DNA of 42,489 bases from Deltaproteobacteria bacterium (lineage in GTDB: Bacteria; Desulfobacterota; GWC2-55-46; JAJCZF01). Made by a program: the position numbers and the translations under genes. The notes below the pieces were generated by a model. That model searched no databases. It was not told the origin of the DNA and saw nothing but the letters and a program-made list of their open reading frames with translations. The stretch's first letter is position 1. Each line of letters opens with the position of its first letter. The DNA is taken from NCBI GenBank assembly GCA_029262475.1, contig JAJCZG010000058.1:1-42489 (forward strand), in the 5' to 3' direction. Positions 1-42,489 of the stretch are shown piece by piece.

Positions 1-184
1 GAGTTAATTATGAATAATCAGGAACCCTGTCCTTTGTAATCAGATATCTAGTAGTAATGCAGTGGCATACATTAAATAAGATGAATAGGGCTCCTGCGTC
101 TATAATTATATTAAAGAGCATAGCTCCAGTCAAGAAAAAAATATTTGACAGGGGAGGGGGGCGTACAGGGCTTTTACTCTGACT

Positions 185-223
185 AAAGGCCGTTCGCTTT
201 TTACGAGGCGGGCGGCCTTTTCA
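185..223 (+). terminator. terminator-like hairpin
   Basis: An 8-bp inverted repeat, AAAGGCCG (185-192) and CGGCCTTT (213-220), with an inner CGC/GCG pairing, is followed by a short T-run on the plus strand. It could end a transcript entering from the left of the window. The rest of 1-312 is AT-rich and I see no gene in it, only a G-run at 151-161. Confidence 0.4.
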
Positions 224-312
224 TGTATGTAATTTTATGAATTCTGTTTAATCGCATAATTAATAAATGCTGGACAGCAAACGAGCATAAACGGTACATC
301 GGTTTTGGTAAG

Positions 313-972
313 TTATTGCCATAAGGTAACTTTCTTTGCCTCTTCAAGAATCTTTCGTTCATAGTCTTGAGCTGACTTAAGGATAGCACCGAATAAGACT
401 GAGTCAACTGAGTCAGTTGTAGATGCAGTCCCGCCTGCTTGTTCTATAATGCTGCGATATATGGCCTCAACATGTAGTTCATACAATTTGTAATAGTCTG
501 TCCACCAATCATTTTGAGATAAATCATCAAACATTTTTGCCTGTAGTAATCTTAAACAAAGACACTCCGCTTCATCCCAAATGGTGACTACAGCAATCTT
601 CTCGTCAGACCAGAATGCTTCTGGGTCTTTATGCTTTTTATTCATGTTCTCATAAATAATTTGACGCTGTTTATAAAATTCTTCCCTTGCTAATACATTA
701 TTCATACAAATACTTTGCGCAGATAAAATTAGCTCTTTACACATAGCGAGGATTGGGTTATCACTCTGAACTATTTCTGAAACCGTTTGAATTATTCCCT
801 TTCGAAACTCCTGTGTCGTCTCATCGCCAAGCTTTTTGAAGGCAGCAACACACTTATATTTGTTAGTGGCCTCCTCTGAGGTGAAAAGGTAGTTTAGGTT
901 TTCGTTGGTCGCAAGAAGAGCGGAACTGGCAAAGGAACGTTTCTTTATGGCAGACTTTAATCCCTTGAACAT
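313..972 (-). CDS. hypothetical protein, probably host gene next to the attachment site
   Basis: I do not recognise this 219-residue protein. It looks soluble, mostly helical and mixed-charge, with no signal peptide, membrane segment or familiar motif; several Cys and Trp are scattered through it (for example NDWWTDYY). The start is the ATG at 972 rather than the TTG just before it, because an AGGAGG ribosome binding site lies 7-8 bases upstream. The gene lies on the outer side of the tRNA fragment and its terminator, so if the tRNA fragment marks the prophage boundary this gene belongs to the host chromosome, or to an older neighbouring element. Its codon use is AT-rich and unlike the phage genes. 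Its function is unknown. Confidence 0.7.
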   Translation of the reverse strand: MFKGLKSAIKKRSFASSALLATNENLNYLFTSEEATNKYKCVAAFKKLGDETTQEFRKGIIQTVSEIVQSDNPILAMCKELILSAQSICMNNVLAREEFYKQRQIIYENMNKKHKDPEAFWSDEKIAVVTIWDEAECLCLRLLQAKMFDDLSQNDWWTDYYKLYELHVEAIYRSIIEQAGGTASTTDSVDSVLFGAILKSAQDYERKILEEAKKVTLWQ

Positions 973-1038
973 CAAACTTCCTCCTTACATGGGGCAATCA
1001 CTGTTCAGTAGATGGGAGGTGTTTATTATGATTCAAAC

Positions 1039-1062
1039 TGTACCCCAGTTTGTACCCCAGTT
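1039..1062. repeat. tandem 12-bp repeat
   Basis: TGTACCCCAGTT occurs twice in direct tandem (1039-1050 and 1051-1062), between the tRNA-side terminator and the hypothetical gene. It could be a binding site or the remnant of an earlier insertion at the tRNA locus. Nothing shows its function. Confidence 0.5.
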
Positions 1063-1074
1063 GCCACTTCAAAG

Positions 1075-1106
1075 TGAAAAGGGGTTACGGAAAGCTCCGT
1101 AACCCC
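1075..1106 (-). terminator. Rho-independent terminator of the tRNA-Lys gene
   Basis: A perfect 11-bp inverted repeat, GGGGTTACGGA (1081-1091) and TCCGTAACCCC (1096-1106), has a 4-base loop. Read on the minus strand, the stem is followed by TTTT, just downstream of the tRNA CCA end, as expected for the terminator of the displaced tRNA gene. A T-rich stretch on the other side (TTGTTTT) means it could also work on the plus strand. Confidence 0.8.
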
Positions 1107-1116
1107 TTGTTTTATT

Positions 1117-1163
1117 TGGTGGGCCGCGTAGGGATCGAACCTACGACCCGCTGATTAAGAGTC
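1117..1163 (-). other. attachment site: 3' half of a tRNA-Lys(CTT) gene
   Basis: On the minus strand this reads as a tRNA from the anticodon loop to the CCA end: loop CTCTTAA with anticodon CTT, 3' anticodon stem TCAGC, variable loop GGGTC, T arm GTAGG-TTCGATC-CCTAC, acceptor strand GCGGCCC, then ACCA. The 5' half is absent: upstream bases do not supply GGGCCGC or a D arm, and only part of the anticodon stem matches. A tRNA truncated at the anticodon loop beside an integrase gene is the signature of integrative recombination, with the core identity block covering about GACTCTTAATC to the T arm. The intact tRNA should lie at the other prophage end, outside the window. If the contig were instead a free phage genome, this would be attP. 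Confidence 0.85.
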
Positions 1164-1363
1164 CTTTGCTTTAGAGATTTTCATCCTGAAACTTCTACCG
1201 TAACAACTTGATTTTATTGATAAAACCTTTGCTCTTGAAGGTTCTTGTTGCCGCTAAGTCGTACAACCTGTTAGTTTATAAATACTTTTTGAAAGCATAG
1301 CAAGTACGCATGGTTAAAGGATTTCTTGCGGCAATTAGGGCAGAGGCGACTTTGGGTGGCAGA
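1164..1363. other. noncoding attachment-site arm
   Basis: These 200 bases between the tRNA fragment and the integrase 3' end hold no convincing gene. They are AT-rich at 1164-1300 and are expected, by analogy with other tyrosine integrase systems, to hold the arm-type integrase and excisionase sites. Two TTGCTYT-like words (TTTGCTTTAG, TTTGCTCTTG) could be such sites, but they are not strong. Confidence 0.35.
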
Positions 1364-2503
1364 TTAAAGCGGTAACATATTGGTAACACGCTCGGGTTCT
1401 TTTTTGGCCGTTCCGATGTCGTCCAGAACGCCAACAGCCTTGATCTTGTGGCTCGGTGCGAGGTGAGCATAGCGAAGTGTCATAGTAAGTGTCTTATGGC
1501 CTAGAAGCTCCTTTACTGTGGTAATATCGACTCCTCCCATTACGAGGAGGCTTGCGAATGTGTGCCTAAGATCGTGGAAGCGAAAGTCCTTTATTCCGGC
1601 CCTGTTGCAGGCGGTACGGAAGGACCTCTTGATATCAACGAATCTGTTACCGAGCTTGTCCGTGAATACGTAGGGGCTCCTCACGTGTCTAGGTATGGAC
1701 AGGAGGGTCTCCCTTAGCGTCCGGTTGATGGGGACCTCTCTTCGTTCGCCGTTCTTCGTCACGTAGAGGAGTATGAAGCCATGCTTCAGGTCAACGTGTC
1801 TCTCCCATTCGAGCGAAAATATCTCCTCACGTCTCATTCCGGTATTCATGGCGGTTATGACGATGGGCCTTATGTGCGGCACACAGGCATCCACGAGGGT
1901 CTGGCACTCTTCGCCGGATAGAAACCTTAACCGTCTGTTGTCCTCTGGCAAAAGCTTTGCCTTGCGGACCTTCATTAACACGTCTTCACTTATCATCTCC
2001 CATTCAACGGCCTTGGAGAACATGTGCTTTAGGGTGGCGAGGTGACGGTTGGCAGTTGCGGGGGCCTTGCCGTCAGATAGAAGCTTAGATTGATACTCCT
2101 CTATCATCTTGGTGTTAAATGCCTTGAGCGGATATTTGCCGAAGGCTACGAGAAGTCGCTTAATGAAGCCCTTCTTGCTACGAAAAGCCTTCTGTTTCTC
2201 GGCCCACTTAAGGTAATCCTCGGAAAGCTCTTTCAGTGTATGGTTGGGTGTGTTTGTTCTCTTGAAATACTTACCCTCTCGAATCTCTATTTTTATCTTT
2301 GCGAGGGCATCCTCTGTGAGGCGTTTCTGTGGTGCTACTGCCTCGACGTTCTTTTTGCCGTGAAGCTGGTAGCTGATGTACCAGTTTTCAAGGTAACGCA
2401 TCCGGTGGCCGCATTTCGGGCAGTCTGCGGGTGTCTTGTCGGGCTTCGCTTCGTTACGCATCTTGCCGCACGATGTGCATTTAGCTCTTTTGAAGACAGC
2501 CAT
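1364..2503 (-). CDS. int: tyrosine recombinase/integrase with N-terminal zinc ribbon
   Basis: This 379-residue phage integrase catalyses site-specific recombination between the phage and the tRNA-Lys attachment site. The C-terminal catalytic domain shows the family signatures GMRREEI (first Arg), HDLRHTF (His and second Arg) and LLGHKTLTMTLRYAH, with the nucleophilic Tyr near residue 345. A SAM-like core-binding domain lies at about 85-175. The first 35 residues carry a Cys4 zinc-ribbon pattern (C9, C12, C28, C31), a common N-terminal addition in environmental phage integrases. The ATG at 2503 was chosen over an upstream start because it has an AAAGGAG site and follows the regulator stop codon by one base, which implies translational coupling. 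The gene lies about 200 bp from the tRNA fragment and points towards it. Confidence 0.95.
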   Translation of the reverse strand: MAVFKRAKCTSCGKMRNEAKPDKTPADCPKCGHRMRYLENWYISYQLHGKKNVEAVAPQKRLTEDALAKIKIEIREGKYFKRTNTPNHTLKELSEDYLKWAEKQKAFRSKKGFIKRLLVAFGKYPLKAFNTKMIEEYQSKLLSDGKAPATANRHLATLKHMFSKAVEWEMISEDVLMKVRKAKLLPEDNRRLRFLSGEECQTLVDACVPHIRPIVITAMNTGMRREEIFSLEWERHVDLKHGFILLYVTKNGERREVPINRTLRETLLSIPRHVRSPYVFTDKLGNRFVDIKRSFRTACNRAGIKDFRFHDLRHTFASLLVMGGVDITTVKELLGHKTLTMTLRYAHLAPSHKIKAVGVLDDIGTAKKEPERVTNMLPL

Positions 2504-2504
2504 C

Positions 2505-2915
2505 TTAGCAGCTCCTTTTTCTGCTTCTAAGCTTAGTAACCTGCGCCGAGATATCGACACCGTCGGCCTTCGCTACGAGGTCAAGCTGTTCGGCGACCGT
2601 ATCTCTGGACTTAATCTGCCTGTAAGCGTCCACAAGCGCCTTTTCCTGGTCGGAGAGGTCCGAGCCCTCGTCGTTACCGATAAGCTCCGAGAAGTCCTTG
2701 TCGCCAGCATTTATGAGTATCTTTTTGATCTCCGAAGGAGTAAAGCCTAAGTACTTTGAAAGTATTATGAGGGTAGGGATAGAGACAGCCTTATCCTCGT
2801 ATATGGCCCGCCGCGCTGTCTCGAAGGTAAGCGGCATCCCTGATCGTTTTACGAAGTCTGCGAGGTCAGAGAAGTTCTCCTGAAGCTTAGTGAATAAGAT
2901 ATTTTCTCTTGTCAT
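2505..2915 (-). CDS. HTH-type transcriptional regulator, probable lysogeny repressor
   Basis: This 136-residue protein is probably a DNA-binding regulator of the prophage. Residues about 13-55 form an Xre-like helix-turn-helix region: LTFETARRAIYEDKAVSI, then TLIILSKYLGFTPSEIKKIL. The C-terminal part is charged and helical and may dimerise. The ATG at 2915 has an AAGGAG site 5 bases upstream; an in-frame start further upstream has none. The gene forms an operon with the integrase, one base away. Its own promoter overlaps a palindrome that recurs in front of the divergent defence cassette, so self-repression and control of that cassette are likely, though inferred. It could be the main repressor or a more local controller. 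Confidence 0.75.
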   Translation of the reverse strand: MTRENILFTKLQENFSDLADFVKRSGMPLTFETARRAIYEDKAVSIPTLIILSKYLGFTPSEIKKILINAGDKDFSELIGNDEGSDLSDQEKALVDAYRQIKSRDTVAEQLDLVAKADGVDISAQVTKLRSRKRSC

Positions 2916-2934
2916 GGCTCTCCTTATCGGCAAT

Positions 2935-2954
2935 AATGTCAGTATATTGATATT
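2935..2954. promoter_or_regulatory. putative operator 1
   Basis: AATGTCAGTATATTGATATT is an imperfect palindrome (8 of 10 pairs match). It overlaps the downstream edge of the regulator -10 box, the classic place for autorepression. Its minus-strand form closely matches operator 2 at 3056-3079. Confidence 0.5.
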
Positions 2955-2982
2955 TATACCATGCAATTAGTTTGTTTGTCAA
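2953..2982 (-). promoter_or_regulatory. promoter of the regulator-integrase operon
   Basis: On the minus strand a perfect TTGACA (-35, 2977-2982) is followed after 18 bases by TATAAA (-10, 2953-2958), about 40 bases before the regulator start codon. Confidence 0.7.
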
Positions 2983-3055
2983 TACTAATAGGCTTAGTGT
3001 TGGGCGTTTGTTTGTTTCTATGGCAAAAAAAGCATTAATATCTCAAATTCATAGC

Positions 3056-3079
3056 TAATATCAACATATACTGATATTA
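3056..3079. promoter_or_regulatory. putative operator 2, in front of the defence cassette
   Basis: TAATATCA (3056-3063) and TGATATTA (3072-3079) form a perfect 8-bp inverted repeat with an 8-base spacer containing TATAC. It shares the AATATCA...TATACTGA core with operator 1. A TATACT word at 3067-3072 could be the -10 box of a rightward promoter, although the -35 is poor, so a bound repressor would block it. Confidence 0.5.
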
Positions 3080-3092
3080 TTTTGCAGATAGA

Positions 3093-3206
3093 GTGCCCGG
3101 CAAGAAATGTTTGCCTTCTGCACTGTTTACCCTGATGGTCCAAGAGAGATACTTTGACGAGCAAGTGAAGGCTGCGAGACGTACTAGACACAATGGATTC
3201 AGATAA
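3093..3206 (+). CDS. possible 37-residue leader ORF or gene remnant
   Basis: A GTG-started frame encodes a basic peptide starting MPGKKCLPSALFTLMVQERY, and its TAA stop is directly followed by the ATG of the SNF2 helicase (TAAATG). The amino-acid mix looks protein-like rather than random, and the coupling to a helicase start that lacks its own ribosome binding site is suggestive. No good Shine-Dalgarno precedes the GTG; an internal ATG at 3135 would give 23 residues. It may be a leader peptide that delivers ribosomes to the helicase start, or the 3' stub of a gene lost when the cassette inserted. Low confidence. Confidence 0.25.
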   Translation: MPGKKCLPSALFTLMVQERYFDEQVKAARRTRHNGFR

Positions 3207-6101
3207 ATGATAACGGATTACCATGCGAAGTATTACGCGCATGAACTGAGCAGGGTTGGTGGCAGGGGTGTCGATCGACTTGGCCGTGCTTTGTTTGATG
3301 CTTGCGTGGATTTGAATCCTCATCAAATTGAAGCAGCTCTTTTTGCTCTTCGTTCCCCTATTTCAAAGGGAGTTCTTCTTGCCGATGAGGTCGGTCTTGG
3401 CAAAACAATTGAGGCTGGCCTGGTGTTATGCCAATATTGGGCAGAACGGCGAAGGCACCTTCTCGTGATTTGCCCGGCATCGCTTCGTAAGCAGTGGGCG
3501 TTTGAGCTATCAGAGAAGTTCAATCTGTCTTCGATAATCCTCGATGCTAAGACATTCAAAACCCAGCAAAAGGCTGGAACTCCAAACCCTTTCAGAAATA
3601 ACAAGATCATCATCTGTTCCATGCACTATGCAGCAAGCAAGGCCGAAGAGATTAAGGAGATTGCTTGGGATATTGTAGTGATCGATGAAGCCCATAAGCT
3701 TCGTAATGCCTACCGTAAGAGCAATCGAATCGGGAAAAGAATTCGTTGGTCAACTGAAGACAGGAAAAAACTTCTCTTAACAGCGACTCCCCTGCAAAAC
3801 TCACTGCTGGAGCTATTCGGCCTCTCCACTATAATCGATGAGCGGCTATTCGGAGAGCTGGCCTCATTCCGTTCTCAGTACATAAATTACGGAGGCGATA
3901 TTTCTGGCCTGAGAGATCGCCTGAAGGCTTTCTGCTGGAGAACCTTGCGCAGCCAGGTTACTGAATATATTCCATACACTGAGCGAAGACTCGTCACACG
4001 TCCATTTAAGCCAACAGAACAGGAGCACAGGCTCTACGAAAAAGTATCAGACTACTTGAAACGGGATGAAACTTATGCCTTGCCATCCGGGCAAAAGCAC
4101 CTGCTCATTCTTATTGTTCGTAAAGTCCTTGCATCCTCACCTCACGCAGTTGCCGGAACGCTTGAAATTATGCGCGACCGCATGTTGAAACTACTGGACG
4201 AGGTAATGAAAAATGCAAGCGCGGTAGAACTTCTAATATCTGAGGAAGACCTGGAAGATGACTTGCTGGACGAACTACTTGAAGATGAGGAAGACAACCT
4301 CATAGATAAAGATGCGGATACAACTGAGCAAACTCTAAAGCAAACCGACAAGCCAGTCGATCTACAAAAACTGGAAGCCGAGATTGCAGAGCTTAATGGT
4401 TATATTTCCCAGGCTAGAAGCATTGGAATCGATACAAAGACGAAGGCTCTCTTGAAGGCGCTGGAAATAGGCTTCAGCAAAATGGATGAGGTGGGCGCTT
4501 CCAGGAAGGTCGTCGTCTTTACGGAGTCAAGGCGCACACAAGCCTGGCTAAAAGATTATCTTGAAAATAATGGTTATGCCGGAGAGGTGCTTACCTTCAA
4601 TGGTACAAACAATGATGAAGCATCTGGCGCGATTTATCGGGAATGGTTTGAGGCCAACAGGGATACCGGTCGTGCCTCCGGCTCGCGACAGATTGACCTG
4701 CGCGCTGCCATCATCGACCGGTTCAAGTCCAGGGCGAGCGTGCTGATAGCCACGGAGGCCGGTGCCGAAGGCTTGAATCTTCAGTTCTGCTCAGCCATAG
4801 TAAACTTTGATCTGCCATGGAACCCCCAGCGAATAGAGCAACGTATCGGTCGTTGTCACAGGTACGGTCAGAAGCATGACGTTGTAGTTATCAACTTCTT
4901 GAATGAGCGCAACGAGGCCGACCGTCGAGTCCAGGAATTGCTTGAACATAAGTTTAACCTCTTCAGCGGTGTTTTCGGGGCAAGCGACGATGTGCTCGGC
5001 TCCATCGAGTCCGGTATGGACTTCGAGAGCCGGGTTCTTGAGATTTACCAGGAATGCCGTAGCGGGGAGGAAATTCAGACAGCCTTTGAACGCCTTCAAT
5101 CAGAGCTTGATGAGCAGATTCAAACCAAGATGCGCGATACCCGTAAGCTTCTGATGGAGCATTTCGATGAGGATGTTCATGACCGCTTGAAGGCAAATAT
5201 CACAGGAACACGTGAGAAGCTCGATCGGATCGGACGCCTCTTCTGGGAGGTAACAAGGTATGCGTTGGAAGATATCGCTCAGTTCGATGACAGTAGCTTA
5301 GCCTTCAACCTTGCAAAAACTCCGGTCTCCGGCGTTTCTACGGGGTATTATCATCTTATTTCCAAGCATTCTAAAAATACTCCTGGTGAGTTTCTTTATC
5401 GATTAAGTCACCCGCTCGGCGAGCATGTGCTTTCAGAGGCGAAGAGTTATGCATGCCCACCATCTGAAGTGACCTTCGATATCAGTAATCACCCAATCCG
5501 CATCTCTGTAATAGATCGCCTTAAAGATCAGAGCGGTTGGCTCACATTACAACACCTTCGCATTGAGTCTTTTGATAGCGAAGAATTCATTCTCTTCTCG
5601 GCTGTTGACGACAGGGGCAACAACCTGGACCAGGAGACCTGCGAAAAATTGTTCAACTGCACGGGGCAGTCCTGTATAATGGAGTCCATTCCCGAGGCAA
5701 TCGGTAAACGGCTGCAAGCTGATAGTGACAGACATGCAAAGGGCACCATTGCCAGCAACCTTGAAGAAAACAACCGGCATTTCTCCGAAGCCCGTGATCA
5801 GCTCGACAAATGGGCTGAGGATATGGAAATGGCCGCACAGAAGGAGCTGGACGACACCAAACGCCAGATACGTGATCTACAGCGGCGGAGCCGTCAGGCC
5901 CCCACTATAGAAGAACAGCATAGCCTTCAGGAAGAGTTAGTCAAACTCGAACGTAAGAAACGCACGTTACGCGAGAGAATATTTGATGTTGAGGACGAGA
6001 TCGCCGAGAAACGTGACCTTCTTGTAGAAGGGTTAGAAAAACGCATGCAACAGAAAACAACCGCCACACCGCTCTTTACTATACGGTGGAGAGTTATATA
6101 G
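3207..6101 (+). CDS. SNF2/RapA-like helicase of a defence cassette
   Basis: This 964-residue superfamily 2 ATPase is expected to translocate on double-stranded DNA. Visible motifs: DEVGLGKT (Walker A, residues 60-67), DEAH (160-163), LLTATPLQN (III, around 190-198), ATEAGAEGLNLQ (V) and QRIGRCHRYGQ (VI, R549 and R552), in the RapA/SNF2 arrangement. An acidic insert (about 345-375, EEDLEDDLLDELLEDEEDN) separates the two ATPase lobes, and the C-terminal part has coiled-coil segments (about 845-950) that may contact partners. Helicases of this family accompany methyltransferases in systems such as DISARM (DrmD). The ATG has no clear ribosome binding site and directly follows a short upstream frame. 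The methyltransferase gene starts 15 bp after the stop. Codon use differs from the surrounding phage genes, pointing to acquisition. Confidence 0.9.
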   Translation: MITDYHAKYYAHELSRVGGRGVDRLGRALFDACVDLNPHQIEAALFALRSPISKGVLLADEVGLGKTIEAGLVLCQYWAERRRHLLVICPASLRKQWAFELSEKFNLSSIILDAKTFKTQQKAGTPNPFRNNKIIICSMHYAASKAEEIKEIAWDIVVIDEAHKLRNAYRKSNRIGKRIRWSTEDRKKLLLTATPLQNSLLELFGLSTIIDERLFGELASFRSQYINYGGDISGLRDRLKAFCWRTLRSQVTEYIPYTERRLVTRPFKPTEQEHRLYEKVSDYLKRDETYALPSGQKHLLILIVRKVLASSPHAVAGTLEIMRDRMLKLLDEVMKNASAVELLISEEDLEDDLLDELLEDEEDNLIDKDADTTEQTLKQTDKPVDLQKLEAEIAELNGYISQARSIGIDTKTKALLKALEIGFSKMDEVGASRKVVVFTESRRTQAWLKDYLENNGYAGEVLTFNGTNNDEASGAIYREWFEANRDTGRASGSRQIDLRAAIIDRFKSRASVLIATEAGAEGLNLQFCSAIVNFDLPWNPQRIEQRIGRCHRYGQKHDVVVINFLNERNEADRRVQELLEHKFNLFSGVFGASDDVLGSIESGMDFESRVLEIYQECRSGEEIQTAFERLQSELDEQIQTKMRDTRKLLMEHFDEDVHDRLKANITGTREKLDRIGRLFWEVTRYALEDIAQFDDSSLAFNLAKTPVSGVSTGYYHLISKHSKNTPGEFLYRLSHPLGEHVLSEAKSYACPPSEVTFDISNHPIRISVIDRLKDQSGWLTLQHLRIESFDSEEFILFSAVDDRGNNLDQETCEKLFNCTGQSCIMESIPEAIGKRLQADSDRHAKGTIASNLEENNRHFSEARDQLDKWAEDMEMAAQKELDDTKRQIRDLQRRSRQAPTIEEQHSLQEELVKLERKKRTLRERIFDVEDEIAEKRDLLVEGLEKRMQQKTTATPLFTIRWRVI

Positions 6102-6116
6102 AAACAGGAGATAGAT

Positions 6117-9100
6117 ATGCCGACAGTAGAACAGCTTCGTAGCCGCCTTTTCAAAAAGCTCAAGGAGCTGTTCCAGCTCGACCAGCCGGACCTTGACTTC
6201 GGTTTTTACCGTATCATGCACGTAAAGAGCGAGCATGTTCAGGATTTCTTGGACAAAGATCTTCTGAATTTCGTCGAGGATGCCTTCGGGCAAGTGGACG
6301 ACACCAGCAGGGCCGAATTGCAGGCGGTCTATGAAAAGGCTGTCCAGACGGCCAGAGAGTTCGGGGCCGCCAACCCGGAGGATACCGACCCGGTCAGGAA
6401 GGCGAAGGCGGCCCTGGACGCGGTGAAGGATACCGCTTCCGCCGAGGCAGATATCTTTGATCACCTCTACCGTTTTTTCGAGCGTTACTACGACGAGGGT
6501 GACTTCCTCTCACGGCGCTACTATACCCGTGAAACGCCCGGCAAGGCGGCCCCCTACGCTGTTCCCTACAATGGAGAAGAGGTAAAGCTCCACTGGGCTA
6601 ACGCCGACCAATATTACATCAAGACTTCGGAATACTTCTCCAACTTTATTTTCGACCTTACGCAGGCCTCTGAAGTCCTTAAAATGAGTCCTGAAGAGCG
6701 GACGTTGAACCAAATTCCGGAAGAGCCCTTAAAGGTGCATTTTCGCATAGCCGAGGCGACCGAAGGCGAGCACGGCAATGTGAAGGCATCGGAGGCGGAG
6801 AAGCGTTATTTTATTATTCATGCCGAGAAGCCGGTTGAAGTAACTGAAGACGGCAAGATTGTCGTCAACTTCGAGTACCGGCCCGACCCGGAAAAGGGCA
6901 AAGCACAGGAAAGAACCTGGCGAGAAAAGCGTAACGCCGAGGCCGTCAGTTCCATTCTTTCCATGCTTGAGAATATGGTTGAAGACAATAAGAGTCTGGA
7001 CGGCTATCTCCGTATGCTTAAGATTCCAGCTCCGACGGACAAAGATAAGAGCCGACCGCTGCTGGCAAAGTACCTCAACCGGTACACCGCCCGCAACACC
7101 ATGGACTACTTCATCCACAAGGACCTTGGCGGCTTCCTGAGGCGTGAGCTGGACTTCTATATCAAGAACGAGGTAATGCGCCTTGACGATATCGAGAACG
7201 CCGATGCGCCTGCAGTGGAGAGCTATCTCGCAAAGATAAAGGTCCTGCGTAAGATCGCCGGAAAGCTTATAGACTTCCTTGCCCAGCTTGAGGACTTTCA
7301 AAAGAAGCTCTGGCTAAAGAAGAAGTTCGTTGTTGAGACCAACTACTGCATCACACTTGACCGGATGCCCGAGGAGCTGTACCCGGAAATTGCCACCAAC
7401 GAGGCCCAGTGCGATGAATGGGTAAAGCTCTTCGCCATTGACGAGATTGAAGGGTACGCCAAACCTCTTACCGTAGATTTTCTGAAATCTAATGACAAGC
7501 TAGTGCTCGACACATGCTTCTTTGACGACGCCTTCAAGGCAAGGCTTCTTGCATCAATTGAGAACTTTGATGAACAGTGCGACGGCCTGCTTATTCATTC
7601 AGAAAATTTTCAGGCGCTGAATCTTATTCAGGAACGCTACAAAGACGGGATAAAGTGCTCCCATATTGACCCACCTTACAACACTGCTACGAGCGGCTTT
7701 CTGTATAAGAACACCTATGAACATTCATCATGGCTTTCAATGATGAATGACCGGATAGGGCTGGCATCTTCATTATTAGATGACCAGGGTGAATTCATTT
7801 GCCATATCGATGAAAACGAGTACGAGCGTCTTAATATTGTTTTTGACAACCACAACCTTAATGCGTCTGGAACAGTTATTTGGGACAAGAAGAACCCAAT
7901 GCTTGGTAGAAAAGGAATCGCAACTCAACACGAATACATTATTTGGCGTAGCAAATATGACAGACCAGTAGTTGGGCGGAGCGAGTCCATTGTTTCAATG
8001 CAAGAACAGGTTCGGAGCTTTATCGAAGAGTGTGGTGGCATAAACTCCGAATCACGAGATAAGTATCGGAAATGGCTCTCAAAACAAGATGAACTTAGCG
8101 GTGGCGAAAAAGCATATAAATTCATTGACGACAATGGAGATATTTATCGTCTTGTTGCAATGGGCGCTCCGGAAAAACGGACAGACCCAAAATTTCATAT
8201 ACCTTTGAAGCATCCTGTTACTGGGAAGGATTGTCCAGTTCCCCCTAATGGTTGGTCTAGAACACCTGAAACCTTGGCTGGCTTAAAAAGCGATGGAATG
8301 ATCACATTTGGGAGCGACGAAACAACTCAGCCGCAAAAGAAAGTGTATTTGCGCGATGACGCTCAAAAACAGATCACATCAGTATACAGCGACGGAAAGA
8401 GTGGTAAAGCGTATCTTGACCCGATGGGGCTAGAGTTCCCGTACTGCCATCCAGTTTCAATGTATGAACATTTATTATCTGTTGCCTCCGTGAATTCTAC
8501 TTTCATTGATTTCTTTGCGGGCTCTGGTACCAATGGTCATGCAGTACTAAACTTGGCTCGTGCTACTAACGCTCGCCATAAATCAATTCTGGTAGAAATT
8601 GGCGATCACTTTGACGTTGTACTTAAGCCCCGCATCGCCAAGGTGGTGTATTCCGAATCGTGGAAAGATGGCAAGCCCACCGCCAGAGACACCGGCATCT
8701 CCCACTGCTTCAAATATCTGCGCCTCGAATCCTATGAAGACACGCTTAACAACCTGCGCTTCGACGAAACCCCGACGCAGAAGGCCGTCGGGGCCAATGC
8801 CTCGCTCAAGGAAGACTATATGCTCCGCTACCTGCTTGACGTTGAGACCAGGGGCAGTCAGTCTCTCTTGAACATAGATGCCTTCGCCGACCCAACTGCC
8901 TACACCCTGAAGGTCAAGAAGCCGGGCAGCGATGAACATACGGTAAAGAATGTCGATCTCATGGAGACCTTCAATTATCTGATCGGCCTTCGGGTTAACC
9001 ATATCGCTTTGCCACAGAGCTTCAACGCCGCCTTCAAGCGCAACCCGGACCCGGAGTTACCCGAGGACCAGCACACCAAGCTTGTCGTGGACGGAAAAAT

Positions 9101-9419
9101 AAAACAGGACGCAGAAGGCCCGTGGTGGTTCCGCAAGGTCGAGGGGTGGGTCCCCAAAGACAGGACAAACCCCAATAGCGGCCAGCGCGAGAATGTGTTG
9201 ATAGTCTGGCGCAAGCTCACAGGCAATCTCGAAGAAGACAACCTTATGCTCGACGAGTGGTTCCAGAAGAATCGAATAAGCACTCGCGACTTCGAGTTCA
9301 ACACCATATATGTAAACGGCTCCAACAACCTGCCGAACCTTGCGCTTGAGGAAGATACATGGAAGGTCCGCCTCATCGAAGAGGAGTTCATGAAGAAGAT
9401 GTGGGAGGTGGAAGGATGA
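6117..9419 (+). CDS. type III-like beta-class DNA methyltransferase
   Basis: This 1,100-residue protein is a site-specific DNA methyltransferase, probably modifying adenine N6. The catalytic motif DPPY is at residues 518-521 and the AdoMet-binding FAGSGT at 800-805, so motif IV precedes motif I, the beta-class order of type III Mod subunits. The section between them (about 555-790) should hold target recognition. An N-terminal region of some 500 residues without familiar motifs makes the protein far longer than a typical Mod (about 600-650), and a further 290 residues follow motif I. The segment at about 7,780-8,620 is clearly AT-richer (one 60-base line is 35% GC) than the flanks (about 50%), as if the recognition region had been exchanged. 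The ATG follows CAGGAG. The RhuM gene overlaps the end by 4 bases. Confidence 0.92.
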   Translation: MPTVEQLRSRLFKKLKELFQLDQPDLDFGFYRIMHVKSEHVQDFLDKDLLNFVEDAFGQVDDTSRAELQAVYEKAVQTAREFGAANPEDTDPVRKAKAALDAVKDTASAEADIFDHLYRFFERYYDEGDFLSRRYYTRETPGKAAPYAVPYNGEEVKLHWANADQYYIKTSEYFSNFIFDLTQASEVLKMSPEERTLNQIPEEPLKVHFRIAEATEGEHGNVKASEAEKRYFIIHAEKPVEVTEDGKIVVNFEYRPDPEKGKAQERTWREKRNAEAVSSILSMLENMVEDNKSLDGYLRMLKIPAPTDKDKSRPLLAKYLNRYTARNTMDYFIHKDLGGFLRRELDFYIKNEVMRLDDIENADAPAVESYLAKIKVLRKIAGKLIDFLAQLEDFQKKLWLKKKFVVETNYCITLDRMPEELYPEIATNEAQCDEWVKLFAIDEIEGYAKPLTVDFLKSNDKLVLDTCFFDDAFKARLLASIENFDEQCDGLLIHSENFQALNLIQERYKDGIKCSHIDPPYNTATSGFLYKNTYEHSSWLSMMNDRIGLASSLLDDQGEFICHIDENEYERLNIVFDNHNLNASGTVIWDKKNPMLGRKGIATQHEYIIWRSKYDRPVVGRSESIVSMQEQVRSFIEECGGINSESRDKYRKWLSKQDELSGGEKAYKFIDDNGDIYRLVAMGAPEKRTDPKFHIPLKHPVTGKDCPVPPNGWSRTPETLAGLKSDGMITFGSDETTQPQKKVYLRDDAQKQITSVYSDGKSGKAYLDPMGLEFPYCHPVSMYEHLLSVASVNSTFIDFFAGSGTNGHAVLNLARATNARHKSILVEIGDHFDVVLKPRIAKVVYSESWKDGKPTARDTGISHCFKYLRLESYEDTLNNLRFDETPTQKAVGANASLKEDYMLRYLLDVETRGSQSLLNIDAFADPTAYTLKVKKPGSDEHTVKNVDLMETFNYLIGLRVNHIALPQSFNAAFKRNPDPELPEDQHTKLVVDGKIKQDAEGPWWFRKVEGWVPKDRTNPNSGQRENVLIVWRKLTGNLEEDNLMLDEWFQKNRISTRDFEFNTIYVNGSNNLPNLALEEDTWKVRLIEEEFMKKMWEVEG

Positions 9420-10456
9420 GCAAGGAAATTATCCCCGCAAAGACCGAGTTTCTGCTTTATCGCACCGATGACGGCAGGGTCAGGATAGAGACCCGGATGG
9501 AAGATGAGACTGTCTGGCTTACCCTCCAGCAGATGTCCGAGTTGTTCCAGGTGGACAAGTCCGGCATAAGCCGTCACCTTAAAAATATCTTTGAATCCGG
9601 CGAGTTAGCGTTGGAGGCAACTGTTGCAAAATTTGCAACAGTTCAATACGAGGGAGAACGAAGCGTTTCCCGTAACCTGGAGTATTACAACCTGGATGCC
9701 ATCATATCCGTCGGCTACAGGGTAAACAGCATTCGTGGCACTCATTTTCGCCAGTGGGCCACCGGACGTCTGCGCGAGTATATCATCAAGGGTTTTGCTA
9801 TGGATGATGAGCGCCTTAAGCAGGCTGCTGGGGGCGACTACTTTGATGAGCTGCTTGCCCGTATCCGTGACATTAGGTCTTCGGAGAAGCTCTTCTGGAG
9901 CAAGGTGCTGGAAATATACTCCACAAGTATCGATTACGACCAGAATGCCGATATTACACAGAATTTTTTCAAGATCATCCAGAACAAAATGCACTGGGCG
10001 GCGCACGGCCAGACAGCGGCGGAATTGATTCATGACCGGGCAGATGCTTCAAAACCCAATATGGGGTTGACCAGTTGGTCCGGCAAGTCAATACGCAAAA
10101 ATGAGGTCTCCATAGCAAAGAACTACCTGAACGAAGAAGAGCTGGATGTCCTCAACCGTATTGTAACTATGTATCTAGACTTCGCGGAATTCCAGGCCAA
10201 GCAACGTAAGCCCATGAAAATGCGGGATTGGATCTCCAAGTTGGATGACTTCCTGAAACTATCCGAGCGGGATATCCTGACCCATGCAGGCAAGATCAGC
10301 CACAACACGATGTTAGAAAAAGCGCACAAGGAATACGGAAAATACAAGAAAAAGATGCTCTCCGCACCGTCTGAGGTGGAAAAACACTTCATTGAGGCGG
10401 AAAAAGAGATCAAACAGATAGAATCCAAGAGAAAACGAGGGCCGAAGAATGGCTAG
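9416..10456 (+). CDS. RhuM-family protein in the defence cassette
   Basis: This 346-residue protein belongs to the RhuM family, named after a Salmonella virulence-associated gene; its biochemical function is not established. An N-terminal region with a winged-helix-like look (VWLTLQQMSELFQVDKSGIS, about 32-51) suggests DNA binding, followed by the family core NLEYYNLDAIISVGYRVNS and FRQWATGRLREYIIKGF, and a basic C-terminus (KRKRGPKNG). Members often sit inside restriction-modification loci. The start is the ATG at 9416, overlapping the methyltransferase stop (ATGA) with a GGAGG-type site upstream; an earlier in-frame start at 9359 lacks one. Its last 8 bases overlap the next gene, so the cassette is translationally coupled. 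A regulatory or DNA-binding accessory role is inference. Confidence 0.88.
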   Translation: MSKEIIPAKTEFLLYRTDDGRVRIETRMEDETVWLTLQQMSELFQVDKSGISRHLKNIFESGELALEATVAKFATVQYEGERSVSRNLEYYNLDAIISVGYRVNSIRGTHFRQWATGRLREYIIKGFAMDDERLKQAAGGDYFDELLARIRDIRSSEKLFWSKVLEIYSTSIDYDQNADITQNFFKIIQNKMHWAAHGQTAAELIHDRADASKPNMGLTSWSGKSIRKNEVSIAKNYLNEEELDVLNRIVTMYLDFAEFQAKQRKPMKMRDWISKLDDFLKLSERDILTHAGKISHNTMLEKAHKEYGKYKKKMLSAPSEVEKHFIEAEKEIKQIESKRKRGPKNG

Positions 10457-13400
10457 AAAGTCCCGAGGTCCCAAAGAACATGCCTTCCGCAACAAACTGC
10501 TTTTAACCCAGTGGCTTATAAGCCTGCTCGGCATTGATCCGCTTGCCGATAACAGGCTGCGCGGGGAGAAGGTACGCCCCTTTCACCTATTGGCTGATCC
10601 GATCAAGAGTCTTCGCGAGGATGGGCTGGATGATGACAACCTGCATCATTTCTACCATGCTCTGGTTAACAGTAACCTCTTCTGGAATGATTTTGCCGCA
10701 CTCGGCAAGGAGCAGATTCTACTATATGAGGAGAATATCGTCAGGCATACCCAGGTGATCAACGGGAAGCGTCATCGTCCTGTGGAATGGAAGTATTACC
10801 AGTGGCTGACACTTCTCTTCGTGGAGGTCTACCTGGACCGTTACTTTGGAAACAGGGAAGGCCTGTTGCGAGACCTTAACGCCTTTGTAAAACGCTTCAA
10901 CCGGCACTGTGTGGATTATGCAGATGTGACCCAATATACCGAAGACGACCTGAATAAGCTCTGTCTGCAGAACGCCACAGGCAGCGGTAAGACTCTGCTT
11001 ATGCATGTCAACCTGCTGCAATACCGTCATTATGCCGTGAGACACGGAAAGGATAAGGACCTGTCCCGTATTATTCTGCTTACGCCCAATGAGCGTTTGA
11101 GCGAGCAGCACATCGCGGAGTTCAGGGAAAGCAATATAACGGCAGAATCCTACCTTCAGACACGAAGCGGCCTTTTCGGTGCGGCCAGGGGGCTTGACCG
11201 GGTAGATGTGCTGGAAATCACCAAGCTGGCCGATCAGGAGGGCCCTAATACCATCGCAACCCGCAGCTTTGGGGACCAGAACCTGCTATTGGTGGATGAA
11301 GGTCACCGGGGCATGAGTGGCAAGGAGGAAGGTGCCTGGTTTAAGCGGCGGAGCGACCTTTGCGCCAAGGGCTTTACTTTTGAATACTCGGCCACTTTTG
11401 AGCAGGCGGTCCAGGCATCAGGCAAGGCCGACTTCGCTAACAGCTATGCCAAGGCGATCGTTTTCGACTACTCCTACCGCTGGTTTTATGAAGATGGGTT
11501 CGGCAAGGACTACCAGATACTAAACTTGCCAAAGACCTACGATACGGTTCAGGCTACATACCTGACCGCGTGCTTGCTCAAGTTCTACCAACAGCTTCGT
11601 ATCTACGAGGAGAAGGCTCGGGAGTTCGAAACGTTCAATATGGAAAAACCCCTCTGGGTATTTGTGGGAAGCACCGTGTCTTCGGGTAGGATGGGCCAGG
11701 ATGAGCAGATAGTTGCCACTGATGTGGCTCAGATCATTCATTTCATTGCCGATTTCCTTGACGACCGGGATGCGGCCAAAAGGCGAATGCAAGAGATACT
11801 AACCGGTAAAGGCCAGGATACCGGGCTTTTGGACAAAGACGGCAATGACATCTTTGCAGGTTCCTTCACTTATCTGGGTAAAGCAATGAATATCGGGGAA
11901 ACAGTGGACGACCTATACCAGAATATCCTCGGGCGGCTTTTCAATAATCCAGCGGGTGGAAGTCTTATTTTAGACCGCGTCAAGGGAGAATCCGGCGAAG
12001 TGGCGCTTAGGGTTGGCACATCCGAAACACCCTTTGGACTTATTAATGTTGGCGATGCCAAAGGGCTCTGCGATCACGTGGCCGAATTCGCTTCACAAAA
12101 TGGCACCCGGCTGACGGTCGAGGATAGCGACTTTACCGAGGCCATGTTTGCTTCGGTAAAAGACTCAGCTTCGCCGGTCAATCTGCTCATCGGCTCCAAA
12201 AAGTTCGTTGAAGGTTGGGACTGCTGGCGCGTAAGCACCATGGGCTTGATGCATGTTGGCCGCAGCGAGGGCACCCAGATAATCCAGCTTTTTGGCCGTG
12301 GCGTGCGCCTGAAGGGTTTTGATTGGAGCCTCAAGCGCAGTGGGCACTCTAATGCACAGCACCGTCCTAACTTCATAGAGGAGCTTGAGACGCTAAACGT
12401 CTTTGGTATCGAGGCAGACTTCATGGAGAAGTTCCGTGAGTTCCTGAAGGATGAAGGGCTGCCGGGCAATGAGCGCCGGAAGATTATCACCATTCCTCTG
12501 AATGTGACCTACGACTTCGGCAAGAAGTTGAAAATTCTGCGACCAAAGCGAAAAGCCTCGGATGGCAAGGAATACGACTTCAAGAAGGACGCCCCTGTCC
12601 CGATTGTTGGAGATATACCCGGTTATTTGACGGACAATACCGTTGTGGCGGACTGGTATCCGCGCATACAGGCCATGCAGTCCCGAGGGGCTGGCCTGGC
12701 CACTCAGAAAGATAAGGTCCTGCTCCGTGAAGACCAACTGGCTCTGTTAGATTACGACGCGCTGTTCTTTGAGCTGGAACAGTTCAAGCGTGAACGGAGC
12801 TGGTATAACTTGAATATCTCCAAGGCGGGCATTCAAAGACTGCTTCTAGATTCGACATGGTACACACTCAACCTGCCTGCGGCCAGAATGAACCCATCTG
12901 GTTACGATGGTGTGATGCTCCTTCAACAGGTAGCGGCTGAGTTGCTGAAGCGTTACTGCGACCACTACTATAACTACCGCAAGCGTGAATACATCGAACC
13001 ACGGCTGGAGCTGCGCGAGCTGACGCCAGATGACGACAACCTGCCCAGGGAGGAATTCTACCAGCTCATCGTCGATGGAGATGAAGAGCAGATCATTCAA
13101 GGTATCCAGCAGGTCAAAAAGGATCTTGAGGACAATAAGGACGATCTTTTGAAAGTCAGCGACCTAAATGCCTGCAACTTCGGGAAACATTTATTCCAGC
13201 CGCTTTTCCATGTCCGGCGCGGCGGCAAGATTACCATCCTACCGGTGGTTCTCAACGAGAGCGAATACCAGTTCGTTACCGACCTAAAGGTATGGTGCGA
13301 CGCGCACAAGGCCGCTTTGGAGAAGGACGGCATGGAGTTGTTCCTACTCAGAAATTTAAGCCGAGGCAAGGGCGTAGGCTTCTTCGAGGCGGGGAACTTT

Positions 13401-13703
13401 CACCCTGACTTCATTCTATGGATACTCGTTGGCGACAAACAGTACGTCACCTTTATTGAGCCGCACGGACTTCTACATGAAGGCCCATCAAGCGAAAAGG
13501 TGCTACTACACAAACGCATTAAGGATGTCGAGCAGCGACTGAACGATCCAGAAGTGATACTAAACAGCTTCATTCTCTCTTGGACCAGGTATCCCCAGTT
13601 GAAGTGGGACAAAACCCAGCTGGAGCTTGAAGATAAACATGTGCTCTTCATGACGGACGATCGTGACCACTATATCGACAAGCTCTTCTCCAAACTCAGG
13701 TAA
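10449..13703 (+). CDS. type III restriction enzyme Res-like helicase-nuclease
   Basis: This 1,084-residue protein resembles the restriction subunit of type III systems: a superfamily 2 translocase with a C-terminal nuclease. Motifs: NATGSGKT (Walker A, 175-182), DEGH (283-286, a variant DExH box), EYSATF (III), FVEGWDCWRV (V) and QLFGRGVRL (VI, 613-621). Near the C-terminus HPDFILWIL followed by FIEPHGL (D987, E1004, H1006) matches the position of the PD-(D/E)XK nuclease of Res proteins, but the usual Lys is replaced by His, so activity or metal use may differ. The ATG at 10449 lies within the end of the RhuM gene. With the upstream methyltransferase it should form the modification-restriction core. 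It is the last gene of the cassette. Confidence 0.9.
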   Translation: MARKSRGPKEHAFRNKLLLTQWLISLLGIDPLADNRLRGEKVRPFHLLADPIKSLREDGLDDDNLHHFYHALVNSNLFWNDFAALGKEQILLYEENIVRHTQVINGKRHRPVEWKYYQWLTLLFVEVYLDRYFGNREGLLRDLNAFVKRFNRHCVDYADVTQYTEDDLNKLCLQNATGSGKTLLMHVNLLQYRHYAVRHGKDKDLSRIILLTPNERLSEQHIAEFRESNITAESYLQTRSGLFGAARGLDRVDVLEITKLADQEGPNTIATRSFGDQNLLLVDEGHRGMSGKEEGAWFKRRSDLCAKGFTFEYSATFEQAVQASGKADFANSYAKAIVFDYSYRWFYEDGFGKDYQILNLPKTYDTVQATYLTACLLKFYQQLRIYEEKAREFETFNMEKPLWVFVGSTVSSGRMGQDEQIVATDVAQIIHFIADFLDDRDAAKRRMQEILTGKGQDTGLLDKDGNDIFAGSFTYLGKAMNIGETVDDLYQNILGRLFNNPAGGSLILDRVKGESGEVALRVGTSETPFGLINVGDAKGLCDHVAEFASQNGTRLTVEDSDFTEAMFASVKDSASPVNLLIGSKKFVEGWDCWRVSTMGLMHVGRSEGTQIIQLFGRGVRLKGFDWSLKRSGHSNAQHRPNFIEELETLNVFGIEADFMEKFREFLKDEGLPGNERRKIITIPLNVTYDFGKKLKILRPKRKASDGKEYDFKKDAPVPIVGDIPGYLTDNTVVADWYPRIQAMQSRGAGLATQKDKVLLREDQLALLDYDALFFELEQFKRERSWYNLNISKAGIQRLLLDSTWYTLNLPAARMNPSGYDGVMLLQQVAAELLKRYCDHYYNYRKREYIEPRLELRELTPDDDNLPREEFYQLIVDGDEEQIIQGIQQVKKDLEDNKDDLLKVSDLNACNFGKHLFQPLFHVRRGGKITILPVVLNESEYQFVTDLKVWCDAHKAALEKDGMELFLLRNLSRGKGVGFFEAGNFHPDFILWILVGDKQYVTFIEPHGLLHEGPSSEKVLLHKRIKDVEQRLNDPEVILNSFILSWTRYPQLKWDKTQLELEDKHVLFMTDDRDHYIDKLFSKLR

Positions 13704-14104
13704 TAGGGTTTTTTCAGATACTAGATGAGCTGAAAGTTGACTTTGATGTAGTAGTAATGATAGATTGCGTTTAATGCATTTAGTGCAAATAAGATGCGTT
13801 TTTTGTATAGTGCGTGAATTTGCTGCCACAATATACCTTCCTCCAAGTAATAAAAACCACAAGATATAGATATGCTCATTGTCTGGCCCGTCGTTATTTA
13901 GCAGTCATCGCATTACATTTAACCTCTCTAATTCGATCATTTCATTGAAAAAATAAGATTCTCCCTAAATCTACCCTCCTTGAAACAAGAAATGCTGGGC
14001 AATACATATGTAGTGCAGGTGTTATTGCTTGTATTTCATTTTTCCTTGTGGTATAGAGTCTATTATAGAAATTAATTTAAGTATAATAATTCCATAGACT
14101 ATGC
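13704..14104. other. AT-rich intergenic region
   Basis: About 400 bases between the cassette end and the early promoter hold no supported gene. T-runs occur after the Res stop (TTTTTT at 13710) and near 13798, but I could not pair a convincing terminator stem with either. The composition is lower in GC than both flanks, as is common at an insertion junction. Confidence 0.5.
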
Positions 14105-14133
14105 TTGACAACACTGTTTAGGTGTCTTATATT
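14105..14133 (+). promoter_or_regulatory. early (replication module) promoter
   Basis: A perfect TTGACA (-35, 14105-14110), a 17-base spacer and TATATT (-10, 14128-14133) form a near-consensus sigma-70 promoter. The spacer holds a small inverted repeat (ACAC...GTGT) that could be a repressor contact. It should drive the small genes from 14177 and the structured RNA up to the terminator at 14923. Confidence 0.8.
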
Positions 14134-14176
14134 GTCTGGAAGGTGTTTGGTGTTTAGAGTGCAGGAGGTGACGCAG

Positions 14177-14599
14177 GTGGGGTTTACAAAATTTAGAGGA
14201 CGAACTAGAGCGGCTGAAGGCGTGCCAATGATAAGCGTCCTGAAGGGCGGTCAGCTTGGCATCAATAATGCCAGCCTGAAAAAATATTTTACTGACTATA
14301 AATATGCCGAATTGTATTATGACAAAAAACGTAAAATAATCGGCATTCAACCTATAAATGAGGCTACCGGCGACTCATATAGCATCCGCTTGAGTAAGGA
14401 TGGTAAGACGGCCAATATCAGCGCACGTGCTTTTCTGAAGAATTTTAGGTTGACTCATACAACTACAAAGGCTTTTCCTACGGCATGGAATGATGAGCTG
14501 AAGCTCGTAGAAGTATACCTTAAGCAGATTGACAATGATGTAAATAACGACGACAACAATACTGAAGAGCAGGAGGGTACAAAGCTTGATGAAGAATAA
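14177..14599 (+). CDS. conserved phage-type hypothetical protein
   Basis: This 140-residue protein is the first gene after the early promoter. It is rich in beta-strand patterns (SVLKGGQLGINNASLKKYF, AELYYDKKRKIIGIQPINE) followed by a short basic region and an acidic, Asn/Asp-rich tail (about 117-140). Similar short proteins with an 'LYYD..~~IIGIkP' core recur in phages and mobile elements, by recollection, without a known function. The GTG start at 14177 is chosen for the AGGAGGTG site just upstream; the open frame extends 24 codons further upstream, but that would start before the promoter -10. Its 3' end overlaps the next gene by 11 bases. Confidence 0.75.
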   Translation: MGFTKFRGRTRAAEGVPMISVLKGGQLGINNASLKKYFTDYKYAELYYDKKRKIIGIQPINEATGDSYSIRLSKDGKTANISARAFLKNFRLTHTTTKAFPTAWNDELKLVEVYLKQIDNDVNNDDNNTEEQEGTKLDEE

Positions 14600-14777
14600 T
14601 ATCGAGGAAGCGTTTCAGAAGGTTGAGGCCGAGGTGCTTGAGGGGCTCAAGCATGGTCATTATAAATGTACTATTACCTGCGAAACGATAAAAGGTAATA
14701 AGAGACAGCTTCTTATCCAATCAGGGAAGAGCTATTCTTTTATACTTAAAGAAGAAGATATTAATCGGTATAACTAG
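14589..14777 (+). CDS. small hypothetical protein
   Basis: This 62-residue protein begins MKNNIEEAFQKVEAEVLEGL, an amphipathic helix, followed by a small beta-sheet-like segment (HYKCTITCETIKGNKRQLLI). The start could be the ATG at 14589 or the adjacent TTG at 14586; an AGGAGGG site lies 8-11 bases upstream, so the TTG has the better spacing. It overlaps the preceding gene and is coexpressed from the early promoter. A strong terminator follows about 110 bases later. Function unknown. Confidence 0.65.
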   Translation: MKNNIEEAFQKVEAEVLEGLKHGHYKCTITCETIKGNKRQLLIQSGKSYSFILKEEDINRYN

Positions 14778-14792
14778 CCGGTATCTCAAGCT

Positions 14793-14854
14793 GGTTTAAC
14801 GGCTAAACAGCGATCTATGTGATTTAGACGCTTGCCGTTAGACCGAGACATAGG
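14793..14854 (+). ncRNA. candidate pseudoknotted structured RNA
   Basis: An 11-bp stem, GGTTTAACGGC (14793-14803) with GCCGTTAGACC (14834-14844), one G-U pair, encloses an inner AGCG/CGCT helix (14809-14812 with 14829-14832). The loop sequence TCTATGT (14814-14820) can pair with ACATAGG (14848-14854) just 3 bases beyond the stem, which would form an H-type pseudoknot. The element ends about 30 bases before a strong intrinsic terminator, so a discrete short RNA or a regulated leader for the excisionase-like gene is plausible. The beginning faintly resembles a tRNA D arm, but no tRNA fold fits. Confidence 0.45.
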
Positions 14855-14883
14855 TTAACTGACTTATCAGTGTGATTCTGAGG

Positions 14884-14923
14884 GCCAGTATTAGGGGACA
14901 TTTCCCCTGGTACTGGCTTTTTT
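14884..14923 (+). terminator. strong Rho-independent terminator
   Basis: A 15-bp stem (14884-14898 with 14903-14917, two G-U pairs) has a 4-base loop and ends in six T residues (14918-14923). It separates the first early genes and the structured RNA from the excisionase-like gene. Antitermination or an unseen promoter would be needed for expression further on. Confidence 0.85.
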
Positions 14924-14958
14924 GGTTTATAGGCTTTGAAACCATGGAGGTTTAGGCG

Positions 14959-15147
14959 ATGGAAAAGAGATACTTGCGGATAGAAACCGCAGCCAAGGCT
15001 TACGACATGAACATTCGAACATTACGACAAATGTGTCTCGCCGGAGAACTCAAGGGTAAGGCCAAGAAGGTTGGCAGACTCTGGTTCATCCCCAGTATGG
15101 AGATGAAGAAGCTTTTTGAGGAGGATAGTCATGCAACAGAAAACTGA
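14959..15147 (+). CDS. excisionase-like HTH DNA-binding protein
   Basis: This 62-residue protein has the fold pattern of MerR/excisionase (AlpA-like) DNA-binding proteins: RIETAAKAYDMNIRTLRQMC is the helix-turn-helix, followed by the wing KKVGRLWFIP typical of the family. It may help excise the prophage with the integrase, or regulate the following replication genes; the location at the head of the replication operon fits either. A GGAGG site lies 9 bases before the ATG. The next gene starts inside its 3' end (17-bp overlap). Confidence 0.8.
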   Translation: MEKRYLRIETAAKAYDMNIRTLRQMCLAGELKGKAKKVGRLWFIPSMEMKKLFEEDSHATEN

Positions 15148-15307
15148 GACCGTAGGCTTCGAGGTGGTCTGTAATGCCTTAGACTGCCTTAACAACGACC
15201 TCCCGGCCTGCAAGGAGCATACGGAGAGAAGCCCTATAGTAATAGGCTCAGCAGGCCAGTGTATGCGCTACAAGAAAAAGGATGAGGCTGGTGTAAGTGA
15301 AGACTGA
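15131..15307 (+). CDS. small hypothetical protein
   Basis: This 58-residue protein has no recognised domain. It contains four Cys residues (VVCNALDCLNNDLPACKEH and GQCMRY), which might bind a metal, and a basic-acidic C-terminus. The ATG at 15131 has a GAGGAGG site 6-8 bases upstream, inside the excisionase-like gene. The frame overlaps the primase start by 11 bases, so the three genes are translationally coupled. Confidence 0.6.
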   Translation: MQQKTETVGFEVVCNALDCLNNDLPACKEHTERSPIVIGSAGQCMRYKKKDEAGVSED

Positions 15308-17447
15308 AGCCGCAACGGTTGATACGAAGAAAGCCGCTCAGAAATATTTGGCCGCCGGGTACTCCGTTCTGCCAGCCATAAAAGTAACTAAGGTCCCGCT
15401 TCTCACCTCATGGGCTGCGTTGCAACACACTCCTATGACTCCTGAAGCAGTAGCTCAATGTTTTCGTAAAGAAGCGCAAATCGGGGTTATCGGTGGGGCT
15501 GTATCTGGAAACCTGGAAATCCTTGACTTTGACGACCCGGATGTATATGAACCTTTCCTCGAAATGCTTGAACTACGGGCTCCAGGGCTCGCAGAGAGAT
15601 TAGTAAAACATACGACACCATCAGGCGGTTATCATCTTATTTACCGAAGCTCGGAGCCTGTTGCAGGAAATCAGGTCTTTGCCAGTCTATTGAGAAGCGA
15701 GAAGACTCTAACCGGCAAGGGCGTAAGGATTGAAACCCGAGGCGAAGGTGGTTACGCCCTGGTGCCACCTTCAGAAGGTTATAAAGTACTGTCTGGCTCC
15801 CTTTTATCCTGCCCCGTTTTGACTACAGCCGAAGTAGGGCTGCTACATACCACGGCCCGTATATTCGACCTGAGAGAATCAGAAGAACCAATCGTTGCAC
15901 AACAGGTACAAGGTAGAGACAATTCGGAAGCCCCAGGTACCAGATATAACGCCGAGCATAATATGAGGGACATATTAGCCTCATACGGTTGGAGGCCCGC
16001 AGGACGTACAACGGCTGGCGAGGGCTGGACGCGGCCTGGAAAGGACAGCGGTGTGTCAGGCGTGCTTTTATCCTCAACCGGCAACTTCTATGTATGGACG
16101 TCGAGCGTATCGGAACTTGAACCTAACAAATCTTACAATTCCTTTGCAATGTATACGGCTTATGAGCACAGCGGCGATTACTCAAAGGCAGCAAAGGAAC
16201 TGTACAGGCAGGAGAACTCAGCAAGACTGGCCGTAAATATGAGTGAAGAGCAAGATAAAGCAGCAGTGGAGCATCAAGATCATAGGCTAAGATTTCTTAG
16301 CATCGCTGAAGTCTTAGCAAACATAAGGCCCCCAGACTGGATTATTAAATCGTATCTCGATCGGAACTCGCTGGCAGCCCTGTTCGGCGCAAGCGGTACG
16401 ATGAAATCCTTCGCCGCAATCGACATCGGGCTCTCAGTGGCCACAGGAGAAGACTGGCATGGGCATGGTGTGCAGCCTTCGGCATCTGTCTTTTATCTTT
16501 GTGGTGAAGGCTTCTCCGGCATAGGCCGCCGCATTAAAGCGTGGGGCGAAGCGCATAAAGTGGATGTACAGGCAGCACCTTTTTTCGTGTCAAATCAAGC
16601 GGCGCAAATGCTAGACCCCTTGAGTGTTGAAGAAGTCTCCAAAGCCGTGGAGGCCCTTAAATCTGAGCACGGCACTCCAGCGTTGATCATTATTGACACC
16701 CTGAATAGAAATTTCGGGCCGGGAGATGAGAATAGCACAAACGATATGACCGGATTTATCGCTGCTCTTGACAGGCTCCGCATTCGCTCCAATTGTACGC
16801 TTTTGTTGATTCACCACACGGGACTAATGGCTCCGGAACGGGCCAGAGGGTCCTCAGCGCTTAGGGCCGCCCTTGATTGGGAGTTTAAACTCATCGCGAA
16901 CGACGACGGTATTCGAACACTGACTTGTACGAAGAGTAAAGATCACGAACCCCCACCGGCATTGTCGTTTGAGCCTGAGACCATTTTCCTAGACGACATG
17001 ATAGATGAAGACGGTGTTATTGCCTCGTCCTGTGTTCTACGTCTTGTAGATGGGCAGGCCGCAAGCAGCGTGAGGAAGCCTCTTAGTGGTGCGAAGAAAG
17101 TCGCTTATAATGCACTATTAGAGGCAATTAAAGAGAACGGCGAGGAGATGCCCGAGGAAATGGTCGAGAGTATGAGAGGGGATATTGACGGTTTTGGTAT
17201 CGTCCATCTTGACACATGGAGAGAGGTAGCGTACAGGGCTAATATATCCACATCGGAAGATTCATCTTCAAAGCGAAAAGCTTTTACCCGCGCCGTTTCA
17301 GGACTTCGTGATTCAGGACACGTTGAAGTACAAAACGATTACGCTTGGCCTGTAGCGGGACAGCGGGACAGGACAGGGACAAATACGGGACATGTCCCGG
17401 CCCATAAGGGACAGGCAAGCGGGACGGACAGGGACATATACCTATAG
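15297..17447 (+). CDS. primase-polymerase/RecA-type helicase replication protein
   Basis: This 716-residue protein joins an archaeo-eukaryotic-type prim-pol domain (about 10-185) with a RecA/AAA_25-type ATPase (about 340-560), as in many phage and plasmid replication proteins. The prim-pol active site shows D77-x-D79 (LDFDD) and a downstream HTTPSGGYHLIY motif. The ATPase has a Walker A GASGTMKS (364-371), a Walker B LIIID (D467), and a LLIHHTG motif. It should prime and unwind at the phage origin. The GTG start is the first in the frame, with only a weak GAGG-like site, and overlaps the preceding gene. The last 30 codons are read across a dense GGGAC repeat cluster, giving a low-complexity tail (TGTNTGHVPAHKGQ), so that DNA is probably selected as DNA. 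Confidence 0.9.
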   Translation: MKTEAATVDTKKAAQKYLAAGYSVLPAIKVTKVPLLTSWAALQHTPMTPEAVAQCFRKEAQIGVIGGAVSGNLEILDFDDPDVYEPFLEMLELRAPGLAERLVKHTTPSGGYHLIYRSSEPVAGNQVFASLLRSEKTLTGKGVRIETRGEGGYALVPPSEGYKVLSGSLLSCPVLTTAEVGLLHTTARIFDLRESEEPIVAQQVQGRDNSEAPGTRYNAEHNMRDILASYGWRPAGRTTAGEGWTRPGKDSGVSGVLLSSTGNFYVWTSSVSELEPNKSYNSFAMYTAYEHSGDYSKAAKELYRQENSARLAVNMSEEQDKAAVEHQDHRLRFLSIAEVLANIRPPDWIIKSYLDRNSLAALFGASGTMKSFAAIDIGLSVATGEDWHGHGVQPSASVFYLCGEGFSGIGRRIKAWGEAHKVDVQAAPFFVSNQAAQMLDPLSVEEVSKAVEALKSEHGTPALIIIDTLNRNFGPGDENSTNDMTGFIAALDRLRIRSNCTLLLIHHTGLMAPERARGSSALRAALDWEFKLIANDDGIRTLTCTKSKDHEPPPALSFEPETIFLDDMIDEDGVIASSCVLRLVDGQAASSVRKPLSGAKKVAYNALLEAIKENGEEMPEEMVESMRGDIDGFGIVHLDTWREVAYRANISTSEDSSSKRKAFTRAVSGLRDSGHVEVQNDYAWPVAGQRDRTGTNTGHVPAHKGQASGTDRDIYL

Positions 17448-17463
17448 GTATGTCCCGTGTCCC
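17357..17463. repeat. GGGAC iteron-like cluster, candidate origin
   Basis: Within 107 bases GGGAC occurs seven times on the plus strand (17357, 17365, 17376, 17387, 17408, 17421, 17431) and three times inverted (17394, 17452, 17459). CGGGACATGTCCCG is a perfect palindrome. GGGAC (17431) and GTCCC (17452) flank the perfect 14-bp palindrome ATACCTATAGGTAT (17438-17451), which contains the primase stop codon. Repeats at the replication protein's own 3' end suggest binding of the initiator, that is, an origin; alternatively the final hairpin attenuates transcription. Confidence 0.6.
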
Positions 17464-17504
17464 GCCCTGTCATGGGGTGAATCATAAATAAAGAAGGTGA
17501 CAAC

Positions 17505-17672
17505 ATGAACTGGCTCGATAAAGTGATTCAGGCTTACGAAAGAGGAGAGATACCTAAAGGAGGCATACACCATATCGAGGTTGCCCACGATGACGGCTGT
17601 TCACTCCTTGCTGGCACAGGACCTTGCGACTGTGAGGCGGAGGTTTCGTTAGACATTAAAGAAGATACTTGA
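17505..17672 (+). CDS. small phage hypothetical protein
   Basis: This 55-residue protein is too short for most gene callers. It begins MNWLDKVIQAYERGEIPKGG and ends with a Cys-bearing motif, HDDGCSLLAGTGPCDCEAEV. Small phage proteins with this 'His-Asp...Cys...CxC' ending are common next to replication genes; the three Cys could bind zinc, but the function is unknown. An AAGAAGGTG site precedes the ATG by about 5 bases. The next promoter's -35 box overlaps its stop codon. Confidence 0.65.
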   Translation: MNWLDKVIQAYERGEIPKGGIHHIEVAHDDGCSLLAGTGPCDCEAEVSLDIKEDT

Positions 17673-17697
17673 CTTAAATACAACTGAATAGTATAGT
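17669..17697 (+). promoter_or_regulatory. promoter of the packaging/late module
   Basis: TTGACT (-35, 17669-17674), a 17-base spacer and TATAGT (-10, 17692-17697) form a near-consensus sigma-70 promoter just upstream of the HTH/terminase genes. It marks the start of the late module. Confidence 0.7.
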
Positions 17698-17730
17698 AAT
17701 ACATATGGATTGCATAATGGACGGATGGAC

Positions 17731-18156
17731 ATGAGCGGAAAGAGAAAATACCCGGAAGGGCTGCCTGATAACAAGAGGGACGCAGTACGCGCCTTTCTTG
17801 AAAGCGGTAAGACATATAGGGAAATAGCAGATATCCTCGGTGTCTCGAAGTCTACGGTCGGTAACATAGCCAAGGAAACTAAGACCGTTGATGCGGGCCT
17901 TGTGGACGCTATTAAAAAGACCGAGGTGGACAAGCTCAAATCCAAGTGCGATATGCTCCTCGACGGACTCACGCCAGATAAGGTCGAGAAAGCACGGCTT
18001 ACGGAGATCTCAATCGCTTACGGAACGCTCTTTGATAAGCGGCAATTGCTCACGGGAGGAGCGACGCAAAATGTCGCCATTTCGGCGCTTATTAAGGCCG
18101 CTCACGGGTTAAACGGTAACACAAGCGGTAACACGGCAAAGGAAGCGACTAGCTAA
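17731..18156 (+). CDS. HTH protein, possible small terminase subunit
   Basis: This 141-residue protein has a homeodomain-like helix-turn-helix (GKTYREIADILGVSKSTVGN, about 26-45) followed by helical segments. It lies directly before the large terminase gene, the usual place of the small terminase, which binds packaging sites through an HTH; a late-gene regulator is the alternative. Start choice is uncertain: ATGs at 17725 and 17731 and a TTG at 17710 share one frame, and none has a strong ribosome binding site. The C-terminus is Gly/Asn/Thr-rich (NGNTSGNTAKEATS). Confidence 0.65.
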   Translation: MSGKRKYPEGLPDNKRDAVRAFLESGKTYREIADILGVSKSTVGNIAKETKTVDAGLVDAIKKTEVDKLKSKCDMLLDGLTPDKVEKARLTEISIAYGTLFDKRQLLTGGATQNVAISALIKAAHGLNGNTSGNTAKEATS

Positions 18157-18242
18157 CGTATTGATAATTATGGTATTTCTGCTTGGTGGCCCGATGATAG
18201 AGTATCAGAGGTGCGCTATTTAAAACATTTCAGATGGGCTAA

Positions 18243-18392
18243 ATGGAGCAACGAGAAGACGATGACGAAGAGCGATTATTATCAAGCGGAGAATCTATCG
18301 GGCGAAAGTCTTTCGAGGACTTCGACCCAGGGGGGGGGGAGGGGGGCATACCCCCGGCGGTCCAGTTAGCCTTATATTATACTCGCGTATGA
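18243..18392 (+). CDS. possible small ORF across a poly-G tract
   Basis: A 49-codon ATG frame (MEQREDDDEERLLSSGESIG...) lies between the HTH gene and the large terminase. Its first 26 codons encode an acidic, helical-looking peptide; the frame then runs through ten consecutive G and later six G, encoding Gly residues. There is no good ribosome binding site. A miscounted or slipping homopolymer would change the frame, so the end may be wrong. It could be a real small gene, a packaging-site region or chance. Confidence 0.25.
   Translation: MEQREDDDEERLLSSGESIGRKSFEDFDPGGGEGGIPPAVQLALYYTRV
18330..18360. repeat. poly-G tract before the large terminase
   Basis: Ten G (18330-18339), one A and six G (18341-18346) are followed by CATACCCCCGGCGG, so the DNA can form a G-rich hairpin or quadruplex. 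The 16-base word GGGGAGGGGGGCATAC here is nearly identical to one at 151-166 (one difference). The exact length may be a sequencing artefact. Confidence 0.5.
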
Positions 18393-18423
18393 TTGCCATA
18401 TAGAACAAAAAGGGTTTTGCAGA

Positions 18424-19908
18424 TTGAACGAAGCGGATATAAAACTTATCAAGTCCTGGGTGCGTAACCCACGGAAGTTCGTTATTGAGGCGCTTAGGCT
18501 TGAGGAAAAGGGGCATACCCTCTCCAGACAGCAGGAGAAGGCCCTGGATGAGCTTAAGAAGCTTGTTACTGCCAAACTCAAGGCCTCCGAGGGCAAGAAA
18601 CTCTCTACAGAGGAGAAGGAGTACGCCGCTAAGATTGGCATATCAATCATGTCCGGGCAAGGTACGGGTAAGGACGCTTTCGCCTCATGGGTGATTCTAT
18701 GGTTTCTTTGCTGCTTCCCTTTCCCGAAGATTCCCTGCACCGCTCCCACGGACAAGCAGCTTAAGGTAATTTTGTGGGCCGAAATAAGTAAGTGGCTCCG
18801 GGACAGTCACGTTGAGAGTTGGCTTACATGGCAGTCGGAGAAGGTCTTTTTGAAAGATCACGGTGGCAAGGAGTGGTTTGCCGTCGCCAAGACCGTTAAC
18901 GTCAAGGGCTCGGCTGACGATCAGGCAGAGACACTCGCGGGCTTCCACGAAGACTTTCTCATGGCCGTTATGGACGAGGCCTCCGGCATTCCCGACCCGG
19001 TCTTTAAGCCAATAGAGGGCACTATGACAGGCAAGTGCAACTTCGTCCTTATGATATTTAATCCTACTCGCTCTTACGGCTTTGCCGTTGACAGCCACGT
19101 GAAGAACAGACAGGACTGGGTATGCCTCAAATGGAATGCCGAAGAGAGCGAGCTAGTCTCGCGCTCACACGTAGAGCGCATGGAGCGCAAGTACGGACGA
19201 GACTCTAACGCCTTTAGGATAAGGGTAAAGGGGCTTCCTCCGCTTGCCGACACAGATACCCTAATCCCCTGGGACTGGGTAATGAACGCGGTTGAGAGGG
19301 AGATAGAGCCTTTGGAAGACGATCCGCTCCTTTTCGGAGTAGACGTAGGTGCCGGGGGCGATAAGAGCGTTATTCTTCACAGGCGTGGAGGGCTCGTAGA
19401 AAGGTTAACGACCCATACGACGCCGAACACGATGGAGCTTACCGGATGGGCCTCTGCCGACATAGATGAGTACGAGGCGAGTGCCGTATTTGTGGACGTT
19501 ATAGGTCTCGGTAACGGCGTATACAACAGGCTTAAAGAACTCGGTCATAGCAGGGTCTACCCAGTGGACGTGAGAAGTACGGCCCGCAATAATGATCGGT
19601 TCCACCGGCTACGTGACGAGATATGGTGGACGCTCAGGGAACAGTTCGAGAAGGGTACGATCTCCATACCGAACGACGATGAACTTATCTGCGAACTTAC
19701 GACGATTAAGTATGAGCCGGAATCTAACGGTAAGGTGAAGGTCGAGGGAAAGAAGGAGATGAAACGCAGGGGTCTTGAAAGCCCTGACAAGGCCGACGCT
19801 CTGTGCCTTACCTACTACCTTCCGGAGAGCACCTTCAGGCGAGAGAGGACAAAGAGATACAGGACTGACCCAATTGACGAGAGACAGCACGGGTGGATGG
19901 TGGCATGA
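18424..19908 (+). CDS. terL: terminase large subunit
   Basis: This 494-residue protein is the DNA-packaging motor and headful/cos nuclease. The N-terminal ATPase has a Walker A GQGTGK (78-83) and a Walker B VMDE (182-185) followed by a coupling motif near FNPT. The C-terminal RNase H-like nuclease shows FGVDVG (D307), AVFVDVIGLG and SPDKADAL (D455, D458), the expected acidic triad. The size matches the family. The start is a TTG at 18424, the first start in a frame that opens only at 18370, with an AAGGG site upstream. The portal gene overlaps its stop (ATGA). By architecture it groups with TerL proteins of podovirus-like phages with P22-type portals. Confidence 0.93.
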   Translation: MNEADIKLIKSWVRNPRKFVIEALRLEEKGHTLSRQQEKALDELKKLVTAKLKASEGKKLSTEEKEYAAKIGISIMSGQGTGKDAFASWVILWFLCCFPFPKIPCTAPTDKQLKVILWAEISKWLRDSHVESWLTWQSEKVFLKDHGGKEWFAVAKTVNVKGSADDQAETLAGFHEDFLMAVMDEASGIPDPVFKPIEGTMTGKCNFVLMIFNPTRSYGFAVDSHVKNRQDWVCLKWNAEESELVSRSHVERMERKYGRDSNAFRIRVKGLPPLADTDTLIPWDWVMNAVEREIEPLEDDPLLFGVDVGAGGDKSVILHRRGGLVERLTTHTTPNTMELTGWASADIDEYEASAVFVDVIGLGNGVYNRLKELGHSRVYPVDVRSTARNNDRFHRLRDEIWWTLREQFEKGTISIPNDDELICELTTIKYEPESNGKVKVEGKKEMKRRGLESPDKADALCLTYYLPESTFRRERTKRYRTDPIDERQHGWMVA

Positions 19909-21986
19909 AGCTTGTAAGGACTACAAAAGAAAAGAGGCATTCGCATATCGCCGGGCTATCAGATAGCGGCGAGGGGAGTACCTCCGTCCATAAAGGGCAT
20001 TCGCACACCGTCGCCTACAGGGAGGCTCAGGCCGAAGAGTTAGATGAAGTAGAGAACGTGATATTGGAAGCGGTCGAAGGCGGCTGGTTTATAGAGCCCG
20101 CCGAAGACGGTCACACACACATCTTTGAAGCTATCGTAACCGCCTCTGAAACTGGCAAGAAAAAGAAGGACGATGCGGAGACGGCTAAAGATGTTAGGGG
20201 CCTGTATAAGGAAGCTAAAGAATACGAAAAGGATTTTAGAAAGAAGGCCGAGGAATCGGAAAGATATTACATGGGGGAACAGTGGAAGAAAGCCGACAAG
20301 GACTACCTCGAATCTCGGGACCGGGCCGCCCTTACCATAAACGAGATAGAGCCGAAGATAGACCTGCTTTCCGGCTACCAGCGGCAGAATAGAAGCGATA
20401 TCAGGTTCTACCCCGTTGAGGATGGCGACTCAAGGGTGGCCGACATACTTACGCACGTCGTAAAGAACATTACAGAGCAGAACAACTTTGAGTACGAGGA
20501 GACCGGCGTATTTACCGATGAGATGATTACGGGGCGTGGACTCTTTAATACCTATGTGAGTTACGACGAAAACATTTTAGGGGACATAAAGGTAGAAAAA
20601 TTCCCCTGGGACGAATGCTGGTTCGGCCCTCACGACAGGGAAGACCTCGCCGACTGCGAGTATCTAGTAAAGACGAAGTGGTTGAGCTTCGCCAAGGTAA
20701 AGGAACTCTGGCCCGAGAAGAAGGACGATATAGATAAAGAAACAGACATCTATACATCAACCGACGACCCGCACACGACTCACGTTGAAGGCCAGTACGA
20801 GAAGTCGGATAATAGTGTTAGCGTACCCTTCGACGATGATTTTGTGGATATAGCAAGGAAGGAGTACCGCGTCCTGGAGTGTTGGAAAAAGGTCTATAAA
20901 CGCGCTTACGTGCTCGTAAACGTTACCGAGAGTTTTTACCACAACGCAGAAGGATGGGACGATAAGGACGTAAAGGCCGTCAAGACCATACCAGGCTTCA
21001 GCGCGATACCGAGGGTCAAGACCGATATGAGGATAACACTCACGGCAGGGAATACCATTCTTAACGACGGTATGGACGAATACTTCGACGGTATGTTTTC
21101 GATGGTGCCTGTCTACGCAAAGAAACGTAAGAAAGAGGTGTGGGGCAGGGTGGAGGCGGCTAAAGAGCCTCAGATGGAGATTAATAAGCGTCATTCGCAA
21201 TCCGTGGATATCTTGAACAAGGCGGCGGCTTACGGTTGGTTTTATGATGATACGATCTTTCCGTCTGCGGCAGATAGAGACAGTTTTAAGAATAACTGCA
21301 CCTCTCCTGGCTTTCTAGCCAAGGTGGCGAATATAAAGCACCTCCCACATCAGGTCGAGGGCGTAAAGTTCCCGAACGAGATAGTCGCCCTCGAATCACT
21401 TGCTACGGAAAAGCTCCGGGAGATAATGAACATAAACCCCGAGCTTCAAGGCGTTAATTCTAGGGCCGAGAGCGGTATAGCCATAGCCGAGAAGAAGAGA
21501 CAGGGTCTCATAGGAAACGAGTTTCTCTTCGACAACCTGAGCTTATCCAAAAAGATACTCGGAAGGCTCATCGTAAAACTAGTCCAGAAGATATATTCGC
21601 CCGAGAGAATACTCAGGTTACTTGAGAACCGTAGCAACCGGGAGCAGATGGAGATTGGCGGCCAAGACTTTTCAGAGTATACGAAAGAGGAGATACTCGA
21701 CTTGCTTAAAGAATCGGACCTCACCAAGTATGACGTGGCCGTCGGTGAGAGCGCCTATAACCCGACCACGAGGCACGCGAACTTCGCCATATGGGCCGAG
21801 CTATCAAAGACTCACCCGGACACAATACCGCTCGACATGCTTATAGACCTATCCGACCTTCCGGAGAAGGATAAAATAAAGAAGAAGATAGAGGAGCGCA
21901 TGCAGGCCCAGGCCGAGGATGCCGAGCGGACGAGACAGACAGAAATAGAAAAGACGCTTATAGCGAGATCGGGGCAGATGCAGTGA
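19905..21986 (+). CDS. P22-like portal protein with His-rich N-terminus
   Basis: This 693-residue protein should form the dodecameric ring at the packaging vertex. The region after about residue 90 resembles P22-type portals: YYMGEQW, a LTINEIEPKIDLLSGYQRQN segment, then FPWDECWFGPHDREDL and a helical C-terminus (EIMNINPELQGVNSRAESG). The first 75 residues are unusual: HSH (12-14), GHSH (31-34) and DGHTH (68-72) with an acidic segment between, looking like a small metal-binding or virion-attached domain fused in front. The start at 19905 gives the ATGA overlap with the terminase. The DUF2292-like gene overlaps its own stop. Confidence 0.88.
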   Translation: MKLVRTTKEKRHSHIAGLSDSGEGSTSVHKGHSHTVAYREAQAEELDEVENVILEAVEGGWFIEPAEDGHTHIFEAIVTASETGKKKKDDAETAKDVRGLYKEAKEYEKDFRKKAEESERYYMGEQWKKADKDYLESRDRAALTINEIEPKIDLLSGYQRQNRSDIRFYPVEDGDSRVADILTHVVKNITEQNNFEYEETGVFTDEMITGRGLFNTYVSYDENILGDIKVEKFPWDECWFGPHDREDLADCEYLVKTKWLSFAKVKELWPEKKDDIDKETDIYTSTDDPHTTHVEGQYEKSDNSVSVPFDDDFVDIARKEYRVLECWKKVYKRAYVLVNVTESFYHNAEGWDDKDVKAVKTIPGFSAIPRVKTDMRITLTAGNTILNDGMDEYFDGMFSMVPVYAKKRKKEVWGRVEAAKEPQMEINKRHSQSVDILNKAAAYGWFYDDTIFPSAADRDSFKNNCTSPGFLAKVANIKHLPHQVEGVKFPNEIVALESLATEKLREIMNINPELQGVNSRAESGIAIAEKKRQGLIGNEFLFDNLSLSKKILGRLIVKLVQKIYSPERILRLLENRSNREQMEIGGQDFSEYTKEEILDLLKESDLTKYDVAVGESAYNPTTRHANFAIWAELSKTHPDTIPLDMLIDLSDLPEKDKIKKKIEERMQAQAEDAERTRQTEIEKTLIARSGQMQ

Positions 21987-22108
21987 AGAAAATTTTTGAG
22001 CTCATAAGGGAACTAAGGGAGAATAAATTCTACGGTGAACTGCTTGTCAAGTTCGAAGCGGGGAAGATAATTGTCTGTAAAAAGACGGAAACCCTTAAGA
22101 TTAAATAA
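21983..22108 (+). CDS. DUF2292-like small protein
   Basis: This 41-residue protein (MKKIFELIRELRENKFYGEL..., ending KKTETLKIK) matches the pattern of the small DUF2292/YezD-like proteins: a short helix, then 'YGxxxVxFexGKIVxxxxxET'. The GTG start overlaps the portal stop (GTGA), so it is translated from the same transcript. Such peptides recur behind portal genes in related phages, by recollection, but their role is unknown. Too short for most gene callers. Confidence 0.65.
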   Translation: MKKIFELIRELRENKFYGELLVKFEAGKIIVCKKTETLKIK

Positions 22109-22323
22109 CCCTATTAGGGTTCTACTAACGAGACAAATCCAGTCGAGCATGGTGATTCCTAAAGGGCTCGAAGATGATTATGGTTAGTGGATATAGTTAA
22201 TTGTAAAAATCTAAAATAGAACAACAAAATTCGGTATCGGCCCTTTTTTATTGCCGGAACACCCTCTTCGGAGGCCGGTTAAACAGGGAGTATCGCTACC
22301 AGGCGCCCTAAGGAGAAAAGAAG
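22109..22323. other. intergenic leader with hairpins before the head genes
   Basis: No gene fits here. AACCCT-ATT-AGGGTT (around 22107-22121) is a short hairpin. A two-level hairpin follows: ATCCA with TGGAT, enclosing CGAGC with GCTCG (about 22136-22195). CCTC-TTCG-GAGG (22263-22274), flanked by CCGG (22254-22257 and 22275-22278), forms a UUCG-capped stem shortly before the scaffold ribosome binding site. These could adjust or stabilise the head-gene mRNA. The only promoter-like pair (TTGTAA ... CAAAAT at 22201-22230) is weak. Confidence 0.4.
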
Positions 22324-23205
22324 ATGGAAGAAGTAAAGACACAGGAAACAGACGAGGCTCAGGAGACCGTTGACGTATCTACTCTTGACGACGCAGAGCT
22401 TGATGAAATGATCGAGCGGTCGGGTGAGAAAGATAAAGACGCTGAACCTCAAGACGAGACACCGGCACCTGAAGAGGCCGAAGGCGAGACTTCCGAGAAG
22501 AAAGAGACACCATCCGAGACCCCTCCTGAAGAGAAAGAGGGGGAGACGGAACAGTCGGAGGTCGAGACGCTCAGAAGGCAGCTTCAGGATAAGGAAAGCT
22601 TTATCCAACGACAGGCAAGCGAGATCGGGGAACTTCGAAAGTTCACGAGCCAGGAAGATGCGGACCCACCCTCCCCCACGGCTGAGGAAAACGAGGACGA
22701 CTTCTTCGATAACCCGAAAGAGGCAGTCTCTAAAACTGTCGAACGGGTTATCGAGGAACGGGACCGGAAGCAGGCGTTTGAGGTCGAACGTATCAGACTG
22801 CTTGGCGAGGAGACGAAGAGTATGGTTACCGAGGCAGTTCCGGATTTCAAGGACTTCCTTGACGACATATCGGAACTCGCTAAGGAGGACGGCTATACGG
22901 ACGAGAACCTTGCGGCCTTCAAAGCTGACCCGTTTATCTCATCGGACCCTGGCATCCTCATAAGCTACGCCAAACGCGCACAAATGAAGAGGCAGTTATC
23001 GGAGTACGAGCGCGAGATATCGGAGCTTAAGAAGAAGCCCGAAGAGGTAGTAAAGCGCATACAGGAGGCTGCCGGTAAGAACGGCACCACGCTTACGGGT
23101 AAGACAGCTTCTATGCCGAGAGGAACGCGCCCCGAAATATCGGAACCGCAGATAGCCTCGATGTCCGACGCCGAGCTGGATGAAGCGTTAAAGCAAGCTC
23201 AGTAA
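22324..23205 (+). CDS. capsid scaffolding protein
   Basis: This 293-residue acidic, highly charged protein directly precedes the major capsid gene, the standard place of the scaffold. Residues 1-85 are Glu/Asp/Pro/Thr-rich and disordered; coiled-coil segments lie at about 80-105 and 220-245. The same short helix appears at both ends: LDDAELDEMIE (21-31) and MSDAELDEALKQA near the C-terminus. In P22-type scaffolds a C-terminal helix binds the coat protein, so two such helices could act as two coat-binding ends. An AAGGAG site precedes the ATG. Confidence 0.85.
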   Translation: MEEVKTQETDEAQETVDVSTLDDAELDEMIERSGEKDKDAEPQDETPAPEEAEGETSEKKETPSETPPEEKEGETEQSEVETLRRQLQDKESFIQRQASEIGELRKFTSQEDADPPSPTAEENEDDFFDNPKEAVSKTVERVIEERDRKQAFEVERIRLLGEETKSMVTEAVPDFKDFLDDISELAKEDGYTDENLAAFKADPFISSDPGILISYAKRAQMKRQLSEYEREISELKKKPEEVVKRIQEAAGKNGTTLTGKTASMPRGTRPEISEPQIASMSDAELDEALKQAQ

Positions 23206-23221
23206 CGGAGGTTATACGACG

Positions 23222-24220
23222 ATGGCCAAAACGGCATTTTCAACAAGCGATCCCCTTACCAAAAAGGTATGGGAGGAAAGGCTTTTCAGAGACACGCAGA
23301 AAGAGAGTTACTTCTCTCGCTTCATGGGAAAGAGCGCGGAAGCGCTCGTCCATGTAAAGGAACAACTTACAAAGACGAAGGGCGACAACATGACCTTCGG
23401 CATAAGGATGAGGCTAAAGGGCGACGGCGTTACCTCGGGGCAAGTGCTCGAAGGAAACGAAGAGAAGCTCACCACGCACGACTTCAGCGTATCACTCGAA
23501 CGATACAGGCACGGCGTGAGAGACGCGGGCGAACTCGACAGACAGCGGACGGTCTTCTCTATAGACGAAGAGAGTGTTTCGGCCCTTAAGACCTGGGGAG
23601 CGGAGAAGATAGACAGTCTCTGCTTCGACGCTATACAGACGAGCCCGACTAAAGTCTTCTACGCAGGAACGGCTACGAGCACCGGAACGCTTACGGCAAC
23701 GGACCTCGTAACGCCTTCCCTTATATCGAGGGCGAAGACCTGGTGCAAGACCGGCGGTAACAGGGGACAGACCCCGCTAAGGGCCATCAGGATAAACGGG
23801 AAGAACTACTTCGTCTTTCTCGTCCATCCGGATGTCATGTACGACTTGAAACAGGACCCGACTTTTGCGCAGGCAAGGCGCGAGGCCCTTGAGCGAGGAA
23901 AGGATAATCCCATCTTCAGCGGTGCCGAGGCGATATGGGACGGCGTAGTGGTACACGAGCACGAGAATATCGACCTGGCTACCAACTGGGGCGCAAGCTC
24001 TAACGTGCCTGGCGCTAAATGCGTCTTCATGGGCGCACAGTCTCTCGTATGGGCGTGGGGCAAGAGGCCGAGGGTCGTCTCTGAGAACTTCGACTACGAG
24101 GAAGAGCACGGTTTTGCATGGGCCATGACTTCAAGGACCGCAAAGCCCAAGTTCAATAACAAGGACTACGGCTCGGTCGCAATAAATGTGGCTAGAACCC
24201 GGATAAGCGACGCTTTATAA
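23222..24220 (+). CDS. N4-gp56-family major capsid protein
   Basis: This 332-residue protein builds the head shell. The sequence style matches the N4-gp56 family of major capsid proteins: DPLTKKVWEERLFRDTQKES at the start, GDNMTFGIRMRLKGDGVTSG, then DFSVSLERYRHGVRDAGELD and a C-terminal VRIxGxNYFVFLVHP-like segment. An HK97-type fold is expected. It follows the scaffold by 16 bp with a CGGAGG site, and codon use is strongly biased, as for a highly expressed gene. Confidence 0.9.
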   Translation: MAKTAFSTSDPLTKKVWEERLFRDTQKESYFSRFMGKSAEALVHVKEQLTKTKGDNMTFGIRMRLKGDGVTSGQVLEGNEEKLTTHDFSVSLERYRHGVRDAGELDRQRTVFSIDEESVSALKTWGAEKIDSLCFDAIQTSPTKVFYAGTATSTGTLTATDLVTPSLISRAKTWCKTGGNRGQTPLRAIRINGKNYFVFLVHPDVMYDLKQDPTFAQARREALERGKDNPIFSGAEAIWDGVVVHEHENIDLATNWGASSNVPGAKCVFMGAQSLVWAWGKRPRVVSENFDYEEEHGFAWAMTSRTAKPKFNNKDYGSVAINVARTRISDAL

Positions 24221-24235
24221 AGGAGGCAGGAAGTT

Positions 24236-24658
24236 ATGGCAATACTTACGACTAACAAAGTAGCTGAAGGAGTTCAGCCGAGGGCTGGCATAGGGATAAC
24301 CTCCGTAACCGGAGAGTACAACCTTCTGGCGGCACTCGCGCTTAACGACGTAATAGAGATGGTAAAGGTTCCGGCGGGAGCAACGGTGCTTGATGTGATC
24401 CTAGTAACCGACGATCTCGATGCGGGCGGCGCACCGGCGATCACGCTCGATGTGGGAGACGGAGTAGTTCCGAACTACTATATCTCCGGCTCTACGGCTG
24501 GACAGGCCGGAGGTCTGGAAAGGGCGGGTGCTCTTACGGCCCATCCGAAGACCTACGCGGCTGAGGATACTGTAGACGTAACGGTTTCAGTAGCCCCGGC
24601 TACAGGTGCTACGACCGGAAAGATAAGCCTTACGGCTCTCTACACGATGGACAAATAA
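24236..24658 (+). CDS. putative head-associated structural protein
   Basis: This 140-residue protein is Ala/Gly/Thr/Val-rich and predicted all-beta (VPAGATVLDVILVTDDLDAG, DTVDVTVSVAPATGATTGKI). It follows the capsid gene by 15 bp with an AAAGGAGG site. Small beta-rich proteins in this place often decorate or stabilise the capsid; that role is inferred from position only. Confidence 0.75.
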   Translation: MAILTTNKVAEGVQPRAGIGITSVTGEYNLLAALALNDVIEMVKVPAGATVLDVILVTDDLDAGGAPAITLDVGDGVVPNYYISGSTAGQAGGLERAGALTAHPKTYAAEDTVDVTVSVAPATGATTGKISLTALYTMDK

Positions 24659-24660
24659 GG

Positions 24661-24691
24661 GGATGGGGGCTTTATGCCCCCTTATCCTTAG
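24661..24691 (+). terminator. partial terminator-like hairpin after the capsid genes
   Basis: GGGGGC (24665-24670) pairs with GCCCCC (24676-24681) around a 5-base loop, and flanking AAGG and CCTT may extend it. There is no T-run, so it probably attenuates or stabilises rather than stops transcription, letting capsid mRNA exceed tail-gene mRNA. Confidence 0.4.
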
Positions 24692-24705
24692 AAGGAGAAT
24701 AAACA

Positions 24706-25098
24706 ATGAGTTTTTCTGACTATCTTGAAAATAGCTTGCTTAACCATACTGTCGGGAAGGCCGCTTATATTATGCCGACGGCCTATGTCGGCCTCTCGAC
24801 GACAAACCCGCTTGAGGACGCTACCGGATTGGCCGAACCGGTAGGCAGCGCTTACGCAAGGATAGCGACTGGAGCTCTTGACTGGAACTCTGCGGCGGCT
24901 GGCTCAATAGACAACGCCAATACTATTACTTTCCCAACGGCTACGGGAGCGTGGGGCACGGTAACGTATTTCGCTATCTTCGACGCTCTTACGGCTGGCA
25001 ATATGCTTACCTCAGGCGTGTTGACGATATCGAAGACTATAGGCAACGGAGATACGGCGTCCTTCGCCCCAGGGCAGATTACCATAACGCTCGACTAG
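24706..25098 (+). CDS. phage structural protein, tail-fibre-like family
   Basis: This 130-residue protein matches a recurrent phage structural family often labelled tail fibre: YLENSLLNHTVGKAAY at the start, then AYVGLSTTNPLEDATGLAEP, YARIATGALDWNSA and ITFPTATGAWGTVTYFAIFD. It is predicted all-beta and probably trimeric. It starts with a GAAGGAG site and is followed 16 bp later by the repeat-bearing protein, with which it may assemble. Confidence 0.8.
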   Translation: MSFSDYLENSLLNHTVGKAAYIMPTAYVGLSTTNPLEDATGLAEPVGSAYARIATGALDWNSAAAGSIDNANTITFPTATGAWGTVTYFAIFDALTAGNMLTSGVLTISKTIGNGDTASFAPGQITITLD

Positions 25099-25114
25099 GG
25101 AGGGGACAGGATAA

Positions 25115-27046
25115 ATGCCCCTTACTCATTACAGCGCCAATGACACTCTGGCGATAGACGCGGCTGAGGGAACTACTCATCTCTATTCTCATACCGTTCC
25201 AACTGGTGCGTCGATTCTTGTAGTCGCCATATCAAACTATCTCGGCGGCCCTCCATCCGGCGTGACATTTGGAGCGGATACCTTGACGGAGCTTGTAGGT
25301 GCGTCCGTCTCTGGTGGAGATGTATATTCAGGGGTCTGGTACAAGGAGAACCCCACAGCACAAACCGCCAACATTACTGAGTCATACGGAGGTACTTACA
25401 AGAACGCTATAAGCCGCGCTCAGTCATTCTCTGGTCATAATACGACAACACCATGGGGGGCGAAGGCACAGCAAGGGTTTGCAGGGGGCAATCCCGACCC
25501 TATAGGTTTGGACCTGACAACCCTGACGGCAGGTAGTTTTATTTTTACTGTTGGAGGTGTTTTTGGAGAAGCGACCGCTCTAGCGGCTGAAGCAGGGATA
25601 ACCGCATCTATCTCCACAGCGAATGCCGCAGAGCTTGGTGTTGGATACAGGAGCGCCACTACCGTTGGGATTTATCAGACGCAGTGGTCTGTTGGCTCAA
25701 CAGGGTGGGATTCGGCATCGGTACAGGCTGAGCTTCAAGCTGCACCAGGCGGTGGTGCTGTAAACCTTAGCGGCTCCTCAAGCGGAACGTCTACGGCCTC
25801 CGGTTCAGCGGGAGTGTCTTTTGGTCTTGGCGGTTCGGGAGTCAGTGTAAGTACGGCTTCAGGGCTTCTGGGGTTATCTATTCCGCTTGGCGGTTCTGTC
25901 TCCTGTACTAGTGCGGCAAGTGGAACTGTTGGCAAGAGTGTTTCGCTTACCACTTCTTCTGGCGGAGTATCTTCAGTAACCGGTACTACGTCCTTGAGCA
26001 TCGGCCTTGCTGGTACGTGCCCTGGATTATCCACTGCCGCAGGCGGGATAAACCTACAGCTACTTCTTGATGGTATTACTGCCGGTACGTCTACCGTAAC
26101 AGGCCATGTAGGTTTAGAACTCTCACTTGGCGGCACCACTGCCGGAGTCTCCACCCTATCAGGGCTGGCTGGCCTGAGTTTCTCTTTAGGTGGCTCTACC
26201 GGTGGAGTGTCAACGGCAACGGGTACTCTTTCTACGCAGGCACAGGTTGCACTCGCAGGTACGGCAACGTGTATATCAACCGCAAGCGGCTCTGTATACC
26301 TCGGTATCGGCCTTACAGGCACGAGCACGGGCCTGTCAATAGTTTCCGGCACTGCAAGTTTAGAGCGGGCTCTTTCGGGCTCTGTAAGTAGTACGTCTAC
26401 GCTAAGCGGTCTTTTGGGTTTAAGTCTTCCGCTTACGGGAACCGTAGCCGGAGTGTCTACTGCTACAGGTACTGTTTCTACGCAAGGCCAGATTGCTCTT
26501 TCAGGTTCGGCGGCTATAACCTCCACGGCTTCCGGTTCGATTGATCTCGGCATAGGGCTTGGCGGCACGATCGAGGGGATAAGCACGGTAACGGGGCTTG
26601 CAGGTTTGGCCCTTCCTCTTAGCGGGGCAGTAGCCGGAAGCTCTACGTTAAACGGCACGCTCGGAAAAAGCTTGTCCCTGACCGGCACGGCACCAGGGGT
26701 TTCCGGCCTGACCGGTGTTACTTCTCTCAGTATAGGTCTTGCCGGTACAAGTCCTGGGCTATCCACTGCTTCCGGCGGGATAAGCTTACAAGCCTCGCTT
26801 TCAGGTGCAAGCACTGGGCTCTCTATTGTCTCAGGTTTGTTAGAGCTATTAATATCTTTACAGGGAACTGCCACAGGAGTATCGAGCGCTTCAGCTACTT
26901 TTGCTACAGAGAAGATTTTAATTTACAGCCTTATTTATTCAAAAGAAAAGTTCCGTACACCTGTTCGGACTAGCGGTCTTATGAAGACTAGATATAACGC
27001 ACGGAAATTCATTGAAACTACTATAAGCGCTCAGGTGGAATTATGA
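25115..27046 (+). CDS. repeat-rich fibre-like virion protein
   Basis: This 643-residue protein has an N-terminal beta-rich domain (about 1-215) followed by about 19 tandem 20-residue repeats (about 217-601) of the form 'L-[SGT]-G-[TS]-xxGxSTxSGxxxLxLx', rich in Ser, Thr, Gly and small hydrophobics, then a short basic C-terminus (MKTRYNARKFIETTI). Regular short repeats of this kind usually form a beta-solenoid or a fibrous triple-stranded shaft, so a tail or head fibre is likely. The repeats vary in sequence, so they are old or diversified rather than recently copied. It overlaps the next gene by ATGA. Confidence 0.78.
   Translation: MPLTHYSANDTLAIDAAEGTTHLYSHTVPTGASILVVAISNYLGGPPSGVTFGADTLTELVGASVSGGDVYSGVWYKENPTAQTANITESYGGTYKNAISRAQSFSGHNTTTPWGAKAQQGFAGGNPDPIGLDLTTLTAGSFIFTVGGVFGEATALAAEAGITASISTANAAELGVGYRSATTVGIYQTQWSVGSTGWDSASVQAELQAAPGGGAVNLSGSSSGTSTASGSAGVSFGLGGSGVSVSTASGLLGLSIPLGGSVSCTSAASGTVGKSVSLTTSSGGVSSVTGTTSLSIGLAGTCPGLSTAAGGINLQLLLDGITAGTSTVTGHVGLELSLGGTTAGVSTLSGLAGLSFSLGGSTGGVSTATGTLSTQAQVALAGTATCISTASGSVYLGIGLTGTSTGLSIVSGTASLERALSGSVSSTSTLSGLLGLSLPLTGTVAGVSTATGTVSTQGQIALSGSAAITSTASGSIDLGIGLGGTIEGISTVTGLAGLALPLSGAVAGSSTLNGTLGKSLSLTGTAPGVSGLTGVTSLSIGLAGTSPGLSTASGGISLQASLSGASTGLSIVSGLLELLISLQGTATGVSSASATFATEKILIYSLIYSKEKFRTPVRTSGLMKTRYNARKFIETTISAQVEL
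25763..26917 (+). repeat. array of about 19 degenerate 60-bp coding repeats
   Basis: Each unit encodes a 20-residue block, for example LGGTTAGVSTLSGLAGLSFS and LTGTSTGLSIVSGTASLERA. Neighbouring units differ at many bases; some blocks recur at a distance (SLSIGLAGT.PGLSTA.GGI occurs twice), suggesting earlier multi-unit duplication. A few units are one or two residues longer or shorter. Confidence 0.85.
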
Positions 27047-27348
27047 GTCTGATAAAACACGATAAAGGCTCGGCGATACTTTTAGAAGTTGAGTACAAGA
27101 AACAAACCCCTTACGGCACGCTTGATTATTTCGACCCGTCTCCTGTTCCTAAAATATCAGTGATTGACCCTCTCGGGCAGGAGGTGGTTACACCGGCGAA
27201 TCTCGTTCAGAGTACAACGGGTAGATATTATTACGTCATTCAGAGTAGTACCGCATGGGAGGCGGGCACATACTCATGCAAAACGACCGGAGGCGACGGA
27301 ACGAACTCGGACGTAACGATAAACAGGGCCGCATTTGAACTTGTATAA
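27043..27348 (+). CDS. small Ig-like structural protein
   Basis: This 101-residue protein is predicted all-beta, with the look of a single immunoglobulin-like or baseplate-type domain: ILLEVEYKKQTPYGTLDYFD, PKISVIDPLGQEVVTPANLV, TGRYYYVIQSSTAWEAGTYS. It starts within the stop of the fibre-like gene (ATGA), so the two are translated together and may interact. Exact role unknown. Confidence 0.7.
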   Translation: MSLIKHDKGSAILLEVEYKKQTPYGTLDYFDPSPVPKISVIDPLGQEVVTPANLVQSTTGRYYYVIQSSTAWEAGTYSCKTTGGDGTNSDVTINRAAFELV

Positions 27349-27363
27349 AACGGAGACAAGGAA

Positions 27364-28191
27364 ATGGCTGTAAGTATATGGACACAGAACAGGGACCAGA
27401 TAATAACGCGGGCATTACTTAAACTCAGAGTGGTCTCTCCAGGCGATACACCGACGGCGGAGCAGGTATCGAGCGCGGCAGACGTTCTTAACGCTATCGT
27501 CAAGAGTTTGCAGGGCGAAGGGATACGGCTCTGGACCGTCGAGCATGTAGCAAAAACCTTTGCTGACTCTACGGTCGTTCTTGGCTCCGACGGTTTTGAT
27601 TATCTCTGTATACACAGTCATACGTCTTCGGCATCTGATCAACCGCTATCGGGCGCGAACTGGTCCAGCTTTTGGAGAAAACTCAACACATCAACAGGCA
27701 GTGCGTGGGCGATCTCAACTGCCTATTCCTCTATCGGAGATTTCACGGTTGAGGCGGATACGATAGGGATAGAAAAGGCGTTTGTCAGGTATAACGAGAC
27801 CGACTACCCCGTGGAGTTGATCGGCAAGCTTAGTTACGCGGAGATACAGAATAAGTGGAGGCAGGGTAGGCCGACTTCTTTATGGCTTGATATGCAATCT
27901 ACCCCGCAAGCGTTTCTTTACCCGCACCCGGAAGACACCAGTTACGTACTTCATTATCTCAGAGTAAGAAGGCTCTACGATTATGTTAACGCGGGAGATA
28001 CGTCTGACTTCCCGGTTAGGTGGATAGAGTCTCTTGTAGCTCTTCTCGCCGCCGGGCTTTCTGACGATTATGCGATACCGCTAAGTGAAAGGGTCTTTCT
28101 TGAGGAGAAGGCCGAAAGGCTCAAGGCAAGGGCGAAGAGAGACGACACTGAACGTTCGGACAGGGAATTTACCGAACCGGCATACAGGTAA
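27364..28191 (+). CDS. P22 gp4-like head-to-tail adaptor
   Basis: This 275-residue protein fits the tail accessory/adaptor family of P22-type phages, which binds below the portal ring. The N-terminus (RDQIITRALLKLRVVSPGDT, then EQVSSAADVLNAIVKSLQGEGI) and the C-terminus (FPVRWIESLVALLAAGLSDDY, then EKAERLKARAKRDDTERSD) are the helical ends of such adaptors. A stretch at about 75-105 (YLCIHSHTSSASDQPLSGANW) resembles a short carbohydrate-binding-like insert seen in many phage structural proteins. An AAGGAA site precedes the ATG. Confidence 0.8.
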   Translation: MAVSIWTQNRDQIITRALLKLRVVSPGDTPTAEQVSSAADVLNAIVKSLQGEGIRLWTVEHVAKTFADSTVVLGSDGFDYLCIHSHTSSASDQPLSGANWSSFWRKLNTSTGSAWAISTAYSSIGDFTVEADTIGIEKAFVRYNETDYPVELIGKLSYAEIQNKWRQGRPTSLWLDMQSTPQAFLYPHPEDTSYVLHYLRVRRLYDYVNAGDTSDFPVRWIESLVALLAAGLSDDYAIPLSERVFLEEKAERLKARAKRDDTERSDREFTEPAYR

Positions 28192-28195
28192 TTAA

Positions 28196-30862
28196 ATGGC
28201 AGATGGAATAAAAACATTCCCCTTGAGGGGCGGCGTTAATACGGTTCTCCATAAGACCCAGCTTCCACCAGGCAGGTTCTCGGTACTTAGTAACTTCAGG
28301 CCAAGACACCCAGGATTCGAGAAGAGGAAGGGGCAGATAAGGCACCATACGATAGCCGACGGCGTTCTGGAAACCATGACTTTATTCTCCTTTTCAAAGG
28401 GGGAAGTGAGCGAACAAAGGCTCTTCAGGCAACTTTCTGACGGCTCTGTTCAGGAAGCTACGGACCTTCCTCCAGCAATTACGACCGGGGCTTTCGGGGC
28501 CGAGGTTCTACCGGCTGTAGCTGGCGCTCTTCCTGGGGTATGGGGAGTGCTCGGAGATAAGGCGCTCTTCTCAGACGGCGTACGTCAGCACAATCTGCTC
28601 CTTGGAGATAATGCCCCTGTAAAGGCTTTGATCGTACGTAAGTCCAGCGCTCCTCTGGTTCGTATGCCTACTATTGGTATTGATTATACGAATGAGGCTA
28701 CAGACAATCTAAGCACCACTGAAGTGGTCTTCGACGGTCTCACCCGTTATAACGACGCGATATATGTCTTCAGTTATATTCCCATAAATCAGATTAACTG
28801 GACGGTTGGAACACCTAACACAAATGTAACCTGGATCGACGTTTGGTATTGGAATGGTACGGATTATGTTGCGGCTACCGGGCGTTTTGACGGGACTAGC
28901 GTCGCAAATATTCCCTTCGCGCAGTCAGGCGCACTATCGTGGACTGCTCCGACCGACGAGCTGCCTAATTATCAGTACGGACGAAGCGGGTTCTGGTACC
29001 GGTTGACAGTGGCAAGTCTAGCCTCCTTGAGCGCTACTGTAAGGATAAGCAGAGTTACTTGCTCGGCTACCTGGCAAGCTGTCCGGAATGTGTGGGACGG
29101 CGTTATGAACCCGGCTATTGAGGTTCAAATACATAACCTCGTTCAAGACAGGTACCTGGTTTACGGTTCTACGGCCATCAATCTCAGCGACTTTCCGCTT
29201 GGCAATTATTGCTACTTCAGCTCCTACCGACCTCTCTTCGGTTTCTACGTAGACGCCGGGGCGTCTCCAAATATCATAAAGGCTACGGTCACAGGAACGG
29301 ACATAAGCTTTCATGCCGGGGGGACGGGCGAATCCTACATAAAGAGGTCTGCAAGCGATTTCCTCTCTGCCGGGTTCGAGCCCGGTATGAGCGTAACCAT
29401 CTCCGGTACGGTGAGTAATAACAAAACAGCGACGATACTTATTGTTTCGTCAAGCACCTTGTATTTTGAAACAGGGACGCTTATCGACGAGGGGGCGGGA
29501 GCTAACGCGACTATAACCTTCGGGCCTAACACCACAGCGATAACCGCAGTGGAGACATGGACGGGAGTTGGGTGGACTGCGCCAACAGGCCTTGACGATA
29601 CGACCGCAGGGCTTACTACGTCGGGTTTTGTTACTTGGGATAGGAACTCCGTTGCTCCCGAAAAGACCCAGTTCAATGAATCGCTTTATCACTCCTACTG
29701 GTATCGCTTCAAGCTGGATAAGAAGCTCTCGTCCAATGTAAGCGTAGGAATCGAGACGCTGCCGTATTACGACATGAAAGGCTTTGGTAACGGGCTTTGC
29801 AACGCGGCGTGGAAAGACCGGATGGTTTATTCATTCGATAGCTATCCGCAGTACGTCTACATTACTGCAACGGATTCTCCCATGGTCCTTAACGGAAGCG
29901 ACTACGCCATACTTGAGGTTGGCGACGGCAGAAGCAACCGCATAAGAGCCATGAAGAAGTTTCATAACGAGCTGCTGGTCTGGCAGGAGGAGAAAGGCGA
30001 AGAGGGAGGATGTACTACTCTCCTTGAGGGTTACTCCCCTGAAACTTTTGGGAAGCTCGTACTCTCAAACAGGATAGGCATACTTAATTCCAAATGCGCT
30101 GTAGTGATAGACGGTGTAATGACCGCTACTAAGACGGAAGAGATGCTTAAAACTTTGGCCTTCTGGCTGTCGCGTTATGGAGTGGCTATGTCTGACGGCA
30201 GGGTTGTCTCTAGTGTGAGCGATGAGATACAGAATTACTTCGACCCGACGAAGAGCGAGTGTATAAGGAAAGGCTACGAGGAGAAGATGTGGCTAGGTTA
30301 CGACTCAGCGGAAAACGTCCTTCGCATGGGACTCGTAACGGGTACGGCGATAAAGCCGAACATCTTTCCGGTCTATGATCTTATTGAGAAGACGTGGAGC
30401 TTTGACACGCCGGGGCAGAGCCTTTCGTGTATGACTGAGGCCGAGACAGGTAGCGGCACAGCATCAACTATACAGATGGGTGGGGGTACTTCTGACGGAT
30501 ATGTCTATCAGCTTAACCAGACTCAAAACGATGTGAACACGTCTGTAAACGCCGAGCTCGTGATGGAGATAAACGGGCACGGAGGGCGGCTAAGGCTCAG
30601 GGAAGAAGTCTTGCAAGTAGCGGCTCAGGAAAGTGGTGAGGTAACCCAGGAGATAGCCCTTAACGGGAGCGTCGTATTTGGAAACGGGAAGACCCTTTCC
30701 ATGACGCCTGTGAACGCAGGGGATATATACAGGAGGCACAGGTTTAACAAGGTTGTGGACGGTCACCATATATCCCTGAAACTAAAACATGAAGGCAGCG
30801 GTGAAAACGCCTATCTTCTCGATCTGGGATTGAGGCTTGAGGAGATAGACAACAATGTCTAA
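28196..30862 (+). CDS. P22 gp10-like tail hub/DNA stabilisation protein
   Basis: This 888-residue protein is predicted almost all-beta. It begins FPLRGGVNTVLHKTQLPPG and includes VLGDKALFSDG, YVYITATDSPMVLNG and FHNELLVWQEEKGEEG, the pattern of phage hub proteins with beta-propeller-like repeats (P22 gp10 type), which follow the gp4 adaptor gene. It should form the tail tube or plug below the adaptor. A middle region (about 365-465) looks like inserted Ig-like material (MSVTISGTVSNNKTATILIV). It starts 4 bases after the adaptor stop, without a strong ribosome binding site, so translational coupling is likely. The next gene overlaps its last 8 bases. Confidence 0.8.
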   Translation: MADGIKTFPLRGGVNTVLHKTQLPPGRFSVLSNFRPRHPGFEKRKGQIRHHTIADGVLETMTLFSFSKGEVSEQRLFRQLSDGSVQEATDLPPAITTGAFGAEVLPAVAGALPGVWGVLGDKALFSDGVRQHNLLLGDNAPVKALIVRKSSAPLVRMPTIGIDYTNEATDNLSTTEVVFDGLTRYNDAIYVFSYIPINQINWTVGTPNTNVTWIDVWYWNGTDYVAATGRFDGTSVANIPFAQSGALSWTAPTDELPNYQYGRSGFWYRLTVASLASLSATVRISRVTCSATWQAVRNVWDGVMNPAIEVQIHNLVQDRYLVYGSTAINLSDFPLGNYCYFSSYRPLFGFYVDAGASPNIIKATVTGTDISFHAGGTGESYIKRSASDFLSAGFEPGMSVTISGTVSNNKTATILIVSSSTLYFETGTLIDEGAGANATITFGPNTTAITAVETWTGVGWTAPTGLDDTTAGLTTSGFVTWDRNSVAPEKTQFNESLYHSYWYRFKLDKKLSSNVSVGIETLPYYDMKGFGNGLCNAAWKDRMVYSFDSYPQYVYITATDSPMVLNGSDYAILEVGDGRSNRIRAMKKFHNELLVWQEEKGEEGGCTTLLEGYSPETFGKLVLSNRIGILNSKCAVVIDGVMTATKTEEMLKTLAFWLSRYGVAMSDGRVVSSVSDEIQNYFDPTKSECIRKGYEEKMWLGYDSAENVLRMGLVTGTAIKPNIFPVYDLIEKTWSFDTPGQSLSCMTEAETGSGTASTIQMGGGTSDGYVYQLNQTQNDVNTSVNAELVMEINGHGGRLRLREEVLQVAAQESGEVTQEIALNGSVVFGNGKTLSMTPVNAGDIYRRHRFNKVVDGHHISLKLKHEGSGENAYLLDLGLRLEEIDNNV

Positions 30863-32069
30863 GAAGAACAAGGACTATTTCAGACGGCCTCAGATGTTTG
30901 CAGATAAGAAGCGGAAAGATTATGCATCAATGATGCGGAGCATTACTGATAAAGCTGTTTGGACGAAGACAGTAGAAAAACATTCGGAGTTCAAAAAACC
31001 TTATCTCCCTTACGGGGAAAGGTATCCTGAGATGGAGCATTTCCATCCGTCCAACTTTACCCCGGCGTATAAGTTCCCAGTACCTGATCTCCCCACTACT
31101 CCAAGCGATACTCCTACGAAGGATATTTGCGACGGGGCTGTCATGATGGCAATGGTTGGGAGTGTTAGTCTCACGTGCGGCAGTCAAACGTCTCTCATAA
31201 TGGGAGGACGTACCGGAGACGGAAGTTCGTGGGCTCCTTCGGATATTACCTGGGCTTTCGCTTATCCGAGCTCTGCCCGTGGGAGCATACAGGGCGGGAC
31301 CTACTCCGCTCCTCCATGCAGCTCATTGGAGAATCCTCTGGATTGCGGAGGTATTGAAGAGACTATAATGGGGCTCACTCCTTGTGGCAGATCGACGAAG
31401 ATTATAGCCGTCACTGTACCTGCGGGATGCGTCGATCCATGTGATATTCCTTTAACTCTATCTGGCCCTTTTGGTACATCCGGATCGTCAAACTATGTCG
31501 AACTCTATACTTACTTCACAGTCACTGGTGGTACACCGCCATATAGCTGGACACTGGTCTTCCCCGATGCTCCAGGCTCGTCGGTTACTATGGAGGTTGG
31601 CTCGTGGGATGACCACGCTGGTTGGATTTCACAAATCACGGGTGATTGCGGTTCAGGAATTGTCACTTGCACTGATAGCTGTGGGATTGTGAATGTAGGA
31701 ACTTTGGATGTTGTCTCTCCCAACGGGTATTGGCTGTTGATAGCTGAAGCTCCTGGAGGGACATGGAGTTATAGTTGTACGTCACGAGACCAACACCCTA
31801 ATGGGACCGGGATTGGTGGAACTGGAAATATCTTCTCAGGTCACTACTGGTGGAAGATTTCCAATATGTATCAATGTGGAGATGGTGGTTCCTCCTGTGG
31901 TGCTCTTGGCGCTCCTTGCGAATCTTACATGCCCTGTAACGGATGTTTCAATGGACCGCTTACTTCACCATTGACAACACCGTGCTATGAGTGGTTTGGC
32001 GTTCCTCGCTGCCAACCCTGTCAATGTACAACCGGCTATGGCTGGAAATATCAGAGAATGTGCTTTTGA
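30855..32069 (+). CDS. Cys-rich probable receptor-binding protein
   Basis: I do not recognise this 404-residue protein as a whole. The first 80 residues are basic and polar (MSKKNKDYFRRPQMFADKKR) and could anchor it to the virion. After that it becomes beta-rich and carries 21 Cys by my count, dense near the C-terminus (PCYEWFGVPRCQPCQC and a final MCF). A VTGGTPPYSWTLV segment (about 222-234) looks like a PKD/SprB-type adhesion domain. Many Cys in a phage structural protein suggest disulphides formed outside the cell or bound metal. Its place after the hub is where tail spikes or fibres are often found, so receptor binding is likely but inferred. Start: ATG with GAGGAG upstream. Confidence 0.65.
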   Translation: MSKKNKDYFRRPQMFADKKRKDYASMMRSITDKAVWTKTVEKHSEFKKPYLPYGERYPEMEHFHPSNFTPAYKFPVPDLPTTPSDTPTKDICDGAVMMAMVGSVSLTCGSQTSLIMGGRTGDGSSWAPSDITWAFAYPSSARGSIQGGTYSAPPCSSLENPLDCGGIEETIMGLTPCGRSTKIIAVTVPAGCVDPCDIPLTLSGPFGTSGSSNYVELYTYFTVTGGTPPYSWTLVFPDAPGSSVTMEVGSWDDHAGWISQITGDCGSGIVTCTDSCGIVNVGTLDVVSPNGYWLLIAEAPGGTWSYSCTSRDQHPNGTGIGGTGNIFSGHYWWKISNMYQCGDGGSSCGALGAPCESYMPCNGCFNGPLTSPLTTPCYEWFGVPRCQPCQCTTGYGWKYQRMCF

Positions 32070-32091
32070 ACTAGAGAGGTGACCAACCATT

Positions 32092-32439
32092 ATGAATGAG
32101 AGTATGAAGATATTACTGACGTTAAAAGACAGGTTTAACTATGAGGAGTATAGTCAGCGTTGTGTGGCCGTCAACGAAGACCCAGACCATATCGCAATGT
32201 TTGCTCAGAAGGCCGGTATGTTGGAGGTAGCGATGCGGTCATATGCAGGCCTAGCCCCCGAGCGAGCTTATATAAAAATGCTGGGCGAGCTCAATCAAAG
32301 CGTCATGCAGAATACTCGGCATGTACCAATGCAGGGAGAACCACCTGCTGGTAGTCCTCAGAGAATAGTGCATAGAAGAGCCGATACAACTTGCGGAAGT
32401 TGTGGTGGCAGTAACCGACAAGGAGGGAAAGTAAGATGA
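32092..32439 (+). CDS. hypothetical protein with C-terminal CGSCGG motif
   Basis: This 115-residue protein is helical at the N-terminus (MKILLTLKDRFNYEEYSQRC; then HIAMFAQKAGMLEVAMRSYA) and ends with a flexible basic tail containing TTCGSCGGSNRQGG. The CxxC may bind zinc. A GAGGTGA site lies upstream. The next gene's start codon overlaps its end by 4 bases. Function unknown. Confidence 0.65.
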   Translation: MNESMKILLTLKDRFNYEEYSQRCVAVNEDPDHIAMFAQKAGMLEVAMRSYAGLAPERAYIKMLGELNQSVMQNTRHVPMQGEPPAGSPQRIVHRRADTTCGSCGGSNRQGGKVR

Positions 32440-32693
32440 TAGAATACGCATTGCAGATACTCGCGGCTTACATCATAACCGCTGTTATCGTTAACGGAGG
32501 AGTGACCTACAGGATGAGGGGATGGATTAAGCTAAAGACGCGGTGGCTTGTTTTTGGAGGTAGACATTTCCTCGACTGTAGATTGTGCGTTGGGTTATGG
32601 GTGAGTATTACAGTAGCTTTCGCCTATGGTGTGCCGCATAACATTTTACTAATATATGGTGCGAGTTATTTCCTCGCTACACAGGAGAGATAG
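32436..32693 (+). CDS. small membrane protein, DUF1360-like
   Basis: This 85-residue protein has two to three hydrophobic stretches (ALQILAAYIITAVIVNGGV; GLWVSITVAFAYGVPHNILL). A DCRLCVGLWVS motif resembles the 'CxxCxGFW' signature of the DUF1360 family of small membrane proteins. It probably sits in the inner membrane; a role in lysis control, superinfection exclusion or DNA entry is possible but unproven. AAGGAGGG precedes the ATG. Confidence 0.65.
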   Translation: MIEYALQILAAYIITAVIVNGGVTYRMRGWIKLKTRWLVFGGRHFLDCRLCVGLWVSITVAFAYGVPHNILLIYGASYFLATQER

Positions 32694-32707
32694 GGAGGGT
32701 AAATAAA

Positions 32708-33310
32708 ATGGGATTCGGTACAGCACGACCGGCAGGACTTAAGCCGAAACCACCACTGGAGTATCCGAAGGCCCCGGCTTACGTGCCGTCCGAGGTAGAT
32801 ACTTCGAGGATTGCGTTCCTTACCCAACAGGCGGCGGCACCTGGGCTTAGAGGTCTAAGGCGGGAGCTTCAGGGGGTGCTAAGTAAACGTTACGATAACC
32901 CGAACGTACAGTCGATGGTGGCCGAGAGGGCGCTCTCCGGGTACGGAGACGGGGTTGCCGATGTAATGGGCTCGGCTGGAAGACAAGGGCTTAGCTTATA
33001 CGCGCCGGAATATCAGTCGCAGACACAGGCCGACAGGTACGACTACACCGCAGAAGTTAACAGGCTGAACGCCGATTATCAGGCGGCGCTTCAAGACTAC
33101 TACAACGAACAGGCCCGGAAAACCAGTGGGAGAGGGCTTACCGCAAGGCCTGTGCATAGAGGGGCGACAACGGCGGATTATGCCGCCGCTCGCGCAAGGC
33201 TCAACGACCCGAACTATATGGGTGGCGGCAGATACAATACGTCAAGCCGTGAGGATATTGCAGGTAGACCTCTAAATCCATCGGCAATACCTGAGTACCC
33301 GAAGTATTGA
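32708..33310 (+). CDS. putative internal virion protein
   Basis: This 200-residue protein has a Pro-rich start (GLKPKPPLEYPKAPAYVPSE), a Gln/Ala-rich helical middle (YQSQTQADRYDYTAEVNRLN) and a polar, Tyr/Arg-rich tail. The composition and the place between the tail genes and the giant polyvalent gene resemble ejected internal virion proteins of podovirus-like phages. No domain is recognised. GGAGGG lies upstream of the ATG. Confidence 0.65.
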   Translation: MGFGTARPAGLKPKPPLEYPKAPAYVPSEVDTSRIAFLTQQAAAPGLRGLRRELQGVLSKRYDNPNVQSMVAERALSGYGDGVADVMGSAGRQGLSLYAPEYQSQTQADRYDYTAEVNRLNADYQAALQDYYNEQARKTSGRGLTARPVHRGATTADYAAARARLNDPNYMGGGRYNTSSREDIAGRPLNPSAIPEYPKY

Positions 33311-33321
33311 GAGAGGACGCT

Positions 33322-34212
33322 ATGGCAACCGGACTTACAAATAATCGCCTGATACTTACGAACAGAGACAGGCCGCTCGGTATATACCAAAAGGGGCTTA
33401 ACGGGAATCTAAGCAGGGTCGAGATGCCTGAGGAAGAGAAGGGCACTTTTAACGTAGTGCCAGCTCAAGGTTCCGAAGGTTTGAGGGATAAGTATATCCT
33501 GGACCTTATGGAGAAGACCGGAAGGCCCATAGATGAAGTTACAAAGGCCTACGATGAATCTCTCGCCGAGGTAAGGGGCACCTCCGAGTTGCAAGACCCG
33601 GTGAAGGTCTATCAGAGGAAGCTCGATCACAGGAAGAGAATCATAGAGTTCGGCATGAAGAAGAGAAGGCCCGTAAACGAGATAAACAGCATTCTGAAGA
33701 TGTATGGCTACGATAACTTAAAGTCGCCTGAAGCTCAGAAGGGGAAGATACTAAAAGCTGCCGACGGAAGACAGAGATACGCTAACACGGGCGAAGCCGT
33801 CTTCCCTGATGTAAAGGGAAGAACGGGGAAGAGAAGCACTGACAAGGTGGTAAGGGATTTAAGGACTACGGCTGCGCAGATAGCTTCAAGGCTCGGAGAT
33901 AAGAGCCTCACGGAGGCGATAATACAGTCTACAATTAAAGACCCTAAGATACTTGCTATGTTTAAGGAGGGTAGCCGTAAAGACCCGTTTATAGCCGAAC
34001 TTGAGAGCGCTCTCGACTACTACAAGAAGGAATACGCAGAGGTCTCTGGAAAGCCCTGGGGCGGTTCCATATCAGAACCAGACAAGACCACCGGTAACGA
34101 GGGTTTAAACGCTGAATTAAACGGAAACACTATTACGCTTGATGGAAAATCTTACATCCTTAACCCAGACGGAACGGTAACGATTGACGGTAAAAGATAC
34201 AGGGTGTCATAA
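33322..34212 (+). CDS. putative internal virion protein
   Basis: This 296-residue protein is basic and mostly helical (RDKYILDLMEKTGRPIDEVT; RKLDHRKRIIEFGMKKRRPV), ending in a beta-rich repeat (NGNTITLDGKSYILNPDGTV, TIDGKRYRVS). It lies directly before the giant gene, whose GTG follows its stop codon with no gap, so the two are translationally coupled and may travel together in the virion. The ATG at 33322 has a GAGAGG site; an earlier TTG in the frame does not. Function unknown. Confidence 0.7.
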   Translation: MATGLTNNRLILTNRDRPLGIYQKGLNGNLSRVEMPEEEKGTFNVVPAQGSEGLRDKYILDLMEKTGRPIDEVTKAYDESLAEVRGTSELQDPVKVYQRKLDHRKRIIEFGMKKRRPVNEINSILKMYGYDNLKSPEAQKGKILKAADGRQRYANTGEAVFPDVKGRTGKRSTDKVVRDLRTTAAQIASRLGDKSLTEAIIQSTIKDPKILAMFKEGSRKDPFIAELESALDYYKKEYAEVSGKPWGGSISEPDKTTGNEGLNAELNGNTITLDGKSYILNPDGTVTIDGKRYRVS

Positions 34213-37200
34213 GTGAAGGTAAACCTTATACCAATAGAGACAAAGCAGGTTGCTCTTGAGCCGCTCCCGGAGGCTTCATGGGGGGAGACTCTAGTTACCG
34301 GACCAGCGAAGAGCGTATTCCCCGCCTTCGGTCGTGGGCTTGGTGGGCTTATTCAGGGGCTCGGAGAGTACGGCGAGCAGTACCCTGAAAGGCCGGAGAG
34401 CAACTTTGGTCTCGGTGTGGGCAACCTCCTTAAGACCGAAGCCGAAAGGGAAGCGGAGATAAAGAGAGCGAAGGAGTTTCATCGGCGCGTAGCTGAGGTT
34501 GGCAGTGAGACGGCTAAATACTGGGGTGAAAAAGTTCAGGAGGCGCAGCCTTACACTGAGCCTGGAAGCGCAAAGTATTACGCCGGAGCCGCAGCTCAAT
34601 CCGTAGCGCAGATGGTTCCTCCCCTTGCCGCCGGGATAGTTACCGGTAACCCTCTCGTAACGGTCTCTATGATGGGCGGCCAGGTTGCAGGGGAGCAGTA
34701 CGCCACACAGAGAGAGGCTGGACAAACCCCTGAAACGGCGAGGATAGCCGCCATAGGGTACGGACTAGCCGAGGCTATACCGGAGGCGATACCCGTAGGC
34801 ATATTACTCAAGCCGGGGGTAAAGCTCCTCACCAGAGCGATAAAGGCCACTGCTACAGAGATACCGCAAGAGATGATTACCGAGGCCCTTCAATCGGCTA
34901 TTGACAAGGGCACCATACAGCCTGACATGACCTGGAGAGAAGCGAAAGAGCGCCTTATAGACGCTGGCATAATCGCGGCTATAAGCGGCCCTGCCCTTGC
35001 CGGTATAACACATCCATTCGTAAAGGAACCACTAACAAAAGAAGCTGTAGAGACGGATACTAAGAAACCTAAGGATGTCGTCCTTATCCCCGCTGACGAT
35101 ACTATCGATGAAGTTGAGGATACGCTTATTGAGGGTGAGAAGGCGAAGAAGGAGTATAAGGCAAGAAGACGCGCTGAGAAAGAGGCGGCTTTACCCGAAG
35201 CGGATATTGTCGAGGAAGCTCCAATACAAGAGGAGACCTTACCCGAAGAGGAGATCATTGAGGAGGCTCCCGTACCAGTTAAGCTTGAACCTCTAACTTC
35301 AGCAGAGCCTATCAAGGCTATCGACGAAGAAGTTCCGGAGAGTATAGCGAAACCAGAAGCAAGCAGTAGGCCTAGGATAGTCGTCGAGAAAGCCCGTATT
35401 GTGCCAACACGCGCTGGTGTCATGGCTATTCCTGAAGGCGAGAGAGAGGTATACGAGGGGGGCGAGCTGGTAAACGATGAGAAGAAACCCTCTATAGGAA
35501 CGGTCGATAATATAGACACGGTGGCTCTCTCAGGCGTATTCAAGGGCGAGATAGATCGGGGCGAGAAGCTAAATAAACTTAAGGTCTACAAAATCATCGG
35601 CGACGCTCTTGACGTAAAAGTCTCCGAGCTTAAAAACAGCAAAGACTACAATCACAAGGCGGTAGAGGAAGCCTTTGAGTACGCCATTGTGAAGAAGGGT
35701 CGTGAGATAGCGCAGTCGAACTTGTCAGGTAGTGAAAAGCTCAACGCCCTTAAAGAAGTTTACGAAAATCAGCCTAACCTCTCGCAGAGGACCTCCACCT
35801 CTATTGCCGGTCAGCAGTATTCGACTCCTCTGCCGCTTGCGTGGCTTATGGGCGAGCATATCGGTATAGACGAAAATACTACGGTCTACGAGCCTACCGC
35901 CGGGAACGGGGTACTCCTTATAGGTGCAACTCCGGAGAAGGTCACTACGAACGAGCTTGACGCTGGAGCTCGGCAAAGACACCTTAAAGACGCGGGATAT
36001 GGAAGAGTTGTCGAGGGCGACGCGCTTTTGTTCCTTGCCGACTACCCTGAACTTTCCAGTTCGTTCGACAGGGTAATAATGAATCCTCCATTCGGCAGCG
36101 CCACTCCTAAGACTTATGACGGATTCAGGATCTCCAAACTCGAAGATCAGATAGTTATAGGCTCGCTCAGGGCTATGAAGGACGACGGCAGGGCGGCATT
36201 CATCATAGGCGGGCATAACTTCGACGGCAAGGGGGAGATGGCGGAGGCCGACAGGCTCTTCTTTAACTACCTTTACAGTCACTATCACGTTGGACACAAT
36301 ATAGACATAAGCGGCAACGTATACCGGAAGATGGGAACCTCTTTCCCTATAAGGCTCGTAACCATAGAAGGCAGGAAGGGCGCACCTGATAACGAGTTCG
36401 CCCCGTATGAGCCGGGGCAGGTCGAACGAGCCGAAACCTTCGATGAAGTGCAGAATATCCTTGCAAGGCCGCTCAAGCGCATTAAAATAGAAGTAAAGGA
36501 GGAAAAAGATGGCGAAGAGAGAGAGGGTGATAGTCCACGACCACTTGGAAGAGAAGGTGAGCGAGTTTCTGGAGCGGAAGAAGAAGGGAGAAGAAGAGCA
36601 AAGACTTCAGGACGTGTTGAGCACGCTGAACGGACAAGCGCAGTGGATGGCGAGCGAGAGCGACCAGCCGATAGACATAGCGCAGCTAATAGTATTCGAC
36701 CTGATGGAGATAGGGGAGTTCTGGGAGATGGAGGAGTATCTCAACAGATCGAAGGAAGCGAGGGAGTACGACCTACCAGACCTTCTAAGCGAGTTCCACC
36801 CGAGCAGTCTCGACTAAAAAACGAATTTCAGGCTCTGTACCGTCCCGCCTCAAAGGGCCAGACCGGAAAGAACCTCATACCGAAAAACATGAGGGGCGCA
36901 GTAAGCGCCTCTCTCGACCGTATTTCCACTGAGAAGGGCGATATAGACGATTACGTCATGCAGTCCCTTGGTTACGATAGCGTAGAGGCAATGCACGAAG
37001 CTCTATCAGCCGAACAGGTGGATGCCGTGGCCATGGCCATAAACGCTATCGACCTTGGTAAGGCTGTTATCGTAGGAGATCAGACGGGGGTTGGCAAGGG
37101 GCGAGTTGCGGCAGCTACGATCAGGTACGCCAATAGACTCGGTAAGAAGCCTATCTTTATGACGCAACAGCCTAAGCTATTCTCTGATATGTTTAGAGAC

Positions 37201-40200
37201 CTTGCCGACATAAAGCACAAAATAAAGCCTTTTATCATGCACAGCGACAAGAACGTTGCTTCCATCGTTGACGAGGAAGGGAACATTCTGTTTAAGCCTA
37301 ACGGCTCAGCCGCAGTCTACAGGAAGATGGTGGACGACCCTCAATCGGTCATGGAGGAGTTCGACGCAATATTTGTCCCGTATACTCAATTATCTAAAGA
37401 AAATAAACAGAGAGAGATACTAGCTGCACTTGCCGTAAATAACGTCGTGATACTTGACGAGTCGCATGAAGTGGCCGGAGGCTCGGCGAGAGGTAAGTTT
37501 ATAAGGGAGAATATACTTAATTCGGCAGACGGCGCTCTCTACCTCTCGGCCACATACGCCAAGAGGCCGGATACCATACCGCTCTACTACAGGACGAGTA
37601 TTGGCGACTCCGGAATGGAGCTGGACGCCTTGATAGACGCCGTTCAACAGGGTGGTGTGCCGCTACAGCAGATAATGGCCGGGCACCTTGCCGAGGACGG
37701 CCAGTACATAAGGCGCGAGCTTGATTTTAGCGGCATAAGCATTAAGACGGATATAGATTTTAATAACGAGGCCTCCGACGTAAAGAAGGCTGATGAAATA
37801 ACGGGCATACTCAGAACCATAGTGGAGTTCGATAATTTCAAGTCTGAGCTTATTGACGCATGGGACAAGAAGGCCCGAAAGGAAGGAAAGAAACTCACGG
37901 GTGATAAGCATACGAGCGCGGGGGTTAATTCCTCAAACTTCAGTTCAACGGTCCACAACCTCGTAGGACAGCTCCTGCTCTCCATAAAAGCCGACAATGC
38001 AGTAAATACCGCTCTCAGGGAACTTAAGGCAGGGAAGAAGCCTCTAATAAACCTTATGAATACCATGGGCTCTTTCATTGAAGACACCGCCACGAAGGAG
38101 AGTATAGAAATAGGCGAGCCGATTGGCTTTACTTTCAGGGACGTTCTAAAGAAGGCGCTTCGCGGAACGCTTACATATACCGTAAAGGACGCATACGGCA
38201 GGACGACGAAGAAGAGACTCGTACCAGAGGAGGACTTCGACGCGGTAACACTTTCGGCTTACAATAGGATTTCAGAGAAGATAGAAACCCTTAAGACAGA
38301 CGTACCCGCCTCTCCCATAGACTATATGCTGGCGAAGTTTGAGGAGGCCGGATACAGGGCCGGAGAAATAACCGGGCGTAAATATATTATCGACTACTCA
38401 AAGAAGATACCGACCCTTGAAAAACGAGCGCCAAAGGAGATAAAGGACAGGAACAAACCCGTAAACGACTTTAACTCAGGCAAGATGGACGTGCTCATCT
38501 TTAACAGAGCTGGCTCTACGGGTTTATCACTTCACGCTTCGGAGAAGTTCAAGGACCAGAAGCCCAGGCATATGATTATTGTACAGGCCGATCTAAATAT
38601 CGACACCTTCATACAGGCGCTTGGTAGGATATTCAGGAAAGGTCAGGTGGTGAATCCCGAATACACCATCCTCCAGACTGCGCTCCCGGCTGAGATACGC
38701 CCTGCCGTTGTTTTGTCCAAGAAGATGGCCTCGCTTAACGCTAATACTTCGGCAAACTCCGAGTCAGCAACGACCATGAAGGACGTGCCGGACATGCTTA
38801 ACCTGTATGGCGACGAGGTGGTGAAAGAGTACCTGAAGAATAATCATGAGATCAACAATATACTTGGAGACCCCCTTAAAAATGACGATGAGGTAGACGC
38901 CATGCGGAAAGTAACAGGCCGTGCGGCCCTTCTTCCCGTGGAGCTTCAAAAAGCCTTTTATTCAGATGTTGAAGCTCAGTATCAGGACTTTGTTGATTAC
39001 CTTAACCAGATAGGCGAGAACAACCTGGTAACGAGGGACTACGACTTCGGGGCGAAGACTATTGAGAAGACCCATATATACAAGGGCACAGACGAAGGCT
39101 CGCCTTTTAGCTCAAGCGCGTGGCTTGAGAAGGTATCTGTAAAGCTCCTGAAAAAGCCCTTCATGAAGGGCAAGATAGAAGAGAAGGTAAGAGAGAGACT
39201 GAAAGGGCAGACGGCTGATGAGTTCGGTAAAAGGCTTTACGACAGGATAGCTAAAAAGACAGGTGGCTACAGGGAAGAGCGGAAGCGGAAACTTGAGACC
39301 CTTTCGGAAGGAGAGCAGAGAGTTCTTAAGCTTCGCATCGGAGAGTTGAACGAACAGTTGGGGTATATACTTGAAAGCCTCACTAAATTCAAGGTTGCCG
39401 ATATTTACGACGTTGCGGTAACGGACAACTTCCAGACCAAAGGCGTGCTGGTAGACATACGTTATGACGAGAAGAGTTCAGGAAGCCCTGCGGCCCCTTC
39501 GAAGGTAAAGCTCGTCTTCGCCGTGGCCGACCCTATACAGACGATTAGCCTGCCGCTATCCAAGAAGCTCCAGTTAAAAGCTACGGACAGCCTCTCCAAT
39601 GATCTCTTTAAAGAGTGGGACGAGATAGTTCCAAAGAGTTCAAGGGAGGAGAGGCATATTATTACCGGGAACCTCCTTCAAGGCTTTGAGCGGCTTGGGA
39701 GCAGAGCCGAAGTCATAACCTATACAGACGATAAGGGAGAGCTTAGAAACGGCATTCTCCTTCCGAAATCTTTAAAGAATGTAGAAGAGAGATTCACTCA
39801 TCATACAGTCGATGCTGAGATTGCTTACGAATACCTCACGAAAGACCACTACCGTAAGGCCCTGAAGACGTCTAACGGTATTCTTCAGATAGATTATGAA
39901 GCCGGTGGGTCTTCTATTGAGGTCAGCGTACCAAAGGCCAAGAAGACAGGGGGTAAGTATTACCTGAACGATAAAATACGCAAACTCGTTAGAAGGGAAG
40001 ATTTCATCTCTCGTGGAAACAGGATGTGGGGTACGGTCGAGGAGCGTGACCTAAAGGACTTTTTAAAGACCCTTCAGGAGGAGACCGGCGTAAGGTTCGA
40101 GATACCGATAGAGAGTGCCAATAAAACTGGAAGCTCTGGCATTAGCTTAAGCTTCCTCGGAACGCAGAGCATCTATGAAGCTACAGCCAACCTGGTAAGA

Positions 40201-42489
40201 AAACTCAACCCGGAAGTCGCACCGAACGTAGAGGTGCAGAGCGAGGTAAAACAGTTAGGAGTTATAAAGAAATACCTCGGTTCCCCTGGCACCATAGAGG
40301 GCAAGTCTCGCTACTACGTCATACACGCAAAGAACGCCATACACAAGCAGGACAGGCTCCGTGGCCTTGCAGACAGGAAACTCTCGGAGATATTCAAGCC
40401 CTTAAAGGAGAAGAAGCTCCGGAGAGAGTTTGAGGCCCTTGAGTGGATGGGTGACGCTGCTGGTGAGGAGTATACTGCCACGGAGCTTAAAGAGATGGAC
40501 GTAAGTCCCGTGGTTATATCGGCATACTTGAAGCATAGGAAATTTCACCGTCAGGTATGGAGGCTTCTCTCTGCACACAGGAAGGCATACGGAGGCGATA
40601 CAGGCTACCTGAAGGGTCATGTACCTCACCTCTTTGAAAACTGGAACGTCTACGAGGTTGAAGAGGAGTTACTTACAAAGAAAGGCAGTGATTACGAGGT
40701 AGAGAAGACGCTCGGCTCGATACTCGGCACCTTCAGGTCTCTAAGGGAGGCGACAAACTTCGCTAACGGTCAGGGCTCGAAGCGGAAGTATGTGATACGT
40801 CCAAAGGTTTTCCAGATGCCTGATTACCTTCTGCAAAAGACCACCTTAAAGGACGCTTCTTTCTTTAAGCTCGTCGGTAGGCTTGAAAAGGGGTTTGAGT
40901 TAACGAGGGAAGAGGCACTTGAACTTACAGGTGAAATCACTCGCCGGAAGAACAGGCGGCGCTTTTTTGGAAATCTCGTTAAGAGGACCGGGCAGAGCGG
41001 GTTCAGGAAGGACGGCCTTTATGACATTTTGCAGCACTACTACAACTCAACAGCGAGGTACGTAACCCTCGATGACTTCAAGGCGAGTGTCATACCCAGG
41101 TTTGAAAAGGACTTCGGCATAGAACATGGAAGGTCCAGGGACGCGGTAAGAGATAAAACGCAAGCCCGTTATATAGAGAGGTTTATAGACGACGTAGGAG
41201 GCGTACCATCGGAGATTGAAGAAGCCCTTAACGCTTCAATAAAGAACGCGCCATTTTTGAGGCAACTGGTACGTTCCGAGAGACCCGCCATCTGGGGAGT
41301 TAATAAGCTCCTCCACGCAACTGCGGTTATGAAGCTCGGAGTATTTAACCTCTCTGCGGGTGTGGTTAACCTTACTCAGCTAACGAACACATTTGCCAAG
41401 GTGCCAGCAAAACACTTCGCCTTGGCCATAGAAGAGGCCATGAGGCCGTGGAATCGGATGAAGCCTGGACACAGGGCTATACTCAAAAGGATAGGCGTGC
41501 CTTTCGACTTAGGGCTAGGAGATACGGGAGGGTACTCAGTAACGCATAAAGGCGGTAAGGTCATCAGAGCCTCTATGTTCGCCTTCCAGGCGGCTGAGCA
41601 GCTAAACCGAAGGGTAACGGGCCTTGCCTCATACAGGTGGGCGAGGAAGGATAAGGGCATGAACCATAGACAGGCTATACTCTTCGCTCGTGAGGTAATC
41701 GACAAAACTCAGTTCGACTATTCAGTGGCCGATACAGCTCAAATATTCAGAAATCCTGTAGGAAGGTTACTCGGTCAATTCCGGCCCTTCGCCATAAAGG
41801 AGATAGAGTTTGTAACCGGACTTAAGGGGGCTGAGAATATAAAGTTCTGGATACCCATACTACTTATAGCCGGGCTCGGCGGCATACCGCTCATAGAAGG
41901 TATAAGCGGGCTTATAGAGTGGCTTACCGGCAAGAATCCACTTGTTGAGACTAAGGCGTTCCTTATGAGATGGGCCGGGGACGATCCACAGAAGAAACAG
42001 GCCGCTGAAATTGCCATGTATGGAGTGGGCTCGGTGATAAATGTTGATGTCTCAAGGCGTGTAGGGCTTGGGGACGTACTGCCGAGACGCGCTGAAGACT
42101 TGCTAGGCCCGACGATCAACACCGTCCGTCAGGCGTTAAGGATAGCGAAAGGTGGGGGGGATAAGAGCGAGCTCGTAAAGACCTTCGCTCCTTCGATAGG
42201 GAACCTGCTTACTGCTCTTGAGACGGCACTTAACGATATGCGTGTTGAAGACCCCTGGCACAGGGATCGGTTAAAGTATATCGCTAAGGCATCAGAGATC
42301 GCCGTAAAGGCAACTGGCCTAAGGCCCGTAAGGGAATCCGAGATGTCTGACGTTGAGCGTATAAGGCAATACGAGACGAGAAAGTATACGAAGCTCCAAC
42401 AGAGATTCATAGACCTGGCTATCAAGGCGCTTAAAGAGGGCGATGCAGAGGGCTTCGTCGAGGCCATATCAAAGGCCGCTAAACGAGGC
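34213..42489 (+). CDS. giant polyvalent protein: methyltransferase plus strawberry-notch helicase, DarB-like (3' end outside window)
   Basis: One frame stays open for 8,277 bases, giving at least 2,759 residues; the stop lies outside. Region order: (a) a Gly/Ala-rich, membrane-prone segment (about 120-300, e.g. SVAQMVPPLAAGIVTGNP), then an acidic Pro/Glu linker; (b) an adenine methyltransferase with VYEPTAGNG (558-566) and NPPFG (624-628); (c) a low-complexity linker (about 765-870); (d) a superfamily 2 helicase of the strawberry-notch type: GDQTGVGKG (955-963), ILDESHE (1080-1086), LYLSAT (1109-1114), STGLSLHA and QALGRIFRKGQ (1468-1478); (e) about 850 residues without clear domains; (f) an LPD38-like stretch (about 2369-2660, FQAAEQLNRRVTGLASYRWA, hydrophobic FWIPILLIAGLGGIPL). 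This matches phage polyvalent proteins and P1 DarB, which enter the cell with the DNA and protect it from restriction. GTG start, coupled to the preceding stop. Confidence 0.88.
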   Translation, partial: MKVNLIPIETKQVALEPLPEASWGETLVTGPAKSVFPAFGRGLGGLIQGLGEYGEQYPERPESNFGLGVGNLLKTEAEREAEIKRAKEFHRRVAEVGSETAKYWGEKVQEAQPYTEPGSAKYYAGAAAQSVAQMVPPLAAGIVTGNPLVTVSMMGGQVAGEQYATQREAGQTPETARIAAIGYGLAEAIPEAIPVGILLKPGVKLLTRAIKATATEIPQEMITEALQSAIDKGTIQPDMTWREAKERLIDAGIIAAISGPALAGITHPFVKEPLTKEAVETDTKKPKDVVLIPADDTIDEVEDTLIEGEKAKKEYKARRRAEKEAALPEADIVEEAPIQEETLPEEEIIEEAPVPVKLEPLTSAEPIKAIDEEVPESIAKPEASSRPRIVVEKARIVPTRAGVMAIPEGEREVYEGGELVNDEKKPSIGTVDNIDTVALSGVFKGEIDRGEKLNKLKVYKIIGDALDVKVSELKNSKDYNHKAVEEAFEYAIVKKGREIAQSNLSGSEKLNALKEVYENQPNLSQRTSTSIAGQQYSTPLPLAWLMGEHIGIDENTTVYEPTAGNGVLLIGATPEKVTTNELDAGARQRHLKDAGYGRVVEGDALLFLADYPELSSSFDRVIMNPPFGSATPKTYDGFRISKLEDQIVIGSLRAMKDDGRAAFIIGGHNFDGKGEMAEADRLFFNYLYSHYHVGHNIDISGNVYRKMGTSFPIRLVTIEGRKGAPDNEFAPYEPGQVERAETFDEVQNILARPLKRIKIEVKEEKDGEEREGDSPRPLGREGERVSGAEEEGRRRAKTSGRVEHAERTSAVDGERERPADRHSAANSIRPDGDRGVLGDGGVSQQIEGSEGVRPTRPSKRVPPEQSRLKNEFQALYRPASKGQTGKNLIPKNMRGAVSASLDRISTEKGDIDDYVMQSLGYDSVEAMHEALSAEQVDAVAMAINAIDLGKAVIVGDQTGVGKGRVAAATIRYANRLGKKPIFMTQQPKLFSDMFRDLADIKHKIKPFIMHSDKNVASIVDEEGNILFKPNGSAAVYRKMVDDPQSVMEEFDAIFVPYTQLSKENKQREILAALAVNNVVILDESHEVAGGSARGKFIRENILNSADGALYLSATYAKRPDTIPLYYRTSIGDSGMELDALIDAVQQGGVPLQQIMAGHLAEDGQYIRRELDFSGISIKTDIDFNNEASDVKKADEITGILRTIVEFDNFKSELIDAWDKKARKEGKKLTGDKHTSAGVNSSNFSSTVHNLVGQLLLSIKADNAVNTALRELKAGKKPLINLMNTMGSFIEDTATKESIEIGEPIGFTFRDVLKKALRGTLTYTVKDAYGRTTKKRLVPEEDFDAVTLSAYNRISEKIETLKTDVPASPIDYMLAKFEEAGYRAGEITGRKYIIDYSKKIPTLEKRAPKEIKDRNKPVNDFNSGKMDVLIFNRAGSTGLSLHASEKFKDQKPRHMIIVQADLNIDTFIQALGRIFRKGQVVNPEYTILQTALPAEIRPAVVLSKKMASLNANTSANSESATTMKDVPDMLNLYGDEVVKEYLKNNHEINNILGDPLKNDDEVDAMRKVTGRAALLPVELQKAFYSDVEAQYQDFVDYLNQIGENNLVTRDYDFGAKTIEKTHIYKGTDEGSPFSSSAWLEKVSVKLLKKPFMKGKIEEKVRERLKGQTADEFGKRLYDRIAKKTGGYREERKRKLETLSEGEQRVLKLRIGELNEQLGYILESLTKFKVADIYDVAVTDNFQTKGVLVDIRYDEKSSGSPAAPSKVKLVFAVADPIQTISLPLSKKLQLKATDSLSNDLFKEWDEIVPKSSREERHIITGNLLQGFERLGSRAEVITYTDDKGELRNGILLPKSLKNVEERFTHHTVDAEIAYEYLTKDHYRKALKTSNGILQIDYEAGGSSIEVSVPKAKKTGGKYYLNDKIRKLVRREDFISRGNRMWGTVEERDLKDFLKTLQEETGVRFEIPIESANKTGSSGISLSFLGTQSIYEATANLVRKLNPEVAPNVEVQSEVKQLGVIKKYLGSPGTIEGKSRYYVIHAKNAIHKQDRLRGLADRKLSEIFKPLKEKKLRREFEALEWMGDAAGEEYTATELKEMDVSPVVISAYLKHRKFHRQVWRLLSAHRKAYGGDTGYLKGHVPHLFENWNVYEVEEELLTKKGSDYEVEKTLGSILGTFRSLREATNFANGQGSKRKYVIRPKVFQMPDYLLQKTTLKDASFFKLVGRLEKGFELTREEALELTGEITRRKNRRRFFGNLVKRTGQSGFRKDGLYDILQHYYNSTARYVTLDDFKASVIPRFEKDFGIEHGRSRDAVRDKTQARYIERFIDDVGGVPSEIEEALNASIKNAPFLRQLVRSERPAIWGVNKLLHATAVMKLGVFNLSAGVVNLTQLTNTFAKVPAKHFALAIEEAMRPWNRMKPGHRAILKRIGVPFDLGLGDTGGYSVTHKGGKVIRASMFAFQAAEQLNRRVTGLASYRWARKDKGMNHRQAILFAREVIDKTQFDYSVADTAQIFRNPVGRLLGQFRPFAIKEIEFVTGLKGAENIKFWIPILLIAGLGGIPLIEGISGLIEWLTGKNPLVETKAFLMRWAGDDPQKKQAAEIAMYGVGSVINVDVSRRVGLGDVLPRRAEDLLGPTINTVRQALRIAKGGGDKSELVKTFAPSIGNLLTALETALNDMRVEDPWHRDRLKYIAKASEIAVKATGLRPVRESEMSDVERIRQYETRKYTKLQQRFIDLAIKALKEGDAEGFVEAISKAAKRG
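36495..36502 (+). promoter_or_regulatory. internal ribosome binding site of the nested gene
   Basis: A perfect AAAGGAGG lies six bases before the ATG at 36509, inside the giant gene. It is one of the strongest Shine-Dalgarno sites in the window, and stronger than that of the giant gene itself. Confidence 0.7.
36509..36817 (+). CDS. nested out-of-frame gene within the polyvalent gene linker
   Basis: This 102-residue protein is encoded in another frame than the surrounding giant gene. It starts MAKRERVIVHDHLEEKVSEF and continues with helical, acidic, protein-like sequence (DIAQLIVFDLMEIGEFWEME; YDLPDLLSEFHPSSLD). About three quarters of its codons end in G or C, as in real genes here, while the giant gene's frame over the same bases ends mostly in A or T and encodes a disordered Arg/Gly/Ser/Pro linker. 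Together with the perfect ribosome binding site this suggests that the nested frame is the one under selection. It may bind one of the flanking domains; its function is unknown. The alternative is chance openness helped by the site. Confidence 0.6.
   Translation: MAKRERVIVHDHLEEKVSEFLERKKKGEEEQRLQDVLSTLNGQAQWMASESDQPIDIAQLIVFDLMEIGEFWEMEEYLNRSKEAREYDLPDLLSEFHPSSLD

Follow-up and report, generated by a model that had tools for sequence, protein, structure and literature searches.

A further DarB-like giant protein gene, with a plasmid-type methyltransferase-helicase block and a conserved C-terminal module, in a deltaproteobacterial phage contig

The DarB protein of phage P1 is a large head protein that carries both an adenine methyltransferase and an SF2 helicase (PMC5512222, PMC9024508). 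As a head protein (PMC9024508) it is needed against EcoB/EcoK (PMC11109961, PMC12810830). How it acts has been called undefined, and restriction alleviation is described as a confounder in the tests of darB on plasmids (PMC11109961). For the methyltransferase-helicase dyad, Iyer et al. (2017) put forward methylation of the injected DNA (PMC5512222). DarB-like giants are also found in the Bcep22-like podophages BcepIL02 (gp70) and its relative, Burkholderia phage JC1 (gp69), and in Vibrio phage VvAW1 (gp01), and the JC1 protein was detected in virions by mass spectrometry, with 51 unique peptides (PMC9144972). Giants of this kind are thus already known, and the one that we describe here is a further example and not a new kind.

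We analyzed a stretch of 42,489 nucleotides (hereafter the window) that makes up the whole of contig C58 in a 2.4-Mb assembly of 145 contigs from a Deltaproteobacteria bacterium. By its ribosomal protein S2, the host belongs to an uncultured lineage, with Deltaproteobacteria assemblies as the closest named records (72%). Its last gene resembles P1 darB in layout, with an adenine methyltransferase and an SF2 helicase in a single protein, and its phage carries a type III-like system, much as P1 carries a type III system. The two giants share no significant homology (best segment with an E value of 0.04, none by profile), and the P1 record has neither a P22-type portal nor a tail-700 match. Hence, the label "DarB-like" proposed in the initial annotation is apt as a description of layout, not of sequence homology to P1 DarB.

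The other known giants each resemble parts of ours. VvAW1 gp01 shares the N-terminal segment and has a weak methyltransferase match, but the helicase of our giant has no detectable BLAST match to VvAW1, and both VvAW1 and BcepIL02 end in LPD38 where our protein has a PLxRFG/tail-700-like C terminus. The giants of the PLxRFG/tail-700 type (those of Itty13 and of Rhizobium phage RHph_TM29, and Klebsiella Lastavirus proteins) share the C-terminal part of the module described below. Bacteroides phage BS-TP4 gp3 (5391 aa) has the same central block, with 31.6% identity over residues 454-1945 of our giant, but it ends in LPD38 and its gene precedes the portal. The plasmid Strawberry-notch proteins, e.g., WP_009684331 (1742 aa), have the same order of methyltransferase, helicase, and extension, at 24-41% identity by segment. 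In the four plasmids that we examined, neither the N-terminal region of the giant nor its C-terminal module found a match.

The giant gene and its phage

The giant gene is one open frame that starts with GTG and encodes 2759 residues, as the initial annotation had read it (more than 2,750 residues). It lacks its 3' end because the contig stops there, at an assembly cut. A search of the assembly with the tail of a relative gave no match for the missing part. The complete relatives L002 (2830 aa), L003 (2001 aa), L004 (1925 aa), and L005 (3234 aa) go on for some 40-50 residues past the cut point. The remaining five frames over the same DNA contain 67-196 stops each, and the open frame is therefore not due to chance. 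In L002, the nearest full-length relative, another frame of 556 residues (3891-5561) overlaps in a different reading frame the start of the giant frame (5345-13837), and it could be real or an assembly frameshift. When checked as a split N terminus of the giant, it was unrelated by BLAST.

Table 1. Features of the window and segments of the giant protein
Feature	Coordinates	Strand	Evidence and remarks
Tyrosine integrase	1364..2560	-	PF00589 3.4e-30
SNF2 helicase, DISARM DrmD type	3207..6101	+	under NCBIfam cut-off
Type III-like Mod methyltransferase	6117..9419	+	PF01555, PADLOC MTase_III 2.4e-252
RhuM-family protein inside cassette	9359..10456	+	PF13310, PDC-S05
Type III-like Res	10449..13703	+	PADLOC REase_III 4.1e-171; C-terminal PDF...IEPH nuclease-like motif
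Terminase large subunit	18424..19908	+	phrog_2
P22-type portal	19893..21986	+	PF16510 2.9e-97
Major head protein	23222..24220	+	phrog_334 2.4e-69, PF13252
gp80-like protein, podophage GP4 type	24706..25098	+	PF23140 7.6e-40 (Pfam: fiber I), phrog_240 (PHROGs: head protein)
Small gene, 200 aa	32708..33310	+	placed like VvAW1 gp03 ("DNA ejection"); L002 has a homologue
Gene directly upstream of giant, 301 aa	33307..34212	+	runs up to the start codon of the giant; L004 has the C-terminal half in its upstream gene
Giant polyvalent protein gene	34213..42489	+	2759 aa from a GTG start; 3' end cut off where the contig stops
N-terminal region, residues 1-430	34213..35502	+	VvAW1-type hydrophobic segment (101-271) followed by an E/P/K-rich linker
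Gamma-type adenine methyltransferase, residues 430-760	35500..36492	+	phrog_6263 DNA methyltransferase; TAGNG 562, NPPF 624
Low-complexity linker, residues 760-890	36490..36882	+	composition, GC3
Strawberry-notch SF2 helicase/translocase, residues 890-1550	36880..38862	+	Pfam AAA_34 1.5e-16, Helicase_C_4 1.5e-22
Helicase C-terminal extension, residues 1550-1985	38860..40167	+	homologous directly after helicase in plasmid/phage relatives
C-terminal module, residues 1985-2759, truncated	40165..42489	+	44-64% identity in L002-L005 and L009
Module part matching PLxRFG/tail-700 (NF032893), residues 2435-2752	41515..42468	+	hydrophobic stretch 2543-2561

The phage context claimed at the outset is borne out by the integrase, a primase-polymerase, the terminase, the P22-type portal, and the head genes (Table 1). 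These genes are best explained by a temperate, short-tailed phage with a P22-type portal, and the integrase makes a prophage state likely. The window shows neither an attachment site nor flanking host DNA. Beside the integrase, a small gene (2505-2966, minus strand) looks by eye like a helix-turn-helix repressor. A P22-type portal was also found in L002, VvAW1, BcepIL02, Itty13, and BS-TP4 (among the phages with DarB-like giants named above, VvAW1 and BcepIL02 were tested), and not in L003-L005 or L009, which are possibly fragments. Behind the morphogenesis genes, the giant gene is the last that the contig shows, an order also found in VvAW1 and BcepIL02. L002 encodes homologues of both small genes ahead of the giant, and L004 encodes one of the second. 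These two genes could have an ejection role by position only, since they have no detectable similarity to the ejection or virion genes that VvAW1 and BcepIL02 have in those positions.

The restriction-like genes reported in the initial annotation are indeed present. They form a cassette of a DrmD-like SNF2 helicase, a type III-like Mod, a RhuM-family protein, and a type III-like Res, located between the integrase and the primase-polymerase. Other genomes from the phylum of the host encode related Mod and Res proteins, and two of the four examined have the SNF2 gene as well. The closest relative, with 82% identity in Res, lies on a contig that also encodes an integrase 54% identical to that of the window. 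On L039 (G013:C140), from the host's order, Mod, RhuM, and Res are 65-82% identical and the integrase 54%; the SNF2 gene was not found there. The Res motif reads PDF...IEPH instead of the usual E/D-x-K, with EPH also in L030, L034, and L038 and DPK in others. The annotation had pointed to the pairing of a resident defence cassette with a virion-borne anti-restriction protein. Such a pairing is not new: P1 carries the EcoP1 type III res near darB and gives a classic precedent for such a cassette beside such a giant.

The methyltransferase-helicase block

Compared with its homologues, the stretch from residue ~430 to 1965 reads as one block, made of an adenine methyltransferase, a Strawberry-notch helicase, and a C-terminal extension of the helicase. 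Both enzymes had been recognized from the letters alone, and the profile matches agree. The methyltransferase matches phrog_6263 and has the NPP(Y/F) motif of the TaqI/EcoKI-like adenine methyltransferases (NPPF at residue 624, with TAGNG at 562), and it is followed C-terminally by a helicase of the SWI2/SNF2 clade (AAA_34 at 928-1179 and Helicase_C_4 at 1383-1548), which is the arrangement of the polyvalent dyad. The helicase motifs are intact (Walker A at 959, DESH at 1082, and motif VI at 1468). The methyltransferase is 26-58% identical to its plasmid and phage relatives, and the match to P0004/P0005 starts near residue 436-443. In the dyad of Iyer et al. (2017), LPD36 with its GXGU motif lies N-terminal to the methyltransferase. 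In the linker between the two enzymes, third-position GC is 0.34, compared with 0.52-0.60 in the rest of the giant gene.

A search of plasmids with the block matched 695 records, of which 55 cover at least 80% of it. Most alignments, among the plasmid matches listed, stop between residues 1925 and 1964 of the giant. One relative is a stand-alone Pseudomonas plasmid protein of 1742 residues. Persicobacter encodes the methyltransferase in a gene of its own, and there the extension is still attached to the helicase. The extension itself lies directly behind the helicase in L002, in BS-TP4, and in the Chroococcidiopsis, Persicobacter, Thalassospira, and Pseudomonas plasmid proteins. Because this same extension trails the helicase in plasmid proteins and in BS-TP4 gp3, we regard residues 1550-1965 as helicase-associated and not as a free effector. 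No Pfam family matches residues 1550-2430, and the AlphaFold model of residues 1380-1985 (two sequences; pLDDT 33) was too poor for fold searches.

The two ends of the protein

The hydrophobic segment claimed for the N terminus is real: residues 101-271 are 48.6% identical to residues 191-363 of VvAW1 gp01, with a hydropathy peak at 248-270, and they are followed by the E/P/K-rich linker. The region matches phrog_10691. The Pseudomonas phage Itty13 (46%) and others give weaker matches to the segment, and searches of solved structures with the N terminus gave nothing useful. A candidate repeated LxP motif in this region was dropped, as a regular-expression search gave scattered matches only.

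The C-terminal module of ~775 residues is 44-64% identical in five phage contigs (L002-L005 and L009), while the N-terminal cargo ahead of it is mostly different. The cargo consists of MuF_C in L003, InPase with a weak methyltransferase match in L004, and a Zeta toxin with a Strawberry-notch helicase and a weak methyltransferase match in L005. It is unrecognized by Pfam in L009 and is the same block as in our giant in L002. Judging from these alignments, the relatives follow a pattern of a constant module with seemingly exchangeable cargo. A scan of the genome contigs for the module found no relative.

The initial annotation called the end of the protein LPD38-like, a label that is only partly right. 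Pfam LPD38 (PF18857) has no match in the giant, L002-L005, or L009, and is positive in VvAW1, BcepIL02, and BS-TP4. A better label is PLxRFG/tail-700: NCBIfam NF032893 matches at a C-terminal position (residues 2435-2752 of 2759) with an E value of 4e-26 and 91.7 bits, under the curated cut-off of 100. All six members match, and RHph_TM29, L011, L012, and Itty13 score above the cut-off. A comparison of profiles gave the end of the module a probability of 99.8% against RHph_TM29/L011/L012 and of 0.3% against the LPD38 ends. A distant relation to LPD38 is still possible because phrog_10089 matches both the tail-700-type and the LPD38-type ends. The first half of the module (1985-2435) lies outside the PLxRFG/tail-700 match. 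AlphaFold modeled the module (six sequences) as mostly helical at low confidence (pLDDT 48), too poor for fold searches, and searches of solved structures with the module gave nothing useful. In the Itty13 record (L027, NC_070969.1; plus strand of the locus, from 12825), the strand that matches the N terminus of our giant has an open frame of 4112 residues that runs off the record start, where RefSeq has three antisense ORFs, and the tail-700 match is on the same strand at the opposite end of the record. It seems that this phage has a giant gene which lacks an annotation and is interrupted by the origin of the record.

It is possible, and we propose it tentatively, that the whole module (residues 1985-2759) is, like its homologues, a general carrier that loads and ejects proteins and takes exchangeable cargo, including whole plasmid-type anti-restriction proteins. 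Residues 1985-2435 would then be a family undescribed in Pfam, NCBIfam, and solved structures.

Delivery and restriction

The gene order and the proteomics of the JC1 giant favor a protein that is probably virion-borne and co-ejected, and by analogy with JC1 gp69 and P1 DarB, anti-restriction appears to be the best reading of its function. We infer, with fair confidence, that the giant is packaged in the phage head and co-ejected with the DNA. Packaging and delivery would fall to its two ends, the N-terminal hydrophobic segment and the PLxRFG-type module at the C terminus. The middle would be the cargo, a plasmid-type adenine methyltransferase with a Strawberry-notch translocase, which could move along the incoming phage DNA and methylate or occupy it, so that host restriction would fail.

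The strongest competitor of the anti-restriction reading is a function in the entry of DNA, which we find rather unlikely. The giant would then be mainly an ejection or channel protein needed in every host, and its methyltransferase-helicase would aid the entry of the DNA, by pulling or in the first replication steps. This would fit the conservation of the C-terminal module though the cargo varies, the hydrophobic segments, the intact translocase motifs, and the location of the gene where the morphogenesis genes end, just as the VvAW1 giant follows a "DNA ejection" gene. Yet the methyltransferase is intact, and plasmids and phages alike retain it together with the helicase, although a pure entry motor could do without it; nor do the upstream genes detectably resemble the ejection gene of VvAW1.

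Alternatively, the giant could be a non-virion enzyme that acts late in infection and methylates the progeny DNA ahead of packaging. The late-gene position, the complete methyltransferase, and the existence of stand-alone plasmid relatives are consistent with it, but the layout of the giant, with PLxRFG/tail-700 and VvAW1-type ends, and the presence of the JC1 giant in virions argue against it and make it improbable. Finally, the initial annotation had suggested that some 850 uncharacterized residues (1500-2350) hold new host-acting effector domains, which we judge highly improbable: Pfam has no match there, but residues 1550-1965 come after the helicase also in proteins of plasmids and phages whose contexts are unrelated, and those from 1985 to 2435 belong to a C-terminal module kept with mostly different cargo. 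Of the domain map as first drawn, the hydrophobic segment, the methyltransferase, and the helicase stand, the LPD38 label does so in part, and the separate effector region does not.

For such giants, these comparisons correct the location of the unknown part. What follows the helicase is an ordinary plasmid-type helicase extension, and further work would be better spent on the C-terminal module, which is conserved beside different cargo. The action of the methyltransferase-translocase block on restriction is undefined even for P1 DarB. Our results suggest that it is one such block on which both phages and plasmids draw.
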